A stretch of 64,000 nt of DNA from Halobaculum sp. MBLA0143 (GTDB lineage Archaea > Halobacteriota > Halobacteria > Halobacteriales > Haloferacaceae), in contig NZ_JBGKAC010000002.1 in assembly GCF_041361465.1 (NCBI RefSeq), positions 496,001 through 560,000 on the forward strand, in the 5' to 3' direction. The position numbers and the translations under genes are program-made. Shown piece by piece: positions 1 to 64,000 of the stretch. The number at the start of each line of letters is the position of its first letter. The first letter of the stretch is position 1. The notes below the pieces were generated by a model. It was not told the DNA's origin, did not search any database, and saw only the letters and a program-made list of their open reading frames with translations.

Positions 1-192
1 CGACGACCCCACACGGCACGTACACCGTCGTTTCGATCCGAAGTCCGGCCAGTTTGGGGACGGACTGCGTGTCTGCCGAGCCCACGAGACGACTACGCGA
101 GGAGAGAACACGGCCGTCGTCCGAACTGTCTGGCGACCGAGACGATCCTCGTCGGCCTGTGCGGCGGGTAACCTGGCGCACTACCCAGGGAG
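1..192. other. Window edge, no gene supported
   Basis: This stretch lies downstream of the pilin gene. Several frames stay open through it, as expected for GC-rich DNA, but none shows a recognisable motif or a convincing start. It may carry the end of a gene lying outside the window. Confidence 0.4.
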
Positions 193-798
193 TCACCCAC
201 CGTCGCGTGCTGTGGCGGTGACGGTGAAGATAACCTGCCTGCTGGGCTCGTGGACGACAGTGACGCGGACGGTCTCGCCGGGCGCGACCGGACACTCCGA
301 GGGGGTGAGTCGGAACGCGAAGCTGTCACCGACGACGAAGTTCGGGCCGGTGTCGGCGTGGAGCGCGCCGGCGGACCACTCCGCGTCGGGGCCGCCCTCG
401 TCGATCGGACTGTCGTCGCCCGCCGCGAAGTTCTCCTCGCCGTAGCCCAGGTTACCGAGCCCACTCCGGGTGGATGGGAGGTTCAGGATCTCGGCGCTGT
501 CGGTGTCACAGCCGGCCACGTCGCTCGTGTCGACCTGGACTCGGACGTTCGCAACCGGGACGGGGTCGCCGCCTCGGTGTGTGACCCGGACGACCCCGTC
601 GGCGAACCCGGACTGGGTCGGGAACTCGACACTCGACTGTGCGACCTGTGGCGCCGGCTGGCGTAACCCCTGGGCCGCGCCGTCGACGAAGACGAACACC
701 GTCCCGGCGAGGACGACGGTGACTGCGACCAACAGGACGACCGCGACGACACTCGAGACGCCGCGAGTCGTGCTCACCGAACCGTCTCTGAGACGCAC
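193..798 (-). CDS. Archaeal type IV pilin-like protein
   Basis: A 201-residue secreted protein with the class III signal layout of archaeal pilins: a short basic N-terminus (residues 1-13, ending TTRG), then one hydrophobic helix (VSSVVAVVLLVAVTVVLAG onward) that both anchors the subunit and forms the filament core. PibD-type peptidase would cut just before the helix. The rest is a beta-rich acidic domain with two cysteines and no other motif. It belongs with the haloarchaeal Pilin_N (DUF1628) family and would act in adhesion or surface filaments outside the membrane. It diverges from the histidine kinase gene that begins at 980; the 180-bp gap must hold both promoters. Which pilus it joins cannot be told. 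Confidence 0.85.
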   Translation of the reverse strand: MRLRDGSVSTTRGVSSVVAVVLLVAVTVVLAGTVFVFVDGAAQGLRQPAPQVAQSSVEFPTQSGFADGVVRVTHRGGDPVPVANVRVQVDTSDVAGCDTDSAEILNLPSTRSGLGNLGYGEENFAAGDDSPIDEGGPDAEWSAGALHADTGPNFVVGDSFAFRLTPSECPVAPGETVRVTVVHEPSRQVIFTVTATARDGG

Positions 799-979
799 GC
801 CTTCATCTACGAAGCGACGACTTTCAATCTACTGGGTCTGCCGGCACGAGTGGCGGCTGCGCCGTCGACGGCGGTGGGTTCGGGTCCCCTGGCTGGTGAC
901 GACTCGTTCGACGCCCGTCTGCCGGCCACGCGAAACACGGACCCAGGATACACGTCGCTGGGGCTCGACAGGGCTGACG

Positions 980-2416
980 GTGACCGAACGCACAGACGAC
1001 GGCGACCCTCGTGGCGGCGAGCCGTCTGACCACACGCGACAGTCCGGCGAGCCGTCGGACCCGGCAGTCGCTGCACGCCGGTTCGTGACAGAGCTCCTGG
1101 GCGACGGGGCGACGGGAGCAGTCGAGGAGCTGTTCGCCGACCCCGAGCGGGTGTCGATTCGAGCGGTCGACGGGCGTGCGTTCGACAGTCTCGACGCGCT
1201 CCGCGACTACTTCGGCCGGCTGTCCGACCGTCACAGGCGCCGGCTCCAGGTCGAACGGGTCGTCCGCGACGGCGACACGGCGGTCGTCCGGTGGCGGCCG
1301 GCAGACGACGACTCGACGGCGTCGGCGTCTCTGACGGAGGTGACCGTCGGCGACGGCGGGATCACGAGTCTCGCGGGAGAGTTGACACCGACGATGGACA
1401 CACCGGAGCCGGGGCGCGCCGGGGCGGCCGTCGCGCTCGGCGTCGGGGACTGTGTCGTCGTACTCGCCCCCGACGACACCGTGATCGAGGTGAACGACGC
1501 CGCGCTGGAGGCGTTCGACCGGGCGCGCACGGACGTGCTCGGCGAGCCGGTCACGGCGTTGTTGGGACCCTCGCCCGAGTTCGAGGTCGACGAGGAGTAC
1601 CTCGTCACCGGTCCGTTCGGACACCGCGAGTTCGAGGTTCGGGTGTTCGACGCCGGGGGCGGCGGGTACGACACGGCCCGTACGCTCGTCGCCCGAGACG
1701 TGACACAACGGCGCCGTCGCCAACAGCAACTGTCCGTGCTCAACCGCGTCCTCCGGCACAACCTCCGCAACGACCTGGACGTGATCCGGTCGCGTGTCGA
1801 CTACGCCCGTCGGGCGGGTGACGGAGACGTGGCCGAGACGCTGGCGGCCGCACGGGAGGCGGCGGACGACCTCCTGGCGACCGCGGGCGACGCCCGACGG
1901 GTCCAGTCGTTGCTGGAGGATCCGAACTGGCAGCGTGTCGACCTCCAGACGGTCGCCGAGGAAACAGTAGACCGGGCTCGCGAGGAGTTCCCCGACGCGA
2001 CGGTTCGGGCCGAGTCGGCGACGGACGCGACGGCGACGGAGGTGATCGAAGGGTTCGACCGCGCGGTGTGGGAGTTGGTCGAGAACGCCTGCGAGCACGC
2101 CGGGGTGGAGCCGACGGTCGTCGTCTCCGTAGAACGGGTCGGTCAGTTCCTCCGCCTGCGGGTGACCGACGACGGCCCCGGGCTCCCGGACGACGAACGG
2201 ATGGTGCTCAACCGAGCCGTCGAGACCTCGTTGGAACACGGGAGCGGGGTCGGACTGTGGCTGACGAAGTGGCTCGTCGACGCCTCCGGCGGTGCCGTCA
2301 CGTTCGCCGTCGACGACGGGACGACCGCCAGGGTGGACCTGTTCGACGGCGACCGGATGGACGCCGACGCGCTCCCCGACCACCGGACGGCGGCCCGTCT
2401 CTCGACACGGGGCTAG
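980..2416 (+). CDS. Soluble sensor histidine kinase with SnoaL-like and PAS-like N-terminus
   Basis: A 478-residue protein from GTG 980. The open frame continues upstream, but the residues there are basic and unlike haloarchaeal protein. Roughly residues 20-130 resemble a SnoaL/NTF2-like fold (start of domain AVAARRFVTELLGDG), residues 145-230 a PAS-like sensor, and then comes the kinase core: H-box LNRVLRHNLRN near residue 258, N-box ELVENACEHA, G1 DDGPGL and G2 GSGVGLWLT. The HNLRN H-box is typical of haloarchaeal kinases. No membrane segment is seen, so it probably senses a cytoplasmic signal. No response regulator is adjacent, so its partner is unknown. The SnoaL-like domain at the front is uncommon and could bind a small ligand. 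Confidence 0.82.
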   Translation: MTERTDDGDPRGGEPSDHTRQSGEPSDPAVAARRFVTELLGDGATGAVEELFADPERVSIRAVDGRAFDSLDALRDYFGRLSDRHRRRLQVERVVRDGDTAVVRWRPADDDSTASASLTEVTVGDGGITSLAGELTPTMDTPEPGRAGAAVALGVGDCVVVLAPDDTVIEVNDAALEAFDRARTDVLGEPVTALLGPSPEFEVDEEYLVTGPFGHREFEVRVFDAGGGGYDTARTLVARDVTQRRRRQQQLSVLNRVLRHNLRNDLDVIRSRVDYARRAGDGDVAETLAAAREAADDLLATAGDARRVQSLLEDPNWQRVDLQTVAEETVDRAREEFPDATVRAESATDATATEVIEGFDRAVWELVENACEHAGVEPTVVVSVERVGQFLRLRVTDDGPGLPDDERMVLNRAVETSLEHGSGVGLWLTKWLVDASGGAVTFAVDDGTTARVDLFDGDRMDADALPDHRTAARLSTRG

Positions 2417-2476
2417 TCAGAACCCTCTCGTCGGCCCCAAAACTCAAACGGCTAACACTCTTGTCTTGCAAATAAC

Positions 2477-3292
2477 GTGGTATCGAACGAATTCGCCGGG
2501 GGGCGTCGCGAGCTGACAGCGACGCTCCTCGACACGGACGAGTCGTGTCTCCTGATCGGTCCGTCGGCGACACTGCTGGGGGCCGTCGCCGACCTCGTGA
2601 TCGGGTCACCGGCGGAACTGCCGGCGGTGGACGTGTTGGCGGAAGCCGAGGCACTGAAGACGGCCAGAGAGGAGTTCCAGGTCGCCGCCGGGCTCGCGGA
2701 GGGGATCGCGGCCGACCGGCTCCGGATCCGGGTGTTCGACGAGCGGGCGGACACGACGTTGCTCGCGACGTCGTCGGCCGTGTACGCCGTCGTCGACGGC
2801 AGCAAGGCGGTCGGTGCGCTGGCGTCCGAGGCGGAGCCGCTCGTCGGCGGTGTGCGAGAGGCCTACCGCGAGAAGTTCGCGGACGCCGACAGCTTCGACT
2901 TCCGGCGACCGGCGCTGTCGCACACGATCCAGACGTTGGAAGAACAGCTCGGCGAGCCGGTCAGCGCGGAGTTCGAGCGCGCACTGGAGGGTGCAGAACG
3001 CGTCACCGGGTTGGACGCGGTCGTCACGCTGTTAGTCGTCGTCACGGCCCGCAACGAAGGGCTCCTGTACGACCTCAGCCAGTGGAGCGAAGACGTCGGG
3101 CTGGCGAGCAAGGCGACCGTCTCGCGCCGGAAGTCGCAACTGGAGGACACCGGGGTGGTCCTCACCGAGAAACAACCCATCGACATCGGGCGGCCACGAC
3201 TGCGTCTCGTGCTGGATCCAGACAGCGACTTAGCGGCTGCCGACCCGGAGGAACTGTGGCCACTCACCCGCGAGTATCTGCCCACCGCCTGA
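2477..3292 (+). CDS. tbsP: TbsP-like transcriptional regulator
   Basis: A 271-residue haloarchaeal protein of the DUF5821/TbsP type. The N-terminal part (about 1-190) is an alpha/beta domain that opens with DESCLLIGPSATLLGAVADL. The C-terminal part holds a helix-turn-helix (LLYDLSQWSEDVGLASKATV followed by SRRKSQLEDTG, about residues 195-235). TbsP of Haloferax is described as acting with the sugar-responsive regulator TrmB on central carbon genes such as gapII. The name is given from family resemblance, not from a search. The GTG at 2477 is the first start after the kinase stop, 60 bp downstream. The gene stands alone and is followed by the large repeat array, so any relation to partition is only positional. 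Confidence 0.75.
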   Translation: MVSNEFAGGRRELTATLLDTDESCLLIGPSATLLGAVADLVIGSPAELPAVDVLAEAEALKTAREEFQVAAGLAEGIAADRLRIRVFDERADTTLLATSSAVYAVVDGSKAVGALASEAEPLVGGVREAYREKFADADSFDFRRPALSHTIQTLEEQLGEPVSAEFERALEGAERVTGLDAVVTLLVVVTARNEGLLYDLSQWSEDVGLASKATVSRRKSQLEDTGVVLTEKQPIDIGRPRLRLVLDPDSDLAAADPEELWPLTREYLPTA

Positions 3293-3414
3293 ACCGGAGC
3301 CTCTCTTTTCGGCGCTCCTCACAGCCGAGACAGACAGAGTAGTCGTCGCGGTGACGTGGGGTAGGGTACCCGCTCGTCTGTCGTCGGTAGCTGCGGTGCA
3401 TTTCTGTTCTTCCT

Positions 3415-4377
3415 ACCTGTTACAGACATCTGTACGGTATTTCTGTTACCATTGTCTGTTACAGGTGACTGTCATCGATGTCTGTCACCGTCGTCTGCCG
3501 CAGGCTCGGACACTTCCGACTGTGTGGTTGTCGTGCCAGTCCGTGTGCACCTTGTCTGTACTAGCCGTCTGTGATGGTAATCTGTTACATCTGTCTGTAT
3601 GCACTGTCTAGAACAGTCGCTCTCGACGGTGTGCTGTATCGGCAATCCGTGACAGCTGTCTGTGAGGCGCCCGTGTGCCGGTCGAGGCAGTCTGCGTGAC
3701 GATCGTCTGTGACGTTTGTCTGTAATACTTGTCAGTAACGGACTTCTGTAACGGCTGTTCGTAGCCGTCGACTCTCGAAACGTCGGTGTCGCTGTCGACC
3801 ACTGTTACGTCTGTAACAGTTATCTGTTACGAACTTCTGTAACAGACGGCTATCAATTTGGCCTGTTACAGAAGTCTGCTACAGACGTTCGTGCCGAAGA
3901 TCTAGTACTACGGGTCGTCACAGTTCACAGCGGACAGCTGTCACGCCTGCCTGATCGTCGGTCATCTGTTACTCTCATCTGTTACGTCTGCTACAGTCAC
4001 TTCTCGCTCGTTTGTCTGTTACAGGTACCTGTTACAAATATCTATTACAAGCATCTGTTACAGCAATCTGTTACAGTCATCTGTTACGTCTGTCTGTTGT
4101 CCTTGTCTGCTACCCTCGTCTGGAACGCCTCTCGTCTCGGTCGTGTGTCTGGGTCGAGTGACGCACAGTCCACGACGATCGATCCGGGGGTAGCCACGTT
4201 CGGCCGGACAGCTCGTCTGTTACAGACAGTCGTTACAGACAGCTATCACAGACAAGTCTGTGTACACCAGCAACGACCGACTACGGCGTGTGTCTGTAAC
4301 AGGTATCTGTAACAGAAGTCTGTAACAGACGTTCGGGACAAAAGTGCAGGACAGATGTCTGACACAGACTTATCTGG
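3415..4377 (+). repeat. 13-bp-period degenerate iteron array (candidate centromere or operator)
   Basis: Nearly 1 kb without a gene is filled by short repeats on a 13-bp period. The unit is close to RTCTGTTACAGNN, with the core CTGT(T/A)ACAG, a 9-bp pseudo-palindrome. A clean run lies at 4014-4135, where nine successive units (gtctgttacaggt, acctgttacaaat, atctattacaagc and so on) keep exact 13-bp register. Other runs in register are at 3415-3505, 3708-3760 and 3790-3890, and from 4291 to the parA TATA box the core is inverted. By eye there are about 15 CTGTTAC and 5 CTGTAACAG copies, plus many decayed ones. The array ends in the parA promoter, suggesting a partition site that also represses parA. 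It is not a CRISPR: there are no long repeats or unique spacers. Confidence 0.85.
4368..4377 (+). promoter_or_regulatory. TATA-like box for parA
   Basis: The sequence ACTTATCTGG is centred about 26 bp before GTG 4398, the spacing expected for a leaderless haloarchaeal transcript. The last repeat unit (GTCTGACACAGAC) directly abuts it, so a protein bound there could block TBP/TFB. Confidence 0.55.
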
Positions 4378-4397
4378 AGTGACGACGAACGGGGCGT

Positions 4398-5390
4398 GTG
4401 ATCAGAGCAGTCGTCTACTCCGAGTCGGGTGGGACGTACAAGACGACGATGACGGCCAACCTCGCGGTGGCGTTGGAACGGATGGGGCTCGACACGCTCG
4501 TCGTCGACCTCGATCCACAGGAGGGGAACCTCACGAGTCTGTTCGACACCGGCACGGACCGGAGCGATCCCGAGGCGGACAACCTCGTGAAACACGTTCT
4601 GGAGATGCCAGACGGGCCGTTCGCGGACCTGATCGAGACGACCGACGAGGGCGTCGACATCGTCCCGAGCCACGACATGCTCGGCGACTTCACCTCCAAC
4701 CTCGAGCAGAAGATCTCCTACGAGACGGGGATGCAGAACACGACGCGAGAGGAGTACCCCCGGTTCGAACTCCTGTACCGACTGCTGTGGGAGCGCGAAC
4801 AGCTCCAGTCGGAGTACGACGCGATCCTCATCGACCCCAACGCGCGGGCGGAGGACCTGTTGTACAACGCGATCTACGCGCTCCGGACGCTCGTCGCCCC
4901 GGTCAAGCCCGCTGGAAAGGGGAACCTCAGTCTCTCGGGACTCGAAGAGCTCGTCGGCAACATGGAGGAACGACTCGACATCGCGGTGGGGCTCTCCTGT
5001 GTGGTGCCGTCCGGGGTCGGACAGACGAACGCCCACCGGCAGTACCGACAGCAGTTCGACGACACGGACGCCTTCGCCACCCCGGTGACGATCAGGGACC
5101 GCGAGAGCCTGATGGACGCCATGTGGGAGGCCCGAGGCTCCGCGTTCAAAGTGGTCGAAGAACGCTGGAAGACGTTCGAGCAGGACGGGGAGATGGTGAG
5201 CGAGGCCGGTCGCCGCCGAGTGCGCGACCGGGAGGTCGACACGCTCCAACGACTGTTCGAGCTCGCAAACTACGTGGCGACGGACACCTACGACGCCGCC
5301 GTCGAGTCGACACTGGAACTGGACATCGAGGGACGGGACACGCGGGAGATCGACCTCGACGGCTCCGAGCCCGCGGAGGTGTCGTCATGA
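4398..5390 (+). CDS. parA: ParA-family (MinD/ParA) partition ATPase
   Basis: A 330-residue P-loop ATPase of the ParA/SIMIBI class, presumed to segregate the replicon or position cargo on the nucleoid. The deviant Walker A is at residues 8-16 (ESGGTYKTT): the catalytic lysine before TT is kept, but the usual KGGxGKTT signature lysine is replaced. Walker A' is seen in LVVDLDPQEGNLTSLFD (about 36-52), and an IDPNARAEDLLYNA block matches the Walker B/switch II region. The start at GTG 4398 is set by the TATA-like box 26 bp upstream and the immediate ParA N-terminal strand (IRAVVYSESGG). The stop overlaps the next start as ATGA, so the two genes form an operon behind the iteron array. Confidence 0.9.
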   Translation: MIRAVVYSESGGTYKTTMTANLAVALERMGLDTLVVDLDPQEGNLTSLFDTGTDRSDPEADNLVKHVLEMPDGPFADLIETTDEGVDIVPSHDMLGDFTSNLEQKISYETGMQNTTREEYPRFELLYRLLWEREQLQSEYDAILIDPNARAEDLLYNAIYALRTLVAPVKPAGKGNLSLSGLEELVGNMEERLDIAVGLSCVVPSGVGQTNAHRQYRQQFDDTDAFATPVTIRDRESLMDAMWEARGSAFKVVEERWKTFEQDGEMVSEAGRRRVRDREVDTLQRLFELANYVATDTYDAAVESTLELDIEGRDTREIDLDGSEPAEVSS

Positions 5391-6007
5391 AAGACGGCTC
5401 CGGCGATCTCGACTTCGGCCGCGACGACGGGGACGAGGGAGACGAGACGGAGAGTGACGACGCAGGGCACAGTAGCGAGGAAGCCGAAACTGTGTCCGGG
5501 GCGGTAGACGAAGGGACCGTCGACGAGAGCACAGCCGTCGAGAACCCCGGCGTCGACAGTTCGAGCGTCGGTAGCGGTGAAGAGACGAGCACCGGTGACA
5601 CGGGTGTCGGCAGTTCGAGTGTCGAAAGCGAGGCAGTCGGAGGTGGTAGCGGTGGCGCCGAGCGAGTCGGCAACGAGCCCGGAGTCGAGACAGAGCGAGA
5701 CAGTGGCTCCGAGACGCCAGGAGGCGACGACCACGGGACGGGCTCGACCGGAGGTGTCGGGAGTAAGTACCCGTACCTCGTTCGGCGGAGTAACGTGGGC
5801 GACGAACGGGGAAAGCGGCTGGAGATCCACGTCCGCGAGCACGTCGCCGACCGCGAAGCGGCGTTCCGCTCCCGTCTGGCCGAACTGCTCGGCACAGACG
5901 AGGTGTCGAAGACGGACGCACGGGAGTTCGCACTCGTCGCGGCGATGGAGCACCCGGAACTCGTCGCCGAGCAGATGCGTGCCGAAGGGTTCGACGAACT
6001 CGGGTAG
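5387..6007 (+). CDS. ParA-operon partner with acidic disordered region and conserved C-terminus
   Basis: A 206-residue protein whose ATG overlaps the parA stop (ATGA), so translation is probably coupled. Residues 1-125 are low-complexity and rich in Glu, Asp, Ser, Gly and Thr, surely disordered. Residues 126-206 form a basic/acidic helical domain that begins with KYPYLVRRSNVGDERGKRLE and ends MEHPELVAEQMRAEGFDELG. Position and layout fit the ParB or adaptor slot of an archaeal partition cassette, with the C-terminal domain as the likely binder of the 13-bp repeats or of ParA. I see no ParB/Srx box II and no clear helix-turn-helix. The partition role is inference from context. Confidence 0.8.
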   Translation: MKDGSGDLDFGRDDGDEGDETESDDAGHSSEEAETVSGAVDEGTVDESTAVENPGVDSSSVGSGEETSTGDTGVGSSSVESEAVGGGSGGAERVGNEPGVETERDSGSETPGGDDHGTGSTGGVGSKYPYLVRRSNVGDERGKRLEIHVREHVADREAAFRSRLAELLGTDEVSKTDAREFALVAAMEHPELVAEQMRAEGFDELG

Positions 6008-6361
6008 CCGGAGGCGGCGTCACTCCGTGGCTCCCGTCGTTTCGTATAGCGCTCTGTGGTTTACTCTCTACCGAACGGTGAGCGCGGACGGACCGACGTG
6101 AACGCCGCGGCCGGGACGCGACGCCTGGAGTACGTCGGTGTCGGTGGGAGAGTGGTAGTGAGAACGTCGCAGAATCAGTTCCGACGGGAGTTATCGGGGG
6201 AATCTACACCTCGGCGGAGGTACAGCACTGCTCGATGGGGGCGTGTGCTCGTCTCTACGATCCGACACAGAGGTGCGAATCGTCCGGAGCGGCCGACGGA
6301 GGCGAGGCACCGGCAACGGAGCCGACGGGAGCGATAGCGACGCAGGCGGGAAACAGTCGAT
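6008..6361. other. Gene-free stretch between parA operon and dead orc
   Basis: No gene is supported here. The only notable signal is an ORB-like sequence at 6178-6200 (separate entry). The stretch probably held the origin and promoter of the now-broken orc gene. Confidence 0.45.
6178..6200 (+). other. Possible degenerate origin recognition box
   Basis: The sequence begins GTTCCGACGGGAGT and ends TTATCGGGGG. It resembles the haloarchaeal ORB layout of a TTCC half, a GGAA-like half and a terminal G-run. It lies about 180 bp before the dead orc gene on the same strand. One weak copy is thin evidence. Confidence 0.3.
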
Positions 6362-6735
6362 CCAAGAGATGCCCACAGCGACGGCTCCGCGTCGGTGTTC
6401 GTCGACCGAGACCTGGTCGGGCCGGACACGATCGCCGACGAGGAACGGATCGTTGACGGGACCAACAGTTGGAGTCCGTGGTGTCGTACCTCCGGGCGGC
6501 GTTGGGGGGAAACCGACCGCCGAATATGCTCTTGTACGGGCTCGCCGGGACGAGGAAGTCACTGATCGTCGGTGGCGTCACCGAGCAGATCGTCGACCTG
6601 TGTGAGTCACAAGGTGAACCGTTCGGTATCGTCGACATCAACTGCCAGCCTATCGACACCCTCGACCAGGCGGTGTACAAACTCGTCCAGACCGTCGCAG
6701 TCGACCACCTCGTGGCTGGCCCGGACGATTCGAGT
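6362..6735 (+). pseudogene. Broken orc1/cdc6 replication initiator (N-terminal remnant)
   Basis: Two frames together read as the N-terminus of an Orc1/Cdc6 protein. From about 6380 the frame gives SASVFVDRDLVGPDTIADE. One base is missing near 6457, and the next frame continues LESVVSYLRAALGGNRPPNM, LLYGLAGTRKS and DTLDQAVYKLVQTVAVDH. In intact relatives the joint reads DRDQQLESVV, which one inserted C restores. The Walker A is also damaged: GLAGTRKS stands where GPAGTGKS is expected, with both an invariant-type glycine and the proline changed. Similarity ends near 6735, so the lid, wing-helix and most of the AAA domain are gone. It lies 355 bp after the parA operon and suggests a decayed origin. 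Confidence 0.82.
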
Positions 6736-7164
6736 ACCGACGAGTCAGAGAGTGTCAGATCTTCGGAGAGGGTACGCTTCGTCGTCGGGGTTCGTAGCGT
6801 AGAGTGTCGGAGCTTCGGTGGTCGGTTACTCGGTCGGCAGGGGGAGTGCAGGGCTGTCGCGGGGACAGAACGAATCAGTGGCTTCGACAGAGGTCCGGCA
6901 CAGCGAGAGTAGAAGACTCGTCCGATAGGTAGGGAGGCCGGTCAATCGGGCACGAGAGTAGAGCTACGGTGTTGTCGAGGCGTCGGAAGTACGAGGGATC
7001 ACTCTCCCGGCTGCCACGAGCTACAGATCGACGACGGGGGTGGTGCGACAACCCCGTGGTGAGCGCTCCTCGACTCCCACCAAGGCCGTGAGGTCGGGGC
7101 GTCGGGACCGAGCGATTCGAGACGCCGCGACAGCCTTTTTGTATGTCGACTTCTCGTTTCCGAA
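6736..7164. other. Gene-free stretch downstream of dead orc
   Basis: No recognisable coding signal is seen. This is probably the eroded remainder of the orc gene plus the promoter region of the histidine kinase that starts at 7165; a T-run (CCTTTTTGTATGTC) at about 7134-7147 may serve as its TATA region. Confidence 0.4.
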
Positions 7165-8958
7165 TTGTTGACGCTGTCGAGTATCGGGCGCCTCGCGTTC
7201 ACGACGGTGTTGGTGGTCACAGCGGCAGCCCTGTTCGCAGTCGCAGCGTGGGTGTGGCGTCGCGGCCGGGCGGACGCGTACGCCGAACTCGCCCGTCCGT
7301 ACACGGTCGTAACCGCTTGCTTCGGGATTGCGGCGTTGGCAGCGGCGGTCAGCGCACAGCTGGACGTGACGGACTACCGCGGAAGTATCGTCACGCTGTA
7401 CCTCGTGATCGTCCCCTGGACGATCTTCGCGCTCCGGTACGCCGGCTACGGGACGTACGTCACACGACGGCGAGTCGTCGCTGCAGCGTCGTTCTCGGCG
7501 GCCGTCTTCACGGCGAGTCTCCTCATCGTCACCCAGCCGTTCGGCACCATTCCCATGTCGACGCTCAGAGTCCTCGGGCTGGTTCAGTCCGTCTTCGTCC
7601 TGGCGTTGATCACGTTGGGGATCGGCGCCAGTGCCCTCGTTGCAGTGGCGACGTACCGGCACGGCCGGCTGTCGGTCCCGAGCGCGCTCGTCGCCGTCTG
7701 GCCGTTGGCGCACACGCTCGCGGTCGGACAGGTGACTCGGCCGTCGGCGCCGAACGTGAACGCCGTCATGTCGGTCAGTCTGTTCGTCGGGGTCGTCGCC
7801 GCGCTCGCGGTCGGGGTAACCCGGTTCAATCTCGTCGACTACCCGGCGGGCGTGAACACCGTGGGCGAACGCGCGGTGTTCGGCGACACCGCTGCCCCGG
7901 TGTTCGTCCTCGACACGGACGGCAAAGTCGTGCGGACGAACCAGTCCGCCAAGGTGACCTTCGACGCCCCCGAGACGCTGTCGGACGTGACGAACTGTGG
8001 CGTCACGGATCTCGTTCGCCGCGACACCGTCGGCTGTTGGACGGACAACGGGCGGCGGCAGTTCGACCCTCGTGTCACCCCGCTCCAGACGGACGGCGGT
8101 GCCACCCTCGGGCATGCGGTCACGTTCGTCGACGTGACCGCCCGTGAGATCAGACGCCAGCGTATCTCCGTGTTGAACCGTGTCCTCCGACACAACGTCC
8201 GCAACCAACTCGACGTGATTCGAGCCCACGCCGAGGAGGCTGGTGCCGAACCGGCCGTGGAGGGCGTCGACCGACTCGACCGACTGGCCGGAGAGATTCG
8301 GCGCGTCGAGCGACTCCTCGACCGCGAAGGGTCGGGCACCCGCCGCACGCCACTGGCGTCGTTTCTCAGGGAGACCGTCGGCACCGTCACCGACGGAGTC
8401 GTCGCCGACACGACGGTCGTCGCGCCCGACGAGACCGTCACTGTCGACATCGACCTCTGTGAGTACGTCCTCCGGAATCTCGTCCAGAACGCGGTCGAAC
8501 ACGGCGGCGAGACCCCTCGGGTCTCCGTCCGCGGCCGTCTCACCGACGAGGGCGTCCGGATCGTCGTCTCCGACGACGGGCCGGGCATCCCCGAGGCCGA
8601 GCGAGCAGTCATCGAGGCCGGGGAGGAGACCCCGCTCTCGCACGCGACGAGCGTCAGCCTCTGGGGTATCCGGTGGGCAGTCGGCGCCATGAACGGCTCG
8701 TTGTCGTTCGCCGACAGCGATATCGGCGGCACGGAGGTGACGGTCGTCGTCCCCGAGTCGCAGGAGACGGTCGAAGGTGTCGAGTCCGTCGCCGACGACG
8801 ACTCACTCGACGGTGACGACACCGAACCCGACGAGACGGCGGCCGACGACACTACCGCCGCCGAGACTGCCAACGACGACGGCACTACCGGCGAACGACA
8901 ACGTGGGGCGGCCGACGGCGGAACCGACGAGACTGCCGAGGCGTCCCACAACAGCTGA
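7165..8958 (+). CDS. Membrane-bound sensor histidine kinase
   Basis: A 597-residue kinase. Residues 1-220 carry about seven hydrophobic helices (first: LAFTTVLVVTAAALFAVAAW), resembling the haloarchaeal N-terminal 7TM sensor module. A PAS-like segment follows (about 245-330, TAAPVFVLDTDGKVVRTN), then the H-box LNRVLRHNVRN near residue 336, N-box NLVQNAVEHG, G1 DDGPGIP, and a weak G2 (SHATSVSLWGIRWAV) lacking the usual GxGxG. Residues 545-597 form an acidic Asp/Thr/Glu-rich tail. The start is TTG 7165 or TTG 7168; the hydrophobic N-terminus begins directly after. It would sense at the membrane and signal to an unlinked regulator. The degenerate G2 box may lower ATP affinity. Confidence 0.85.
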   Translation: MLTLSSIGRLAFTTVLVVTAAALFAVAAWVWRRGRADAYAELARPYTVVTACFGIAALAAAVSAQLDVTDYRGSIVTLYLVIVPWTIFALRYAGYGTYVTRRRVVAAASFSAAVFTASLLIVTQPFGTIPMSTLRVLGLVQSVFVLALITLGIGASALVAVATYRHGRLSVPSALVAVWPLAHTLAVGQVTRPSAPNVNAVMSVSLFVGVVAALAVGVTRFNLVDYPAGVNTVGERAVFGDTAAPVFVLDTDGKVVRTNQSAKVTFDAPETLSDVTNCGVTDLVRRDTVGCWTDNGRRQFDPRVTPLQTDGGATLGHAVTFVDVTAREIRRQRISVLNRVLRHNVRNQLDVIRAHAEEAGAEPAVEGVDRLDRLAGEIRRVERLLDREGSGTRRTPLASFLRETVGTVTDGVVADTTVVAPDETVTVDIDLCEYVLRNLVQNAVEHGGETPRVSVRGRLTDEGVRIVVSDDGPGIPEAERAVIEAGEETPLSHATSVSLWGIRWAVGAMNGSLSFADSDIGGTEVTVVVPESQETVEGVESVADDDSLDGDDTEPDETAADDTTAAETANDDGTTGERQRGAADGGTDETAEASHNS

Positions 8959-9011
8959 GTTGCGGGGCGACCGAGGCGTCCGTCGGCGACCGATTTCGAC
9001 TCTCCGGGTAA

Positions 9012-9141
9012 CGAGACACCCGGTACTGGCTGTCTGTCTGGCCTCGACCGACGAGACACCCGGTACTGGCTGTCCGTCTGGCCTCGACCGGCGAGACATC
9101 CGATACTGGCTGTCCGTCTGGTCTGACCGACGAGACACCCA
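9012..9141 (+). repeat. Tandem 40-bp repeat, about 3.3 copies
   Basis: Three successive units of 40, 40 and 39 bp, each starting CGAGACACCCGGTACTGGCT (third unit CGAGACATCCGATACTGGCT), plus an 11-bp partial fourth. They are non-coding and sit in the 399-bp gap between the kinase and the RND exporter. Copies differ at only a few positions, so the expansion is fairly recent. The unit differs from the parA-linked 13-bp repeats, although it also contains CTGTCTGTCTGG. Confidence 0.85.
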
Positions 9142-9240
9142 GTGTGAAGACGCCCCGCCTCGTTCCGTCTCCGACGTCTCTCGAAGCGAAGACACCTCTC
9201 GACGACACTACTCTGCGATTCGAGACGACCCCTTCTCCGA

Positions 9241-9267
9241 TCGGGTCGGTGTGCTGACCCGACCGGC
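9241..9267. terminator. Hairpin between kinase and exporter genes
   Basis: CGGGTC and GACCCG arms separated by GGTGTGCT can form a short GC-rich stem-loop in the gap before the exporter. There is no T-run after it, so a role in termination is uncertain. Confidence 0.3.
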
Positions 9268-9357
9268 GTCTGCGTTGCGGGCACCGACACAGACGGGGGT
9301 CGGGGTGTATCCACGAAGTGGCCGGCGCACCTCCACAGGTGGCCGGCGATACACACC

Positions 9358-11874
9358 ATGCGAAAGCAACTGTTCGAATTCGTCACGGAGCACAACCTCG
9401 TCGTCGTTGCGCTCGTCGTCCTCGTCACTGCGGGACTGGGGGCGGGGATTCCACAGATGGAGTTCGGGAGCGGCGTTGGCGGGGACGAGATCGGCAAAGA
9501 CACACAGACGGTTCAGAAGGCGGAGTACGTCCAGTCCGCCTACCTGAACGCGACGGGCGGCGAGAACGCTGCCGGCAGTGAAGAACCGACGACCGCCGTC
9601 GTCTACCTCCGCGACGACGGTGCGGCACTGTCCGAGGAATCGCTCGTCGCCACACTCACTTACCAACAGAGAGTGTTAGACAACGAGTCGGTCGTGGCGG
9701 CGCTGGACGGTCGACGGCCGGCAGGCGTCGCCAACCTCGTCGGGCAACGCCTCGCCGGCGAGGGTACGACTCTCGCCGAGCAGCTCGCGGCGGTTCGCGC
9801 CGCGAGCCCCGAGGAGATCGACCGGGCACTCCGGCGGAGCCTCACCGCCGAGTCGCCGGCGCTGTCGTTCCTGTCGGCCGACTACGAGCCGGGGACGACC
9901 CAGGCCGACACCCACCGGACGGTGTTCCGGTTCACTGGCGACGACGCGACCACCAGCGAGGCGACCCGGGCGTTGTACGAGGCGACGGAAGACGGCACGG
10001 CAGCGCCGACGCTGTTCACTATCGGCGACCACGCGGCTGCCGACGCGCCGAGCAGGATCGTCCAGCTGTTGTTCCTCGTCGTGCCGTTCTCGCTGACGGC
10101 GATCCTGGTCGTCCTCGTGTTCGTCTACCGAGACCTCGTGGACGTGCTCGTCGGCTTCGCTGGGATCGTCGTCGCACTGATCTGGATGTTCGGCGCCCTC
10201 GGCTGGTTGGGCGTCTCCGCCTACCTCTCGGTGTTGATCGCCCCCGTGTTGATCGTCGGCTTGGGCGTCGACTACGGCCTCCACGTGTTCATGCGCTACC
10301 GCGAGGAACGCGGCGCCTCCGAGGGGGTGCGAGCGCCGATGGCGCGGTCGACCGCCGCGCTCGCGTCCGCGCTCGTGGTGGTCACTCTCACCGCCGTGAT
10401 CGGTTTCTCTGCCAACGCGACGACGAGTCTGGCGTCGATCCGTCGGCTGGCACTGGGGATCTCGCTCGGCGTGATCGGGACGTTCGTGGTGTCTATCACC
10501 CTCGTGCCGGCGCTGAAGGTGACGATCGACTCCGGGCTCGGTCGCTTCGGCTTCGAACGGCGACAGACGCCGCTGGGTGACAGTCGACTGCTCGCGCCCG
10601 TCCTGACCGCCGGCGCGAGACTGGCCCGCCGGGCGGCGCCGTTCGTGCTCGTCGTCGGCTTGGTCGTCGGCGCCGCCGGCGCCGTCGCCTGGACGGACCT
10701 CGACCGGAAGACGTTCGAGACCAACGACGGCGACGTGGCCGACTGGAAGACCGAACTGCCGGAGCCGGTCGGCTACACCGAGCCGGCGTACCTCCGCAAC
10801 TGGGAGTTCGTCGACGAGCGGTACCGGGCGGCCGACGCCGACGAGCGGACGCGAGCGCCCATCCTGGTCGAAGCCGACGGCGGCGACGCGGCGACGCCGG
10901 CGGTGTTGGAGAGCGTCCAGACGATCCACGACCGGGCACCCGACCGCGCGGCGACGTTCTCCCGTGACGGCGAGACGCCGGTGGTCTCGCCGGTGGCGCT
11001 GATGCAGCGTGTCGCCGCCACCGACGAAGGGTTCGCAAAGCAGCTCGCGGCCGCCGACACGGACGACGACGGCGTGCCGGAGCGGAACGTCGCCGGCGTC
11101 TACGACGCCCTGTACGAGACGGCGCCGGACCGTGCGAGCCGCGTGATCGACCGCACGCCCGACGGCGACTACCGCTCGGTCGTGGCGTACGTCCCGATCG
11201 ACGCCGGCGTCGAGACCGCCGACCAGGGGGCCACGACCCAGGCGCTCGCAGACACCGCCGAGACCTCCGGCACCGTCGTCACTGCGACGGGGGTCGGTGC
11301 GATCAACGCGACCGTCGTCGACGTGATCGCCGCCTCGCTCGTGCGGACGATGCTCGTCGGGCTGGCGGGGATCAGCCTGTTGTTGGCCGTCGTCTACCGA
11401 ATCGAGACCGGCAGCGCGACGCTGGGGCTCGTCACCGCGGTCCCGATCCTCCTGGTGACCGCGCTCGTGATCGGCGGGATGTGGCTGTTGGACGTGCCGC
11501 TGACGGCCAACACCGCACTCCTGCTCAGTATCGTGATCGGGCTGGGGATCGACTACAACGTCCACGTCTCCGACCGGTTCGCCCAGGAGTTGGAGCGTGG
11601 CCGTGGCCGACAGGCGGCCCTGGAGACGGCGACGACCGGCACCGGCGGGGCGCTGCTGGGCTCGACGCTCACCACCGTCGCGTCGTTCTCGGCGCTCCTG
11701 ATCGCGCCGTTCGCGTTCTTCCAGAACTTCGGGGCGCTCGTCGTGCTCGCGCTCACCACCTCGTTCGTGGTCGCCGTGTTCGTCCTGCCCAGCCTGCTGA
11801 CGCTCTGGCACCGGTACGATCCTACCGTGGGTGACGACGCGGGCGACGCGCTCGCGGCTCCGAGCGACGACTGA
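9358..11874 (+). CDS. RND-superfamily (MMPL-type) membrane exporter
   Basis: An 838-residue membrane protein with the internally duplicated RND layout: a single helix at residues 12-32, a large extracellular loop, a block of five or six helices (about 235-390, with GLGVDYGLHVFMRYREERGA), a helix near 430, a second extracellular loop (about 450-650), and a second helix block (about 655-820, with GLGIDYNVHVSDRFAQELER). The paired GLGxDYxxH motifs in the two halves carry the proton-relay aspartates. Such haloarchaeal proteins are proton-driven exporters of lipids or hydrophobic compounds; the substrate cannot be told. ATG 9358 is the natural start, giving a basic RKQLFEFV before the first helix. 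It is transcribed alone. Confidence 0.9.
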   Translation: MRKQLFEFVTEHNLVVVALVVLVTAGLGAGIPQMEFGSGVGGDEIGKDTQTVQKAEYVQSAYLNATGGENAAGSEEPTTAVVYLRDDGAALSEESLVATLTYQQRVLDNESVVAALDGRRPAGVANLVGQRLAGEGTTLAEQLAAVRAASPEEIDRALRRSLTAESPALSFLSADYEPGTTQADTHRTVFRFTGDDATTSEATRALYEATEDGTAAPTLFTIGDHAAADAPSRIVQLLFLVVPFSLTAILVVLVFVYRDLVDVLVGFAGIVVALIWMFGALGWLGVSAYLSVLIAPVLIVGLGVDYGLHVFMRYREERGASEGVRAPMARSTAALASALVVVTLTAVIGFSANATTSLASIRRLALGISLGVIGTFVVSITLVPALKVTIDSGLGRFGFERRQTPLGDSRLLAPVLTAGARLARRAAPFVLVVGLVVGAAGAVAWTDLDRKTFETNDGDVADWKTELPEPVGYTEPAYLRNWEFVDERYRAADADERTRAPILVEADGGDAATPAVLESVQTIHDRAPDRAATFSRDGETPVVSPVALMQRVAATDEGFAKQLAAADTDDDGVPERNVAGVYDALYETAPDRASRVIDRTPDGDYRSVVAYVPIDAGVETADQGATTQALADTAETSGTVVTATGVGAINATVVDVIAASLVRTMLVGLAGISLLLAVVYRIETGSATLGLVTAVPILLVTALVIGGMWLLDVPLTANTALLLSIVIGLGIDYNVHVSDRFAQELERGRGRQAALETATTGTGGALLGSTLTTVASFSALLIAPFAFFQNFGALVVLALTTSFVVAVFVLPSLLTLWHRYDPTVGDDAGDALAAPSDD

Positions 11875-11916
11875 ACGGGACGGCACCCGGGACGCCGCCC
11901 GTCTACCTCACACCCA

Positions 11917-12060
11917 TCAGGTCTCGAACAGCATCACCACCCCGACGGTAGCCCCGCCGTGTCGGAGGTAGTACCCACCCCGGTCGCCGTCGTGGCGCGG
12001 GAGTTCCGCGAGCGCGTCGTCGACACGACAGACTGTGCGTCTCCGGACCTGGACACTCGG
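11917..12060 (-). pseudogene. Possible C-terminal gene fragment
   Basis: In the gap between the exporter and the methyltransferase the minus strand reads DDALAELPRHDGDRGGYYLR followed by HGGATVGVVMLFET and a stop. Codon bias and composition are haloarchaeal. No start codon is seen and a TAG interrupts the frame near 12070, so this looks like the surviving tail of a deleted gene. I do not recognise the family. Confidence 0.4.
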
Positions 12061-12134
12061 TGGCTCTGTCTAGTCACTGTCTGCGTGAGCCGTCTCGCCG
12101 GTCGAGAACGTTCGCGTGGTGAACGCCCTCTCTC

Positions 12135-13127
12135 TCAGTTCTTCAACACGAGCACGTTCTGGTGGACCATCGACGGCACGAACGAGAACGGGTAGCCGTA
12201 GACGTGGAGTTCCTTCGAGGAGTCGTACCACACCAGATTCGCCTTCAGCGTGTAGCCCACCTCCTCCAGCGCGTTCCCGAGATCAGCAGACAGCGTGTGG
12301 TATCGTTCCTCGCGGTACATGTCGCCGATGAACACGACGGCGTAGCGGCCGTCGGCGAGCACGCGCTGGAACGCCCGGAAGCGCTCGCGCATCTCCGCCA
12401 GCCAGGTCTCGCGGTCGCGGACGGGGCTGTCACCGTCGAACGCCCCGAGTTTGCTCTCGCGGGTCTCGGCCTCGTTGCGGGTCTGTTCCACCCGGTCCAT
12501 GTTCCAGTACGGCACGTCCGTCAGCAGGAGGTCGACGGCGTCGTCCGCCACGTCGTCGACGAGATCCAGACAGTCGCCGTGTCGAAACTCCTGTTCGGCC
12601 AGCGGGGCGGCGCCGCGGCCGGCGCGGTCGGTGTTCTCGCGTTCGAGTACGGTCTCGTACACGTCGATCCACTCCGCGCCGATCTCGAATCCGACGGCGT
12701 CCCGGAGGCCAGTCCCCTCGTGTTCGGCGAGACTGGCACCCAAGAGCGTGCCGCCGACGCCGGCGAAGGGGTCGAGCACGCGTTCGCCGGACTGGCTGAA
12801 CCGCTCGATCAGCTCCCGACACAGCCTGGGGGGTTTCTGGCCGCCGTGTTGGCTCCGGAGGTCGTGTTGGAGGTCCGGGGGGTGCTGTCGTTCGAGCACG
12901 GACTTGGTGGCGTACTTCCACTCGCGCCCGGTGAGGTCGTTCAGATCGTTGCGCTCGTCGTAGACCCCGCGTCCCTCGACGTAGCGCTGGTGGTCCGCCA
13001 GGTCGTCCGTGTGGACCACTTCGCCGTCTTCGACCGGGAGCGCCTCCGACTCCGCCCGCTCGCGGTCGAACTCCCCGTCGTCGGTCGTGAACAGACGAGC
13101 CTGTCTGTGACGCTCCTCGTCGGCCAT
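12135..13127 (-). CDS. Orphan DNA (or nucleic-acid) methyltransferase
   Basis: A 330-residue SAM-dependent methyltransferase. The SAM-binding motif I is seen as LDPFAGVGGTLLGASL (about residues 115-130) and the catalytic motif IV as LLLTDVPYWNMDR (about 200-212), a variant of (D/N/S)PPY in which valine replaces the first proline. Motif I precedes motif IV. A helical N-terminal region (ATKSVLERQHPPDLQHDLRS) and the C-terminal VWYDSSKELHVYGYPFSFVP match haloarchaeal solitary DNA methylases with a DPFxGxG core. ATG 13127 was chosen because the upstream codons are not acidic and lack constraint. No restriction gene is adjacent, so an epigenetic or orphan role is likely. It diverges from the toxin remnant at 13180. 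Confidence 0.8.
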   Translation of the reverse strand: MADEERHRQARLFTTDDGEFDRERAESEALPVEDGEVVHTDDLADHQRYVEGRGVYDERNDLNDLTGREWKYATKSVLERQHPPDLQHDLRSQHGGQKPPRLCRELIERFSQSGERVLDPFAGVGGTLLGASLAEHEGTGLRDAVGFEIGAEWIDVYETVLERENTDRAGRGAAPLAEQEFRHGDCLDLVDDVADDAVDLLLTDVPYWNMDRVEQTRNEAETRESKLGAFDGDSPVRDRETWLAEMRERFRAFQRVLADGRYAVVFIGDMYREERYHTLSADLGNALEEVGYTLKANLVWYDSSKELHVYGYPFSFVPSMVHQNVLVLKN

Positions 13128-13179
13128 CCGGTGGTGCGTCGGGCCGTGGCGGGAAGTGCGTGGTGACTCCGACGGGGAG

Positions 13180-13302
13180 ATGCAGAGGAGACACGTCGGG
13201 CAGTACGAGCGGGGTGCGGTCACCGACCACCTCCGGGAGATGGCGGCCGAAGACGAGCGGCTCGAAGAGAGTCACCGCGACGACGCGGCCGGCACCCGAT
13301 GA
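13180..13302 (+). CDS. Short antitoxin-like protein
   Basis: A 40-residue acidic ORF ending EDERLEESHRDDAAGTR. Its TGA overlaps the ATG of the PIN-domain remnant (ATGA), the usual arrangement of a vapBC-type antitoxin-toxin pair. It is shorter than normal antitoxins and has no clear DNA-binding part, so it may be the C-terminal, toxin-binding part of a truncated gene. The antitoxin role rests only on position. Confidence 0.5.
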   Translation: MQRRHVGQYERGAVTDHLREMAAEDERLEESHRDDAAGTR

Positions 13303-13633
13303 CGGAACTCGTCTTCGACACCGAGCCGCTGGTGGCGTACCGCTACGACGAACCGGGAGCCGACGCCGTTACCGAGCGGCTCCAGGCTGTCGGGCGCGGC
13401 GAGGCGACCGCCGCGACCTGCGTACTCTCCGAGGGTACGGCCTGAGTGTCGAGACGCCGGACTGGAACACCGCTGCCGAGATCGAGGGGGCGGGCGGGAT
13501 CTCGTCGGGCGACGCCTACGCCGCCGCGCTCGCGCTCGACCGCGACGCGACGCTCCTCGTCGGCCCCGACCCCGCGTTCGTCGATCTCTCGGTCGCCCTG
13601 GACGTGACGCGGGTTCGTGACGATCCGGTCTGA
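13299..13633 (+). pseudogene. PIN-domain toxin (VapC-like) with internal deletion
   Basis: From ATG 13299 one frame gives MTELVFDTEPLVAYRYDEPG to CVLSE, the N-terminal half of a PIN ribonuclease with its first acidic residue in FDTEPL. It then hits TGA at 13443. In another frame the C-terminal half follows at once: YGLSVETPDWN, then SGDAYAAALALDRDATLLVG and PDPAFVDLS with the later catalytic aspartates, ending at 13633. The join at about 13432 drops roughly 25-30 codons and shifts the frame. Intact relatives are about 130 residues. The toxin is therefore dead, which fits loss of selection on the small antitoxin-like gene before it. Confidence 0.75.
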
Positions 13634-13855
13634 ACTGATCGGCCGCTCACGTCTCGCCGGTGAGAAGGTCACCCGGAACGACTGCGACGACAGCCGGGTC
13701 CCCGAGCGTGGCGGCGGCGCAGACAGACACACCCGGAAGACGGCGTTCTGCACTTCCAGACTGGGTGTCACCGTCGATGCCTGTAGCCGAACGAGGTCGT
13801 TGTGTTAGAAACAAAATATTTAGGCATAAGTACTCATCTAGGGTAAGTTTGAGGT

Positions 13856-15154
13856 GTGTTGCTACCTGACGATCTCCGTGTGACCGACAATCGACACGAG
13901 CGCGCAGAGCCGTTGTTGATCGAGTGGGTGGCCGAGCGCCTGCGGTTCGACCGTCTCGCCGCGGCGCTGCCGGGCGACCCGTACCCGCCGTACCTCCTCG
14001 TCGCGGTCGGGCTGTTCGTGGAGTACGGTGTCCTTGACGTGTACAACCACTTCGTCACGGGGAATTCCACACCACTGAGTAACCCGAGCACGCTCCTGAT
14101 CGGTGTCGGAATAATTATGGCAGTCGTCGGGGTCAGACGGCTGAGCGAGGCCTACGGTAATGTAGTCGACGACCTCGTCGAATTGGGCCGTGACGACGCC
14201 GCTCCAGACGCCGGCGACGAACTGTTCACACCGATTCGGACGGTGCGGCGCTGGCTCTGGCCGGGTGAAGACGCTCGGGGTGACGGTGGAGAGGTGCCCG
14301 CGGACGCGCGGGGGACGCCGACAGAGACCGGGCTATTCCCGACGAGCGTCCGGTCGTTTCGCCGGCGGCTGGGATCTCCATCAAGAGAGTCCTGCAGCGA
14401 TGCGACGTCGTTTGTCCCACTCGTGCCAATGTGGTACAAGATCGCTGCGTACGGATTCGGCCTCGCCGTGTTCTATTACAATCTCATCTTTTATATCCGC
14501 TTTGGAGAGATCGTTACCGTCGAAGGTTCGGCCGTCGCTTTGACTGGGACCTTCTTATTATTCCCGCTCGTCTACACTCCCCTAATCGTTGATGTCGCGG
14601 TCTTGTGCCTCGGGATCAGTCTCTTCCTCCCGCGCCGAATCGTCCGTGCGGACCCGAGCCTGTTCTACCACGACCCACGGAACCTGGGTGGCCTCGGCAG
14701 CGTCGGTACGGTCCTGCGGCGATCGTACCTACTGTACACGGTTGGACTACTGGCGTACGTCGGTGTGTTGTACAGTCGCTTCTTATTCACATCTATCCCG
14801 ACACCGTACCCACCGCCCGGCCCGCTACTCACGCTTCTGTTCTCGGTCCTCTGGGGTGTCGGCGCTGCCGTCGTCGGTTACTCCGTCTACCGGATTCACA
14901 CGTTCATGAAGGCGGATAAGGAACACCGGCTCGACGAACTCGAAGCGGCGGCCCGTCGTCGCGTCGAGTCGTCGGGGGACACGTACACGGAGCCGGAGCT
15001 GAGCCCCGAGGAGTCGGCGACGCTCCAGCGCCGGATCGACCGCGTGAAGAACACCCGCACCTACCCGTTCGGCGCGGCCGCGTCGCTCCGAATCGGCCTC
15101 GGCGTGTTGCTCCCGCAGGCGTTGAAGCTCGTGCTCGAAGAACTGTTCCCGTGA
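13856..15154 (+). CDS. Polytopic membrane protein of unknown function
   Basis: A 432-residue membrane protein that I do not recognise. Hydrophobic helices lie near residues 47-65 (YLLVAVGLFVEYGVLDVY), 80-97, 195-215 (IAAYGFGLAVFYYNLIFYI), 222-248, 290-308 and 325-345. A hydrophilic loop at about 110-185 is Arg- and Gly-rich, and the C-terminal cytoplasmic part (350-420) is charged and helical (EHRLDELEAAARRRVESS). A final short hydrophobic stretch ends the protein. The start is GTG 13856 (TTG 13859 is possible). An AT-rich box (AAAATATTTAGG) lies about 40 bp upstream. Codon use in the middle third is less GC-rich than in its neighbours. It may be a sensor or transport subunit; nothing decides this. 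Confidence 0.75.
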   Translation: MLLPDDLRVTDNRHERAEPLLIEWVAERLRFDRLAAALPGDPYPPYLLVAVGLFVEYGVLDVYNHFVTGNSTPLSNPSTLLIGVGIIMAVVGVRRLSEAYGNVVDDLVELGRDDAAPDAGDELFTPIRTVRRWLWPGEDARGDGGEVPADARGTPTETGLFPTSVRSFRRRLGSPSRESCSDATSFVPLVPMWYKIAAYGFGLAVFYYNLIFYIRFGEIVTVEGSAVALTGTFLLFPLVYTPLIVDVAVLCLGISLFLPRRIVRADPSLFYHDPRNLGGLGSVGTVLRRSYLLYTVGLLAYVGVLYSRFLFTSIPTPYPPPGPLLTLLFSVLWGVGAAVVGYSVYRIHTFMKADKEHRLDELEAAARRRVESSGDTYTEPELSPEESATLQRRIDRVKNTRTYPFGAAASLRIGLGVLLPQALKLVLEELFP

Positions 15155-15190
15155 CCAGGGAAGAGAAGACCGAGACCGACCGCGGGGGCG

Positions 15191-15778
15191 CTACTCCGCC
15201 GGCGGCTCGTCGGTCGTCGCGTCGCTATCGTCGGTCGTCGTGTCCGTGCCTGTTGCGTCGTCCGTCTCTGCCGGCTCCGTCGGCGTCTCGACGACGGTGA
15301 ACAGCAGTTCGACCAGGGTCTCCAACAGCGCGTCACGCTCTGCGGGTGTGAGTCGGTACGGCGCGTCGTCGCTGGCGTCGCTCGCGCCCGGGACGACGCC
15401 GTCGGGGGTCCGTGAGTCGTCGGCGTCGCGGTCGTCGCTGACCTCGCGGTCGATGTCGTCGTCGCGGTCGGCGGCGGCGTCGCGGTCAGCGTCGTCGCCG
15501 GCGGCGCGGTCGGCGCCACGGTCGATCTCGGCGGCCGTCACGTCGCCGACGGCCTCGCTGACGACGGCCAGGAGCCGTTGGAGCGTCGGCGCCGGGACCG
15601 CGGCGTCGGCGTCCAGGCGGTCGCGGACGGCCCGGATCTGGCCCGCGAGCCCGTCGGCGCGGTACGTCGGCAGCGGAGCCGCTTCGATCGCCTCGGCGTG
15701 GCTCGTGTAGTCGTCGGTCAGGGTCGTTACGTCTGGCGCGTCGCCACGTTTTTGTGGCGAAACGGTGGATGTACTCAT
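15191..15778 (-). CDS. Origin-segment flanking protein, left copy
   Basis: A 195-residue protein of unknown function, paralogous to the product of 26426-26908. The shared part is the first 75 or so residues: MSTSTVSPQKRGD, then TYRADGLAGQIRAVRDRLDA and LQRLLAVVSEAVGDVTAAEI, followed near residue 130 by YRLTPAERDALLETLVELLF. Between these the left copy carries a long Asp/Ala/Arg low-complexity insertion (RDDDIDREVSDDRDADD) that is absent from the right copy. The C-terminus is Thr/Asp-rich. Helical, soluble and acidic; no DNA-binding motif seen. ATG 15778 is chosen because the paralogue aligns from that methionine. The open frame runs further upstream only because the inverted repeat is free of stops. 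It faces out of the inverted-repeat segment. Confidence 0.8.
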   Translation of the reverse strand: MSTSTVSPQKRGDAPDVTTLTDDYTSHAEAIEAAPLPTYRADGLAGQIRAVRDRLDADAAVPAPTLQRLLAVVSEAVGDVTAAEIDRGADRAAGDDADRDAAADRDDDIDREVSDDRDADDSRTPDGVVPGASDASDDAPYRLTPAERDALLETLVELLFTVVETPTEPAETDDATGTDTTTDDSDATTDEPPAE

Positions 15779-16020
15779 TGTCGTGCGGCGGGCACGACAC
15801 TGCGGTGGTAGGGTGGTAGGCACACCCTGCCGTTTTTCGGCTCGCACCGCAGCGTCGTATTTCGGCGTGAGGAGAGGGAGACTGTTAAGACTTGTGGGTG
15901 TTCAATTTGTAGCTACTCGTGGGTAGATTGCGGTTCGAACAGGGGGTGTCGGAGGTTCGGGTGGACGTGGCGCGGGGCGTCAGCTGTGAAGGCGGTGAGT
16001 GCGGTGTGGGGAGATGGCGG
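15191..16020. repeat. Left arm of long inverted repeat
   Basis: Read on the minus strand, this arm matches 26195-26908 on the plus strand over the 5' half of the small gene and about 240 bp upstream of it. The block 15822-15865 is identical over 44 bp to 26341-26384 in inverted orientation. Other shared blocks are TAGCTACAAATTGAAC, GCCACGTCCACCCGAACCTC (15953-15972 inverted) and TTCACAGC. Identity falls off beyond about 16020. The arms bound 10.2 kb that contain an orc gene and origin. Confidence 0.85.
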
Positions 16021-16117
16021 TGAGTGTGGAACGAACCGGTGACAGCGAGGTTCGACAGAGAGACGGTGCGGAGCGGTGCGAGCGAGGTGCGTTCTAAACA
16101 CTCGGTCGCGCCGGTCG

Positions 16118-18181
16118 TCACCGCGCGACACGACGCCCCAGCACGAACACGAACAGCGCGACTAAGACCGCGCCGGAGAGTGACTCGACGCCGACGAGCA
16201 CCTTCGCGGCCGTCCCGACGGGGTAGAGGTCGCCGTAGCCGATGGTCGTGAACGTGATGACCGAGAAGTACAGCCCCCAGGCGAACTCACCGAGGCTGCC
16301 GACCGCGAGCGACAGCGCCGCCGAGAGGGAGTCGGCCGCCAACACGTCGCCGCCGGGGAACTCGTGGGTCGTGTGGGTCGAGTCCGAGGCGATCCCGCCC
16401 GCGAGGGGGTAGAGCACGCCGGCGACGAGGATGATCTGCGTGGCGCGCCAGCCGATCCGTTGGAGGCTCTCGCCGTGTTTCGAGAGGTGGTACATCAGCG
16501 ACAGCGAGAGGTAGCGGTACGCGGAGACGAGGGGAGTCGTCGGGGGGTTTGCGCCGTTCTCGGTGTCTACCTCGTCGTCGGCGTCTCCGTCGCCGTCGGT
16601 GTCCGAGTCGCCGCCGGGCAGCACCTCGCGGAGTCGCTGGAGCGCGCGGCGCTTGTGCCCGGCGCGTTCCGCCTCCTGCTTGCGGATGTGGTACCGACGA
16701 GCCTCCTCGGAGGCGGCGGCGCTCTCGTGGAGGCGTTCCAGCCGGCGGTGGACCCACGCCGCGGCGCCGTAGGCGTCCGTCGTTTCGCGGAACCACCCCG
16801 ATAGCTCTGGATTGCGCTCGTACACCGTCGTGTCGTCGAAGGTCGTCTTGCGGTTGATCCGGGCGTCGGTGAAGTCCGCTTGGTAGAGGCGAGCGCCCGA
16901 GAGGTCCGCTCCCCGGAGGTCTGTCTCCCGGAGGACCGTGTCTTCAAGGTTGGTCGGTTCTGTGCCGTCGCTAGGCGTGAAGTCGGCGTCGCGGGCGTCG
17001 GCTCTGGTGAGGTCGGCTTGGTACATCTCCGACCGGTGGAAGGTGGTGTCTCGGAGGTCGGCGTCGGGAAACTGGGCGTTTTGGAGGTCGGCGTCGGGGA
17101 ACTGAGCGTCCCGTAGGTCGGTGTCGGGAAACTGGGCGTCTTCGAGGTCGACGTCGGGGAACTGAGCGCCCCGGAGGTAGGCGTCGGGGAACTGGGCAAG
17201 CCAGAGGTGGGCGTCGGGGAACTGGGCCTTGTAGAGGTCGGCGTCGGGGAACTGTGCGTACCAGAGGCCGGCGTCGGGAAACTGGGCCTCTCTGAGGTTG
17301 ACGTCGGGAAAATGGGTCTTGTATAAGTAGGCGTCGGGGAACCGGGCGTTTTTGAGGTCGGCGTCAGGAAACTGGGCCTCTGTGAGGTCGGCGTCGGGGA
17401 ACCGGGCGTACCGGAGGTAGGCGTCGGGGAACTGGGCGCTTTGGAGGTCGGCGTCGGGGAACTGGGCGAGTTGGAGGGAGGCGTTGGGGAACTGGGCGCG
17501 GGAGAGGTTGGTGTCAGGGAACTGGGCGCTTTGGAGGTCGGCGTCGGGGAACCGGGCGCACCGGAGGTCAGCGTCGGGGAACTGGGCCTCTGTGAGGTCG
17601 GCGTCGGGGAACTGAGCGTCCCGTAGGTCGGCGTCGGGGAACTGGGCCTCTGTGAGGTCGGCGCCGGGGAACTGGGAACGCCAGAGGGCGGCGTCGGGGA
17701 ACTGGGCCTCTGTGAGGTCGGCGTCGGGGAACTGGGCGTACCGGAGATCGGCGTCGGGGAACTGGGCCTTGTAGAGGCCGGCGTCGGGGAACTGGGCGTC
17801 CCGGAGGTTGCAATCGGCAAAGTCCGCCCCGTGTGCAGTCACGTTCTCGAACGTCGCACCCTGCAGCCGACAGTTGGCGAACGAGACACCGTCGGCCAGT
17901 TCCACGTCACGCAGCACGACCCCGTCGAGATTCCGGACGCGCTCGTCGCGCTCTGCGACTGCCTCCCGGAGCACCTCAGGCTCTGCGTCGGCGTGCCACC
18001 GACACCGGCCGTCTTCCCACACCTCGCGGCAGCAACTGGCAGTGTTCCCGAACGTACGCCACCTCTCTAAGGTCCGCTCTGAATGGCCTACGCCCCCTGG
18101 CAGAAACTCGAACCCACACCGATGCGCCGGCGGATCGGAGTCGTCGGCCGACCACGGCGCTCCCTCGTCCTCGTCGGCCAT
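16118..18181 (-). CDS. Pentapeptide-repeat protein fused to a two-helix potassium-type channel
   Basis: A 687-residue fusion. Residues 20-75 hold a Cys/His-rich start (CCREVWEDGRCRWHA) typical of haloarchaeal pentapeptide proteins. Residues 125-385 are about 25 tandem decapeptides close to AQFPDADLTE, that is, alternating pentapeptides with central Phe and Leu, which should fold as a long right-handed quadrilateral beta-helix. Further pentapeptides (ADLTRADARDADF) run to about 440. After a charged helical linker come two membrane helices around a pore loop with the selectivity filter TIGYGD (near residue 655) and the final helix SGAVLVALFVFVLGRRVAR. It is probably a gated K+ channel with a beta-helix cytoplasmic sensor. 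At the DNA level the core is a 30-bp tandem repeat. The gene is transcribed away from the origin. Confidence 0.9.
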   Translation of the reverse strand: MADEDEGAPWSADDSDPPAHRCGFEFLPGGVGHSERTLERWRTFGNTASCCREVWEDGRCRWHADAEPEVLREAVAERDERVRNLDGVVLRDVELADGVSFANCRLQGATFENVTAHGADFADCNLRDAQFPDAGLYKAQFPDADLRYAQFPDADLTEAQFPDAALWRSQFPGADLTEAQFPDADLRDAQFPDADLTEAQFPDADLRCARFPDADLQSAQFPDTNLSRAQFPNASLQLAQFPDADLQSAQFPDAYLRYARFPDADLTEAQFPDADLKNARFPDAYLYKTHFPDVNLREAQFPDAGLWYAQFPDADLYKAQFPDAHLWLAQFPDAYLRGAQFPDVDLEDAQFPDTDLRDAQFPDADLQNAQFPDADLRDTTFHRSEMYQADLTRADARDADFTPSDGTEPTNLEDTVLRETDLRGADLSGARLYQADFTDARINRKTTFDDTTVYERNPELSGWFRETTDAYGAAAWVHRRLERLHESAAASEEARRYHIRKQEAERAGHKRRALQRLREVLPGGDSDTDGDGDADDEVDTENGANPPTTPLVSAYRYLSLSLMYHLSKHGESLQRIGWRATQIILVAGVLYPLAGGIASDSTHTTHEFPGGDVLAADSLSAALSLAVGSLGEFAWGLYFSVITFTTIGYGDLYPVGTAAKVLVGVESLSGAVLVALFVFVLGRRVAR
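17045..17815 (-). repeat. 30-bp tandem repeat inside pentapeptide gene
   Basis: About 25 in-frame units, each built on GGTCGGCGTCGGGGAACTGG as read on the plus strand, encode the AQFPDADLxx decapeptides. Units differ mostly in the two variable codons. Such an array can gain or lose units by slippage or recombination without frameshift. Confidence 0.9.
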
Positions 18182-18319
18182 ACGTTGCGACCAACGGAGC
18201 GTTAGGTAAAGCGCTTGCGGCGCGACGCGACCACGTCACGCCCCGAGCAACCGTCGGGACCGCGTTCGAACGACGGTGTGCGGTAGCACACGACAGCTCG
18301 GTGACACAGCCACCCCCCA

Positions 18320-18341
18320 CACCCCACTGCTTCAAGTGTTC
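18320..18341 (-). other. ORB-like element 1 (inverted)
   Basis: Read on the minus strand it contains TTGAAGCAGTGGGGTG after GAACAC. It faces element 2 across the AT-rich interval. Confidence 0.8.
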
Positions 18342-18507
18342 TCGTGGGGCGAGGGGGTGGGAGAAGAGAGACGAGACTATTGTAGTGGAAAAGACTATAT
18401 TAGTGGCAACACAACATTCCCGCAAGACGAACCGCAACAGCGTTTGCTGGGTTGTTGTGAGTGTATTTATCTGTCGAACGGTTCGTGTCGCTAGTCCCCA
18501 CCCCAGA

Positions 18508-18529
18508 GAACAGATGAAACAGTGGGGTG
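18508..18529 (+). other. ORB-like element 2
   Basis: GAACAG then ATGAAACAGTGGGGTG, followed by a long G/T-rich run (GGGGGTGGGGTGGGGG) like the G-string of haloarchaeal ORBs. Confidence 0.8.
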
Positions 18530-18704
18530 GGGGTGGGGTGGGGGTCGCGGTGAGGGTGGCGATGAGGGCGTGAGTGGTGATGGAGCGGTGGTAGGAGAAG
18601 AGAACGGGGCCACCACTATCGCCGGGTCTGTCCCGAGTGGGTGGCCCTCCTCGACCACACTCTCCACTCACACGCCCCCCCACCCCCTCCCCCCATACCA
18701 CCGA

Positions 18705-18726
18705 GAACACATGAAGCAGTGGGGTG
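18705..18726 (+). other. ORB-like element 3
   Basis: GAACAC then ATGAAGCAGTGGGGTG. It differs from element 1 at a single position in the 22 bp. Confidence 0.8.
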
Positions 18727-18743
18727 TCTGTGCTCTTCAATTG

Positions 18744-18765
18744 AAACGTGTGAAGCGCTGGGGTG
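18744..18765 (+). other. ORB-like element 4, near the orc start
   Basis: AAACGTG then TGAAGCGCTGGGGTG, ending 26 bp before the orc start. Its closeness to the start suggests that Orc binding here represses its own gene. Confidence 0.7.
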
Positions 18766-18790
18766 CAGATTCATCCGTTTCTAGACTATT

Positions 18791-20041
18791 GTGACTATCA
18801 TGGACTGTCTGACGCCCGACGACGGGATCTTCCGTGACGAGGACGCCCTCCGGGATCACTTCCCGAGCAGGATTCTCGAACGCGACGAGAAGCTCGCCGA
18901 GTACCAACGCACGTTTCAGGAGGTCGTCAGGAACAAGCGCCCCCGGAACGTCTTCCTGTACGGTCCCACGGGGGTCGGCAAGACCATCGGGACGAAGGCG
19001 GTCTTCCGGAACCTCGAACGGAGCATCGAGCAGTTCGACTACGGGGCGTCCCGGTTCTCCGAGCCCAGTCTCAGAACGGTCCACCTGGAGTGCAAAGACC
19101 TGAACACGTCCTACCAGGTCGCCGCTCACCTCCTGAACCTCCTCCGGGCCGAGACGGATCGTGAGCGAGTCAGCACGACGGGGTACCCCGAGGGGGAGAT
19201 CTACCGACTCCTGTTCGACGAACTCCGGGCCACGGCCGCGTCCCACGTTCTCGTCGCGCTCGACGAGATCGACACCGTCGGTAGCGACGACAACATCCTG
19301 TACAAGCTCCCGCGGTGCAACAACGACGACAGCGCGCGGTACGTCGACCCGGAGACCACCAAGGTCGGCGTCGTCGGGATCACCAACGACGGGACGTTCC
19401 GTGACACGCTCGATCCGCGGGCGAAGTCGACGCTGTGTGACCAAGAGATCCACTTTCCGCCGTACGACGCGACCGAACTCGGGACGATTCTCCGCGACCG
19501 GGCGGACGTGGCGTTCCACGACGGCGTGCTCTCTGCGGACGTGATCCCGCTGACCGCCGCTCTCGCCGCCCAGCGATCCGGCTACGCACGGACTGCGCTC
19601 GACCTCCTGTACGAGGCGGCCGACCAAGCGCGGACGGCAGACGACGGCACCGTGACGGAAGCACACGTCGAGGCCGCCGAGGAGTCCATCCAGCAGGGCG
19701 CCATCGTCGAGGAGGTACACGGGCTGTCCGTCCACGGGAAGCTCGTCGCGTACGCCGTGTTCCGGCTGTGCGAGCGGGAGGCGACGCCGGCGAAGATCGA
19801 CACCGTCTACGCCTGGTACAAACAGGCGGCCGAACAGGTCGATGTCAGTCCTGTCACTTCTCGTACGGTCCACAACACGCTCAACGACCTGATGGTCGCC
19901 GGAATCGTCGACTCTCAAGAGGTGAACCGGGGCCGCGGCGGCGGTCGCCACTACGAGTACGAGCTGAGCTGTCGCCCGGCGACGCTCCTCGACGGCCTCA
20001 CCGGCGACCCCCGCGTGAGAGCCGTCGACACGCGGCTGTGA
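18791..20041 (+). CDS. orc: Orc1/Cdc6-type replication initiator
   Basis: A 416-residue AAA+ initiator. Walker A is GPTGVGKT (about residues 57-64), Walker B is HVLVALDEID (about 152-161), a sensor-1 type segment is VVGITNDG, and the lid region includes SGYARTALDLLYEAADQA. The C-terminal winged-helix domain (about 305-400) ends GGRHYEYELSCRPATLLDGL. It should bind the four upstream ORB-like elements and load MCM. GTG 18791 is the first possible start; ATG 18800 is as likely and would give MDCLTPDDG. The sequence is distant from that of the dead orc at 6362: they share the family but belong to different Orc subgroups, so the two loci are not recent duplicates. Confidence 0.93.
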   Translation: MTIMDCLTPDDGIFRDEDALRDHFPSRILERDEKLAEYQRTFQEVVRNKRPRNVFLYGPTGVGKTIGTKAVFRNLERSIEQFDYGASRFSEPSLRTVHLECKDLNTSYQVAAHLLNLLRAETDRERVSTTGYPEGEIYRLLFDELRATAASHVLVALDEIDTVGSDDNILYKLPRCNNDDSARYVDPETTKVGVVGITNDGTFRDTLDPRAKSTLCDQEIHFPPYDATELGTILRDRADVAFHDGVLSADVIPLTAALAAQRSGYARTALDLLYEAADQARTADDGTVTEAHVEAAEESIQQGAIVEEVHGLSVHGKLVAYAVFRLCEREATPAKIDTVYAWYKQAAEQVDVSPVTSRTVHNTLNDLMVAGIVDSQEVNRGRGGGRHYEYELSCRPATLLDGLTGDPRVRAVDTRL

Positions 20042-20105
20042 CCGAGCCGGTAGCGAACCCGACTCTTCGGTGACGCCCCTTTACGAACCCCAGCCGAGCC
20101 TCTGA

Positions 20106-20190
20106 CGGGCGCTCCCTCGTCCTCGCTCGACACACGTTCCAGCTAGAGTAGTGTTGGCTAAAGTGTTTGGACCACGACGCGACCGCCCAC
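20106..20190 (-). pseudogene. Decayed copy of the pentapeptide gene start
   Basis: This stretch matches 18155-18245, the first codons and upstream region of the pentapeptide-channel gene, in the same orientation. GGCGCTCCCTCGTCCTCG is identical, and then a degenerate match continues through the start codon to ACGACGCGACC. On the minus strand it encodes SSEDEGAPV, compared with ADEDEGAPW in the intact gene, and then diverges. It forms an imperfect direct repeat on the far side of the orc gene and origin. Confidence 0.65.
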
Positions 20191-20404
20191 ACGGCCCACG
20201 TCCCAGAAGACGACCGCCGCACCTCGAACCCACCGCCGCGAGAGCTGCCCCCCTCCCAGCGTCACCGGAACCCCTCCTCACCGTCCCGCTAGCCGAGACT
20301 CGACGCGGTCTCACGGCGCCGATCCGAACCGACAGCTGGCCCGCGTCAGAAGCCGTAGCGATCGTGAGGGTGAGTACGCTCGGCGAAACCACTCCCGTCG
20401 GGGG

Positions 20405-20520
20405 TCACCGATTCGCTCGTCCTGCGAGGCGGTGACCGAGCACGAACACGGGCGACGCGACCAACGCCGTGCCCGACGGCAACTCATCCCGCATCGACGA
20501 ACGGGCCACGACCGCCGTGG
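20405..20520 (-). pseudogene. Possible remnant of a channel C-terminus
   Basis: On the minus strand this region reads SGTALVASPVFVLGHR before a stop, close to the intact channel end SGAVLVALFVFVLGRR. It lies next to the decayed pentapeptide gene start, but the order is not that of one collapsed copy. The match is short and could be chance in a hydrophobic sequence. Confidence 0.35.
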
Positions 20521-20539
20521 TCGTGGCTGCCGGTTGGCG

Positions 20540-20944
20540 TCAGTCGCCTCCATCGACAGGCTGCTCGGTACGGACACCGACTCCGAACGCGGTGAACACT
20601 GCGAGGACCCCGGCGACCGCGACGTGGAACGGAACGGAGGAGGTGGTCGTGAGCCCGGCCAGAGATACGAGCACGACGGCGAACGCGCCCCCCGACCGAA
20701 CTCCGGTGTCGGCGTCGACGCCGCCGAAGGTTCGGCGCCGGATCTCCGGGCGACCACAGACGGCGACGAACGCGCCGCCGATCGATCCGGTTAGAACCGC
20801 CTGGATCGGTGGAACCCCGAGCTGGAACGTGGCGCCGACGACCACGACCGTGGTCGCCACCGTCAGGACGTTGTGAGATCGGACCATCCCGATAGCGTGC
20901 GACCACGGCTGCGTATAGTCGTTCCGGAGTGTCTCGGGCCTCAC
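20540..20944 (-). CDS. Small membrane protein of unknown function
   Basis: About 134 residues from GTG 20944, or 115 from ATG 20887. Four hydrophobic stretches are visible: VLTVATTVVVVGATFQLGV, AVLTGSIGGAFVAVCG, AFAVVLVSLAGLTTTS and VAVAGVLAVFTAFGVGV. The segment before the ATG (NDYTQPWSHAIG) also looks coding, so the GTG is preferred. The short hydrophilic loop contains RRRTFGG. I do not recognise the family. It lies in the gap between the decayed channel copy and the metallo-beta-lactamase gene, on the same strand as both. The frame upstream of 20944 stays open and may hold a remnant. Confidence 0.5.
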   Translation of the reverse strand: MRPETLRNDYTQPWSHAIGMVRSHNVLTVATTVVVVGATFQLGVPPIQAVLTGSIGGAFVAVCGRPEIRRRTFGGVDADTGVRSGGAFAVVLVSLAGLTTTSSVPFHVAVAGVLAVFTAFGVGVRTEQPVDGGD

Positions 20945-21162
20945 GCCGTGGGTTGGTGGGTGGGTGGAGTGGATCGCCGATGTGACCTGCCCGGAAGACG
21001 TACTGCTGGATCCGTCGGGACCAGCGTTCCACTTCGCTGCGAGACACCCCTCGCGTTCTTCGCCGGTGAGCCCGTCGTCGGTCACGACGCTGCCAACGGA
21101 ACCCCTGAACCGACCGCGCTCGGTCGACAGACTCGCGCGCGACCACTCCGCCCGCCGACAGT

Positions 21163-23370
21163 CTACCCTCCGTCGCCGACGAACCGACACAGCGCTGCCT
21201 CGACGACCCCAGCGGGACTGTCGAGCTCGAACTCGGGATTGTCGACGACGGCGTCGACACCGCCGGCAGCGAAGCTGTCTCTCGACAGCGGCAGCCGTTC
21301 GTCCACGTCGCCGGGAGCGAGTGCCGTCCCGAGCGCCGTCGCGATCTGGTCGTCGACCGTCGACGCCGTCTCCTCGCTGTCGACGGCCGTGAGCGCCCGC
21401 TGGAGCCCGTCGCTGACGGTTGCGTCGAGCCCGACCGCCTCCGCTGGCGTCCCGTCGGCGTCGCCCGCGAGCAACGCCCGGAGGTACGACGCCGCCGCCT
21501 CGTCGACGACCGTCTGGACCGACGCGTCGCGCCCGGCGGCGACCCGCGCGGCCAGCCCGGCCGCGACCGGGCCGACGGCGACGTGACGCACACTCTCGTC
21601 GTCAGAGTCCGTCGTCTCCGCCGCAGTCGTCGTCTCCGTCTCCTCAGTGGTCTCTGTCGCTTCTGTCGTCCCTCCAGTGGTCTCTGTCACTTCTGTCGTC
21701 CCTCCAGTGGTCTCTGTCGTCTCCGACTCCGTCTCGGTGTCCGCCTCCGTCGGTGTCGACTCTGTGGATTCTGCCGTTGCCGTGACGGGGTCGGTCTGTG
21801 TCGTCGTGCCCGTAGTGGTGGTCTCCGTCGTCTCCGCCGCCACGCCCGCGGCGCGGTCGTCGTCGTACCGCGCGTGGAGTCGTTCGCTCACGCCGTCCAC
21901 GTCGATACCCTCGCCCGCGAGGTCGACCGACCGGGTGCGAGCCCGCGGGAGATCGTCGGGCACGGTCCCCTGGTACCCCTCGTCGTCGTCGGTGAACAGG
22001 AAGCTCTGTCGGGTCCACGGCGGCATCTGCCAGGTGTGGCCGTCGTACAGCTCGTGGATCTCGTCGCTGTCGCCAGCCCACACCATACTGTCGAGGTAGT
22101 TGTACCGTCCGCTGGCGTCGCGTTCGTGGAGGACCACGGTGTGGCGCGGGTCGACGGCGTCGACGACCGTCTCCAGTGCGTCTGCTTCGGGGTGGTTCGC
22201 GAGTTCCTCGGAGTAGAGCGTACAGTCGGCGTCCCCGACGGGCGACCGCCCGGAGCCGATCACCTGGTAGACGCAGGCGTTGGGGTTCCCCGACAGCGCG
22301 TCGAACAGTTTCCCGCTGGACTGTTCCGTCGGCACGTCCGGGCCGGCGACGGTCACGACACCCGGATCGAGACACGCGCCGGGGCTGTCGAACACCGGTC
22401 GACACTCGACCGCCGAGTCGGGCGCGGACGGCGCCGCCGGCGTGCCGCTGGCGGTCGCCTCGCTGCCGCCGTCCGTCGCCGGCCGGCGAGTCCCGCCGTC
22501 GTCCGCCGTGCCGTCGTACAGTTGGTCGTACAGCCGCGCCGTGTGGCCGACGACCCGGACGGGCACGCCCAGGTCGAACCCACGGCCGGCCGTGTCGAGG
22601 AGTCGCGCGAGGTGCGCGCCGGCCAGCCCGTTGGCGGTGACGAGCGTCGGCGCGCCGGCGACGGCGCGTTCAAGCGTCGTGGCGACCACGTCCGTCAGGG
22701 TGTCTTCGACGCCCGTCGCCGTCGCGGTCGTGAGGAACAACACGTCCACCTGCGGGAGCGTGTCGACGGGCAGCCCGGGGGTCCCGCCGGCGTCCCGGAG
22801 CGTCCAGTCGCCCGTCACGAGACACATCCGTTCGTCGTCGCCGTCGGCGACGCGGACGAGGAACCCCGCCGCGCCGGGGGCGTGGCCCGCCGGCACCGGC
22901 CGGATCTCGATCCCCTCCGAGACCACAGTCCAGTCGTCGATACTCCTGACCGTGCCGCTCGTGGCACCCTCGAGCGCGTCGTCGTCCGTCTCCCCGGCCG
23001 AACCCGTCCCCTCACCTGGTGGGTCCGTGGTGTCCGTCGGCCCCTCACCGTCCTCCGTCTGGCGTGCGGCGACGTCTAACACGTCGCCCAACACCGCGGC
23101 CGTGTCCGGCCCGGTGTACACCGTCGCCTCGGCGTCGCGGCGCTGGCGCGCGCTCGCCTGGACGGACTGGAGTGACGTGTAGTGATCCGAGTGAGCGTGC
23201 GTGAGACAGGTGCCACAGAACTCGTCGTCCTCTTCGAGGAGATCGTCCACGTCGACGCCCGGCCCGGCGTCGAACAACAGACACTGCGTCGGCTCGCCGA
23301 GCACGTCGACACGCAACAGGAACGACTCGTTGCGTCGGTCGGCCGTCGCCCTTTGAAACGCGATTCGCAT
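21163..23370 (-). CDS. Metallo-beta-lactamase-fold hydrolase with Thr/Glu-rich linker
   Basis: A 735-residue protein. The N-terminal half is an MBL-fold metallohydrolase: strand LLFDAGPGVDVDDLL, then the zinc motif THAHSDHYT (residues 57-65), a metal-binding histidine in VPAGHAPGAAGFLV, and an aspartate in LVTGDWTLRDAG. A further region with VVGHTARLYDQ and VVLHERDA suggests a beta-CASP-like cap, so RNA processing or a nuclease is possible. Residues 535-600 are a Thr/Glu low-complexity linker (TETTGGTTEVTETTGG repeats), and the C-terminal 130 residues form a helical domain (VAAGLAARVAAGRDASVQTV). ATG 23370 precedes a typical N-terminal strand. The gene sits within the inverted-repeat segment; a link to replication is unproved. 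Confidence 0.82.
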   Translation of the reverse strand: MRIAFQRATADRRNESFLLRVDVLGEPTQCLLFDAGPGVDVDDLLEEDDEFCGTCLTHAHSDHYTSLQSVQASARQRRDAEATVYTGPDTAAVLGDVLDVAARQTEDGEGPTDTTDPPGEGTGSAGETDDDALEGATSGTVRSIDDWTVVSEGIEIRPVPAGHAPGAAGFLVRVADGDDERMCLVTGDWTLRDAGGTPGLPVDTLPQVDVLFLTTATATGVEDTLTDVVATTLERAVAGAPTLVTANGLAGAHLARLLDTAGRGFDLGVPVRVVGHTARLYDQLYDGTADDGGTRRPATDGGSEATASGTPAAPSAPDSAVECRPVFDSPGACLDPGVVTVAGPDVPTEQSSGKLFDALSGNPNACVYQVIGSGRSPVGDADCTLYSEELANHPEADALETVVDAVDPRHTVVLHERDASGRYNYLDSMVWAGDSDEIHELYDGHTWQMPPWTRQSFLFTDDDEGYQGTVPDDLPRARTRSVDLAGEGIDVDGVSERLHARYDDDRAAGVAAETTETTTTGTTTQTDPVTATAESTESTPTEADTETESETTETTGGTTEVTETTGGTTEATETTEETETTTAAETTDSDDESVRHVAVGPVAAGLAARVAAGRDASVQTVVDEAAASYLRALLAGDADGTPAEAVGLDATVSDGLQRALTAVDSEETASTVDDQIATALGTALAPGDVDERLPLSRDSFAAGGVDAVVDNPEFELDSPAGVVEAALCRFVGDGG

Positions 23371-23511
23371 ACTGGGTATCTCGGTTGCAGTGAAATAGCC
23401 CTTATGACTGTGAGTGGTCTTGTATTAGGAAAAAATGTGAGACGAGTGAGGGGATGGACGAGCGGGAGTATCCTCTGGAGTGCGAGGACGACGAGAGGGA
23501 TCGGGTTAAGG

Positions 23512-23524
23512 AAAAAATATATAC
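23512..23524 (+). promoter_or_regulatory. TATA box for the 23.6-kb gene
   Basis: AAAAAATATATAC is a strong haloarchaeal TATA box. It is centred about 27 bp before GTG 23546, which predicts a leaderless start there and not at 23612. Confidence 0.65.
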
Positions 23525-23611
23525 TGATTTCCTGTGAATGCAGTTGTGCCACCGAACAACGTAGCCGAGTATGTCTAGGACGACGGTAACGATCGCTACG
23601 AGAAACGGATC

Positions 23612-24205
23612 GTGGTGCGGGACGACAGCGGGCTGGAGGTAGAGTTCGTGTCGGTAGATGATCAAAAGCCGGACGAGGAACATCGTGTACTCTCGTGGGA
23701 CGAGTTCACGACGCTGATGGACTCGATCGAGGACGGGACGCGAGGTATCCAACGGCCATCGTTCGCGCAGAACGTGTTCGTTGGCGGTCGACACGGACCT
23801 GCGGCTATCGGCCAGCAGTACGACGTGACACACGCGACGACACTCGGAGCCATCTCATCGGGACCGGACAAGCCAAAGGACTACCTCCACCTCTACTACA
23901 GAGTCCCGGAGGAAGACGAATCGGGCGAGGACCCGGGTCCCGAGGCCGGGCGACTGGCGTTCCGACCTGTCGGCTCGTCTAGCGACGGCAGCTTCCCCGA
24001 TGGAATCGGGAACGTCGCCCCACACTTCTTCAACATCGAGTTCTGCGATCACGAACTCCAGATGATGCTCGTTGAGAACCCCGAACCGAGTCGGTACCCC
24101 GCTGACGGGAAAAAGATCGACACCGACCGTGGATTCTCCAAAGATTTCCGCGAGGCGTTGTTCGTCGATCGTGACCGCGAGAGGGTGGTCTCGATGCTGG
24201 ACTGA
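23612..24205 (+). CDS. Unknown protein, possibly truncated by an in-frame TAG
   Basis: The open frame from GTG 23612 gives 197 acidic residues with no motif I recognise; notable parts are QNVFVGGRHGPAAIGQQYDV, DYLHLYYRVPEED and NVAPHFFNIEFCDHELQMML. The best promoter points to a start at GTG 23546 in the same frame, where the sequence reads VPPNNVAEYV, then TAG at 23576, then DDGNDRYEKRIVVRDD. The residues on both sides look coding, so the gene probably once began at 23546 and now either restarts at 23612/23615, reads through, or is inactive. Codon use is less GC-biased than in the neighbours. It precedes the acidic protein gene and may share its origin by transfer. Confidence 0.6.
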   Translation: MVRDDSGLEVEFVSVDDQKPDEEHRVLSWDEFTTLMDSIEDGTRGIQRPSFAQNVFVGGRHGPAAIGQQYDVTHATTLGAISSGPDKPKDYLHLYYRVPEEDESGEDPGPEAGRLAFRPVGSSSDGSFPDGIGNVAPHFFNIEFCDHELQMMLVENPEPSRYPADGKKIDTDRGFSKDFREALFVDRDRERVVSMLD

Positions 24206-24461
24206 GGGTGGAACAGGACCGTGGGGCCGTTCCCCACCTTCGCGACCGCGACCACACACCGGTGGACCACTGCTGACAGAAGCACGTCCAACACCATCTC
24301 ATGTTTAGACACGTTGATGACAAACCAATTGAAAGATACTAAAAATGTTTCTATCGTGGGTTATTGTTTTCACTGCGTCGTTATGCGTGTGAACGGTATA
24401 TCAGTAGTGACCACGCTGTCGAGGGTGACGGAGTGTTGTGGGGGTTGTTGCCACACAAGTC

Positions 24462-24472
24462 ATTTAAATACA
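24462..24472 (+). promoter_or_regulatory. TATA-like box for the acidic protein gene
   Basis: CATTTAAATAC lies about 24 bp before ATG 24491, within the 285-bp AT-richer gap after the previous gene, and is the only clear promoter element there. Confidence 0.55.
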
Positions 24473-24490
24473 GTCGGCTAGCTAGCGGTT

Positions 24491-26113
24491 ATGGCAGCTA
24501 AGTACCGACACTACAAGGTTGAGGTTAGAGAGGACTCCGACGAGGGTTCTAACTTGGAAGACCCACGGGATGCACTGAACAGGCCGTTCCTGCCAGACAG
24601 CGACGGTGAGGATGGTGACGATGTAAGCAGCGACGGTGAGGATAGTGACGATGTAAGCAGCGACGGTGAGGATAGTGACGACGTGAGCAGCGACGATGAT
24701 ATCGCCTTCGGTGATTTTGGCCGAGTGATCACCTACAGCGAGGATGATGATGATGAAGGCGATGACAACGGTGAAGACCGGTATGTCGTTGCTTTCAAGA
24801 GCCTGTTCACAGAGGACGAAACTACTTCAGAAGCCTTCTATGGGAAGATCCAACGGAAGGAACCCGTCAGCAAACAGGAGGGCGAAGACGACGGGGAACT
24901 CTTCCCATTGGAAGATGCCGTCGAAGAAGATCGAAGTGGGGGGTCTGTTTCTCCGCCAGCCGTACGGGCTGCCAGAATAGGGATCTATTACGGAGACAAA
25001 TGTCTTCACGTTCTCATTGAGCACCGGCCAGGAATCCCGCAGATTCAGAAGTTGGTGTCGTACCTCGCCCAACGACTGGAAGAGCCTGGAGAGTACAACG
25101 TCCGGCAGGAATACAAGGATCGGCAATTCGATAGAAAGAGAGTGACAGAAGTCCTGGACACGTCCCTTGACGAAGCAACCATGAGCTTTGTCCGGAACCC
25201 AGGAAACTGTGAAGCTGATGAGTTGGATGTCACTGACTCGTTAGCTGAAGCAACGCCAGGAGACTATCGGGCAACTCTCCAAATTTCGAGTGGGAGGAGC
25301 GATATCGAATCGCTCACGGCAAGAAGTGCGCTCTCTCACGTACTCGGTGTTGACTCCGATAAAATGGCGGATGTCCTCACTACTGAGGCTGTTCGAGGTG
25401 ACTTCGAGAGTCTCAAGATTGCCGGTGAGGAGGGAGGTGAGATAAACTTCACCGACAACGTGGACTCAGAGCGAATCGACGACCTCGGTGACGGTTACCT
25501 CAACGACGACCTCGGTGACAAGCTGATCAAGAAAATCAAAGAACGGATGAATGTGGACGGCCCCGACGACTCGGACGCGGATAGCTCCGAGGCAACGGAA
25601 TCCGACGACAGCGAGGACGATAGTGACGGCGAGGGTGACGACACCGAGACCGCGAGCGACGAGAAGGCTGAGGCGTCGGAGGCAGACACAACCGACTCCG
25701 ACACGGCGACCGACGGGCACCCGACGGACGGCGCGGACGCAACAGAAGCCGACGAGGACGCGGACATGGCGGACAACGAGAGCGACGACACGGACGACGA
25801 CAACGCCACTTCCGAGGACGGCGACAGCGACGCAGAGAGTACCACCGACGCGCCGGAGGCAGCAGACGACGCGACAGAGCCAGATCAAGACGAGACGGCA
25901 AACGACACAACGCCCGACGACGACAGCGACACGGACGTGACGGAATCGGGTGGCTCAGAGAGGGAAGCAGAGTCCGATGCTTCCGCAGATGTAGTTCGGG
26001 ATGGTGAAGCCGAGGTGAGCGACGATTCAAACGCGATGGCGACAGACACCCAAACTGACGCGACCAGCGGCGACGGCGAGCACGACGCCAACACAGGAGA
26101 CGACCCGAACTAA
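24491..26113 (+). CDS. Large acidic protein with central folded domain
   Basis: A 540-residue protein I do not recognise. Residues 36-66 are three exact decapeptide repeats (SDGEDSDDVS type) encoded by 30-bp DNA repeats at 24601-24690. Residues 75-355 look folded (FGRVITYSEDDDDEG, then ARIGIYYGDKCLHVLIEHRP, LVSYLAQRLEEPGEYNVRQE and LTARSALSHVLGVDSDKM), and residues 358-540 are a very long Asp/Glu/Thr/Ser tail. ATG 24491 follows the TATA-like box. Codons in the folded part use many A/T third positions, unlike the tail and the neighbours, which suggests transfer from a lower-GC genome and later growth of the tail. It could be a virus- or plasmid-derived protein; no function can be assigned. Confidence 0.75.
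   Translation: MAAKYRHYKVEVREDSDEGSNLEDPRDALNRPFLPDSDGEDGDDVSSDGEDSDDVSSDGEDSDDVSSDDDIAFGDFGRVITYSEDDDDEGDDNGEDRYVVAFKSLFTEDETTSEAFYGKIQRKEPVSKQEGEDDGELFPLEDAVEEDRSGGSVSPPAVRAARIGIYYGDKCLHVLIEHRPGIPQIQKLVSYLAQRLEEPGEYNVRQEYKDRQFDRKRVTEVLDTSLDEATMSFVRNPGNCEADELDVTDSLAEATPGDYRATLQISSGRSDIESLTARSALSHVLGVDSDKMADVLTTEAVRGDFESLKIAGEEGGEINFTDNVDSERIDDLGDGYLNDDLGDKLIKKIKERMNVDGPDDSDADSSEATESDDSEDDSDGEGDDTETASDEKAEASEADTTDSDTATDGHPTDGADATEADEDADMADNESDDTDDDNATSEDGDSDAESTTDAPEAADDATEPDQDETANDTTPDDDSDTDVTESGGSEREAESDASADVVRDGEAEVSDDSNAMATDTQTDATSGDGEHDANTGDDPN
24601..24690 (+). repeat. Three tandem 30-bp units in acidic gene
   Basis: Three in-frame copies starting CGACGGTGAGGATRGTGACG differ at only a few bases and encode the SDGEDxDDVS decapeptide. 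Confidence 0.9.
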
Positions 26114-26194
26114 CACCCGCGGACTGCCTGCCACGGCGGACAGTCGCGGACGATTTCTGCCTCCCACTGCACTGCGATTACCACACCTCCACTG

Positions 26195-26908
26195 CCCCCA
26201 CCCAACACCCACCCCCTTCACAGCCAACGCCACCCGCCACGTCCACCCGAACCTCCTTCACCCCTGTCCGACTCACATGGTCCGCAAATATAGCTACAAA
26301 TTGAACCCCCACAAGCCTTAACACGCTGCCTCTCTTCAGTCCGAAATACGACGCTGCGGTGCGAGCCGAAAAACGGCAGGGTGTCACACCACCCTACCAC
26401 CGCAGTGTCGTGGCGGCCCACGACAATGAGTACATCCACCTCTTCGCCACAAAAACGTGGCGGCACGCCGGACGTAACCACACTCACGAACGACTACACG
26501 GCCTACGCGGACAGCCTCGCGGACGCGCCGCTCCCGACGTACCGCGCCGACGCCCTCGCGGCGCGGATTCACACGGTCCGGGACCGGCTCGACGCGGACG
26601 GCGCGGTGCCGGGAGCGGCGCTCCAACGGCTCCTCGCCGTCCTCGCGGAGGCGGTCGGCGACGTGACGGCCGCCGAGATCGACCGCGACGCCGAGGACGG
26701 GCGGACGCTGGCCGACGCCGTTCCCGGCGCGGACGGCGACGCGGCGTACCGACTCACACCCGCGGAGCGCGACGCGCTCACGGAGACGCTGGTCGAGCTG
26801 TTGTTCACCGTGGTCGAGACGCCGACCGTCGGTAGGGCGGCGGACGACGACGCGGGCGTGACGGACGACGCTGCGGACGCGGCGGACGCGACCGAAACAC
26901 GGCCGTGA
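26195..26908. repeat. Right arm of long inverted repeat
   Basis: Inverted counterpart of 15191-16020. It covers the 5' half of the small gene and its upstream region. The 44-bp block 26341-26384 is identical to the left arm, and GCCACAAAAACGTGGC in the first codons of both genes is itself a hairpin. The 312-bp gap 26114-26425 consists of this arm and holds no other gene. Confidence 0.85.
26426..26908 (+). CDS. Origin-segment flanking protein, right copy
   Basis: A 160-residue paralogue of the protein at 15191-15778. It begins MSTSTSSPQKRGG and shares the segments LPTYRADALAARIHTVRDRL, LQRLLAVLAEAVGDVTAAEI and YRLTPAERDALTETLVELLF. It lacks the Asp-rich insertion of the left copy, so it probably shows the basic fold: a helical core of about 130 residues with a short acidic tail. 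ATG 26426 is preferred because both copies align from it. The promoter region lies in the inverted repeat, so both copies should respond to the same regulator. The function is unknown. Its pairing around an origin suggests an accessory replication or plasmid-maintenance role, but this is only context. Confidence 0.8.
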   Translation: MSTSTSSPQKRGGTPDVTTLTNDYTAYADSLADAPLPTYRADALAARIHTVRDRLDADGAVPGAALQRLLAVLAEAVGDVTAAEIDRDAEDGRTLADAVPGADGDAAYRLTPAERDALTETLVELLFTVVETPTVGRAADDDAGVTDDAADAADATETRP

Positions 26909-27032
26909 ACTGACTGTGACGCGGCGGGAGACGGGCGCGACAGCGTGACCACAGGTGAACCTTCCCGCGTCACACCCGCCGCACACGGCCACAGGATTCA
27001 GTTTCTCACCGCCACACAGACGACCGAGAGCC

Positions 27033-27521
27033 GTGTCACAGACCGACGCCGCCGTCCTCCACGAAGAGACTCAGCCGATGCGACAGCCGTGGCTGTGGGG
27101 ATTCCTCGTGATCTCGGGGTTCGTCACGACGGTCACGGTCGGTGCGGTCGTCGCGGCCGACAGCGACAGCCTGCGCGAGGCAGCCGTCTGGATCGCCGGG
27201 CTGGTCCTCCTGACCGTCGTCGTTCCGTTCGCGGGGCTGTGGATCACCAGACTGGAGCTGACGGTGCGGACGGACGGCGTCTACTACCGTTTCTTCCCGC
27301 TGGAACTCTCGGAGCGCCGAATCCGCCCGAGCGACATCGAGCGATTCGAGGTCGCAGAGCCGACGGCGACGATGGGCCGGGGCGTCCGCAGCGGCGACGA
27401 AGGCATCGAGTACGTCGTCGCAGGCTCCGACGGAATTCGATTCTACCGACACGGCGACGATCCGGTGTACGTCGGGAGCCAGGAGATCGAGGCGTTCCGG
27501 CGAGCCGTCGAACGGCTGTAG
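27033..27521 (+). CDS. DUF6141-like small membrane protein
   Basis: A 162-residue protein with two hydrophobic helices (about 22-45, PWLWGFLVISGFVTTVTVGA; 52-72, WIAGLVLLTVVVPFAGLW) followed by a PH-like beta domain (LELTVRTDGVYYRFFPLEL, DEGIEYVVAGSDGIRFYRHG, VGSQEIEAFRRAVERL). This matches the archaeal DUF6141 layout as I remember it. GTG 27033 gives VSQTDAAVLHEETQPMRQPW, with the conserved EExxPMRQPW-like entry to the first helix; further upstream the codons look random. It ends 5 bp before the convergent BGTF gene. The function of the family is unknown. Confidence 0.75.
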   Translation: MSQTDAAVLHEETQPMRQPWLWGFLVISGFVTTVTVGAVVAADSDSLREAAVWIAGLVLLTVVVPFAGLWITRLELTVRTDGVYYRFFPLELSERRIRPSDIERFEVAEPTATMGRGVRSGDEGIEYVVAGSDGIRFYRHGDDPVYVGSQEIEAFRRAVERL

Positions 27522-27525
27522 CGCG

Positions 27526-29445
27526 TCACCACCGCTGCCGCCGTCGGGCCACGAGCACCGACCCCACGACTGCCGCGAGCACCGCACCGACGGCGACGGC
27601 CGTGCCGAACCCGGACGCGGCCGTCTCGGTCGAGGGCGACACGGCCGCCCGACCGTCCGAGGACGCCGTCGCGGTGTCGGTCGGCGTCGTCGCGCCGGTC
27701 GCCACGGCTGGCGTCGGACTCGGTGAAGGCGTCGGGGACGTCGGCGTCGACTCGCGCAGTCGCTCGGGGAGGACGACGCGGTCGTCGGTCGGCGCCGGCG
27801 GCGCTCGCTCTGGCACGTCGAGACGCGAGGTCGTAGAGGCGAGCCAGTCGGCGACGGCGCTGCCGGCGACCCGGACGGGCGGGTCCGTCGCCGGGCCGTC
27901 GAACTCGCCGTCACCGTCGCCGTCTTCGTGGGCGACGACGAGGTACCACCGCGGCGACTCGTCGACGCCGACGTGGAACTCGTCGTCGGTGGCGGTGGTG
28001 TCGACGACGCGGTACGTCTCGTTGGTGGGGTCGAACTCGTAGAGAACGAGCAGGTCGGCGGTCGAATCCCGCACCCGGATCTCCGACCCCGGCCGGAGCG
28101 GTGCCGTCGGCACGTCCAACTCCCAGCCGACTCGGGGCGGGTCGCCGAGGTCGACCCGCACGCGGTCACCGGCGACGCGCCCGACGAAGACGTTCGGCGT
28201 CGACGCGCCGGTGAGGTTCACCCGGGCGACGAAGCGGCCGTCCGGTCCGACAGTCGCCGTCGCGGTCCGGTCCAGCCCACTGTCGATCCGCGAGGACAGC
28301 GAGACGTTCACTCGGCTCCCGGGCACCAGCGGCGTCGACCCGGCGAGCGTCGCGTCCGCGGTCGGACCCGTCGGCGTGTGCTCGATCTCGACGGTCGGCG
28401 ACGCGACGTGGAACGAGGCGTTCGCGCCGTCGAGAGCGCCCGCCAGTCGCGGGCTGTCGGCGTCCACGTCGACCGTCTGTCCGCCGTTCTCGAAGCCTCC
28501 GAGTCGGTCGGTGTCGATCAGGAGCGTCACCCGGCCACGGTCGTACTCCGTCACCGCCCGGATCCCGCCGGCGTCGGCGGTCCTGGCGAGACCGATCCCG
28601 CCGCAGGGGCCGTAGATCTCGACGCTCGCGGGCTTCGACGGGCGATCGAACAGGTGCCGAACACGCGCGGTCGCCGTCTCGCCCGGCTGTGCCGCGACGG
28701 CACCGAGCAGCCCCGGCGCGTCGATCCGGACGACGAGCGTCTCCCTCTCGACGACCGCGGAGCCGTAGCCGTCGTCCGCCAGCGGGACGAGCCCGTCGCC
28801 GGCCGCGAGCGACGCCGCCGTCGCGTCGTCGAACACCGTCGGCCGGCCGCGCCGGAGGGTGACGGTCGCCGGCTCCGCCGGCTGTACGGTTACCGTCCGG
28901 GTCGCCACCACGTCGTCGTCGTTCGCGACGGTCACCACGTACTCCCCGGGGGCGAGCGTCGGGGACGTGTTCGCCGGCGGCGTGCCGGCGGTCACACTCC
29001 GGTTCACGAGTTTGTCGGCCGCGTCGACGGCGAACGTCTCCGGCCGAGCGGCAGTCGCCCGCTCGCCGTCCGCCCGTTCGCCGGTCGTCGGCGCTCGACC
29101 GCCGGCGACGAGCGTGTTCACGAGGAGTGTCGTCGCGCCGTCGCCGTCGTCGCGGACCCGCAGCCGGGCGAGGTAGCCGTCGTCCGTTCCGGAGCCGTTC
29201 GCCTGTGCCGCCACAGTGACCGTCGCGTTCTCGCCGGCCGGGAGCGCCAGCGGAACGACCGCGAGATCACCCACCGTGACGGTCGTGTCGCGGGTCTCGT
29301 TCACCACGGCGGGGGTGAGTGTCGTCGGGGATGGATCGGCGACGGTGGCGGCGTCGCTCTCTACCGGACAGCCCGCGGCGCTGGCTTCTGGCGCGACGGG
29401 CGACGCGGCCGTGCCGCCGGCGACGGCCGCGAGGACGAGCAGCAC
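27526..29445 (-). CDS. BGTF-type surface glycoprotein with PGF-CTERM-like anchor
   Basis: A 639-residue secreted protein. A signal peptide is seen at residues 1-24 (LLVLAAVAGGTAASPVAPEA). Residues 25-560 are beta-rich and acidic, with many N-glycosylation sequons (NET, NAT, NGS, NRS, NTS, NVS, NLT), and the late part (LRPGSEIRVRDSTADLLVLY, RWYLVVAHEDGDGDGEFDGP) matches the haloarchaeal BGTF surface domain. A Pro/Thr/Ser-rich wall spacer (TPTSPTPSPSPTPAVATG) leads to a C-terminal helix SGFGTAVAVGAVLAAVVGSV followed by arginines, like a PGF-CTERM tail processed by archaeosortase, although the motif is SGF here. The start is GTG 29445 directly after an in-frame TGA. It is probably an S-layer-associated or adhesion protein. 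Confidence 0.85.
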   Translation of the reverse strand: MLLVLAAVAGGTAASPVAPEASAAGCPVESDAATVADPSPTTLTPAVVNETRDTTVTVGDLAVVPLALPAGENATVTVAAQANGSGTDDGYLARLRVRDDGDGATTLLVNTLVAGGRAPTTGERADGERATAARPETFAVDAADKLVNRSVTAGTPPANTSPTLAPGEYVVTVANDDDVVATRTVTVQPAEPATVTLRRGRPTVFDDATAASLAAGDGLVPLADDGYGSAVVERETLVVRIDAPGLLGAVAAQPGETATARVRHLFDRPSKPASVEIYGPCGGIGLARTADAGGIRAVTEYDRGRVTLLIDTDRLGGFENGGQTVDVDADSPRLAGALDGANASFHVASPTVEIEHTPTGPTADATLAGSTPLVPGSRVNVSLSSRIDSGLDRTATATVGPDGRFVARVNLTGASTPNVFVGRVAGDRVRVDLGDPPRVGWELDVPTAPLRPGSEIRVRDSTADLLVLYEFDPTNETYRVVDTTATDDEFHVGVDESPRWYLVVAHEDGDGDGEFDGPATDPPVRVAGSAVADWLASTTSRLDVPERAPPAPTDDRVVLPERLRESTPTSPTPSPSPTPAVATGATTPTDTATASSDGRAAVSPSTETAASGFGTAVAVGAVLAAVVGSVLVARRRQRW

Positions 29446-29655
29446 TCACAGCGTCACCACACGAGCGGCGGGGAGAGACGGGGACACGCACCCTGCGTCG
29501 ACACCGCAGCCTGTCAGTCTTGTGTTGCCGTGCCGCTCCGCCGTCGCACTCGCTCACTCTCCCTCGTCGTCGAGGCGTCTCGGTCACCACCGAGCCACCC
29601 CCCAATCACGCCACTCCACAGCATTCAAAACGCCACCTCCGCAAGCCCGACCGAT

Positions 29656-31047
29656 ATGATGCCCGCTACGGCCGTCGAGGCGGTGGTGCCGTTGTACACC
29701 GTTCCGTTCGTCGGGGTCGAACTCGGGAGACCGGCGTTCACGGCACTGGGAGTGACGGCGATTCTGTTTCTGATCATGTGCTCGGGGTTCTTCTCGTCGT
29801 CGGAGATCGCCCTGTTCTCACTGCCGGCCCACCAGGTCGACGCGATGGTCGAGCAGGGGAAGCGGGGCGCGGCGCTCGTGCAGTCGTTGAAGGACGACCC
29901 GCACCGGTTGCTCGTGACGATTCTCGTCGGCAACAACCTGGTCAACATCACGATGTCGTCCATCTCGACGACCGTCGTCGGCTTCTACTTCGACGCGGGC
30001 GCGGCGGTGTTGGTCTCCTCGCTGGGGATCACGTCGCTCGTGCTCCTGTTCGGCGAGAGCGCGCCGAAGTCGTACGCCGTCGAGAACACGGACTCGTGGG
30101 CACGCACGGTCGCGCCGGCACTGAAGCTCGTCGGCAAGCTGCTGTGGCCGCTCGTCACGGTGTTCTACTACCTCACGAAGATCGTCAACAAGGTGACGGG
30201 CGGCAGCTCCGCCATCGAGTCGTCGTACGTCACGCGCGAGGAGATCCGGAACATGATCAAGACGGGCGAGCGCGAGGACATCCTCGACGAGGAGGAACGG
30301 GAGATGCTGGACCGGACGCTGGCGTTCAACGACCGGACGGTCAAGGAGGTGATGACACCCCGGCTGGACGTGGTCGCGGTGTCGACGGACACGAGCGTGG
30401 AGGCGGCCATCGACAAGTGTCTCGACGCCGGCCACGCCCGCCTCCCGGCCGTCGACGACTCGCTGGACAACGTCGTCGGCGTGTTCGACGTTCGGGACCT
30501 GTCGGCCGCGGACCGTGACTCCGACCGGACGGTCGGCGACGTGGCCGGCGAGGCGCTGCACGTCCCGGAGTCGAAAGACGTCGCGGAACTGCTGTCGGAG
30601 ATGCGGGAGCGTCGCCTCCAGATGGCGATCGTCGTCGACGAGTTCGGCGCGACGGAGGGGATCGCCACCCTGGAGGACGTCTCCGAGGAGATCCTGGGAG
30701 AGATCTTAGACGACGACGAGGAACGACCGATCGAGTGGATCGACGACGACACCGTGGTCGTGGACGGCTCCGTCACCGTCGACGCCGTCAACCAGGAGCT
30801 CGACATCGTCCTGCCGGAAGGCGAGGAGTTCGAGACGATCGCGGGGTTCGTGTTCAACCGCGCCGGGCGTCTGGTCGAGCAGGGGGAGTCGTTCGAGTAC
30901 GAGAACGTCACCTTGCGCGCCGAGCGGGTGGAAGACACCCGGATCAAGAAGGCGCGCGTGACAGTCGATCGCGGGGACGACGACCCGGTGACGACCGAGA
31001 TAGACGAGGACACCACGGACCTCGAGACGGCCGAAGACGAGGAGTGA
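29656..31047 (+). CDS. CNNM/CorC-type (hemolysin C family) transporter
   Basis: A 463-residue membrane protein. Residues 20-195 are the CNNM (DUF21) transmembrane domain with about four helices (FLIMCSGFFSSSEIALFSL, LLVTILVGNNLVNITMSS). Residues 215-345 are a CBS pair (VKEVMTPRLDVVAVSTDTSV, ARLPAVDDSLDNVVGVFDV, MAIVVDEFGATEGIATLEDV), and residues 360-440 are the CorC_HlyC domain. The family exports Mg2+ or Na+ or regulates such transport, with ATP-Mg binding at the CBS pair. Two ATGs at 29656 and 29659 are possible starts. The frame is also open far upstream, but only as the antisense of the surface-protein gene. Confidence 0.92.
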   Translation: MMPATAVEAVVPLYTVPFVGVELGRPAFTALGVTAILFLIMCSGFFSSSEIALFSLPAHQVDAMVEQGKRGAALVQSLKDDPHRLLVTILVGNNLVNITMSSISTTVVGFYFDAGAAVLVSSLGITSLVLLFGESAPKSYAVENTDSWARTVAPALKLVGKLLWPLVTVFYYLTKIVNKVTGGSSAIESSYVTREEIRNMIKTGEREDILDEEEREMLDRTLAFNDRTVKEVMTPRLDVVAVSTDTSVEAAIDKCLDAGHARLPAVDDSLDNVVGVFDVRDLSAADRDSDRTVGDVAGEALHVPESKDVAELLSEMRERRLQMAIVVDEFGATEGIATLEDVSEEILGEILDDDEERPIEWIDDDTVVVDGSVTVDAVNQELDIVLPEGEEFETIAGFVFNRAGRLVEQGESFEYENVTLRAERVEDTRIKKARVTVDRGDDDPVTTEIDEDTTDLETAEDEE

Positions 31048-31253
31048 GGTCGACGAGACGTAGGAACCGTTGGACTCTGTCCGTGATCGGACTGACCGTG
31101 ATCCCAGCGTAGAGTAGCAGTTCACATTAGATACGTCTCGACAACAACTCGTAATAATGAGTCTCACTATACAAACACTGGATCGAGAACTGGCAATCTT
31201 TTCCGGTAGTAAAATCTTCGATCCGTTTCACTGTCTGTGGGGTAACACGGTTA

Positions 31254-31262
31254 TTATCTCTA
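31254..31262 (+). promoter_or_regulatory. TATA-like box before 31282
   Basis: GGTTATTATCTC ends near 31262, about 25 bp before GTG 31282, and supports a leaderless start. The rest of the 234-bp gap shows no gene. Confidence 0.45.
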
Positions 31263-31281
31263 CGAGTTACCTGCTGTCGTT

Positions 31282-31665
31282 GTGCAGTCCGAAGGTAACG
31301 CCGAGTTCAGAGAAGAGAGCGGAGTACTGATCGTCGATCTCACCGAGTGGGACGGGACAGTCGAGGACAGTTCGAACCTCAGCGCGGACGAAGAACAGTT
31401 CCTCTCGCTGGCACAGACGAACGACTACAGAGGAGTCGTCACGGACGTCAGTGGAGTGTCGCTGTCGGCGGAGACGCAGTCGTACATCGAGAGCTCGTGG
31501 GCAGAGTTGATCTCCGCGACCGACATCGCTCGGTTCGCGTACCTCTCGGACGGGATCAAAGCGATGGCAGTCACTGCCAAGCTGGACGCTCCCGCGGAAG
31601 TCGACAACTTCAGCTCGATCGAAACGGCATCGAGTGGGCTAGCAACGCCTGAGTACACGAGTTAG
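31282..31665 (+). CDS. Small acidic protein, possibly STAS-like
   Basis: A 127-residue protein from GTG 31282. The pattern ESGVLIVDLTEWDG, YRGVVTDVSGVSLSAETQSY and IARFAYLSDGIKAMAVTAKL gives alternating strands and helices that resemble a STAS or SpoIIAA-like fold, used in haloarchaea as small signalling or protein-interaction modules. There is no phosphorylatable DSS-type motif at the usual place, so the fold call is tentative. The gene stands alone between the CNNM protein and the stress-protein gene. Confidence 0.65.
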   Translation: MQSEGNAEFREESGVLIVDLTEWDGTVEDSSNLSADEEQFLSLAQTNDYRGVVTDVSGVSLSAETQSYIESSWAELISATDIARFAYLSDGIKAMAVTAKLDAPAEVDNFSSIETASSGLATPEYTS

Positions 31666-32061
31666 CCCTCCGCCGGGCACTACAGCAGTCACCTAGAGTC
31701 GTCTGTGGTCGGCTGCTCGTGCACGTCGACGGCCAGCGACGGATTCAGTCACCAGCAGCCGACTGTCCTCGGGGCGACAGTCGCACCGTTCACCCGAGAG
31801 TACACACCACCGCCGCCACCGAGTTCACCGACTCCGTCACGACCACCCAGCCGAGTGTGGAGCCGGCGGGAGTACAGTCGAGCCCGCCGAGGCCGTTCGC
31901 TCCCCTCTCGTCGGTCGCGTCGATCACCGGCGTCCGACCGCGCGGAGGCCCGGGGTGGTCCGGACCCACCCCTCGCGTCGGTGTGAACGGGGTGCACGGC
32001 GGTGGACATCCCCCGAGGAGTGGAAGTATTATCCGTCCGACAGCCGTAGCCGGCGGGTGAG
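31666..32061. other. Gene-free stretch of about 400 bp
   Basis: No gene is supported. One minus-strand frame (ending GWVVVTESVNSVAAVVCTLG at about 31793) has a mildly coding look and may be the tail of a lost gene, but it has no start, no motif and no promoter. Confidence 0.35.
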
Positions 32062-32925
32062 ATGTACGACGAGATCCTCGTTCCGTACGACGGCAGCGAC
32101 GGTGCGGCGGAGGTCCTCCACTACGCGGCGTCGGTAGGGCTGTGGGCCGACGCACAGCTCCGGATCCTCTACGTCGCCGACACCACCCGTGACAGCGTCA
32201 CAGTCGTCGAGGGACAGACGGTCGACGCGCTCGTCCGACAGGGCGAAGACGTGCTCGACGAGGCGGCGGCGACGCTCGACAGCCTCGGCGTGGACTACGA
32301 GACGGACGTGGTCCAGGGCAACCCCGCGCCCACCATCGTCGACTACGCCGACCGCTACGGGATGGATCTCGTCGTGATGCCGACGCACGGCCGCGAGGGG
32401 GTGTCGCGGTACCTCGCCGGCAGCGTGACGGAGAAGGTGGTCCGGCTCGCCTCCGTCCCCGTGGTGAGCGTCCGGATGGCCGACGACGAGTCGCTCCAGT
32501 TCCCGTACGATCGGGTGCTCGTCCCGACGGACGGCAGCGACGACGCCGAGCGAGCCGCCGACCACGTCCTGGCGCTCGCCGCGGCGATGGACGCGACCGT
32601 CCACGTCCTGTCCGTCGTCGACGACGCCGGTCTCGCGCCGGACCTCCGCGAGGGTGACGCCGGCGCCGAGAACGAACGGGCCGCCGAGGCGGCCGTCGAC
32701 AGCGTCGTCGACGCCGCCGCCGACCACGGTGTCGACACCGTCCGCCACGTCGCACACGGTGACCCCGTCGAGACGATCGTCGAGCACGTCGAGTCGGAGG
32801 CGGTCGACGCAGTGGGGATGGGGACGACCGGCCGCACCGGCACTGACCGCATCCTGCTCGGCAGCGTCGCCGAGCAGACCGTCCGGTCGGCGCCCGTGCC
32901 GGTCGTGACCGTCGCAGAGGACTGA
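32062..32925 (+). CDS. Tandem universal stress protein (UspA)
   Basis: A 287-residue protein with two Usp domains (about 1-142 and 148-285). Each starts with the strand motif (YDEILVPYDGSDGAAEVL; YDRVLVPTDGSDDAERAADH) and ends with the nucleotide-binding signature (MPTHGREGVSRYLAGSVTEK; MGTTGRTGTDRILLGSVAEQ). The G2xG9xG(S/T) pattern suggests that both domains bind ATP. Tandem Usp proteins are common in haloarchaea and act in the cytoplasm in stress responses. ATG 32062 begins exactly at the first strand. It is a single-gene unit. Confidence 0.93.
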   Translation: MYDEILVPYDGSDGAAEVLHYAASVGLWADAQLRILYVADTTRDSVTVVEGQTVDALVRQGEDVLDEAAATLDSLGVDYETDVVQGNPAPTIVDYADRYGMDLVVMPTHGREGVSRYLAGSVTEKVVRLASVPVVSVRMADDESLQFPYDRVLVPTDGSDDAERAADHVLALAAAMDATVHVLSVVDDAGLAPDLREGDAGAENERAAEAAVDSVVDAAADHGVDTVRHVAHGDPVETIVEHVESEAVDAVGMGTTGRTGTDRILLGSVAEQTVRSAPVPVVTVAED

Positions 32926-32974
32926 GGGCCTGTCAGCCTCTGGACGTGCGGGGTGACGGGTGTGCGCCTGTGGC

Positions 32975-33010
32975 ATATTAGGATGATTAAAATTAAAAAA
33001 TTTCTAAAGT
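32975..33010. other. AT-rich junction
   Basis: CATATTAGGATGATTAAAAT followed by TAAAAAATTTCTAAAG is a sharp AT-rich patch in a GC-rich genome. It sits where housekeeping genes give way to the three unknown genes at 33.1-35.3 kb and may mark the edge of acquired DNA. Confidence 0.4.
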
Positions 33011-33077
33011 GCTGTAGAAGCATGAATCGCCACAAATCTCCTGAGGTTTTTACCTTTTCCAGTGAACACGCTGGAGC

Positions 33078-33566
33078 GTGAACACTGGACTGTTGACGGC
33101 ACTCGTAGGGGGGGTCGTAGGAGGGCTCGTGACACAGTCGCTTGCCCACGTTCTCGGAGCACGGCGATCGAGGCGAGACAGAAGACGAAAGTGGTGCCGG
33201 GAGGTACAGGCTCTTGCGAAGCGTGTCGAATCGAGAGCGAAAGCGCTCGACGCAACGGAGCCGGTCAGCCAAGATATCCGGTCAAAATCACCCGACGAAG
33301 CCGAGAGTGAAGCCATCGGTCGGATACTGTCAGATATCGAGGAGCTTCGCCAGAAGCGGTACTCAACGCCCGTCTCGCTGGACGACACTGAGGTAGAGCA
33401 AGCACTGGAGAGACTCACTAGACCTTACCCGAGAGAGGCGAAGATGGATGCCCCGAAAAGAACCTCAGAGTTTAAAAATGAACTTGCAGAAGAGGCGAAA
33501 AGGACCACCGACAAAGTTGAAGAAGTGTACCCAGAACCGCTCTTACAGCGACTGTCGAAAGCTTAG
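33078..33566 (+). CDS. Unknown protein with N-terminal membrane helix
   Basis: A 162-residue protein. Residues 4-26 are a hydrophobic helix (LLTALVGGVVGGLVTQSLAH), followed by a very basic patch (GARRSRRDRRRKW) and a charged, helical, probably coiled region to the end (EAIGRILSDIEELRQKRYST, KNELAEEAKRTTDKVEEVYP). This is a single-pass membrane protein with a cytoplasmic helical domain. A TATA-like TTTTTACC about 27 bp upstream supports GTG 33078. Codon use is mixed, with many A/T third positions. It converges with the next gene, separated by 10 bp. No family recognised. Confidence 0.65.
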   Translation: MNTGLLTALVGGVVGGLVTQSLAHVLGARRSRRDRRRKWCREVQALAKRVESRAKALDATEPVSQDIRSKSPDEAESEAIGRILSDIEELRQKRYSTPVSLDDTEVEQALERLTRPYPREAKMDAPKRTSEFKNELAEEAKRTTDKVEEVYPEPLLQRLSKA

Positions 33567-33576
33567 CGTTGAATGA

Positions 33577-34296
33577 TCAGTTCGAGGCACCCGCGTGGCG
33601 TCGCCTGACTCCTTCTGGTGTCTCGACCTCTACGTCGTGTGACCCACCGTTCGTCAGCTCAGACGCAACTGCATCGAAGTCGTATCCCCCACGTTCACCT
33701 GTGCGAATCAGTATCAGGTCTCCTGACGACTTCGACCAGTAGTGCCCATCGACGAGGCTAGTACAGTGGGTGTCGGAGGCTGCGAACCTCTCGAAGTTGT
33801 TCTTCGCCCAGAACCGGTTCGCTGACGGTGTCTCACACGACCCTGTTATCCCGTCGAGTCTGCTGTGGAGAGTCGATACGTTTCCGAGCGTCGTATTGAG
33901 GTAGACGATGTATTTCTTCAATCCCCGTTCTCTCACGTAGTTACGTGCCTCCTCGATATCTGTCTCGAACGATTCAGGGATGTTCATTCCGATCCCGTCA
34001 CCGATTGACTCTCTCGTTAGGACAGACTGACAGAATTCGGTTTCGGGATCGTCGTGGTTTTCCTCGTAGACGAGATCTTTTGCACAGTCGCGGAGAAACT
34101 CGAGCATTCCCTGGAGAGCGAATATCCTCTCGTCCAGTTCGTCTTCGACGTTTTCGCTGATCTCGAGCCGTGCCCTCCACTCGTTGTGGAGAGTGTCGAT
34201 GGAAACTTTGGCTGAATTGTACGCTTCGGAGTACACTCGACAGTAGTCTACTGCTACCGGAAAGTCGATATACACACCGTGTTCGTCAGTCTCCAT
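33577..34296 (-). CDS. Unknown protein, second gene of a two-gene unit
   Basis: About 239 residues from ATG 34296; a start at 34341 would add 15 residues and lengthen the overlap. The upstream gene ends at 34286, so the 11-bp overlap implies coupled translation. The protein is mostly helical (SEAYNSAKVSIDTLHNEWRA, ALQGMLEFLRDCAKDLVYEE) with a C-terminal strand-rich part (SSGDLILIRTGERGGYDFDA). No catalytic motif was found. The lower GC and the position next to an AT-rich patch suggest transferred DNA. It might be part of a two-component defence or stress system, but there is no direct sign. Confidence 0.65.
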   Translation of the reverse strand: METDEHGVYIDFPVAVDYCRVYSEAYNSAKVSIDTLHNEWRARLEISENVEDELDERIFALQGMLEFLRDCAKDLVYEENHDDPETEFCQSVLTRESIGDGIGMNIPESFETDIEEARNYVRERGLKKYIVYLNTTLGNVSTLHSRLDGITGSCETPSANRFWAKNNFERFAASDTHCTSLVDGHYWSKSSGDLILIRTGERGGYDFDAVASELTNGGSHDVEVETPEGVRRRHAGASN

Positions 34297-35329
34297 CACT
34301 GAGTCGTACGCTTGCGTCGAACATCTGGCTCCCCATTCCATCTTCCATCACCACCGACTGGCGTTCGCTGACTGTCGGTGTGAGCCTGTCGTCAGTGAGG
34401 TCGGTCTCCCAGTTCGTCTTCTCCGTCTCCGAATCTGACTTGAGTTGGCTACGGATCCCTCGCCCTTTGTTTCGGTAACGCTCGGCGTCGGGACCTTCGA
34501 CCTCTTCGATAGAGATTGACATCGCGGTAATCGGCCAGAAGGTTTGATGATAGTAGTCTCTCGCCCGTTCGAGGTGGTCGGTGGCCGAAGTGAGCGGGCC
34601 GCCAGAACACTCAATAGAGATCAATAGATCCGCCAGCGTGTCGACGAACCAGTTGAGCCGCTCGGCTGCGTACGCTGGGAGGTAGTCGATAGCTCCGGTG
34701 GCGTACTCGATGTCGAGTGCCGCCTCTTGTATCTGCTCTCGCCACTCGAGAACTCGGGAACGGATCTCTTCTTCAGCCGCCTCAGCCGCCTCTTGTAGGA
34801 CCCTGATGATCTCGGTGCTGGCCAAGTACACCTGCTCTACCCCATCTGGGGCGAACCCCCGGTAGTTCGTCCGGAGGAACTCGTACGTGTCCATCTGGAA
34901 TAGTTCCGCGAGATTGAACTCCAAGAGTGCATTGACCAGGTCACCGACCTGTAGATCCTGTTTCTGCCTGCTATGCACGTACTCCCCGAGGTTGTTGATC
35001 GGGCCAACCTCGAGTTTGCCTGCTCTCAGTTCTTCGTACGGCTCATACTGCCCGTATTTGTACCAGGTTCGTACCGCAGATAAATCGTACTTGTCGATCA
35101 CCGCGTACGCGAGCTTGTTGACGCGGATGTTGTCCGCATAGAAGCCAGTGACGCCGGTGTACTCCTCGGGGATATCGAGAGAAACACCGGCCTTGTAAAG
35201 CGCATGCTCTAACGCCTTCTTCGTGGATGCGACCGCAGCGTTAGCTTCTCGATCGATATAGTACGGCGATTTCATGTCTGGGAGTCCGCTTCTCTCAACT
35301 GCACTGTCCGACCCTACAGGTATAAGCAT
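34286..35329 (-). CDS. Unknown protein, first gene of a two-gene unit
   Basis: A 347-residue protein. The first 120 residues are well ordered (SPYYIDREANAAVASTKKAL, NIRVNKLAYAVIDKYDLSAV, then RTWYKYGQYEPYEELRAGKL) and look like a small winged or helical sensor domain seen in other haloarchaeal unknowns. The rest is helical and Glu-rich (LQEAAEAAEEEIRSRVLEWR). ATG 35329 is supported by a TATA-like AGAATATTACG centred about 27 bp upstream. The gene overlaps the following gene by 11 bp. I cannot give a function. Amino-acid usage is less acidic than in core genes. Confidence 0.68.
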   Translation of the reverse strand: MLIPVGSDSAVERSGLPDMKSPYYIDREANAAVASTKKALEHALYKAGVSLDIPEEYTGVTGFYADNIRVNKLAYAVIDKYDLSAVRTWYKYGQYEPYEELRAGKLEVGPINNLGEYVHSRQKQDLQVGDLVNALLEFNLAELFQMDTYEFLRTNYRGFAPDGVEQVYLASTEIIRVLQEAAEAAEEEIRSRVLEWREQIQEAALDIEYATGAIDYLPAYAAERLNWFVDTLADLLISIECSGGPLTSATDHLERARDYYHQTFWPITAMSISIEEVEGPDAERYRNKGRGIRSQLKSDSETEKTNWETDLTDDRLTPTVSERQSVVMEDGMGSQMFDASVRLSDGD

Positions 35330-35435
35330 TTCTATGGCTGTAGAGCACGTAATATTCTACTGAAACGAACTGCTGTAGCTGAGCACCCCACGGTGAACGA
35401 CACAACTATTTTATTTTTCTTGCTATCAGATGTGT

Positions 35436-35535
35436 TCATGTGTTGCCGCGCTTCGACCAGTAGACAGGGAAGTCGCTGTGGTCGCACTCGCCAGCCGAGA
35501 GACGAGTGGGACAGTCTATAGCTTCCTCCTCTCTC
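35436..35535 (-). pseudogene. Possible C-terminal remnant
   Basis: On the minus strand the frame reads EEAIDCPTRLSAGECDHSDF then PVYWSKRGNT and a stop, a sequence with a coding look. No start is seen before it runs under the 5' end of the gene at 35564. It may be the tail of a disrupted gene or a very small protein. Confidence 0.35.
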
Positions 35536-35563
35536 CGGAGTGTACCTGTTACTGCGTTCTGTG

Positions 35564-36313
35564 ATGGGACTCGAAACGTTCGTATGGCCGACAGTCGCGG
35601 TCCCGCCCGTGTCGACACTCACCACGGTCGCCGGCGTCGGGATCGCGGCGCTCGGCTACCAGACGACCTCGGAGATCGACGCTCGACTCGGCCCGGTCGG
35701 CGAGATGGACGACTGGCTCCGGAGTGACGTTCGGAAGTGGGTCGCGGGGCTCGCGCTCGTCGCGTTCGTGCTCGGAGTCGAGGGGCGTTCGCTCGCCTCC
35801 GTCGGCGTCCGCCCACCCGTCGCCTTCCCGGTCGTGAGCGAGTTCGTCCCGACGTTCGGACTCGGGGGTGTCACCGGCGACGCCGTCACCGCCCTCGCGT
35901 GGTCTGCGACGGGGTTCGTCGGTCTGTTCGTCGTGACGACTGCCGTCTACAACGTCTACGAGCGACTCGACCTGAACACGCCGGAGGGGTTCGTCTCCGA
36001 GCAGGCCAGTCGTGGCGTCGCGGGCTACACGGTTACGGCACTGTCTGCTGGCGTGGTAGAGTCACTCGCGTACCAGGGGTACGTCGTCCCACGCGTCGCC
36101 GGACTCTCGGGGAGCGTCACGTTCGCGGCCGTCGTCTCCTGGCTGGCGTTCACGCTCGTCCACGGGATCGGCGACACGTTCGACGCCGAGCAGACGTTCT
36201 ACATCGGAGTTCCCGCGGCCGTTCTCACGGCGCTGTTCGTCGCCTGCGACAGCGTGATCGTCGTCTGTCTGGTCCACTTCGCGGTGAATCTAGTGAGTTT
36301 CCTGTCGGAGTGA
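35564..36313 (+). CDS. CPBP-family intramembrane protease-like protein
   Basis: A 249-residue membrane protein with about seven helices. The three CPBP (Abi/CAAX-protease) motifs are partly kept: motif 1 is AGVVESLAYQGYVVPRV, where the usual EExxxR reads ESLAYQG (one glutamate kept, arginine replaced by glutamine); motif 2 is FTLVHGIGD; motif 3 is HFAVN. Loss of the motif 1 arginine and second glutamate makes protease activity doubtful. In other organisms the family processes bacteriocins or prenylated proteins. ATG 35564 is preferred over GTG 35540 because it leaves the first helix intact. The next genes are other membrane proteins on the same strand. Confidence 0.7.
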   Translation: MGLETFVWPTVAVPPVSTLTTVAGVGIAALGYQTTSEIDARLGPVGEMDDWLRSDVRKWVAGLALVAFVLGVEGRSLASVGVRPPVAFPVVSEFVPTFGLGGVTGDAVTALAWSATGFVGLFVVTTAVYNVYERLDLNTPEGFVSEQASRGVAGYTVTALSAGVVESLAYQGYVVPRVAGLSGSVTFAAVVSWLAFTLVHGIGDTFDAEQTFYIGVPAAVLTALFVACDSVIVVCLVHFAVNLVSFLSE

Positions 36314-36395
36314 GAAGGGGGGGTGACACCCAGTCGTGGCCCACCCACAGAGACGCCCCGCCAACGTTCAAGTGCCGGAGCGTGCCACCGTCGCC

Positions 36396-37427
36396 GTGAC
36401 AGTCCGTCGTTCGCTCGTCGCCGCGCTGGGTGCGCTCCGGGCCACGCCGTCGTTGTTCGCCGTCGGGTTCCTGGTCGCCGCCGGGCAGTTCGCGCTCGTC
36501 GTCGCACAGCAGTACGTCCCGTCCGGGGCCGTGTCGCCGTACTCTACGGCGACCTCGGTCGTCGTGTTCCTGTCCCTGCCGGTGATGTTCTCCGGCGGCG
36601 TGGCGTTGTCCGCGGCGGCGCTGGACGGTGACGGCAACCTCGGGACGTTCCTGCGCGGCGTCCGCGAGCACGTCCTCCGGGTGTTCGTTGGCTGCCTCGG
36701 GCTCGGGGTCCTGGCGGCCCTCCTGGGCGTCGGCGGTGGCTTCGGGTTCGTCGTCGTCGGAGCGCTGGTCGCACTGACGGTCGGGGGCGTCGCCGGCGGG
36801 TCGGCGGCCTTCGTCACCGTCGTGGTGGCGTGGGTGGTGTGGTACTTCCTGTTGGCGCTCCCGTTGGTCGCACTCCACTTCTTCGCACACGCCGTCGTTC
36901 TGGACGGGTCGAGCCTCGGTGACGCCTTCCGGCGCAGCGTCGCGGTCGTTCGCGGAAATCTCGGCACTGCGACGGGGTACGCCTTCGTCCTGTTGTGTCT
37001 GGGGGTCGTCGGGCTGTTCACCGTCGTCGCCGGGTCGTTGGACGGCACCGTCCCGCCGGCGGCCGATGTGGCCGAACGGGCGGAGTCGGTCGCGGTGTTC
37101 ACGCCGACACAGGCGTACGTGATCCAGGCCGTCGGCTACCTCTTCGTGGTCCTCGCCAGCACCGCTCTCTGGCCGTTCTCCGTCGCGGTGTACCGGGATA
37201 TGCGCGACCGTGTCGTCGAGAGCGATGACGACGCGAGTGGCGCCAACGGCACCGACAACACCAGCGATATCAGCGACGCCGACAACACCGGCGACATCGG
37301 CGACGCCGACAACACCGGCGATATCAGCGACGCCGACAACACCGGCGACATCGGCGACACCGACAGCAACAACGACACCGACAGCAACAACGACAGCGGT
37401 GACGGGGGCGACACTCCCGCCGTGTGA
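36396..37427 (+). CDS. Haloarchaeal membrane protein (DUF7847-like), copy 1
   Basis: A 343-residue membrane protein with about six helices (GALRATPSLFAVGFLVAAGQ, SVVVFLSLPVMFSGGVALSA, VFVGCLGLGVLAALLGVGGG, VVVAWVVWYFLLALPLVALH and more) and conserved blocks AALDGDGNLGTFLRGVREHV and HAVVLDGSSLGDAFRRSVAV. The C-terminal 60 residues are an Asn/Asp/Ser/Thr repeat tail (ISDADNTGDIGDADNTGD), probably disordered. The next gene is a paralogue. GTG 36396 is chosen because the paralogue aligns from the same point and both have an identical 23-bp upstream block about 27 bp before it. The function is unknown; the family looks like a transporter or a lipid-related membrane domain. Confidence 0.75.
   Translation: MTVRRSLVAALGALRATPSLFAVGFLVAAGQFALVVAQQYVPSGAVSPYSTATSVVVFLSLPVMFSGGVALSAAALDGDGNLGTFLRGVREHVLRVFVGCLGLGVLAALLGVGGGFGFVVVGALVALTVGGVAGGSAAFVTVVVAWVVWYFLLALPLVALHFFAHAVVLDGSSLGDAFRRSVAVVRGNLGTATGYAFVLLCLGVVGLFTVVAGSLDGTVPPAADVAERAESVAVFTPTQAYVIQAVGYLFVVLASTALWPFSVAVYRDMRDRVVESDDDASGANGTDNTSDISDADNTGDIGDADNTGDISDADNTGDIGDTDSNNDTDSNNDSGDGGDTPAV
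37240..37400 (+). repeat. Short tandem repeats coding the Asp/Asn tail
   Basis: Units of GACGCCGACAACACCGGCGA and variants encode DADNTGDI. They are confined to copy 1 of the paired genes and look like a recent expansion. Confidence 0.7.
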
Positions 37428-37512
37428 CTACCACCCGCACGCTCACTGTCTCGCGCCACGGGTAGTGAGACGCCCCGCCAACGTTCAAGTACCAGAACGA
37501 GCCACGGCCGCT

Positions 37513-38412
37513 GTGACACTCAGTCGTTCGCTCGTGGCCGCAGTCGGCGCCGTCAGGAAGTCCCCCGCGTTGCTCGCCGTCGCGGCCGTCTTCACGGTGG
37601 TCCAGATCGGAGTCGTCGCCGCACAGGGGCTCGTCCCCGCGAGTGCCCTCCCGTTGTACTCCACGGCGACTTCGCTCGTCAGCTTCGTCACGACGCCGTT
37701 GTTGCTCGCCGGCATCGTTCCGCTGTCGGCGGCGGCGCTGGACGGTGACGGCGGCTTCGGAACGTTCCTGGCGGGCGTCCGCGAGCACGTCCTCCGGGTG
37801 TTCGTCGGGTTCCTCGGCCTCGGCGCCGTCGGGGCCGTCGTCGGTGTCGTCGGAGTTGTCGTGTTCGTGATCCTCTCGTTCGTCGTCGGCGTCGGGGTGC
37901 TCGCGGTCGCGGACGGCCTGACGGCGGGTCTCGCCCTCTTGGCCTTCGCGCTCCTGTTCGTCACACTGCTGACCGTCCCGCTCGTGGCCGTCCACTTCTT
38001 CGCGCACGCCATCACGCTGGACGGCCTGGGAGTCGGCGACGCCTTCGGCCGCAGCGTCGCGGTGGTTCGCGGGAGTCTACTCACGACACTCGGCTACACC
38101 GTGGTCCTGATGGCGTTCGGCACCGTCGGGTTTCTCGTCGGAATCGTCGGGTCGTTGGACGGCACGCCCGGCACGTTCACGTCGACACCGGGGGGAGCCG
38201 ACGCCGCCGCCGCCCAGCTAGACTGGTACCCGTTGCTCTCCACGACGGAGGCGGTGGCGCTCCAGGCCGTCGGCGCCGTCTTCCTCGCCGTCGTCACGGC
38301 CGTGTTCTGGCCGTTCTCCGTCGCGGTGTACCGCGAGCTGCGCGACCGGGTCGTCGAGGACGGTGGCGACGCGAGTGACACGGGCGACACGCGGGACGCT
38401 CGGCCGCTGTAG
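37513..38412 (+). CDS. Haloarchaeal membrane protein (DUF7847-like), copy 2
   Basis: A 299-residue paralogue of the preceding gene product, without the Asn/Asp tail. Shared blocks: AALDGDGGFGTFLAGVREHV, LRVFVGFLGLG, HAITLDGLGVGDAFGRSVAV and WPFSVAVYRELRDRVVE. About six membrane helices. GTG 37513 aligns with GTG 36396 of copy 1; the frame upstream is open but reads as the shifted repeat tail of copy 1. The duplicated block AGACGCCCCGCCAACGTTCA (37468-37487; also 36351-36370) lies in the promoter position of both genes, so each probably has its own promoter. Confidence 0.75.
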   Translation: MTLSRSLVAAVGAVRKSPALLAVAAVFTVVQIGVVAAQGLVPASALPLYSTATSLVSFVTTPLLLAGIVPLSAAALDGDGGFGTFLAGVREHVLRVFVGFLGLGAVGAVVGVVGVVVFVILSFVVGVGVLAVADGLTAGLALLAFALLFVTLLTVPLVAVHFFAHAITLDGLGVGDAFGRSVAVVRGSLLTTLGYTVVLMAFGTVGFLVGIVGSLDGTPGTFTSTPGGADAAAAQLDWYPLLSTTEAVALQAVGAVFLAVVTAVFWPFSVAVYRELRDRVVEDGGDASDTGDTRDARPL

Positions 38413-38470
38413 GCCTCGGGAAGTAGCGACTCGTGACTGGCGGCTGGAAAGTCTCCTGTCGTTGTTGACG

Positions 38471-38746
38471 ATGGTCGCCGAGCTGTGGACCGGTTCCCAG
38501 CGGTTGTTCGAGACGCTGTATCCCGGTGTGCTGTACGTCGGACCGTTGAACGATGTCCCGCTCTTCGACTTCGCGGGTGTCACCGCGGCGGCGGACGGAA
38601 TCGTCCCACTGGCGTTCGCCGTTGCCGGACTCGTCGGCCTCGCGGCCGCGATCCGACACTGCCGGGTGTACGGTGGTTACCCTCGGGTAGCTGACCGTCA
38701 GGTGGTACTCTCAGGGAAGCCCGCCGTCAGGCCCGTCTCCGAGTAG
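38471..38746 (+). CDS. Small membrane protein
   Basis: A 91-residue protein starting at ATG 38471, with one or two hydrophobic segments (YPGVLYVGPLNDVPLFDFAG; GIVPLAFAVAGLVGLAAAIR) and a basic C-terminus. It converges with the S9 peptidase gene, with 7 bp between the stops. No family recognised. Composition and high GC3 support it as real. Confidence 0.55.
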   Translation: MVAELWTGSQRLFETLYPGVLYVGPLNDVPLFDFAGVTAAADGIVPLAFAVAGLVGLAAAIRHCRVYGGYPRVADRQVVLSGKPAVRPVSE

Positions 38747-38753
38747 TCGACCG

Positions 38754-40553
38754 TCAGGAGTCCTCGCCGACGTGTCGGTCGAAGAACTCGGCCACGCGGC
38801 CGAACGCGGCGACGCGGTCGTCGTTCGCGGTGAGTCCGTGGTCGGCACCCTCCAGGAACTCGTAGTTGACATCTACGTCGTGTTCCGCGGCCGTCTCGAC
38901 GGCCCGCTTCGACTGCGTCGGTGGCACTGTCGAGTCCCCCGTCCCGTGGATGAACAGGAGCGGACACGCGGCGTTCCCGAGATCGTCGGTCGGGCTAAGA
39001 CGACGGAGGAGATCCCGGTCGTCGTCCAACGAGCCGTACTCTGCCTCGCGGTTTGCCCGCCGCCACGGCTCGGTCTCTTGGAGGAACGTCTCGAAGTCGG
39101 TGATGGGCGCGAGCGCGGCCGTTGCGCCGACGGCGGCACCAGTTGTTGCTGCTGCGAGCGCCAGGAAGCCGCCGTATGAGTGGCCCAACAACACCACCCG
39201 ATCGTCGTCGACGGACGGACGGTCGGCGACCCAGTCGACGGCCCGCCGGGCGTCGGCGACGGCGTCGAACCGTCCCTCGCCGTGGTCAAGTCGGCGGAAC
39301 CGTCGACCGTAGCCGGACGACCCGCGGTAGTTCGGCTCGAAGTAGGCGTACCCTTCGCCGACGAAGTATCGCCGGAGCGGATTGAACGTCCGGTGTGCCT
39401 GCTGTGTCGGGCCGGGGTGAAAGTAAACGATCGCCGGGCGTGGGCCGTCGGTCGACGGTGTCGTGTGGAAGCCGTGTACGTCGACACCGTCGGAGTCGTA
39501 CCGGACGGACGACGGCACCGGTGGATCGTCAGTCATCGACGGGTTCGTCAGGTACGTCCACTGTGTCGTCTCGCCGGTCGCCAACTCGACGGTGTACACC
39601 TGTGGCGGAGCGACTCCTCGGTAGTAGACGACAGCCGCACGTTCACCGTCCGGTCCGAGAGCGATCGGCCCGAAGTACCCGGAGTCGAGCGCCGGCTCCG
39701 GGAGTGACTCGACAGTCGTCGTGTCTTTCAACATCCCGGTCTGGAGGCGCGCTGTCCCGTCATGTTCTCGTTCGTAGACGACCCGACCACTGTCTGGGTC
39801 GACAGACAGCGACTTGAGGTTCGCGTCGGTGGTGACGACCGGTGTGGTCTGGGCGTTCTGGAGGTCGATTCGGTAGATTCCCCTACGGTCGGAGTCGTGT
39901 TCTGTTACAGCGTACACTGCGTCCTCCCCTGGCGCGGGCGCGAGTGATCTGAGCCGTCGAGAGTCGGTCTCGTCCGTACCGACGCGGGTGAGCGTCCCGC
40001 TCCCCGTCTCGACCACCGCGAGTGTCTCGTCCCCGTTGGCTCGTGTCTCGAGCACGAGGAGCCGACCGGTGTCCGGGCCCCACCCGACCGGCGTGATCTG
40101 CGAGTCTCCACCGTGTTCGTACAGTCGGGTACGGTCGTCGCCAGCGACTCGGACCACGTCGAACGTCGCCCGGTCTCGACCGTTGGCGGCACAGACGACG
40201 CCACTGCCGTCCGAAAGCCACAGTCCCCACCGGTGGACGACGCCCGGCTCGTCGGTGAGCCGCCGAGACGCCCCCGACGACGGGTCGACGGCGAACAACT
40301 GACGACCGCTGTCGGCTCCGGCTGCCGAGAACGACAGCCAATTCGTCGCCGTGTGCAACGAGCCAGGGGCGACACCACCGCGAAAGGTGAGCTGGCGGGG
40401 TGGCGCTCCCGGCTCGTCGATGCACCACAACTCGTAGTCGCCGGTTACGTCGGTGAGGTATGTCAGTGTGTCGGCACCGTCACCGATGTGGACCGACCTG
40501 AGGTTCCGTACACTGAAAAGTCGTCTCAGGTTATATTTTACGTTGTTTCTCAT
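38754..40553 (-). CDS. S9 family (prolyl oligopeptidase-type) serine peptidase
   Basis: A 599-residue enzyme with the S9C/acylaminoacyl-peptidase layout. Residues 1-340 are beta-propeller blades (GDYELWCIDEPGAPPRQLTF, SGVVCAANGRDRATFDVVRV). Residues 350-599 are an alpha/beta hydrolase with oxyanion region YFHPGPTQQAHRTFNP, the block NYRGSSGYGRRFR, nucleophile elbow GHSYGGFLAL (Ser near residue 455), and acid and histidine positions in LLFIHGTGDSTVPPTQSK and LEGADHGLTAN. It would cleave short peptides in the cytoplasm. ATG 40553 lies about 24 bp from a TATA-like CAAATAATTC. It diverges from a peptide gene, so it may trim or degrade that peptide. Confidence 0.88.
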   Translation of the reverse strand: MRNNVKYNLRRLFSVRNLRSVHIGDGADTLTYLTDVTGDYELWCIDEPGAPPRQLTFRGGVAPGSLHTATNWLSFSAAGADSGRQLFAVDPSSGASRRLTDEPGVVHRWGLWLSDGSGVVCAANGRDRATFDVVRVAGDDRTRLYEHGGDSQITPVGWGPDTGRLLVLETRANGDETLAVVETGSGTLTRVGTDETDSRRLRSLAPAPGEDAVYAVTEHDSDRRGIYRIDLQNAQTTPVVTTDANLKSLSVDPDSGRVVYEREHDGTARLQTGMLKDTTTVESLPEPALDSGYFGPIALGPDGERAAVVYYRGVAPPQVYTVELATGETTQWTYLTNPSMTDDPPVPSSVRYDSDGVDVHGFHTTPSTDGPRPAIVYFHPGPTQQAHRTFNPLRRYFVGEGYAYFEPNYRGSSGYGRRFRRLDHGEGRFDAVADARRAVDWVADRPSVDDDRVVLLGHSYGGFLALAAATTGAAVGATAALAPITDFETFLQETEPWRRANREAEYGSLDDDRDLLRRLSPTDDLGNAACPLLFIHGTGDSTVPPTQSKRAVETAAEHDVDVNYEFLEGADHGLTANDDRVAAFGRVAEFFDRHVGEDS

Positions 40554-40568
40554 TCGGGTTGCCAGATA

Positions 40569-40581
40569 GTGAGAATTATTT
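40569..40581. promoter_or_regulatory. Shared AT-rich promoter of divergent units
   Basis: GAGAATTATTTGG can serve as a TATA box on the minus strand for the S9 gene (start 40553) and, less well placed, on the plus strand for the peptide gene. The two units would then be regulated together. Confidence 0.4.
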
Positions 40582-40621
40582 GGCCAAAAACGTTTTCATT
40601 GCAGAGTTACTCATGTGCTGG

Positions 40622-40637
40622 CAGGAGGAAACTCCTG
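40622..40637 (+). promoter_or_regulatory. Hairpin over a Shine-Dalgarno-like sequence before the peptide gene
   Basis: CAGGAG-GAAA-CTCCTG is a perfect 6-bp stem with a GNRA-type tetraloop, 8 bp before ATG 40646. It holds the only GGAGG in the leader, so folding could control translation. If translation starts at ATG 40613 instead, the hairpin lies inside the coding sequence. Confidence 0.5.
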
Positions 40638-40645
40638 AATCTCGA

Positions 40646-40753
40646 ATGAGTGACACCGACGTGGGGCTGAAGATGCCCAATCTGACAGAATCGGTCGACG
40701 AGAACAAGCAGACGGAACAGGACGGTTCCTGGGCTCTCATCTCCTTCGACTGA
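40646..40753 (+). CDS. Small peptide, candidate precursor
   Basis: A 35-residue peptide from ATG 40646; ATG 40613 would give 46 residues beginning MCWQEET. High GC at third positions from 40646 supports that start. The N-terminal 25 residues are polar and acidic (MSDTDVGLKMPNLTESVDEN), like a leader, and the end is DGSWALISFD with one aromatic Trp and a terminal Asp, like a short core. The gene is followed by a 431-residue unknown protein and an MFS exporter, and diverges from a peptidase: the layout of a ribosomal peptide product locus. No modification enzyme that I can recognise is adjacent. The precursor role is inference. Confidence 0.55.
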   Translation: MSDTDVGLKMPNLTESVDENKQTEQDGSWALISFD

Positions 40754-40808
40754 GTAGCTACAGTAGTCGACAGGGAGCTGACAGCCCTCAATCCAAGTTT
40801 TAAACAAA

Positions 40809-42104
40809 ATGAAAGAACAAGTGCAGAAGATTAGCGACCGAGCCGAGACGTATCTGTCCGACACGCTCGATCTCTTCGAGCCACTGGCGTGGACAGAGAG
40901 ACAACAGTCGGAGACACTACGGAAGGCTTTCATCGAACTGGGACTCTTCGAGTACGTGGGTCGTCTCGCGGGCGAGTCGGTACCAGAAGTGCGAGCACAT
41001 CTGGTAGAGCGAACGAACGACCCTCGGTACGCGGAACTGTTCGATCGGTACCCGACGTTGTTCAGGAGCTACGGGCTGCCGGCCGTCTCCCTCCGCCAGA
41101 CGGGTGACTTGGAGCAACGGACCGAGAACGCCGTGGACCGTGTTCTCCGTGGTGACACAGTCTGGGGAGTCGAACGACAACCCAACTCTTTGTTGGATCT
41201 CCTGCTCGAAGCGGAGCTGTGGGGGTACCACGACCACGGGTACGACATCGAAGAGATCGTGTCTCACTCAGCGGTCGCGTACCCGCCGGACCCCGTAGAG
41301 GCGACGTTCAGCGACTACTACGCACTAACGCACTCTGTGTTCGCGCCGACTAACTTCGGCTGGGGTGGGGACCGACTCCTCGCCCCGCCACTGCCGTACG
41401 AGCTGGAGACGACGATCACGGCTGGCGTGATCAGAGGGATCGCCGCCGGTCACTCCGACATCGTCGTCGAACTGTTGTGGATCGGGGCCATCCAGGAGCA
41501 ACTTCACCCAACCGTGTTCGAGCACGCTGTTCGGTGGCTCGTCGACGAGCGAAGCGTCCCTGGCCGAGTACTCCAACCGGACATGGACATGACCGAGTCC
41601 GACCGGGAGGGCTTCGCCGTCCCGATGGACGACACGGAGGCGTCGACGTGGACCGGTGATCAGTTGACCTGGCTCCGTCACTACCACGTCAATATCGTCA
41701 CAGGGTGCATGTCACGGTACCTTCTGGACCGCGTCGACCTCGGCGAGTACGATACCACGACGGTCGACACAGACCCGGAGTCGTTTGCCGCGCTCGCGTC
41801 GTACGGTAGCCTCCTGAACGCGCTCCACGACTACGACCTCGGCGCAGCAGCCGAGCAGGCGGTGGCAATCGACGAACAGTGGTTCCAGAGGTTCGACAGT
41901 CTCACAGAGCGTGTTTTGAAGTTCTTCCGCGCACAGGAACGCGGCGATCGGTTCGGTTACTGGCCGGACGAACAACGGCTGTTCGAGCTCGAACACGGAG
42001 ACGCAGCGGCGTTCCAGTCGGAACTCGTCGAGCCAATCGCCTCGAAGTGCCAGCAGGCGATAACTCACCTCGAGGACTCCCTCGAACGGGCGGACCATGC
42101 GTGA
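40809..42104 (+). CDS. Unknown 431-aa protein of the peptide locus
   Basis: A soluble, helical protein of 431 residues. Notable parts: VRAHLVERTNDPRYAELFDR, LLDLLLEAELWGYHDHGYDI, SDYYALTHSVFAPTNFGWGG, and ARGININE-poor acidic helices to the end. Conserved-looking His/Asp/Tyr clusters (GYHDHGYD, YYALTHSVF) could be catalytic or ligand-binding. The layout resembles the DUF6895 type of protein found near peptide genes in other organisms, but this is from memory and unverified. ATG 40809 lies only about 10 bp after a TATA-like TTTTAAAC, so a leaderless start at GTG 40821 is possible if that box is used. The gene overlaps the exporter gene by 8 bp. Confidence 0.7.
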   Translation: MKEQVQKISDRAETYLSDTLDLFEPLAWTERQQSETLRKAFIELGLFEYVGRLAGESVPEVRAHLVERTNDPRYAELFDRYPTLFRSYGLPAVSLRQTGDLEQRTENAVDRVLRGDTVWGVERQPNSLLDLLLEAELWGYHDHGYDIEEIVSHSAVAYPPDPVEATFSDYYALTHSVFAPTNFGWGGDRLLAPPLPYELETTITAGVIRGIAAGHSDIVVELLWIGAIQEQLHPTVFEHAVRWLVDERSVPGRVLQPDMDMTESDREGFAVPMDDTEASTWTGDQLTWLRHYHVNIVTGCMSRYLLDRVDLGEYDTTTVDTDPESFAALASYGSLLNALHDYDLGAAAEQAVAIDEQWFQRFDSLTERVLKFFRAQERGDRFGYWPDEQRLFELEHGDAAAFQSELVEPIASKCQQAITHLEDSLERADHA

Positions 42105-43347
42105 GGTGTTCGCCAACGCGAAGTTCCGCAGGCTGTTTGCCGGTCGGCTTGTCACCAACCTCGGCGACAGTCTCTATTTCGTCGCGGCGACGTGGTTCGT
42201 CCACGAACTGTCGAACGACCCGTTTCTCACCGGCCTGGCGGGGTTCCTCACGCTGTTGCCCGGTGCCTTCCAGTTCGTCGCCGGTCCGCTCGTCGACGAC
42301 TGGGACGTGCGGCGCGTGCTCGTAGCCACGCAGTTGCTCCAGGCAGTCGTCGTCTCCGTGATTCCACTCAGCGCTCACTTCGGCGTTCTCCGGGTGGAGG
42401 TGATCCTGATCGTCATGCCGGTGTTGGCGAGTATGAACGAGTTCGCCAACCCCGCGATGTCGGCCGCGCTGCCGCGACTACTCGACGAAGACCGGCTCGT
42501 CGCCGCCAACTCGGCGTTCTCGTTGGCGTCTGACGGGACGGACTTCGTCGGCAACGGGTTGTCCGGGCTGGCGATCGCCGCCTTCGGCGCCGTGTCGTTG
42601 TTCGTGTTTGACGCCGTCTCCTTTCTCGTCACCACGGCGTTGTTCGCCACAGTCGCCGTCCCCGAGGCCGACGGAGAGACTGTGACAGAGACTGAAGAGA
42701 CACCGTACCTAGAGCGACTCCGGGTCGGGTTCGACTACATCCGGGAGTCGTTCCTGTTGTCACTGCTGGCCGGCGCGGCCGTGGCGAACCTCGCAGTCGG
42801 AGTCGCGCTGGCGACAATGCCGTCGTTCGCGGAGACGATGCAGGTGCCACAGGTACCCGTGGTCGACCTCGGCGGCGCCGGTGCGTACGGCGTCCTGATT
42901 GCGGCCTTCACGCTCGGCAACGTCGCTGGCGCCGTGACAGCGGGCCTGATCGACGACATCCCGTTCGGAGCCGTCGCCGTCGGCACCGGTCTGCTGTCGG
43001 CTGTGCTGTGGGCTGCTGGCGTACTCGCCGGGTCGCTGACCCTCACCGCACCGTTGTTGGCGCTGGCGTTCGTCCCTGTTGGCGCGTTCAACATTCAGGT
43101 CGTCGCGTTGGTCCAGTCGGCACCGCCAGAGGAGATTGTCGGTCGCGTCACCTCGGTGTTGGGTTCGTTGTCGGTTCTGGCGCTTCCTGCCGGGTCGTTA
43201 CTCGGTGGCACTGTCGGCCGGTTCACCACCCCCTCGACGGCGATGCTGTGCGTTCCGGTCGGACTCGCGTCGTTCGCCGTCTACGTCGCCGTCTCCTCCG
43301 AACTCCGGTCACTCCCCTGCGTTGGCGAGGTGGAGCTGGACGGGTGA
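42097..43347 (+). CDS. MFS exporter
   Basis: A 416-residue major facilitator protein with twelve predicted helices of the MefA/MFS_3 exporter type. The N-terminus NAKFRRLFAGRLVTNLGDSL carries the typical F-RLF-G-R-ISNLGD entry motif, and a motif A-like GPLVDDWDVRRVLVATQ follows helix 2. A central loop (about 190-212, VPEADGETVTETEETPYLER) separates the two halves. It most likely exports a small molecule or peptide by proton antiport. The ATG at 42097 overlaps the end of the 431-aa gene, so the two are co-translated. In this locus the natural cargo would be the small peptide or its product. Confidence 0.85.
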   Translation: MREVFANAKFRRLFAGRLVTNLGDSLYFVAATWFVHELSNDPFLTGLAGFLTLLPGAFQFVAGPLVDDWDVRRVLVATQLLQAVVVSVIPLSAHFGVLRVEVILIVMPVLASMNEFANPAMSAALPRLLDEDRLVAANSAFSLASDGTDFVGNGLSGLAIAAFGAVSLFVFDAVSFLVTTALFATVAVPEADGETVTETEETPYLERLRVGFDYIRESFLLSLLAGAAVANLAVGVALATMPSFAETMQVPQVPVVDLGGAGAYGVLIAAFTLGNVAGAVTAGLIDDIPFGAVAVGTGLLSAVLWAAGVLAGSLTLTAPLLALAFVPVGAFNIQVVALVQSAPPEEIVGRVTSVLGSLSVLALPAGSLLGGTVGRFTTPSTAMLCVPVGLASFAVYVAVSSELRSLPCVGEVELDG

Positions 43348-43431
43348 CCGAACTGCCGTACGGCCCTGCGAAGGTACTTGCGGACTGTCCAGAAACAAGT
43401 CTGTGAAGCGGGTGCGACTCGGAGCCTTCCC

Positions 43432-44265
43432 TCAGTCGTCGGCGGGCGTGCCGGACCCCGCCTCGCGCTGTGAGGTCGTGATCGTCCGCTCGTTGTCGGC
43501 GACCCACCGGAGGAGCAGGAACGCGAAGACGTACTTCGCCAGCACGTCCAGCGCGGAGTAGGCCCACGAGGTGAGGCCGACGGACTGGATCACGGCCAGC
43601 CCCTCGATCCCGAGCGCCCAGACGATCGGGTAGCCCAGCCAGAGGACGACCGTGAGGATCCGGAGCGTGTCGAAGATCTCGCCGGTGCCCGCTGCGGCGG
43701 CGGAGTCGGCCCACTCGGTCAGCAGGGCGTACAGGACCACCACGAAGAACGCACAGCTCACGGCGTAGAACAGCCACCGGACGGCGTACGACGACGTGAC
43801 GAGCGCGGCCGCGAGGCCGGTGACACACATCCCGATGTCGGCCGCGATCACGGTGAACAGACTCCCACGGTCGACGTCGGCCAGGAGACCGAGCGCGAGC
43901 AGGATCATCGGCGTCGACAGCGCCCAGGTGAGGTACCGACCCCACTGGCTGAGCACCTCCTCGCCCGCCAGCGCGTGACCGGCCGGCATCTCGATCAGTC
44001 CGACCGTCAGCCCGGAGGCGAGCCCGAGATAGCTGGAGATCGACACCAACGGGATCATCAGCGTCGCTCCCCAGATCAGCTTCGTCCGGCCGTCCGTGAT
44101 GTTGCGACCCATGTACACGAACAAGAGGATCGACAGCCCCGCTAAAGCGATGTTCACCCACAACGAGGAACTCAGTAACACGTCGTCTCTGATCTGTGAG
44201 AACACGTCCGACTGTGTCGCCTGTTGGAGTAGCACTGCTGCGGATACTGGTTCGATTGTCGTCAT
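43432..44265 (-). CDS. hop: Halorhodopsin, light-driven chloride pump
   Basis: A 277-residue seven-helix retinal protein. Helix C reads RYLTWALSTPMILLALGLLA, with the Thr-Ser-Thr-type chloride motif (TWALSTP) in place of the Asp of proton pumps. The retinal-binding lysine is in helix G (ALDVLAKYVFAF), and GLAAALVTSSYAVRWLFYAV and LTVVLWLGYPIVWALGIEGL match halorhodopsin helices D-F. It pumps chloride inward across the cell membrane in light. ATG 44265 is supported by a TATA box (GTTTAAGTATCC) about 27 bp upstream. No retinal synthesis or bat-type regulator gene is near. It lies alone and ends 84 bp after the MFS gene's convergent stop. Confidence 0.93.
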   Translation of the reverse strand: MTTIEPVSAAVLLQQATQSDVFSQIRDDVLLSSSLWVNIALAGLSILLFVYMGRNITDGRTKLIWGATLMIPLVSISSYLGLASGLTVGLIEMPAGHALAGEEVLSQWGRYLTWALSTPMILLALGLLADVDRGSLFTVIAADIGMCVTGLAAALVTSSYAVRWLFYAVSCAFFVVVLYALLTEWADSAAAAGTGEIFDTLRILTVVLWLGYPIVWALGIEGLAVIQSVGLTSWAYSALDVLAKYVFAFLLLRWVADNERTITTSQREAGSGTPADD

Positions 44266-44269
44266 CTAG

Positions 44270-44285
44270 TGGGGTTTCGTCCCCA
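44270..44285. promoter_or_regulatory. Inverted repeat in the halorhodopsin promoter
   Basis: TGGGG-TTTCGT-CCCCA lies between the TATA box (44286-44297) and the hop start codon. It is too close to the start to be in the leader of a leaderless message, so it may be an operator. Confidence 0.4.
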
Positions 44286-44297
44286 GGATACTTAAAC
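44286..44297 (-). promoter_or_regulatory. TATA box of hop
   Basis: On the minus strand GTTTAAGTATCC, centred about 27 bp before ATG 44265. It may also serve the divergent remnant at 44328. Confidence 0.6.
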
Positions 44298-44327
44298 CGT
44301 TAGACAGCCCACGAGGTCACGGAGATT

Positions 44328-44482
44328 ATGAGTGACAAATCGTCGGAGGAACGGTAGATGCTGTCTTCGTTGGTACAGCGTCAGGTCGCGTACGGCAGAA
44401 CGACTACATTGAGAAACTGAGCGAACTCCTCTGACCTGACATCTGGCTCGTACAGCCTGACCTAGACCCTGACAGTAAATAA
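44328..44482 (+). pseudogene. Small degraded ORF
   Basis: It starts MSDKSSEER in one frame, then another frame continues VDAVFVGTASGRVRQNDYIE KLSELL to a TGA at about 44432, and after that stop the same frame goes on PDIWLVQPDLDPDSK to TAA. The residues on both sides of the frameshift and of the stop look coding, so this is a short gene of about 50 codons broken by one frameshift and one nonsense change. Family unknown. Confidence 0.45.
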
Positions 44483-44612
44483 TTTAGAAATTTTATTTTA
44501 CCATAATTTTTAGATACTAAATGAAGTATTGAGTCAGAGTTGAACCCCGACGGTAGATTTGTTGTATAATACATTAATTTAATTATTCTTAAAAATAAAC
44601 TATTCCGAGTTA
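44483..44612. other. AT-rich intergenic block
   Basis: About 130 bp of markedly AT-rich DNA (for example ATTTAGAAATTTTATTTTAC and TTAATTTAATTATTCTTAAA) lies between the degraded ORF and the end of the OLD-family gene. It contains no gene. It probably marks the boundary of acquired defence genes. Confidence 0.6.
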
Positions 44613-44645
44613 ATAAGGTGTTCCGTGCGAGGCCGGAGTGGTCGG

Positions 44646-46292
44646 TCAGACGTGACGTTGCAGGAACTGCTCAACTTCGTCAATAGAGCGTCCGCGATGG
44701 TACATCTCTTCAACGATCCGTCGCCCGTGATCACGCTTGTCGTAGCAGTTGAGCCGCTCAGGCCCATCTGGTGTTCTGTGATCCGCCGCGCGTCGCTCAA
44801 CGCGCTCTTCTACATCACAGTAGTCGTCAATTTCCAACGCAGCTGCCGGGAGGTCCACCACGTCCGCAACCACGTCGCTGTCGAAGTAGTTCTCAATCTC
44901 ACGCCTTTTCAGAATGTGACACGGCACGTCGGCATTTGCGGCTCGGTTACGCAGCTCCACGGACTCTTGCTTGGGATCCTCGGCCCCCTCCTTTCGATCA
45001 CTGTCAAGGAGAATTGCAAAGTTTTGGTTGATTTTCTTTAACTTCGCCGGATCACAGTGCTGCATATTGCCCGTTCCACCCAGGGGAAGAATCGTGACCC
45101 CACGATTGTGCCAGTCGTCGATCACCTCCTCTGCAATTCGTTTGAGAATTTCCACGTCGGACTGCCCTTCGACGTAAATGACGAAATCGCTCTGTAGAAT
45201 ATCACTATTACGAGCACCAATCTCGCGGACTGCCTCAAACCCTTCGTCGGCCACCCGTTCGAACTCTGTTGCACCGTCTTCGCGCCGCGTGACATAAATG
45301 TCCGCGTTGGCGCGGTTGTCGATGAACACCTGTGAGTGGGTCGTGAGGACCACTTGACCGCCCCCGCCAGCAATCTCTCTGAGGGCATCGAGCATCTTCC
45401 GCTCGGCTGACGGGTGGAGGAAGTTCCCTGGCTCCTCGAACAAGAGGATGTACCCTTCACTCACCTCGAAGTCGACGTACGCCTGCATCATCGACAACTG
45501 TAGAAGACTCCCGACACCAGACCCGCGCTCTCGAACGTCGACGCTCTCAGAGAGGTGTTCGTCGTGGAGTTCGATACTCGGTGTAATTGCTTTGTCGACG
45601 CGGATGTTGCCAGGAGACATCTCCACCTGCTCGATACTCTCCAGATGTGTCTCAAGATAGTTTGTCAGATGACTCCCGACTTTTTCAGTCGTCTCGGTTA
45701 GAGACTCTCGAAGCTCGGCCTTCTTGTTGGCGACCTCATTGTCGAATCCACCAGACTCTAGAATCGGGGAGAGCAGCTTGTCCATGTGGGTGCCGCCCTT
45801 GAGTTTCGTCTCCTCGCTCACGTCTCGCTCCGCGAAGATGGGGACTGGCTCTGGGAAGAAGTCCCAGACGCGATCACGAGATTTAGCCTTCGTGAGGCGG
45901 GTGTCATCCTCATTGATGGCACCCTTCGAGAACGTCTCGCCGTTCAGGTAGGTCTCTGAGCCTGGAGTTCTTCCGCTCCGACGGCTGAACTCCCGAAGAA
46001 CGGTTACTGTGTCGTTGTCTTCCGGAACGTACTCCTCCCGGAGCAGACCACAGAGTTCCTCCGGAAGTCGAACCTCGGCCTCGAAGCAAATCTCCTCGGC
46101 CTCTTGCATGTGAAAATGCTCGTCGTCGGGTTTGCCACAGTCGAGAAACAGTTCCAGTGCTTCAAGAAACGACGACTTCCCGGCGTCGTTCTTCCCGATG
46201 AACGTCGTCATGTCTCCGAGTTCCATGTCACCGGAGTCCTTGATAGGCTTGTAGTTCTTGACGCGGAAGGTCTCGATGTCGATGACGGACAT
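44646..46292 (-). CDS. OLD-family ATP-dependent nuclease (AAA + TOPRIM)
   Basis: A 548-residue protein with an ABC/SMC-type ATPase domain (residues 1-345) and a TOPRIM domain (about 360-480). Walker A is GKNDAGKSS (33-41), a signature-like LSMMQAY region precedes Walker B YILLFEEPGNFLHP, and the H-loop is in VVLTTHSQVFID. The TOPRIM core shows the catalytic glutamate in VIYVEGQSDVEIL and the acidic pair in ILLDSDR. This is the layout of OLD nucleases, including GajA of Gabija; no UvrD-like GajB gene is adjacent. It would act against phage or foreign DNA. ATG 46292 has a TATA-like ACAAAAGTAATACC about 27 bp upstream. Confidence 0.87.
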   Translation of the reverse strand: MSVIDIETFRVKNYKPIKDSGDMELGDMTTFIGKNDAGKSSFLEALELFLDCGKPDDEHFHMQEAEEICFEAEVRLPEELCGLLREEYVPEDNDTVTVLREFSRRSGRTPGSETYLNGETFSKGAINEDDTRLTKAKSRDRVWDFFPEPVPIFAERDVSEETKLKGGTHMDKLLSPILESGGFDNEVANKKAELRESLTETTEKVGSHLTNYLETHLESIEQVEMSPGNIRVDKAITPSIELHDEHLSESVDVRERGSGVGSLLQLSMMQAYVDFEVSEGYILLFEEPGNFLHPSAERKMLDALREIAGGGGQVVLTTHSQVFIDNRANADIYVTRREDGATEFERVADEGFEAVREIGARNSDILQSDFVIYVEGQSDVEILKRIAEEVIDDWHNRGVTILPLGGTGNMQHCDPAKLKKINQNFAILLDSDRKEGAEDPKQESVELRNRAANADVPCHILKRREIENYFDSDVVADVVDLPAAALEIDDYCDVEERVERRAADHRTPDGPERLNCYDKRDHGRRIVEEMYHRGRSIDEVEQFLQRHV

Positions 46293-46680
46293 GCTAGCTT
46301 GGTCCACCGCTTCTGGTATTACTTTTGTCCTGAGAGATGGTAGCTGTGGTCTGCAATTTTCTCGATTGCAGTCTGATTAGCCGACGAAATAGAGGGGAAA
46401 AATTTCCAGGCACTCGGTCGGTTTGAGGCATCGAAAGCGGCTATGTGGTTGTTCCCTGTGCTGATCTCGACTAAGCATATTACTTGCGCTAACAGTCCAA
46501 TCGCGCCCGGCAGCACTCACCTCCGTGACGCCGGCGATGGGATGCGCACATCTACGAGATGGTGGTCACGGACCTCTCGCGGCGCCCAGGGCTCACCGCA
46601 ACCAACGAGGTGATTAATACGCAGAGAGCGGCGACCCTCCACCAACGTTCACCCTCCGAGACTGTGCGAAACCCTCTTAC

Positions 46681-46700
46681 TGACTGACTGTTCAGTTAGT
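46681..46700. promoter_or_regulatory. TetR-type operator-like palindrome
   Basis: TGACTGACTGTTCAGTTAGT is an imperfect palindrome of the kind found before haloarchaeal TetR-family genes. No regulator gene follows it, so its gene may have been removed when the neighbouring defence genes arrived. Confidence 0.45.
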
Positions 46701-46760
46701 CGTGGGGCCGCACCCCGTTACCCCACACCGAAGCCCTCGGTCGCTCGGCCCCGTGCCTGT

Positions 46761-46787
46761 CGCCCGACCGCTCCCGTCGGTCGGGCG
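46761..46787 (-). terminator. Strong hairpin after the BREX-like operon
   Basis: CGCCCGACCG and CGGTCGGGCG form a perfect 10-bp stem with a 7-nt loop, about 60 bp past the last gene of the minus-strand operon. Archaeal termination usually needs a T-run, which is absent, so it may act in RNA stability. Confidence 0.45.
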
Positions 46788-46847
46788 CGCTGTCCTCTCG
46801 TGACTCGTCTGATGGAGACCGGACGAGAGGGATCCTCGCCCCCGGCG

Positions 46848-47237
46848 TCACTTCCTGGCGAACGCGTGGGCCGCACCGACTCGGTTCGGCGACTCGACGA
46901 ACAGGTTCCCGACCGGGAGGTACGCCGTTCCGCGGTCGCCGTCCACGTCGACACTGAGCACGTCGGCGTCGACGAGTCGACCGTCGAACACGAACTGGAC
47001 GACCTGCGGCCCGTCCAGCGAGTCCGTCTCCCGGAGTGTCTCGTGGAGGTCGTCGACTACCGTCTCTCGCTCCGAGTCCGCGACCGCGTACAGCAGCGTC
47101 TCGAGCCCGGTGACCGTCACTCGAGTCTCCACCGGTCGGTCGTGGGCGACCCGGCGGAAGAAGCTCAGGGCGCCCAGTTCTGCGTCGGTCGACTCGATGG
47201 GGTCCGTCACGAGGTTGTAGCCCGGTCGGAGCGACAT
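46848..47237 (-). CDS. Small last gene of the BREX-like operon
   Basis: A 129-residue acidic protein with alternating strands and helices (GALSFFRRVAHDRPVETRVT, VQFVFDGRLVDADVLSVDVD, GTAYLPVGNLFVE). The ATG lies one base after the stop of the DUF1156-type methylase gene, so it is translated with it. No family recognised. Its constant place in the operon suggests a structural or adaptor subunit of the defence complex; it is not obviously a DUF3780 protein, the partner I would have expected in the related anti-phage module. Confidence 0.7.
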   Translation of the reverse strand: MSLRPGYNLVTDPIESTDAELGALSFFRRVAHDRPVETRVTVTGLETLLYAVADSERETVVDDLHETLRETDSLDGPQVVQFVFDGRLVDADVLSVDVDGDRGTAYLPVGNLFVESPNRVGAAHAFARK

Positions 47238-47238
47238 C

Positions 47239-49878
47239 TCAGAACTGCTCCAGGCTCATCGCCATCACGTTCTCGTACCGTTCGTCTCCGGTCGCGTCCG
47301 CCAGGAACTCCGCGAGAGCTACCAGATCGTCCGATCGCCACTCTCGGAGGAACTCCACGGTGTTCTGGTCCGTCACGTAGCGGTGGTGGAGGTAGTGGAC
47401 CTTGTCCACGTCGAGGAGATTGTCCGCGCCGAGATCGTCGCCGTCGGCGTGTAGCTTCCGTTCGACGTGGTCGACGCGCTCGTCGGCCGGAACGGGCACC
47501 TTCTGTCCGTCGACGTCTCTCACGAGCCGTTCGTCCTCGAAGTCGGCCAGACTGAGGTTCTTCGCCAGGAGCTGTTTGTTCAGGGCGTCGTACGGCTCCG
47601 GGCCACGGTCGACGAACGCCGCGAACGCCTCGCTCGTCGTGTCGATACTGCTCGGGAGGTCGACAGCCCCCGACAGCACCTGCTCGATGACGCCGTCGAC
47701 AGTCGCCAACGCGTCGTCGATCCCAGCCCGCTCGCCGTCGTCGTACACCTCGGGGTAGTGGCGGGAGTAGTAGTACAGACACTTTCCGCGGAGGATCACC
47801 CCCAGATCTGCCTTCGAGAGGTCGTCGTGGCGCGCCTGTTCTTCGTCTGCCATCTCCTGGAGCTCGAAGAACAGGTCGCGCTGTAGCTCCGAGAGGGTCG
47901 TCCGTTCGTCGACGCGTTCCTTGTTGGCGTACACGAGAATATCGTACTCCGCGTTGTCGAGCTCGGAGATGTGAGGGTTGTTCGGCATCTCCGACTGGAC
48001 GGGATACGCGCCGGTGATCGTGAACCCACTGTCGACGAGTGCCGCCAGGATCACCGACCACGCCTCGTTCTCGTTGTGGTGGTAGGTGAACACCATCTCC
48101 CCGTCGTCCTTCAGTACCCGGTGACACTCCGAGAATACGTTCGACAACGACTCCACGAAGAACGACTCGTCTTTGTTCGCGCTGTTGTTGGCGACGATCT
48201 CCCGCGCCTTCGGCACCAACTCCGGTCGGAACTCCTCGTAGTCGTCGGCCAACGCCTCCCGCAGCCAGACGTAGAAGTAGTCCGACAGCTCCGAGTACTG
48301 GACGTTGTCGTAGTACGGCGGGTCCGTGATCACGTAGTCGACGGACTCGTCCGGCTGTTCGAGTCGCTCGGCGGTCTGGCAGTGGAGTCCCGCCACCCGG
48401 TCTTCCGAGACGGACTCGTCGGAGACGTGAAACTGCTCCACGTCGCCGGTCTCGTAGTTCTTCACCTTCTCGAAGGGCTCCTGGCAGAACTGTTTGCCGT
48501 CGTGGAGTTTGTCGAAGAAGTTCCTGATCGCAACAGAGTTGCTCTCGTGGTTCAGTGGATTCGGTTCAACCGGCTGAACCCGAGGGACGAATGCGTGCCT
48601 GTTGAACGTATTCATACCCTTCAGATCACGGTAGTGCCACTTCGTCAGCTTCGAGTTGTACTCCAGACAGTTTGACACCCCCGTCACCAGAAACTCCGAC
48701 ACGTTCTGTGCGTCCGCGTCCTCGAACGTGCGGTCGGCCACCGCGATCGCCTTCTGCAACAACGTCCCGAACGTGAGGAGGTGCCGTTCGGTGAACAGCT
48801 CCGAGAACCGATCGTAGTTGTAGTTCAACAACGCCTGTGTCTTGTCACCCGACGGAATCTCCTGCTCGGGAATCGGCAACTCCTCGCGCACCGCCGTGAG
48901 TCGCTCACGTGCCTCCGCGACCCGCTCGGCGTCGCGGTCGTCGAACTCCTTCATTTGCTTGGTGCCATGCGGGTCGACGTACTGGAGCGCGAACCGCTCG
49001 AACGTCGGCTTCTCGTCGTGGCGTTGCAGCGTCTCTTTCACGTCGTGTTTGTGCCCGTTCGAACAGGTGTACTTCCCGTAGCCGTACGTCCCGTCGTTCG
49101 GATCGAACTGGTGGCCGCAGTTGGGACACACCTCGTTGCCGTCTTCCTCGACGGTCACCGTCTCGCCGTCGACCGTCACCGTCGTCCCGGCGTCCAGCCC
49201 CTTCCCGCGATCTTCGAGTTCGACTATCCGGTCGTCACAGTCCTGATTCGGACAGTAGAGGTAGCCGGACATCGTCTTCTTCGTCTTGGCGAGTTGGTAC
49301 CGAGGGAACAGTTGGACGTCCTCGCCACACTCCAGACAGGGGATTCGCTGTGACTGGAAGTAGTACAGCACCTCACACTCCTGGCCAGTCTCGGGGTCGA
49401 CGGTCGTGTAGAGTTCGTCCAGTTCCTCGCGGGTCTCCGCGAGGATGCGGTCGAACTCCCGTTCGAGCACGTCCAGGTCCACCTCGTCGGTGGACTTCTT
49501 CTCGACCCACCACGCGACCGGGTTGAGTTCGTAGCCGATCACGTCCGCGCCGAGTCGGTTCAGCTCGACGAGCGTCGTCCCGCCGCCGGCGAACGGGTCC
49601 AACACCGTCGCGTCCGTCTCCATCCGGTCCGCGTCGGGCGTGATGTACAGCCCGTCGTGGCTCCCGCTCGACCGCTCGGTGAGGATGTCCGTCCTGTCGA
49701 CCGTATCGTCGGTGAGTGCCGCGAGCCCGAGCATCCGGAACGTCGACCCCGGGCGACGCGCCCACCACTTGTGCAGTGAGTAGACGGGTCGATACACGTC
49801 GCGTCGGTACGTCTCCTTCTCTGCCAGTTCGTCCATCAGCCGCAAGGGGAGTTTGTCCCAGGAGTCTGTCGTGTTCAC
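47239..49878 (-). CDS. DUF1156-type DNA methyltransferase (PglX-like role)
   Basis: An 879-residue adenine-type DNA methylase. The N-terminus (WDKLPLRLMDELAEKETYRR, YSLHKWWARRPGSTFRMLGL) is the DUF1156 signature. SAM motif I is LDPFAGGGTTLVELNRLGAD (about residues 92-111). Two zinc ribbons follow (CLECGED with CPNQDCD; CPNCGHQF with CSNGHKH). The catalytic motif is VITDPPYYDNVQYSELSDYF (about residues 520-540). In related systems this enzyme marks self DNA while partner proteins block phage. ATG 49878 follows the PglZ-like stop by 6 bp. Third gene of the minus-strand operon. Confidence 0.88.
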   Translation of the reverse strand: MNTTDSWDKLPLRLMDELAEKETYRRDVYRPVYSLHKWWARRPGSTFRMLGLAALTDDTVDRTDILTERSSGSHDGLYITPDADRMETDATVLDPFAGGGTTLVELNRLGADVIGYELNPVAWWVEKKSTDEVDLDVLEREFDRILAETREELDELYTTVDPETGQECEVLYYFQSQRIPCLECGEDVQLFPRYQLAKTKKTMSGYLYCPNQDCDDRIVELEDRGKGLDAGTTVTVDGETVTVEEDGNEVCPNCGHQFDPNDGTYGYGKYTCSNGHKHDVKETLQRHDEKPTFERFALQYVDPHGTKQMKEFDDRDAERVAEARERLTAVREELPIPEQEIPSGDKTQALLNYNYDRFSELFTERHLLTFGTLLQKAIAVADRTFEDADAQNVSEFLVTGVSNCLEYNSKLTKWHYRDLKGMNTFNRHAFVPRVQPVEPNPLNHESNSVAIRNFFDKLHDGKQFCQEPFEKVKNYETGDVEQFHVSDESVSEDRVAGLHCQTAERLEQPDESVDYVITDPPYYDNVQYSELSDYFYVWLREALADDYEEFRPELVPKAREIVANNSANKDESFFVESLSNVFSECHRVLKDDGEMVFTYHHNENEAWSVILAALVDSGFTITGAYPVQSEMPNNPHISELDNAEYDILVYANKERVDERTTLSELQRDLFFELQEMADEEQARHDDLSKADLGVILRGKCLYYYSRHYPEVYDDGERAGIDDALATVDGVIEQVLSGAVDLPSSIDTTSEAFAAFVDRGPEPYDALNKQLLAKNLSLADFEDERLVRDVDGQKVPVPADERVDHVERKLHADGDDLGADNLLDVDKVHYLHHRYVTDQNTVEFLREWRSDDLVALAEFLADATGDERYENVMAMSLEQF

Positions 49879-49884
49879 GCGTGA

Positions 49885-50811
49885 TCACCTCGTGTCGATC
49901 CGGAGCACGGGCGTCAGCGCCTCCGGAATGCTCAACCCGCCGTGAGCGACTCGTTTCGACGCGCCACGGGTCGTCGGTCTGTAGTGACCGGTGACCACGT
50001 AGCGCCCGCCGGTGCGTCTGATCACGTTCGCCTCTCGCAGTCGATCGTAGGCGTACCCCGCCTCGACGTCCGTGTACCGCCCGCCGACGGCGTCCGCGAG
50101 CGCCGTCTCGTCGTCGTCAGACAGTCGGAACGGGTTCCTGCCGACGAAGTTGACGTAGCCGTGGTCGGAGCTGACGAGAAACTCCTCGTGGACGCTCTCG
50201 GTGACGACTCGCTCCAACAACCCCTTCGTGTCCGCGTAGATGTCGGCGAAGCGCTCGACGGAGTAGTTCCCCTTCGTCGACGCTTCGAGCCGCCGGTCGG
50301 GGTGGCGGGTCCAGACGAACGCCGGGTCCGTCCCGGGGAGCTGTGGCACGTCCGTGTCCCCGACGTACCGGAAGTCGTCCCGGGAGACGGCAGACGGGCT
50401 CCGTGCGTCGAACCACGCCCGACAGACGAACTTCGTCTCGGAGGGCAGCCGTTCGACACCTGCCCAGTCGAGCGACACCGTCCAGTCGTGGTCCGCCCGG
50501 AGGTCGCGTTCGAGCGCGAACCCCTCGCGGAGACTCAGTCCGTCCATCACCACGCCGCAGCCGTGGTCGAGACTCCCGATCGGGTGGTCGCCCGCCGCCG
50601 CCTCGAGCGTGTCGTACAGGTCGACACCCTGGTCGGCGAGCAGGTGCTCCAACTGTCGTGTCCGGTACTCCGAGTCGCCCAACTCGCGTTCCCTCGTCGC
50701 AGACGCCGGCCGCCAAATCCGCCCGAGACAGTCGAACACGCCGTCGAGCACGGATTCGGAGTGGATCAACGACGCCACCCCGTCCGCGTCGAACAGTGCG
50801 TCGTCGGTCAC
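49885..50811 (-). CDS. Compact PglZ-like (alkaline phosphatase superfamily) protein
   Basis: A 308-residue protein. GTG 50811 overlaps the stop of the DUF499-type gene (GTGA), so translation is coupled. The phosphatase-fold signals are GCGVVMDGLSLREGFALERD, which matches the first PglZ metal/nucleophile segment (VDGLR-like), and FLVSSDHGYVNFVG, which matches the late (T/S)xDHG metal site. The C-terminal 60 residues look like a winged helix (YAYDRLREANVIRRTGGRYV). Normal PglZ of BREX is about 800 residues, so this is a much reduced form. A role in defence is inferred from the operon. Confidence 0.72.
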   Translation of the reverse strand: MTDDALFDADGVASLIHSESVLDGVFDCLGRIWRPASATRERELGDSEYRTRQLEHLLADQGVDLYDTLEAAAGDHPIGSLDHGCGVVMDGLSLREGFALERDLRADHDWTVSLDWAGVERLPSETKFVCRAWFDARSPSAVSRDDFRYVGDTDVPQLPGTDPAFVWTRHPDRRLEASTKGNYSVERFADIYADTKGLLERVVTESVHEEFLVSSDHGYVNFVGRNPFRLSDDDETALADAVGGRYTDVEAGYAYDRLREANVIRRTGGRYVVTGHYRPTTRGASKRVAHGGLSIPEALTPVLRIDTR

Positions 50812-53606
50812 CGCTCGACCTCCAGCGTCACTTCGAACGTCGCGTCCTCGGGGGTCGACAGCCCGAGCAACACCTCGTTGAACAGGCGATCCCTGGCGAC
50901 GGGCTCCCCGAACTCGATGTCGAGCGTCTCGTCGGTCTCGACCGTGTCGACGACGCCGTCGGTCCCGAGTCCGCGCGTCTCTACCGCCGCCGCCGAGAGC
51001 GTCCCCGAGTACCCGACCTCCGCACGGTGTACCTCGGCGGACACACTCACCTCTCGTTCCAGCGTGTCGATCAGCGTCGGCAGGTCGGTCGCCTCCAACC
51101 GTCCGTACGCCGGAACCCGTTCGAGAGTCTGCTCGTCGTCCGTGCCGTCGGCCCCACCGAGTCCGTCGAGGAGTTCGTCCACGTCTCCGTCTTCCACCTC
51201 GACGGTGCCGTCCTCGAGGTCGGTGACGTCGAACTCGAAGCCACACGCACAGGTCGTCCCGTCGAGCCGGTCGCCACACTGTGGACACTCGAAGGCAGTC
51301 TGCTCCGGCGACCCACCCGAGACGCCGACGGTGCCGCCGGACCCCCCGCCCGTCGACGTCGACCCGCCGCCGGACTCGCTCGGGGTCGTCGTGTCGATCG
51401 TGATCGTCTCTCCGCCTCCGTCGTCCGGGTCGTCGACGTACTGCTCGTGGACGATCGTGGTCTCGCTCCCGAGACTCCCGACCGACTCGCCGAAGTAGTT
51501 CCCGACCTTGATACGCTCCTCTCGACAGAGCCGGTCGATCGCATCTTCGAGGTCGGACTCGTCTGTGAGCGTCGGGAGCGTCTCCGAGCGGTAGAAGTCG
51601 TTGCGGAGGAACCGGTACTGGACACCCCCCTGCTCGTGTTCGACGTTCTCGATCACCGCGCCCTCTAGCTCCGAACGGCCGGGAGCGACCACCTCCCGGA
51701 CGGCCTCGTAGTAGTCGCCGTCGCTCGACAGTTCCTGCGGGAACAGCCCTCGCTCCGTCGGAACGTGTACCTCGCCGTACTTGTCCGACACCCGGTCGAG
51801 TAGGTTCTGGTGGTTCTGTTCGTGGACGTCTTCGAACCCCTCTGGGAGCGCTCGTCGTTCCTGCCGCAGCAGTTCCTCTCCGGCGACCACCTTCCGTGCG
51901 AGCTCCCGGATCCCAGTGTTGGTGTCGACGCTCCCCCCGCTCTCCGGCGTCACCAGGACGATAGTGTTGCTGTACTCTCGCTCCTGGCCCGTCGTCAGTG
52001 CCTCGAACTGCTCGTCGTAGCTCCGGTGTGCCGACAGCGAGACGACCAGCTTCAGACGCTTGGTGTCCGGAACGTCCTGTTCCGTGTTGACCGGGTCGAG
52101 AACGAACACGTCGTTCTGGCCGTCGAACAGTTCCTCGGAGACGAGCCGTTCGACTCGGTGGATCGCGTCGTCCCTGTGGACGTCTTCCGCCTTCTTCTCG
52201 ATTCGCGCCGCGGGGTTCTCGTCCGTGTCGAACGCGTACTCGCCGTTGATCCGGAAGACGTGCCAGGCGTGCCCGTACACCCGGTTCTTGAACGTCTGAA
52301 CTATCTTGTGTGCATTTCCCCCCTTCCGGAGCGTCCCCATCAACATCCGGTGTCTGTTCGCGCCCTCCTCGCCGCCGCGCGCGAGACTGTGGAGCAACAC
52401 CGTGTTCAACAGCTCTTCCACGTACTCGTCGAACGTCCGGTCCTCGCCGTCGCCCGCCGGCTCCCCCAGTCTGTGGTAGTCGTTGAGGTACTTCCCGACG
52501 AGTTCGCCGTCGACGAACCGGAACCACCCGGAGAACCCGACGACGTCGACGTCTCCGGTGAGGATCAGATCCGTCTCGTGGTAACAGTCCGCCAGGAGTT
52601 TCGTCAGGAGTTCGAGCAGACCGCGTGCGTCCTGGTTCCCCTGTTGTTCGGCGAACTTGTCCATCAGCGTGTCGAGCGTGGTCGGGTGGAAGGGGTAGTA
52701 CCGCTCGACCCGCGACTCCATCTCCTGGTAGTCCGACAGTTCGACCTGTTTGTTGTTCCTGTAGACGTCCGTGTACTCCTCGGCGAGCGCCGTGAGTCCC
52801 TCCGGGTCAGTTACCTCGCCGACGAGTCGGTGGAGGATGAACCGGATCTTCTCGTCACGACTCTGTGAGAGGTCGTGTCGGAAGGGGTTCGTCCGTGGGA
52901 GAACGTCCGTGACCTCGGGTTCTTCGAACAACAACGAGACGTAGACCGTGAGTGGCGTGTCCTCGCGCCCGGCCGCTTCGAGCAGATTCTGGAGGAACGC
53001 CAGGTTGTCCGCCGTGTAGTCGACTCGACTGCTCATCCCGAACCAGCGCTCGAACTCGTCGACGAAGATCGCAGTCGGCCGGTCGCCGACGGCGTCGCGG
53101 ATCTCCCGTGCGCCCGGGGGGTCGCCGTCGACGTCCAACTCGTCGAGCCCCAGGTAGTCGGCGACCGTGGTGTCGAGCCGTTCGTAGTCGGTATCGAGAT
53201 TCAGCATCTGGAGCGCCGCCGTCCGGGTGTCGCTCGGCAGCGTCGCGTCGATTCCGTGTTCGTCGAGCCAGTCGCGGGCGGCCGCCGGCGCGTCGAGCAG
53301 GTGGTACACCGCGAGTTCGACGTGGCTCTTCCCGCTGCCGTACTCGCCCCCGACGACGTGTGCGCCGTCGGTGACGTTGGAGCTCGGGTCGAACTTCTCG
53401 GCCGTCTTCTCGACGATCCTCTCCAACGTCCGCGTCGGGTACGTGATCCCGAGAATCCGCCGTGCGTCCCGTTCCGGCGACGCCGTGTCGTCGTAGACGT
53501 TGTACAGGTTCACCTCGTCTAGGAGGTCGGCCGTGGTGATGCCGCCCGACTCGTCGCGTATCTCGTCGGACGGCTCGATCAGCTCCGAGATTCGTCTTGC
53601 CGTCAC
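50808..53606 (-). CDS. DUF499-type ATPase (BrxC/PglY-like)
   Basis: A 932-residue P-loop ATPase. Walker A is GGEYGSGKSHVEL (about residues 75-87), preceded by YPTRTLERIVEKTAEKFDPS, and Walker B is AIFVDEFERWFG (about 160-171). Large helical middle region (VYVSLLFEEPEVTDVLPRTN, YYPFHPTTLDTLMDKFAEQQ), then a zinc ribbon near residue 775 (CPQCGDRLDGTTCACGFEF) after a Gly/Ser linker. DUF499 proteins pair with DUF1156 methylases in anti-phage modules and correspond in role to BrxC/PglY. GTG 53606 is the operon's first start, giving TARRISELIEPSDE. The flexible linker and C-terminal ribbon are notable. Confidence 0.87.
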   Translation of the reverse strand: MTARRISELIEPSDEIRDESGGITTADLLDEVNLYNVYDDTASPERDARRILGITYPTRTLERIVEKTAEKFDPSSNVTDGAHVVGGEYGSGKSHVELAVYHLLDAPAAARDWLDEHGIDATLPSDTRTAALQMLNLDTDYERLDTTVADYLGLDELDVDGDPPGAREIRDAVGDRPTAIFVDEFERWFGMSSRVDYTADNLAFLQNLLEAAGREDTPLTVYVSLLFEEPEVTDVLPRTNPFRHDLSQSRDEKIRFILHRLVGEVTDPEGLTALAEEYTDVYRNNKQVELSDYQEMESRVERYYPFHPTTLDTLMDKFAEQQGNQDARGLLELLTKLLADCYHETDLILTGDVDVVGFSGWFRFVDGELVGKYLNDYHRLGEPAGDGEDRTFDEYVEELLNTVLLHSLARGGEEGANRHRMLMGTLRKGGNAHKIVQTFKNRVYGHAWHVFRINGEYAFDTDENPAARIEKKAEDVHRDDAIHRVERLVSEELFDGQNDVFVLDPVNTEQDVPDTKRLKLVVSLSAHRSYDEQFEALTTGQEREYSNTIVLVTPESGGSVDTNTGIRELARKVVAGEELLRQERRALPEGFEDVHEQNHQNLLDRVSDKYGEVHVPTERGLFPQELSSDGDYYEAVREVVAPGRSELEGAVIENVEHEQGGVQYRFLRNDFYRSETLPTLTDESDLEDAIDRLCREERIKVGNYFGESVGSLGSETTIVHEQYVDDPDDGGGETITIDTTTPSESGGGSTSTGGGSGGTVGVSGGSPEQTAFECPQCGDRLDGTTCACGFEFDVTDLEDGTVEVEDGDVDELLDGLGGADGTDDEQTLERVPAYGRLEATDLPTLIDTLEREVSVSAEVHRAEVGYSGTLSAAAVETRGLGTDGVVDTVETDETLDIEFGEPVARDRLFNEVLLGLSTPEDATFEVTLEVER

Positions 53607-53802
53607 GACCGCTAGAGCGACGGCTTCTGGATTAAGCGCTCGTAGCTTATCTAGCAACTGAGGTGAGAATACTAGATGTCGTCGCAGTCGAGGCGACACG
53701 CTCGTCGGTGTCGGCCCGCCGCAGCCCCCGTCGCTGCCACCGAGCCGTCGCCGACGTGACGGTCGAGCGGCGACAGCACAGCGGCGAGTTCTCCCGACCG
53801 CC

Positions 53803-54201
53803 TCACTCCACGGCGTCGACGCTGTCGTGCGCGAGGTACGCCGTGAGGTCGGTCGCGGAGACGAGCCCGACGACACCGCCGTCGACGACCGGGAGGTGTT
53901 GTACGTCGGCGGCAGCCATCCGGCCGGCGGCGCTCGCAATCGGGGTGTCGACTCCGACCGTCTCGACGTCCGTCGTGGCGTAGTCCGTCACGGGCGCGTC
54001 GGGGTCCGTCTCCCCGGCGACAACGTCCGACAGGAAGTCGGTCGCTGTCACGACCCCGACGAGCTCGTCGTCGTCGGTGACCAGCAGCGAGCCGATCTCT
54101 TCTTCCAACAGCGTCGCGGCGGCGTGGCTCGCGGTCGCGTCCGGCGAGACGGTCACGACCGGGGTCGTCATCAGACTCTCGATTGGCGTCGTCTCTGACA
54201 T
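53803..54201 (-). CDS. CBS-pair protein
   Basis: A 132-residue protein formed by two CBS motifs: ESLMTTPVVTVSPDATASHA to LLVTDDDELVGVVTATDFL, and VTDYATTDVETVGVDTPIAS to LPVVDGGVVGLVSATDLTAY. Stand-alone CBS pairs bind adenine nucleotides or SAM and regulate partner proteins. ATG 54201 starts MSETTPIESLMTTP. It lies between the defence operon and the photoreceptor operon and diverges from htrII. Nothing in the context identifies its target. Confidence 0.88.
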   Translation of the reverse strand: MSETTPIESLMTTPVVTVSPDATASHAAATLLEEEIGSLLVTDDDELVGVVTATDFLSDVVAGETDPDAPVTDYATTDVETVGVDTPIASAAGRMAAADVQHLPVVDGGVVGLVSATDLTAYLAHDSVDAVE

Positions 54202-54362
54202 CGTGTGTCGAACTGTGGCGCCAGCCAGTTATCACCACCGGGCGCCGGAGTGAGTGTGGACGACACACGAACGGATACGGTGTTTCGGACGCCAACGGCC
54301 TCTCACACAGGTTTATATCACAAGTGGTATTCACAGGTCATAAGTGACTAGGTACACTAACG

Positions 54363-56702
54363 TTGTCAGAACGGATGCAGGGGTTGATCGCTCGTATCAG
54401 GGGACAGTACGCGGCAAAGTTGCTCGTCGTATTCGCACTGATCGCGGTTCTCGTCGGGGGGTTCTCGTTGGGGGCAGCACAGGCGGTGTCCGACACAGCA
54501 GCGTCCGACGCCCGAGCGGGGCTGTCTGCGACGGCGACGGACCGTGCGACGGCAGTCGAGCAGTGGGCCGCTGGGATCGAGGCGGAGACAGCCAGGCTGG
54601 CGACGCGGCCGGCGGTGACCGAGGGGTCGACGGCGGAGATCGAGGCGGTGTTGTCGCGGTACGGGACAGACACGTCGCCGGGCGTCGTCGGGGTCGTCTA
54701 CCTCGCGGACGGTGACGTGGTCGCGTCGACGGACGGTGTGACACTCCCGACCGCGGTCGCGGACGCCGCCGCCGGGGGCCAGGGGTACACGGAGTCGTTC
54801 CAGCAGAGTGACCGTAGGCTCGTCGGCTACGCCCACGCCGCCGGCGACGGAACGATCGTGACCGTCGTCGACCCGACGCGGGCCGTGCCGGCGGCCGGCG
54901 GCGACGCACAGCGGACCCTCCTCGTCGACGACACGACCGTCGTCGGGGCCGTCGGCGCCGACGCCGCCGGCGCGACGCTCGCGTCCGGGGTCGACCTCGA
55001 TACGAGCGGCACGAACGGTGCGGACGGCGGCGCAGCCGACCACGACGGGGCGACGGTCCAGCGCGTCACCGGCGACATCCTCGTGGACGACACGGCGGGC
55101 GGCGCGGGCGACGCGAGCGCTGCGGGCGACACGAGCGGCGCGAGCGGCGACCAGTTCGTCGCGGCAGCGTCGGTCGGCGACGCGCCGTGGACGCTCGTCG
55201 TGGCCGGCGCGACACAGACGGGCACGGGGAGTCTCGCCGTCTCCGCCATCGGCGGCGTGGCGTTGCTCGCGCTCGTGAGTCTCCTCCTGTTCGGGAGCAC
55301 CGTCGGGTCGACGACGGTGATCCAGACGTCGGACCTGGAGCACCGGGCGGGCCGCGTCGCGGACGGGGAACTCGACGTGGAGTTCCCGACCCGGCGGGCA
55401 GACGAGTTCGGTGTCGTCCGGGACAGCATGGACCAGATGCGGAAGGGACTGATAGAGAAGATCGAAGCGGCAGAGTCGGCACAGACGGACGCCGAACGGG
55501 AGCGACAGCGTGCAGAGACGCTGTCGACGGCAGTCGGAGAGATCGCCGAAGACTACGCGAGCGAACTAGAGCGGGCCGCGGACGGTGACCTCACCGTTCG
55601 GGTGGACGTGACCGGGTCGGCGGACGACACGGACGCAGACGCCATCCAGGATATGCGACGGATCGGGGAGGCGGTCAACACACTCCTCGCGGAGTACGAG
55701 TCGCGGGTGCGCGAGGTGTCGGCGTTCGCCGACGACGTGGCGACGGCGAGCCGCGACATGACGGACGCCACCGAGGAGGCGACGGCGATCTCCAGTGAGA
55801 TGTCCGAGCAGTTGAGTGACATCCAGACGGACGCCAGCCAGCAGCGCGACGAGATCGCCGGCCTGGAGTCGGAGATCGACCAGCTGTCGGCGACGGCAGA
55901 GGAGGTGGCGGCGACGGCTTCCGAGGTGGAGACGGTGTCGCAGACGGCTGCGGAGGCGGCCCGCGAAGGGGCGTCGTCGGCCGAACGGGCGCTGTCCGAA
56001 CTGGACGAGACGGTCGCCACCATCAACGACACGGTCGGTGCGATCGACGAGCTGGCCGACCGAGTCGATCAGGTGACGGCCGTCGTCGAGACCATCGCCG
56101 GTATCGCCGACGAGACGGACATGCTGGCAGTCAACGCGACTATCGAGGCGGCCCACGCCGGCAGCGGGAACGGCGGCGACGGGTTCGCCGTCGTCGCCGA
56201 GGAGGTCAAGAGCCTCGCAGAAGAGACGAAGGAGTCGGCCGCAGAGATCGAGTCACAGTTGGAGGCGATCCGCGAGCAGACGGCGACGGCCGTCGAGTCG
56301 GCCGACGAGGCGGACGCGACGGTGAGTGAGGCGTCCGAGACGATTCAGACCGCCCTCGGACGGTTGGACGATATCCGCGACAGCGTCGAACAGACGGACG
56401 ACAGCGTCTCCGAGATCGCCCGGGCCATCGAGGAACAGGCGGAGTCGACACAGACCGCCTCCAGCGTCGCCCGCGACGTGCGCGAGATCAGCGAACGCAC
56501 CGCGGCGGACGCCGACGAGTCCGCCGCGGCCGCGAGCGAGCAGACGGAGATCATCCGCACGGTCGCGGAGCTGTCCGACAGTGTCGCCGACGACGCCGAC
56601 GATCTGACGGCGTCGCTGGCAGATCTCACTGTCTCCGACGGGGACGGGACGACGAGCCGCACGGGCCGCGCCGGCTCTCCGGTGACCGTAGACGACGACT
56701 GA
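54363..56702 (+). CDS. htrII: Sensory rhodopsin II transducer
   Basis: A 779-residue methyl-accepting transducer next to sopII. TM1 is about residues 19-38 (LLVVFALIAVLVGGFSLGAA), followed by an extracellular domain (40-290) that ends in a Gly/Ala/Asp-rich stretch (DASAAGDTSGASGDQ). TM2 is SAIGGVALLALVSLLLFG, then HAMP (RRADEFGVVRDSMDQMRKGL) and a long coiled coil with the MCP hairpin tip (MLAVNATIEAAHAG, FAVVAEEVKSLAEE) and Glu-rich methylation helices. The large extracellular domain suggests extra chemosensing, as in Halobacterium HtrII. The start is TTG 54363 or ATG 54375. It relays light signals to CheA/CheW. Confidence 0.92.
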   Translation: MSERMQGLIARIRGQYAAKLLVVFALIAVLVGGFSLGAAQAVSDTAASDARAGLSATATDRATAVEQWAAGIEAETARLATRPAVTEGSTAEIEAVLSRYGTDTSPGVVGVVYLADGDVVASTDGVTLPTAVADAAAGGQGYTESFQQSDRRLVGYAHAAGDGTIVTVVDPTRAVPAAGGDAQRTLLVDDTTVVGAVGADAAGATLASGVDLDTSGTNGADGGAADHDGATVQRVTGDILVDDTAGGAGDASAAGDTSGASGDQFVAAASVGDAPWTLVVAGATQTGTGSLAVSAIGGVALLALVSLLLFGSTVGSTTVIQTSDLEHRAGRVADGELDVEFPTRRADEFGVVRDSMDQMRKGLIEKIEAAESAQTDAERERQRAETLSTAVGEIAEDYASELERAADGDLTVRVDVTGSADDTDADAIQDMRRIGEAVNTLLAEYESRVREVSAFADDVATASRDMTDATEEATAISSEMSEQLSDIQTDASQQRDEIAGLESEIDQLSATAEEVAATASEVETVSQTAAEAAREGASSAERALSELDETVATINDTVGAIDELADRVDQVTAVVETIAGIADETDMLAVNATIEAAHAGSGNGGDGFAVVAEEVKSLAEETKESAAEIESQLEAIREQTATAVESADEADATVSEASETIQTALGRLDDIRDSVEQTDDSVSEIARAIEEQAESTQTASSVARDVREISERTAADADESAAAASEQTEIIRTVAELSDSVADDADDLTASLADLTVSDGDGTTSRTGRAGSPVTVDDD

Positions 56703-56771
56703 ACCGTACTGCACTGAACGAACTGACCGAGCGACAGACGACACACCGAAATCGAAACACGGAGACACGAC

Positions 56772-57539
56772 ATGAGCGCACACACGTCGATCATCGCAGA
56801 GAGCATCACCTACAGTATCGGAGCGTTCGGGCTGGCGGTCGGGACCATCGTCGCGCTGGTGGCGTGGCGGTTGGACGACCAGGAGACGGTGCCGTACGAC
56901 GACGCGGGGTACGCGATGCTGATCGCCATCCCGGCGCTGGCGGCACTGGCGTACGTCGGTATGCGCTTCGACACGTTCGCAATCACCACGAACGGGATCC
57001 AGATCCAGACACTGCGGTACGTCGACTGGGCGGTGACCACCCCGTTGTTGGTCGGCTACATGGCGTACGCGGCTCAGGCGGACCGCCGGACGGTCGTCGG
57101 CGTGATCGTCGCAGACCTCCTGATGGTCCTCCTGGGGTTCGTCGCCGTCCTCCAGACTGGGGTCGCCGTGTACGTTCTCGGGGGGCTGTCGACGATCGCG
57201 TACTTCTGTCTCGTCTACTACCTGTTCGGTCCGCTCGACCGGCTCGTCCGTGACCGCGGCGGCGCGGACAAGTGGGCCGTCTACGCGAAGCTGCGGAACC
57301 TCGTCGGCTTCCTCTGGTTCGCGTACCCGGTCGTCTGGGTGCTGTCGCCCCCGGCGCTCCAGGTGCTCACTCGACAGACCACGGGCGTCCTCATCACGTA
57401 CATGGACGTGGCCGCGAAGCTCGGGTTCGTCCTGATCGCCACCAACACCGCCGGCGTGTTCGACAGCCTCCTGACGGGCGACGACGACTACGATACGGAG
57501 TTGACGACCGACGGCGGCCGGGAGACCGGCGAGTCGTAG
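56772..57539 (+). CDS. sopII: Sensory rhodopsin II (phoborhodopsin)
   Basis: A 255-residue seven-helix retinal protein, 69 bp after htrII in the same orientation. Helix C carries RYVDWAVTTPLLVGYMAYAA, with the Asp counterion of sensory rhodopsins. Helix F/G parts KLRNLVGFLWFAYPVVWVLS and DVAAKLGFVLIATNTAGVFD contain the retinal lysine (AAKLG). The partner gene and the VDW-TTP motif favour SRII over a pump, which would carry DxxxxxxxD/E in helix C. It mediates blue-green light avoidance in complex with HtrII. The C-terminal 25 residues are acidic. Confidence 0.93.
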   Translation: MSAHTSIIAESITYSIGAFGLAVGTIVALVAWRLDDQETVPYDDAGYAMLIAIPALAALAYVGMRFDTFAITTNGIQIQTLRYVDWAVTTPLLVGYMAYAAQADRRTVVGVIVADLLMVLLGFVAVLQTGVAVYVLGGLSTIAYFCLVYYLFGPLDRLVRDRGGADKWAVYAKLRNLVGFLWFAYPVVWVLSPPALQVLTRQTTGVLITYMDVAAKLGFVLIATNTAGVFDSLLTGDDDYDTELTTDGGRETGES

Positions 57540-57767
57540 GGACCGACACGATCACTCGGTGCCGACCTCCCGTCGTCGTGGTCGTCGCCGGTGTTCTCAC
57601 GCACCTCGCCGAGCACGGACCGATTCGTGTCTGCCAGCCGCCCACGGTCGCCCACGACCCGGACTCGGCGTGACGGGACTCTCGACCCGGTAGCGCAGCA
57701 TGGTTGTTCCGAATCGGGACGCAGAGCCAGGGTCAGCCTCAAGTGTCCGACACGGGAACGTGCGAGC

Positions 57768-59855
57768 GTGCCTGACACGGAGGTGGTCCGGCTGCGGGAG
57801 CTGTTCCGTAACGAGCTTCGGCCAGCCGACGGCCACTCCGGCTACGACTGGACGCCCGCGACCGTTCGAGACCTGCTCGCCGATTTCCGCCGACTCCACG
57901 AGCGACGACAGGCCGCCGACGGGGATCTTCGTGACCCTGGTGTCGATGGACCGAAACACCACCTCGGCACGGTCGTGCTTCGGGAGACGGACGACGGGCT
58001 CGCGGTCGTCGACGGGTACGCACGACTCCTCGTCGTTGCCGTGGTCCTCGATATAGTGACGGGCGATCCGCCGGTGGAGACACTCATCACGTCGATCACT
58101 CGACACGGGGGCGTCGATTCGTCGTCGGGCGGTTCCTGGTTCACGCACGCGGTATCGGGAGAGATGGTGACTCGTCTGGACGACACGTACGAGGCAGTCT
58201 GGAGCTGGATCGCCCCCGACCAGGGCCACTACGGTATCGAAGACACACTTCTGCATGGGGTAACTGTCACGATCCACCGCGTGGACAGTCGAGCCGAAGC
58301 GACAGCGGTGCGGGCAGCCGCCACGCGGCCCGGGACGGCGACGACGGAGGCTGAACGGGTTACAAACGGCCTCGCGGCGCGGTGCCGACGGACAGACGCC
58401 TCGTTGACTGTCCAGGAGGTCGCAGGCGTCCGCGGTGAACTACGCCAGGCGACCTCTGGCGGTCCTGTCGAGTCAGATGATCTCCTCCGAGCACACTGGC
58501 GACTGTACTGGGAGCCGAACTGGGACCCCGACAGCGACGGGAGTGTGAGCGAACGAGTCTTGCAGGGCGAGCAGTACGCCGCGAACGAGCGAGCTGACGA
58601 CCCGACGGCTGACTGGATCACCGCCTATCTCGACGGGCTCCGAGCAGTGACGAAAGCACACGGCAAACTCGTGACCCGACCCGACGAGGCACAAGTGCGG
58701 CTCGTGGATTTTTTGTCGGACTCAGCCGTCGTCCAGGCCGACCGACTCCAGCGTCTTGTCACCGACCGTCGCGTCGCCACGTCGCCCCTCGCGCTTGCGG
58801 CGGCAGTGAGGTTCGACGCTAGCGACCGAGTGCTCGACCTCCTCGATCTCTTACAGACGACGCTCCTCCGGGCGAAGTGGGTCCGCGGCGACGGTACCGT
58901 CCCCGAGGCCGTCGAGTCGCGTCGTCGCCGGGGGGCGTTCGAACTCGTCTGGGCCGGCCGCGCAGAGGAGTACCGGAGCGCCGACCGCGACCCGCCGTTC
59001 GAGATTCCCAACTCGCCGGTGGCGGGCTACGAGCGAGCTTGGTGGCGACTCCAGAGTGCCGTCGGGCGCGTCGCTCCCGACGCCGCGTTCGAGCAAGCGC
59101 TGAGCCGTGAGAACGTGCGCGAGGGAACACGCGCCGCCGACGGCTGGCTCGGCGTCGACGACGACACCCTCGCCGCCCTGTTGGCATCGTACGAGCGACA
59201 CGAACTCGACGACGACCGCGTCGGTCGAGAGTCGCCGGACGACCGCGAACTCGATCAGGTGTGGGAGCGCACCGCCGCCGAGCTTCCGGTCGACGAGGCA
59301 CAACGCTACCGCGCCACACGCCGCCAGTTGGGCAACTTCGTTCTCTTCCCGGCCACGGAGACACCGACCGACTCGCTCCCGTACGACCTGAAACACTCCC
59401 GGTACTACCAGGGAGTCGACAAGTCGCCGCTCGTGCGAGCCCTCCCGTCGCCGGCGTCGACGGACGGCCGTGCGTGGGGTCCCCCGGAGATCCGGAACCG
59501 GACCGAAGCGATCGCCGACTTCGCGCGCCGTCAGTACCGCGTCGTCACGGGGGCGAACGTGACACTCGCCGCCGACGAGACGCTTTCGCCGACGGTGGAA
59601 CACCGTCTGCGTCGACTCGTCCGCGAGCGGTTCGACCCGTCGGCGTCGTTCGTCCCAGACGGACTCGACGCGCTCCCGCGGGTGACGGTCGATGCCCGGG
59701 AAGCGTACCCGCCCGCGAGCTACGAACGGACCTGTCCCGCCTGTGGTGACGGAGCAGTGCGTGTGACTGACGACGACGGCGTGGTCTCGTTCGAGTGCGC
59801 GTGCGGAGAGTCGCTCGACGGTCCGTTAACCTCGTTCCACTTCGACGATCCCTGA
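57768..59855 (+). CDS. GmrSD/DUF262-like protein with C-terminal zinc ribbon
   Basis: A 695-residue protein from GTG 57768; the frame before it is basic and non-coding in look. The N-terminal domain resembles DUF262 (ParB-like NTPase of GmrS): HHLGTVVLRETDDGLAVVDG YARL, in which the usual DGQQR reads DGYAR. Later parts resemble the helical middle and DUF1524 region (RATRRQLGNFVLFPATETPT, similar to the RLGNLTLL block), but I see no HNH catalytic xHxxP motif, so nuclease activity is doubtful. The C-terminus has a zinc ribbon (CPACGDGAVRVTDD, CACGES). GmrSD proteins cut modified phage DNA. The gene lies 50 bp before an AAA ATPase gene and may form one defence unit with it. Confidence 0.65.
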   Translation: MPDTEVVRLRELFRNELRPADGHSGYDWTPATVRDLLADFRRLHERRQAADGDLRDPGVDGPKHHLGTVVLRETDDGLAVVDGYARLLVVAVVLDIVTGDPPVETLITSITRHGGVDSSSGGSWFTHAVSGEMVTRLDDTYEAVWSWIAPDQGHYGIEDTLLHGVTVTIHRVDSRAEATAVRAAATRPGTATTEAERVTNGLAARCRRTDASLTVQEVAGVRGELRQATSGGPVESDDLLRAHWRLYWEPNWDPDSDGSVSERVLQGEQYAANERADDPTADWITAYLDGLRAVTKAHGKLVTRPDEAQVRLVDFLSDSAVVQADRLQRLVTDRRVATSPLALAAAVRFDASDRVLDLLDLLQTTLLRAKWVRGDGTVPEAVESRRRRGAFELVWAGRAEEYRSADRDPPFEIPNSPVAGYERAWWRLQSAVGRVAPDAAFEQALSRENVREGTRAADGWLGVDDDTLAALLASYERHELDDDRVGRESPDDRELDQVWERTAAELPVDEAQRYRATRRQLGNFVLFPATETPTDSLPYDLKHSRYYQGVDKSPLVRALPSPASTDGRAWGPPEIRNRTEAIADFARRQYRVVTGANVTLAADETLSPTVEHRLRRLVRERFDPSASFVPDGLDALPRVTVDAREAYPPASYERTCPACGDGAVRVTDDDGVVSFECACGESLDGPLTSFHFDDP

Positions 59856-59869
59856 AGCCAGTCGTAACA

Positions 59870-59886
59870 CGAACTACTTTATCCAA
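59870..59886 (+). promoter_or_regulatory. TATA-like box for the AAA ATPase gene
   Basis: AACTACTTTATCCAATA is centred about 27 bp before GTG 59905 and gives the AAA gene its own promoter despite the short gap from the upstream gene. Confidence 0.55.
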
Positions 59887-59904
59887 TACCGCACGACTCG
59901 TACT

Positions 59905-60834
59905 GTGCCCACGGTCACGGAACTCTCGGTCGAGAACTTCAGGGGGATTGCGGAGTGTGCCGAGCCCGTTCCGCTCGGGGATCCGACAATCCTGATCGGG
60001 CGAAACAACGCCGGCAAGACCTCGCTGTTGGAGGCGCTTTATCTCCTCGCTGGGGACACGGATCCGGTGTTGCAGGAAATGAGGTACACCCGCATCGCTG
60101 GCGCACACGGCCGGCACCTTGCCCACCAGTACACCGGGGAGTCTAGAATAAACGCGACAGTCGACGAGAGTGAGATGGAAGCAATCGTCAAGTCTGGCGG
60201 CATTGAATCGACTATCGACGGCCGCGACCGCAGGATAACGCCAGAGACGGACGACCAGTTCGGTATTGTCGGCGAGCCCTTCTCACTCCTGTTCGACACG
60301 GAGACGCCACAGGCCAGACACACGGACGCGCTGGCCGAGCGATTCGAAGAGATCCAGACGGCGGGGATTCACGCGGCGGTCGCGGAGTTCGTCGGCGAGA
60401 GCGTCGACGAGCGGTTCACCGAGGTGTTGTTCGACCGCGGGGAGATCCGGAAGGCGCCCGCGGACGGCACACCGTTCATGCTGGACCTAGACGATCTGGG
60501 GCGCGGTGTGGTGAAGACCATCCCGGTGTACACGGCCGTCGAACTGTTAGAACCAACGTTGACGCTGTGGGACGACCTAGAGTCGTCTCTCCACCCGACG
60601 CTGACGGAGAATCTGATCCAGTGGCTCGTCGACAGCCCGACACAGGCGGTCGTGTCGACACACAGTCTGGATGTCGTCACCGCCGCGCTCCAGGCGGATG
60701 CCGACGAGATGCAGTTCCTCAGCGTGGCGACCGACGACGGACGGCTCCGCGTCCGCGAATTCGACCGCGAACAACTCCGGCGAACGATCGAGAACGCGGG
60801 CCACGACCCGCGGTACCTCCCCGTCGACGGATGA
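59905..60834 (+). CDS. OLD/AAA15-type ABC ATPase
   Basis: A 309-residue ATPase. N-terminal strand ELSVENFRGIAECAEPVPLG, Walker A GRNNAGKTSLLEALYLLAGD (about residues 32-51), Walker B TLWDDLESSLHPTLTENLIQ and H-loop AVVSTHSLDVVTAALQ. There is no TOPRIM domain in this chain; the next gene starts inside its stop codon (ATGA) and may supply the effector. The small size and the split arrangement resemble two-gene AAA plus effector systems such as PARIS (AriA-AriB). The usual Glu of Walker B (DEP) is D-L-E here (DDLESSLHP). Confidence 0.8.
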   Translation: MPTVTELSVENFRGIAECAEPVPLGDPTILIGRNNAGKTSLLEALYLLAGDTDPVLQEMRYTRIAGAHGRHLAHQYTGESRINATVDESEMEAIVKSGGIESTIDGRDRRITPETDDQFGIVGEPFSLLFDTETPQARHTDALAERFEEIQTAGIHAAVAEFVGESVDERFTEVLFDRGEIRKAPADGTPFMLDLDDLGRGVVKTIPVYTAVELLEPTLTLWDDLESSLHPTLTENLIQWLVDSPTQAVVSTHSLDVVTAALQADADEMQFLSVATDDGRLRVREFDREQLRRTIENAGHDPRYLPVDG

Positions 60835-61502
60835 GATTCGTTCGAGACGCCACTGAAGCCGATGACCTCTCCAGGCTCGTCGTGACCGGTGACGGGCAGG
60901 CGGAAAGCCGACGATTGGCTGCCGTCGCGCCGAAGTACGACGACGATCAGGTGTTGTTCTGTCCGTCGTCGAACGGGGGCGAGATCGAGCAGGGTGCGTT
61001 ACGGATAGTTGGCAGCAAGAAACGGGGGACGGACCCTGGGGGGGCGACCGGAACGAAGGTGATCGACGGTCTCCGCGGGCGGCTCAAGCACTACGACGAT
61101 GTGGTATTCGTCGTAGACGCCGAGCACTTCCGCGAGAACCCCAAGACGGAGCTGACGACGAAGTTCCGGGATCTCAACTGGAACGTGGAGACGACGACGA
61201 CACTCGGCGACGGCGCGTACGAGTTCTCTCTGTCCGTCGGCTCGACTCGGGTGACGGTGTACGCTGCGGTCGTAGGCGACCGGTTCGACTGCTTCGAGGA
61301 CGGAATCGCCGCGTTGCTCCAGCGTCGGCGCGACATCTCCCAGAGGAGCCTCTACGACGGTGTCGACGACCGTGACGACCTGAAGCAACGGATCGACGGG
61401 ATCCTCGACTGTTCCGACGACAAACTCGTACGCGAGGCGAACCGACACGAGATCGGCGAGTGTCTCCCGGCGCTCGCGGCGGTGCTCTGTCAGTTCGAGT
61501 GA
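60831..61502 (+). CDS. Small partner of the AAA ATPase, possibly TOPRIM-like
   Basis: A 223-residue protein translated from ATG 60831, overlapping the ATPase stop by 4 bp. The start LSRLVVTGDGQAESRRLAAV and the later strand YDDVVFVVDAEHFRENPKTE recall a TOPRIM or DUF4276-type fold (acidic residue after the first strand, DxE after a later one), but the motifs are not exact. The C-terminal helices (DKLVREANRHEIGECLPALA) are acidic. In an AriA-AriB-like reading this would be the toxic nuclease held by the ATPase. That is inference from gene order and a rough motif match. Confidence 0.6.
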   Translation: MRFVRDATEADDLSRLVVTGDGQAESRRLAAVAPKYDDDQVLFCPSSNGGEIEQGALRIVGSKKRGTDPGGATGTKVIDGLRGRLKHYDDVVFVVDAEHFRENPKTELTTKFRDLNWNVETTTTLGDGAYEFSLSVGSTRVTVYAAVVGDRFDCFEDGIAALLQRRRDISQRSLYDGVDDRDDLKQRIDGILDCSDDKLVREANRHEIGECLPALAAVLCQFE

Positions 61503-61914
61503 CTGTGCCGTCGTACCCCGGACAGAGTTCTCGGTGCCCAGCCGTCGACCCCGATCCAGTGTGTGGGTTGGCGAGCGGGCTCTCGACTTCGGGCTGCTGG
61601 ACCGGACGGCTCTGACAGGCGGTCGAGAACGCCGTCGCTCTCGGGCCGGGGGCCGCCCGGGAAGTACTCTGGCCCGGTTCTCGTTGTGGATTCCTTCGGT
61701 AGGTAACACTCCCGTGTAGACCTCGACGGAGAGACTACGCAACACCCACCGACTACTGGAGTGCGAAGACTCCCCGGCCGCACATCCACCACTCTCTCCG
61801 CCACGGCCGTCGTGCTGATGACTGACACGTCGGCCAGTCACGACCACGAGCCGAGCGTCGTGGCGTCGAGCGAACCCCCCGCCGGAGTGGCCGGACCCAC
61901 CACCACGGACCCGA
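61503..61914. other. Gene-free stretch of about 410 bp
   Basis: It lies between two convergent genes. No supported gene is found. A 36-codon plus-strand ORF from ATG 61818 runs into the end of the minus-strand nuclease gene but shows no feature of a real protein. Confidence 0.4.
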
Positions 61915-62634
61915 TCAGACGACGTTGAACGACTCCGCGAACAGCCCGCGAATCAGTCGGGATCGCTCCGTGTCGACGAACGGGCTCCGGTCCGGCGCGC
62001 CGCAGACGACGGGGTAGGCGGCGACGGAGTCGGTCGCCGGACGGACGCCGGCGGCGACGTAGCCGATCGGGAGGTCGAAGGCGTCGATCAGCTGACAGAC
62101 GTTGTCGGCGTACGTCTGTGTCACCTCGTGGTGTGCAGCCAGGTGTTCAGAGTCGTCTCGGTCGCTCCACAGTTCCGGGTGGAAGTGGACGAAGTGGACG
62201 AGCGTGACGTAGCTGACGCCCATCGACAGCAACGACATCGCCTGTCCGAGCCCGGCGTAGAATCCGTCGCCGTCGGCGAGCTTCGGCATCACACCGCCGT
62301 CACCGGTCTGTGCCGAGAAGTACTTCACCTCGGCTGCCGCGAGCGGGCTCTCACGGCTCCCGTCGGCCGTCTCACAGTACAACAGGTCGACGTCCGGCTG
62401 CAACAAGTGGCCGAACTGCTCGGCTATCTCGTCCGGACGCGCCCGCCCGTACGACACCCTGACGAGCTCCCAGAGGTTCACCTCCTGACGCGCCCACACC
62501 TCGCGGTCGCGGAGCCGCTGTGCGAGGCCACGCACGAGCGTCGACTCGGTGGGGTGGTCTGGCGGCTCCCAGTCGCACAGCTTCGACGGTGACGACTCGA
62601 ACAGTTCGGTCAGCCGAGTCGATACGTCCGACAC
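61915..62634 (-). CDS. Predicted PD-(D/E)XK nuclease-like protein
   Basis: A 239-residue protein from GTG 62634 (GTG 62649 possible); a TATA-like TTTTTATTACGG lies about 27 bp upstream. The central block LLQPDVDLLYCE followed 15 residues later by LAAAEVKYFSAQ fits the D...(E/D)xK core of restriction-like nucleases (Asp in DVDLLY, Glu and Lys in EVK). Other parts are helical (ESTLVRGLAQRLRDREVWAR) and strand-rich (MGVSYVTLVHFVHFHPELW). Facing the AAA unit, it may be part of the same defence cluster, for example as a stand-alone restriction factor. Activity is unproven. Confidence 0.7.
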   Translation of the reverse strand: MSDVSTRLTELFESSPSKLCDWEPPDHPTESTLVRGLAQRLRDREVWARQEVNLWELVRVSYGRARPDEIAEQFGHLLQPDVDLLYCETADGSRESPLAAAEVKYFSAQTGDGGVMPKLADGDGFYAGLGQAMSLLSMGVSYVTLVHFVHFHPELWSDRDDSEHLAAHHEVTQTYADNVCQLIDAFDLPIGYVAAGVRPATDSVAAYPVVCGAPDRSPFVDTERSRLIRGLFAESFNVV

Positions 62635-62696
62635 AGTGTGCAATCTCACGCCCGTAATAAAAAGACTCTCGACGAGTCTCGCTCGCGCTCGGTGAT

Positions 62697-62915
62697 TCAC
62701 TCCCGGATCGCGCCCAGAATCTCTCGCTCCACGGCTGCCCAGCGGCTCGGGAGTCGGCCGGCGATGGCGGCGAACACCGTCGCCATCGACAGTCCGAGCG
62801 TAACGAGCGGCGACAGCGACCACCCGAGCGTGTTTGCGACGGCGGCGACGAGGTAGTAGGCAACGAGAACGTACACGAGCGTCTCGGCCGTGCTCGGCTC
62901 CGGGTACTCCGACAT
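62697..62915 (-). CDS. Small two-helix membrane protein
   Basis: A 72-residue protein starting MSEYPEPSTAETLVYVLVAY at ATG 62915. Two hydrophobic helices (about 12-32 and 36-52, LSPLVTLGLSMATVFAAIAG) and a basic, amphipathic C-terminus. It follows the frameshifted gene on the same strand. No family recognised; many haloarchaea encode such small proteins of unknown role. Confidence 0.6.
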   Translation of the reverse strand: MSEYPEPSTAETLVYVLVAYYLVAAVANTLGWSLSPLVTLGLSMATVFAAIAGRLPSRWAAVEREILGAIRE

Positions 62916-62941
62916 TTCGAGCCCACGTACGGCGATTTCGG

Positions 62942-63677
62942 TCAAAAATCCTGCGGCAGCGTGTCGTCGGCGGTGACACGGGTGGCGTCCCGCCGCGCTG
63001 ACTTCCCGGCGTCGTCTCGGGGCAGCAGCCGTGATCGATCTCCGTCGCCGAACTCGTCGGTGTGCCGTCTCAGACTCCCTCGACGGTGAATCTGCCACGG
63101 TGGTGAACGTGTAGCTCGGGGCGGACGGATCGGTCTCGGGTTCGTTCTCGCGTCCGGCGGGCACGGAGGTGTTCCGGAACGTCCGACGCGTCGACGGTTC
63201 TGTCGAGCACAATCGTCTCCCAGAGCCGGAGCGTCTGTGCCGGAAGCGTGGCGCTGTCGAGACTCTGCCGACGGTGACCTCTCGATCATCAACGCGGACG
63301 ACTGCCTCACCACCCGACAGTCGTGCCGACAGTTCAGGGACGGGAATAGGCTCGTCGAGCACGTACGCGGCAGCCGGCTCGACGCCAGCGCCCAGTTCTG
63401 CCACGGCGAACATCGCTCGTCCACCGCCGAGGTCCGTCCACGGGAGCGGCGATGCCTCCTCGAAGTTGACAATCGCGTGATTGTCACGGAGGAGACTGTC
63501 GACGGGCATCTCGCCGGGTTTCTGGGCGGGCCGAATCGTCCGTGTCTCCCGGTCTGCGACGTAGTCCGGGTGACTACACGGCGGCGTAGTCTCGTAGTGG
63601 GTGTTCTCCTCTGTCGGTGAGGGTACATCGTACAGCAGCGTCGTCTTGACCAGTTCGACGGTCGCCGCGTCACTCAC
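62942..63677 (-). pseudogene. Frameshifted gene of unknown function
   Basis: From GTG 63677 the frame reads SDAATVELVKTTLLYDVPSP, continues through RPAQKPGEMPVDSLLRDNHA and PLPWTDLGGGRAMFAVAELG, and stays convincing up to VTVGRVSTAP (about 63255). After that the acidic haloarchaeal character moves to other frames: LPAQTLRLWETIVLDRTVDA, then ENEPETDPSAPSYTFTTVAD, then DEFGDGDRSRLLPRDDAGKS ending DTLPQDF at 62942. At least two frame changes would be needed for one product of about 245 residues. Sequencing error cannot be excluded. The family is not recognised. Confidence 0.55.
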
Positions 63678-63775
63678 CGTGACTACCTGTGTACCCGCGT
63701 CACCCGGCCTCATCCACCGCACGCCGATAAATACCCAAAATGTGAAATGTTAGAACCCAACACCGGGCTATTGGG

Positions 63776-64000
63776 ATGGGGACTCGACACGCAGCCGACG
63801 GAAAACGAGTACCGGCGTACCTGGGGGGCGTCGCCGCCGCGGTGACACTCGTCGCAGTCGTAGAGGCAGTCAATCGGATTGCCTCGGGGACGGGTGGCAT
63901 GCTGTTGACGCCGGCGTACCTCGTCAGCTTCGGGATCACACTCCCGTTCGTCGTGACGATCGCGTACGGCGCGTGGTACCTCGCCGACGAGCCGTTTCCC
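63776..64000 (+). CDS. Start of a membrane protein, cut by the window edge
   Basis: 75 codons from ATG 63776 run open to the end of the window. Two hydrophobic helices are visible (YLGGVAAAVTLVAVVEAVNR; LTPAYLVSFGITLPFVVTIA). The loop after the second helix (YGAWYLADEPFP) is typical of haloarchaeal sensor kinases with N-terminal membrane helices, but the diagnostic domains lie outside. An AT-rich ATAAATACCCAAAATGTGAA about 35 bp upstream may be its promoter. Confidence 0.6.
   Translation, partial: MGTRHAADGKRVPAYLGGVAAAVTLVAVVEAVNRIASGTGGMLLTPAYLVSFGITLPFVVTIAYGAWYLADEPFP

What the first reader, a model, noticed from the sequence alone, without database searches (positions are those of the whole stretch)
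38754..43347. Possible peptide-product locus: 35-codon peptide, 431-aa unknown protein, MFS exporter, divergent S9 peptidase
Seen: a small gene with leader-like acidic N-terminus and the end DGSWALISFD, followed by two translationally linked genes for an unknown helical protein and an exporter; a peptidase gene shares the promoter region. Known: ribosomal peptide loci combine precursor, processing protein, protease and exporter. Inference: this may be a new haloarchaeal microhalocin-like or signalling-peptide system, with the 431-aa protein as its processing or immunity factor.
Basis: inference. Interest (0 to 1): 0.7.

Follow-up and report, generated by a model that had tools for sequence, protein, structure and literature searches.

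The report
Haloarchaeal peptide locus with DUF6895 enzyme
A salt-loving archaeon carries a compact set of genes that probably makes, chemically alters, trims and exports a tiny peptide, and the altering enzyme belongs to a barely studied family that may flip amino acids into their mirror-image form, something hardly documented for archaeal peptides.

Summary
A 35-codon ORF (40646-40753), a 431-aa gene, an MFS gene overlapping it by 8 nt and a divergent S9 peptidase are all present. The 431-aa protein is Pfam DUF6895. The small ORF is a real precursor gene: among 1574 small ORFs in 13 related haloarchaeal loci, the seven most like it all lie directly upstream of DUF6895 genes, in tandem copies of four (L033) and three (L031). 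A candidate precursor ORF accompanies DUF6895 in 15 of 15 haloarchaeal and 8 of 8 bacterial plasmid loci inspected, although sequence similarity links only some of them. DUF6895 occurs alone, with a LanM-type dehydratase, or with split LanM/LanC genes, so it behaves as a RiPP tailoring enzyme. The only published member I found is called a lasso-peptide epimerase (title only, cited in PMC13352647). Two His and three acids (E43, H175, D217, E221, H293) are invariant in 22 sequences, compatible with two-base epimerisation; one related locus carries a Pab87-type peptidase, a family shown to act on D-peptides. Most likely a RiPP locus with a short core near SWALISFD (RiPP about 0.85; epimerisation about 0.55). 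'Microhalocin' and 'immunity' remain untested.

The parts
40646..40753 (+). Precursor peptide gene, 35 codons plus stop. Proposed leader M1-G27 (40646-40726, with MPNLTESV motif), proposed core SWALISFD (40727-40750)
   Evidence: Best seven of 1574 background small ORFs are all DUF6895-adjacent peptides; tandem copies in L033 and L031; position of DGSWALISFD checked. Leader/core boundary is inferred.
40809..42104 (+). DUF6895 (PF21836) protein, 431 aa: proposed peptide-modifying enzyme, most likely a peptide epimerase
   Evidence: Pfam E 2.1e-27, 96.7 bits against cut-off 23.8; E43, H175, D217, E221, H293 invariant in 22 sequences; homologue L035 predicted as an alpha/alpha toroid.
42097..43347 (+). 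MFS transporter, 416 aa, proposed exporter; start overlaps the end of the DUF6895 gene by 8 nt
   Evidence: MFS_3/MFS_1; 47% identical to the MFS gene in the same place in L033, 38% to L030.
38754..40553 (-). S9 (prolyl-oligopeptidase family) peptidase, 599 aa, no evident signal peptide by eye; proposed leader peptidase
   Evidence: Peptidase_S9 E 2.5e-34; related S9 gene beside DUF6895 in L029, L031, L033; nucleophile motif. Role inferred.
38465..38677 (+). Remnant of the C-terminal end of the ABC-2-type permease that accompanies DUF6895 in other loci
   Evidence: 57% identity over 72 aa to residues 481-551 of a 554-aa permease in L024, E 3e-17; five further matches at E < 1e-5 in other DUF6895 loci.
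40622..40637 (+). 6-bp hairpin with GAAA loop (CAGGAG-GAAA-CTCCTG) just before the peptide start; possible translational control
   Evidence: Fold of 40613-40660, -11.3 kcal/mol; no conservation test done.

Best explanation
This is a small RiPP (ribosomally made, post-translationally modified peptide) gene cluster. The 35-aa precursor is bound by its leader (MPNLTESV region) and the DUF6895 enzyme alters its short C-terminal core, most likely by inverting one or more alpha-carbons (L to D) by two-base acid/base chemistry with His175 and His293 supported by Glu43, Asp217 and Glu221. The S9 peptidase then removes the leader, probably after the Gly before SWALISFD, and the MFS protein exports the short hydrophobic peptide. 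Shown here: gene anatomy, homology of the precursor to peptides beside other DUF6895 genes, family membership, invariant residues. Inferred: leader binding, cleavage site, export, order of steps. Inferred from a paper title plus context: epimerisation.
For: [quoted passage not shown] title only). Precursor homology and coding-like substitution in tandem copies. A precursor candidate in 15 of 15 haloarchaeal loci and 8 of 8 bacterial plasmid loci. DUF6895 found alone, with a DUF4135 dehydratase (L033), or with DUF4135 plus LANC_like, as expected of a tailoring enzyme. Invariant 2 His + 3 acids in 22 of 22 sequences; MslH, a lasso epimerase of another fold, uses two His/Asp dyads (PMC10406935 passages). 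S12-type (Beta-lactamase, PF00144) genes beside DUF6895 in L029 and S. fungicidicus by Pfam, in L029 with the Pab87 octamerisation domain; a serine hydrolase is annotated in L050 and a similar frame was read by eye in L049. Pab87 acts on D-amino-acid peptides (PMC2651629, abstract and one section). An S9 enzyme matures flavipeptin (PMC10885120 passages).
Against: No product, no mass data. The epimerase paper was seen as a title in a reference list; neither sequence nor residues of that enzyme could be compared. The Pab87-type neighbour is in 1 of 14 haloarchaeal loci and not in the window. Peptides of L027, L028 and L020 are not significantly similar to the window peptide as whole sequences (372 to 4221 of 5000 shuffles as good) and are linked only by an LTE motif and position; that motif was chosen after seeing the data. 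The S9 gene is not specific. The window protein's own model is poor (pLDDT 62). An alpha/alpha toroid is also the fold of LanC cyclases and terpene cyclases, so the fold does not single out epimerisation.
Confidence: 0.55

Rival explanations
1. It is a RiPP locus, but DUF6895 does another chemistry: as an alpha/alpha toroid like LanC it may cyclise the peptide or join side chains or ends, rather than epimerise.
For: Homologue L035 model aligns with alpha/alpha-toroid proteins, best Z 14.5 (GH105), terpene cyclases about 14, eukaryotic LanCL2 10.3; DUF6895 sits with LanM/LanC-type genes in five haloarchaeal loci. No other modifying enzyme was found by Pfam in the window neighbourhood.
Against: The one published family member is titled an epimerase. 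Five loci already have a LANC_like-cluster gene next to DUF6895, so a second cyclase is less needed. Window core has no Cys. No Foldseek match at E <= 0.001.
Confidence: 0.28
2. The peptide is exported unmodified as a signal or halocin-like toxin, and DUF6895 is an immunity protein, chaperone or receptor.
Against: DUF6895 keeps invariant His/acid residues across archaea and bacteria, as enzymes do; it is found with lanthipeptide enzymes and is reported as a lasso epimerase. No receptor or sensor gene recognised among the neighbours scanned.
Confidence: 0.13
3. The S9 peptidase and MFS gene are neighbours by chance and only the peptide and DUF6895 genes form the system.
For: S9 beside DUF6895 in 4 of 14 loci and MFS of this type in 3 of 14; S9 about as close to an own-genome paralogue as to L033's (37% each); most other loci have ABC transporter genes.
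Against: The nearest DUF6895 relative, L033, has S9, peptides, DUF6895 and MFS in the same order, with the two MFS proteins 47% identical; the DUF6895 pair is a supported sister pair (100/99).
Confidence: 0.2
4. The 35-codon ORF is a chance open frame.
For: Very short; a longer in-frame start exists.
Against:: best matches only next to DUF6895, tandem copies, third-position changes in those copies.
Confidence: 0.01

Closest known systems
DUF6895-family lasso-peptide epimerase (Shi et al., ACS Catal. 2026, cited as ref 371 in PMC13352647; title only seen)
   Same: Same Pfam family name as the 431-aa protein; acts in RiPP biosynthesis.
   Different: No lasso genes at this locus: no lasso protease/cyclase among the neighbours scanned by Pfam, and the single own-genome PF13471 match lies on the other contig. 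Sequence of the published enzyme not available here.
MslH, epimerase of lasso peptide MS-271 (PMC10406935, passages)
   Same: Proposed analogous chemistry: two His/acid pairs on either side of an alpha-carbon.
   Different: MslH has a calcineurin-like fold with Ca(II); the DUF6895 homologue model is an alpha/alpha toroid. No homology claimed.
Haloarchaeal class II lanthipeptide clusters (PMC12144867, sections 6 and 9 and passages)
   Same: Haloarchaeal RiPPs; some DUF6895 loci do carry DUF4135/LANC_like genes.
   Different: The window locus has no dehydratase or cyclase and its precursor has no Cys. The paper's main text has no word beginning 'epimer' or 'DUF'.
FlaP prolyl oligopeptidase of flavipeptin maturation (PMC10885120, passages)
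   Same: S9 peptidase next to a RiPP precursor, leader cleavage.
   Different: Class III lanthipeptide, cut after Pro(-12); the window leader's only Pro is residue 11, 17 residues before the proposed core.
Pab87/CubicO S12 peptidase (PMC2651629, abstract and one section)
   Same: The L029 neighbour has the Beta-lactamase and Pab87_oct domains; Pab87 acts on D-peptides.
   Different: Absent from the window locus.

Membership tests
RiPP biosynthetic gene cluster | Gene-encoded precursor with leader and core | tested here: met
   Conserved leader-like part and variable C-terminal part, tandem copies in relatives
RiPP biosynthetic gene cluster | Modifying enzyme of a RiPP family beside the precursor | tested here: met
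   DUF6895 by Pfam; the epimerase report known by title only
RiPP biosynthetic gene cluster | Post-translationally modified product | not testable with these tools
   Needs mass spectrometry
DUF6895 (PF21836) | Profile score above the curated cut-off | tested here: met
   96.7 bits, cut-off 23.8
DUF6895 peptide epimerase | Invariant candidate catalytic residues kept | tested here: met
   E43, H175, D217, E221, H293 in 22 of 22; their catalytic role is inferred
DUF6895 peptide epimerase | L-to-D conversion of a peptide residue | not testable with these tools
   Biochemistry needed
Lasso peptide cluster | Lasso leader peptidase and Asn-synthetase-like cyclase at the locus | tested here: not met
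   None among the window genes scanned by Pfam; PF13471 hit only at C1:673519 in a 923-aa frame
Lasso peptide cluster | Asp/Glu at core position 7-9 with a tail behind it (rule recalled) | tested here: inconclusive
   With the proposed core SWALISFD, Asp is position 8 but also the last residue, so no tail; but the core boundary is inferred
Lanthipeptide cluster | Lan dehydratase/cyclase and Cys in the core | tested here: not met
   No DUF4135 or LANC_like gene among neighbours scanned; no Cys in the 35-aa precursor
Lasso isopeptidase (NF033523) | Score above curated cut-off for the S9 protein | tested here: not met
   27.9 bits against 400
Alpha/alpha toroid fold | Fold match of a confident model | tested here: inconclusive
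   Model is of homologue L035 (pLDDT 76.4), best Z 14.5 over 267 residues, rmsd 3.8, near the level helical models can reach without relation; Foldseek none at E <= 0.001
Microhalocin | Antagonistic activity of the secreted peptide | not testable with these tools
   No assay; no homology to a halocin tested

The most novel reading that the evidence does not exclude
DUF6895 defines its own RiPP class, spread over haloarchaea and at least three bacterial phyla, in which this single enzyme turns short ribosomal peptides into D-residue peptides without rings; the window locus is a minimal archaeal example. It would mean that archaea make D-amino-acid peptides, which the discoverers of the D-peptide-specific archaeal peptidase Pab87 noted had never been observed.
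Probability: 0.35. Interest if true: 0.85.

Novelty: new variant of a known kind. Interest (0 to 1): 0.68.

Why it matters
The archaeal RiPPs characterised in the one paper on them that I read in sections (PMC12144867) are lanthipeptides. A four-gene locus whose only candidate modifying enzyme is DUF6895 would be a very small, easily tested pathway, would extend a family known by name from one lasso-peptide enzyme to a free-standing role, and would make testable whether archaea make D-residue peptides. The precursor/DUF6895 pairing gives a mining rule that works across domains.

Tried and rejected
Chance ORF: rejected. Lasso peptide and lanthipeptide membership of the window locus: rejected on missing genes. 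Lasso isopeptidase for the S9 protein: score far below cut-off. S9 as a cluster-specific orthologue: not shown. Viral contigs: no relatives. Structure of the window protein itself: poor model, Foldseek uninformative; no PDB sequence relative (two hits, E 0.3 and 0.35, to designed proteins). Plasmids with the window protein as query: no match; the L035 protein found four. The guess that larH of PMC12144867 is a DUF6895 gene could not be checked. In print: DUF6895 appears in one paper of the library; a search for haloarchaea with D-amino acid, epimerase and peptide gave two unrelated papers; the listings showed no title on a DUF6895-only archaeal RiPP. That is the extent of the search; the ACS Catal. 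paper was not available.

Rows dropped before counts: L026/L008 (G048; E 8.5e-4 over 77 residues), taken as a weak chance match and not tested by Pfam. L034 left out of the protein alignments because it is frameshifted. L025 left out of alignments and of the 14-locus clustering because the DUF6895 gene is cut by the contig end, but counted among the 15 loci for precursor presence. H7 (only the C-terminal part of the protein matched). In the 22-sequence alignment the first of two DUF6895 copies in L049 was left out. The 15-of-15 and 8-of-8 precursor counts were made by eye after seeing the ORFs, with criteria that vary: L022 (130 aa), L048 (125 aa) and L029 (divergent, beside the S9 gene) are the weakest, and in L047, L048, L049, L050 and the LanM-type loci other genes lie between. 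Loci L035, L036, L037 are the same organisms as L028, L031, L032 and were not counted twice.
Full report
What is there. The window carries, in order, a divergent S9 peptidase (38754-40553, -), a 35-codon ORF (40646-40753, +), a 431-aa gene (40809-42104, +) and an MFS gene (42097-43347, +) that starts 8 nt before the previous gene ends. The 431-aa protein is Pfam DUF6895 at 96.7 bits against a cut-off of 23.8, so it is not without relatives. The window lies on contig 2 of a two-contig genome, which has two further DUF6895 genes.

How common it is. DUF6895 genes are rare in haloarchaea: 6 of 170 genomes of the family (one of them a weak match later dropped), 8 of 392 of the order, 9 of 391 of the class (same weak match included), 3 of 125 and 3 of 28 in two other families; these samples overlap. 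One scan of named genomes gave three loci: HArc-gm2, Halorussus amylolyticus and Halopiger djelfimassiliensis. In plasmid records, relatives occur in Streptomyces, Kitasatospora, Pseudalkalibacillus and Cupriavidus; Pfam gave DUF6895 in seven of the seven bacterial proteins scanned for it.

The small ORF is a real gene. The closest DUF6895 relative, L033 (38% identical, sister to the window protein with support 100/99), has four tandem small ORFs directly upstream, three of 35 aa, for example MNDNYDVGMTDLTASVEDAKQAEHDGSKAIAWITW; L031 has three of 28 aa ending SVALISL (two) or TWFWINL. Of 1574 small ORFs in 13 other loci, the seven most similar to the window peptide are exactly these seven. L033's best peptide beats all 5000 shuffles; the two L031 peptides tested were equalled by 11 and 36 of 5000; those of L027, L028 and L020 are not significant as whole sequences and are tied in only by an LTE motif and their place. 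Tandem copies differ mostly at third codon positions in the three L033 pairs and in L031 a/b (2,2,7), less clearly in L031 b/c (7,9,15); the L020/L025 pair shows only weak constraint (dN 0.14, dS 0.22). Candidate precursors were found by eye at 15 of 15 haloarchaeal loci and 8 of 8 bacterial ones; the criteria were set after looking and the weak cases are listed under Tried and rejected.

Neighbourhoods. In 14 loci clustered by BLAST: S9 peptidases in 4 (window, L029, L031, L033), this MFS type in 3 (window, L030, L033), the DUF4135 cluster in 6 (three of the six checked by Pfam), the LANC_like cluster in 5 (one of the five checked), ABC ATPases in 9. Thus DUF6895 occurs without other RiPP enzymes, with a dehydratase only (L033), and with dehydratase and cyclase. 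Beside the window's S9 gene lies a 71-codon remnant of the permease seen at other loci (38465-38677; 57% identity to L024's, E 3e-17), which suggests that this locus once had the ABC exporter and now relies on the MFS protein; that last step is inference. The Pfam scans of window neighbours found no radical SAM, YcaO, LanM or lasso enzyme; not every gene of the window was scanned. Ten neighbours of L020, L027, L028, L031 and L033 scanned by Pfam showed no known RiPP-modifying enzyme either; one of them, in L028, is in the NAD-dependent epimerase/dehydratase family, which I recall as acting on sugars.

What the 431-aa protein does. [quoted passage not shown] only that title was seen. Across 22 sequences from archaea and bacteria the invariant residues besides Met1 and two glycines are E43, H175, D217, E221 and H293, with Y292 in 21 of 22. 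Two histidines and three acids suit two-base proton transfer; MslH, an unrelated lasso epimerase, uses two His/Asp dyads (PMC10406935, passages). A homologue, L035, is modelled as an almost all-helical protein (pLDDT 76.4, pTM 0.80) that aligns best with alpha/alpha toroids such as GH105, terpene cyclases and LanCL2 (Z 14.5 to 10.3); Z values of this size can arise for helical models and Foldseek gave nothing at E <= 0.001, so the fold is likely but not proven, and it was not obtained for the window protein.

A supporting lead. In haloarchaeal locus L029 a gene between the S9 and DUF6895 genes has the Beta-lactamase (S12) and Pab87 octamerisation domains. [quoted passage not shown] In S. fungicidicus a Beta-lactamase-family gene follows DUF6895; in K. 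fiedleri one is annotated as a serine hydrolase, and in S. chartreusis a similar frame was read by eye. This is association, seen in 1 of 14 haloarchaeal loci, and absent from the window.

Proposed working. Precursor made; leader held by DUF6895; core near SWALISFD altered, most likely epimerised; leader removed by the S9 peptidase (a prolyl oligopeptidase, FlaP, cuts the flavipeptin leader: PMC10885120 passages); product exported by the MFS protein. My estimates: real precursor gene 0.99, RiPP locus 0.85, epimerisation as the chemistry 0.55, S9 as leader peptidase about 0.55, MFS as exporter about 0.75. The purpose of the peptide (antagonism, signalling, other) is open.

Compared with what is known. 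It works like a RiPP cluster and its enzyme belongs to DUF6895, but it is neither a lasso nor a lanthipeptide cluster by the features tested. The sections read of the archaeal RiPP paper PMC12144867 concern lanthipeptides, and its main text has no word beginning 'epimer' or 'DUF'. I rate it a new variant of a known kind, with a bolder reading, a DUF6895-defined RiPP class that makes D-residue peptides in archaea, kept at 0.35.

Noticed in passing
window 38465-38677: C-terminal remnant of an ABC-2-type permease like those beside other DUF6895 genes, next to the S9 gene.
   Followed up: partly
window 40622-40637: Perfect 6-bp hairpin with a GAAA loop between an upstream in-frame ATG and the supported start of the small peptide; may control translation. 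An earlier count gave slightly different coordinates; these are the right ones.
   Followed up: no
window 44646-46307 and 47239-49878: AAA_15/OLD-like gene with TOPRIM and a DUF1156-like DNA methylase (best PADLOC names AriA/Old and HmaB): possible defence genes close to the peptide locus.
   Followed up: no
window 43432-44265: Bacteriorhodopsin-like gene convergent with the MFS gene.
   Followed up: no
window 36336-37427 and 37480-38412: Two adjacent related DUF7847 membrane-protein genes; the first ends in an Asp/Asn/Thr-rich repeated tail.
   Followed up: no
L033, 7620-8900 (-) and neighbours: Four tandem precursor genes with DUF6895, MFS and a DUF4135 dehydratase without a LanC-type gene: cores have Ser/Thr but no Cys, so dehydroamino acids plus epimerisation would be a possible outcome.
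   Followed up: partly
L032, L034, L030, L024, L021/L064: Short Cys-containing precursor candidates with QFExKH- or ELDEKH-like leaders beside split LanM/LanC-type and DUF6895 genes: a likely haloarchaeal lanthipeptide subgroup.
   Followed up: partly
L043 6672-6869 and L044 6476-6832: Streptomycete plasmid peptides with near-identical stretches GYVLAWDKYVLVV and GYVLAWERYVLVV just before DUF6895 genes that have an extra C-terminal part.
   Followed up: partly

Follow-up and report, generated by a model that had tools for sequence, protein, structure and literature searches.

A four-gene, helicase-free variant of Type-3 BR: a candidate methylase-guided antiviral cassette of haloarchaea

We have identified a compact cassette of four intact, touching minus-strand genes in Halobaculum sp. 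MBLA0143, at positions 46848-53606 of the window (the whole 64,000-nucleotide stretch analysed). The genes encode a DUF499-type ATPase, a standalone PglZ, a DUF1156-type methylase and a 129-aa protein, and the recurrence of the same four-gene order in 26 haloarchaeal genomes shows that the cassette does not reflect chance. It is a variant, lacking the helicase, of the newly named Type-3 BREX-related (BR) kind, and we consider it probably to be a mobile and self-contained antiviral cassette akin to restriction-modification systems, in which attack by PglZ would be guided by the methylase; its role in defence, methylation chemistry and motif, complex assembly and DNA cutting are predicted features. 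Relative to the accessible part of the Type-3 BR description (PMC12839542), the new elements are that the helicase is lacking, that the form without it is widely conserved in archaea and that methylase specificities are swapped.

Cassette layout, distribution and setting

The sequence-only reading had placed an operon of four genes with overlapping or near-touching ends at this site, and checking of the open reading frames bears this out. The ATPase gene (932 aa; 50808-53606, minus strand, GTG start) overlaps the PglZ gene (308 aa; 49885-50811, minus strand) by 4 nt, a gap of 6 nt precedes the methylase gene (879 aa; 47239-49878, minus strand), and a gap of 1 nt separates the latter from the gene for the 129-aa protein (46848-47237, minus strand). 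The earlier domain calls of a DUF499 ATPase, a PglZ-like protein and a DUF1156 methylase with two zinc ribbons are also upheld.

The BrxC/HmaC-like AAA+ ATPase matches PF04465 (DUF499) at E=3e-7 (29.1 bits, cut-off 23) and the PADLOC HmaC profile at E=1.4e-16. Its match to BREX_BrxC NF033441 (E=0.16, 10 bits, cut-off 400) indicates that it is not a BrxC of the DUF6079 type, and a search against solved structures gave no credible match. Walker A (GGEYGSGKS), Walker B (AIFVDE) and a C-terminal zinc ribbon (CPxCG...CACG) are present, and G87, G90, G92, K93, S94, D183 and E184 are invariant in the family alignment. Haloarchaeal and bacterial Type-3 BR ATPases are very far apart.

The 129-aa protein gave no credible match in profile scans, DUF3780 included, and its LYR4 matches in a profile search of solved structures were weak and treated as chance. 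Its predicted model has a pLDDT of 91.8; P-loop NTPases predominate at the top of its fold matches but are weak (Z<=4.8), and BrxB structures are absent among the fold matches listed, which proves nothing. Similarity to the small proteins of bacterial Type-3 BR loci was not significant by hhalign or hmmsearch, although hhalign with a wider archaeal profile aligned a FLRxV..LP..VxGL(D/E) stretch, below significance. The family is kept in all 26 haloarchaeal cassettes and is also detected elsewhere, in loci L091 (7.5e-17), L090 (8e-5) and L106 (1e-11). From the position and size of the gene, the protein is most likely an eroded STAND/BrxB-like adaptor, a putative counterpart of the iSTAND protein of BREX-like systems. 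Because the gene sits in this BrxB/BrxF-like iSTAND position, the earlier statement that the cassette is without BrxB is not established. On a Natronorubrum bangense plasmid (L106, 8941-15272), a DUF499 ATPase and a DUF1156 methylase accompany a 131-aa member of the small family without a PglZ, which places the small protein with the ATPase-methylase module and not with PglZ alone.

The cassette PglZ was found in 26 of 392 Halobacteriales genomes (~7%), from about 20 genera, with a weak, partial 27th match. As a survey of haloarchaeal gene order revealed, the order ATPase, PglZ, methylase, small gene is kept in all 26 loci; the flanks differ and no decay was seen. These cassettes form two clades, about 28% identical in PglZ, and a scan of named genomes returned 18 loci, all haloarchaeal. 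At least two archaeal lineages besides the haloarchaea also have all four genes (L091 and L090), and partial loci (L088 and L089) lie near contig ends or have a shortened methylase ORF. Several copies have other genes close by: a HerA-like ATPase directly follows the small gene in L090 (13681-14865), where bacterial loci have an SNF2 helicase; nucleotidyltransferase-like and HEPN-like genes, recognized by eye, lie between PglZ and the shortened methylase ORF of the non-halophilic archaeal copy L088 (1311-2026, minus strand); and a PbeA-like helicase lies immediately upstream of one cassette (L035, 3795-6548).

Plasmid copies include those of Haladaptatus, Halobacterium salinarum (pKBTZ03_58), Halorubrum lacusprofundi (pHLAC01, a clade B cassette), Haloplanus and Natrarchaeobaculum. 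H. lacusprofundi strain ACAM34_UNSW has lost pHLAC01 and is virus-sensitive, but a CRISPR locus containing ten matching spacers is gone as well (PMC10544981), and its sensitivity is therefore evidence neither for nor against a defensive role.

In the Halobaculum genome, the island that holds the cassette is flanked by a bacteriorhodopsin-family, halorhodopsin-like gene on one side (43432-44265, minus strand) and by a CBS-domain gene (53803-54201, minus strand) and a transducer/sensory rhodopsin pair (54363-57539, plus strand) on the other. In a genus mate (G704), the htrII-sopII pair and the halorhodopsin-like gene are adjacent in another order, so that the genus offers no simple, clean empty site of insertion. 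Downstream of the cassette, at a distance of about 540 bp, is a gene for an OLD-family nuclease (AAA_15 plus TOPRIM; 44646-46307, minus strand), which was rejected as a fifth component as it was found beside no relative's cassette. Given this lack of conservation, it is probably a separate defence gene within the island.

A standalone PglZ

By itself, the 308-aa protein has no Pfam match and a weak PglZ match (0.0016) in PADLOC. The profile of its family matched solved structures of BREX PglZ (9nv3, E=1.2e-10; 9zn5, 2.2e-6) and PorX (5e-6). The predicted model, of moderate confidence (pLDDT 67.9), adopts a phosphodiesterase/nuclease fold that superposes on PorX (7pv7_A) with Z 15.3 over 268 residues and on BREX PglZ (9zn5_B) with Z 13.9, against an ENPP background of 8.4. 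Residues D90, T126, D172, D216, H217 and H290 do not vary across the family, whether the protein is haloarchaeal or encoded on a bacterial plasmid. Thus, given the alignment of relatives, the fold and the residues, identification as PglZ is firm.

Thr126 lies in a PSET motif (50434-50436, minus strand) and is conserved without exception in the PglZ proteins of haloarchaea, other archaea and bacterial Type-3 BR loci. The metal ligands D216 and H217 lie in an SDHGY motif (50155-50169, minus strand) that aligns to the DHG of solved PglZ and PorX, and H290 lies in the equivalent of their HGG motif (49936-49944, minus strand). T126 and H290 are most likely the counterparts of T538 and H741 of Escherichia fergusonii PglZ and of T272 and H500 of PorX, a correspondence based on motif and fold and not on residue-level superposition. 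Together, the predicted fold and these residues are those of a putatively active standalone PglZ.

BREX PglZ cleaves plasmid and phage DNA irrespective of site and methylation and contributes to defence, and the E. fergusonii protein requires T538 for its nuclease activity (PMC11974810). By analogy, we propose that the cassette PglZ may be the effector of a methylase-guided complex. It might instead act on a signal and not on viral DNA, hydrolysing cyclic or linear oligonucleotides in the manner of PorX and so regulating the ATPase-methylase complex. The PorX PglZ domain is the closest solved relative, BREX PglZ cleaves cyclic oligonucleotides too (PMC11974810), and the cassette protein is without the N-terminal domains of BREX PglZ. 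However, neither a cyclase nor any other gene for making a signal is repeatedly found next to the cassette, and the DNA cutting and defensive contribution of BREX PglZ also speak against this alternative, which we regard as unlikely.

Relation to named systems and absence of a helicase

Three DUF499-centred BREX-related systems were recently defined (Rakesh & Krishnan, NAR January 2026; PMC12839542). In the accessible part of that description, Type-3 BR comprises a DUF499 ATPase, a standalone PglZ, a methylase that in a subset carries two zinc fingers, an iSTAND protein (in 82% of systems) and a nuclease-free SNF2/BrxHII-like helicase, and is reported from 134 archaeal taxa. Bacterial plasmid loci of Aminobacter, Ensifer and Tenderia encode an ATPase, PglZ, methylase, a protein of 165-173 aa and an SNF2 helicase, in that order, of which the set in the window corresponds to the first four genes. 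On a Citrobacter IncN plasmid, SIR2-domain and ATP-binding genes lie between PglZ and the methylase of a Type-3 BR locus (L096, 9886-12763), next to Tn7-like genes, and PglZ of this kind occurs on many Klebsiella conjugative plasmids.

The cassette resembles Type-3 BR in its DUF499 ATPase, standalone PglZ, DUF1156 methylase and small protein in the iSTAND position, as well as in gene order, which it shares with the plasmid loci of Aminobacter, Ensifer, Tenderia and Citrobacter. It differs in having no BrxHII-like SNF2 helicase and in its small protein, which is 129-132 aa versus 165-173 aa and not significantly similar. The ATPase and methylase are HmaC-like and HmaB-like, as in Hma/Type-1 BR, but there is no HmaA helicase(-nuclease), and PglZ and the small gene are present in the cassette. 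Type-2 BR (DUF499-DUF3780-DUF1156-PLD helicase) has the same ATPase and methylase families, whereas the cassette scores well under the curated cut-offs of NF042962/NF042963 (51.5 against 1200 and 127 against 1000 bits), lacks DUF3780 and the PLD/HKD helicase, and has no fifth conserved gene. With BREX (types 1-6) it shares the PglZ fold and active site, an AAA+ ATPase and an N6-type methylase (BrxXI-like, as in type 3); unlike BREX, it has a DUF499 and not a DUF6079 ATPase and a PglZ of only 308 aa, and neither BrxA (PF08849) nor BrxL (PF13337) was matched anywhere in the host genome.

These comparisons agree with the sequence-only reading in that BrxA, BrxL, DUF3780 and a helicase are all missing from the cassette. 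Its picture of a minimal variant bridging BREX and the DUF499/DUF1156 types stands as regards a compact bridging module, but the bridging type itself already bears the name Type-3 BR (PMC12839542). As Type-3 BR is described with the helicase among its core components, we file the cassette as a variant and not a member: it is a helicase-free variant of the Type-3 BR kind, set apart by the published description as far as this is accessible, and the 134 archaeal taxa reported there may include these loci.

No BrxHII-like SNF2 helicase was found in any of the 26 haloarchaeal loci or in L090 and L091. A helicase might be supplied in trans from another locus, in which case this would be a Type-3 BR system that is not functionally helicase-free. 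SNF2 helicases are common in haloarchaea, and the host replicon itself encodes another DUF1156 methylase, accompanied by a BrxHII-like SNF2 helicase (G000:C2, about 368-375 kb). However, a genome-wide search at E<=1e-10 found no HmaA-like helicase in 8 of the 26 haloarchaeal carrier genomes (95-99% complete) or in the carrier genomes G414 and G527. Additionally, no such helicase adjoins the cassette, with only a fragment 4 kb away in L037, and we judge supply in trans to be rather improbable. The long branches and unresolved backbone of a tree of archaeal and bacterial cassettes leave helicase loss versus late gain undecided.

The second methylase locus of the host (L102, G000:C2:360001-380000, especially 8170-14657) encodes a methylase of 922 aa, a helicase of 637 aa and a 405-aa protein, and is related to the PglZ-less haloarchaeal loci L106, L107 and L111. 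The same genome has an HmaC-like match at C2:387497.

Methylase specificity swaps and a proposed mode of action

The N6-class methylase matches N6_N4_Mtase (E=6e-16), HmaB (1e-42) and also PglXI, with a DUF1156 match (E=5.7e-5, 23.6 bits) slightly below the Pfam cut-off of 24. Its motifs, invariant in the family alignment, follow the alpha-type order: motif I (DPFAGGGT), a nested TRD, then motif IV (DPPYYDN). The specificity region (approximately aa 90-490; 48409-49611, minus strand) holds two zinc ribbons (C181/C184/C214 and C251/C254/C272) and is hypervariable and swapped, as judged from identity profiles of L036, L037 and L038.

In these three near-identical cassettes, the group that carries the evidence for swapping, the ATPases are 97-98%, the PglZ proteins 93-99% and the small proteins 91-98% identical, and the C-terminal 210 residues of the methylases 97-100%. 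Methylase residues 166-500 are only 45-83% identical, with the lowest values (45-66%) at residues 301-500, and in L038 the N-terminal half has been exchanged too. DNA identity inside the methylase gene runs from ~95% to 50-70% and back to 93-100%, with sharp edges. Loci L028-L030 offer weaker support, with residues 301-420 being 53-63% identical versus 83-93% in the catalytic part. Such mosaics are of the type found when restriction-modification systems change specificity, and suggest that specificity may be set by the methylase alone. As the partner proteins are almost unchanged, the target of attack is most likely recognized via the methylase, in line with what is stated for PglX in BREX (PMC11974810).

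We therefore favour methylase-guided attack by PglZ, which might work as follows. The methylase would mark host DNA with N6-methyladenine at a non-palindromic motif, which its nested recognition domain with two zinc ribbons would read, and the DUF499 ATPase, aided by the 129-aa protein in an adaptor role, would join methylase and PglZ in one complex; in BREX, BrxB:PglZ binds the AAA+ domain of BrxC in an ATP-dependent manner (PMC13326643). On unmarked incoming DNA, a site would be flagged by the methylase's own recognition domain. ATP-driven remodelling could then free PglZ, which, itself without sequence preference, would nick or cut nearby DNA and halt replication. BREX methylation requires BrxB, BrxC and PglZ besides PglX (PMC13326643), so a set of four could be enough for methylation alone, but that the cassette is a decayed or epigenetic remnant, its helicase lost, host methylation alone left and PglZ needed for methylation assembly, is quite doubtful given catalytic PglZ residues invariant across deep divergence, 26 loci without decay, a patchy, mobile distribution and specificity swaps typical of restriction.

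Under methylase-guided attack, the cassette may, more tentatively, represent PglZ-based restriction that operates with neither helicase nor BrxL, a single exchangeable methylase giving specificity for both self-marking and attack; it is perhaps the smallest self-sufficient BREX-type machine to date, and widespread in archaea. The way in which BREX blocks viruses is still not understood, in part because it involves six or more genes, and a natural four-gene form without helicase or BrxL would show the minimum parts needed for marking and attack. Halorubrum lacusprofundi, with genetic tools, the virus HRTV-DL1 and two strains that differ in carriage of the cassette plasmid (PMC10544981), is a ready test bed for the cassette. 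The methylase swaps, in turn, make it possible to test directly if target choice depends on the methylase alone.
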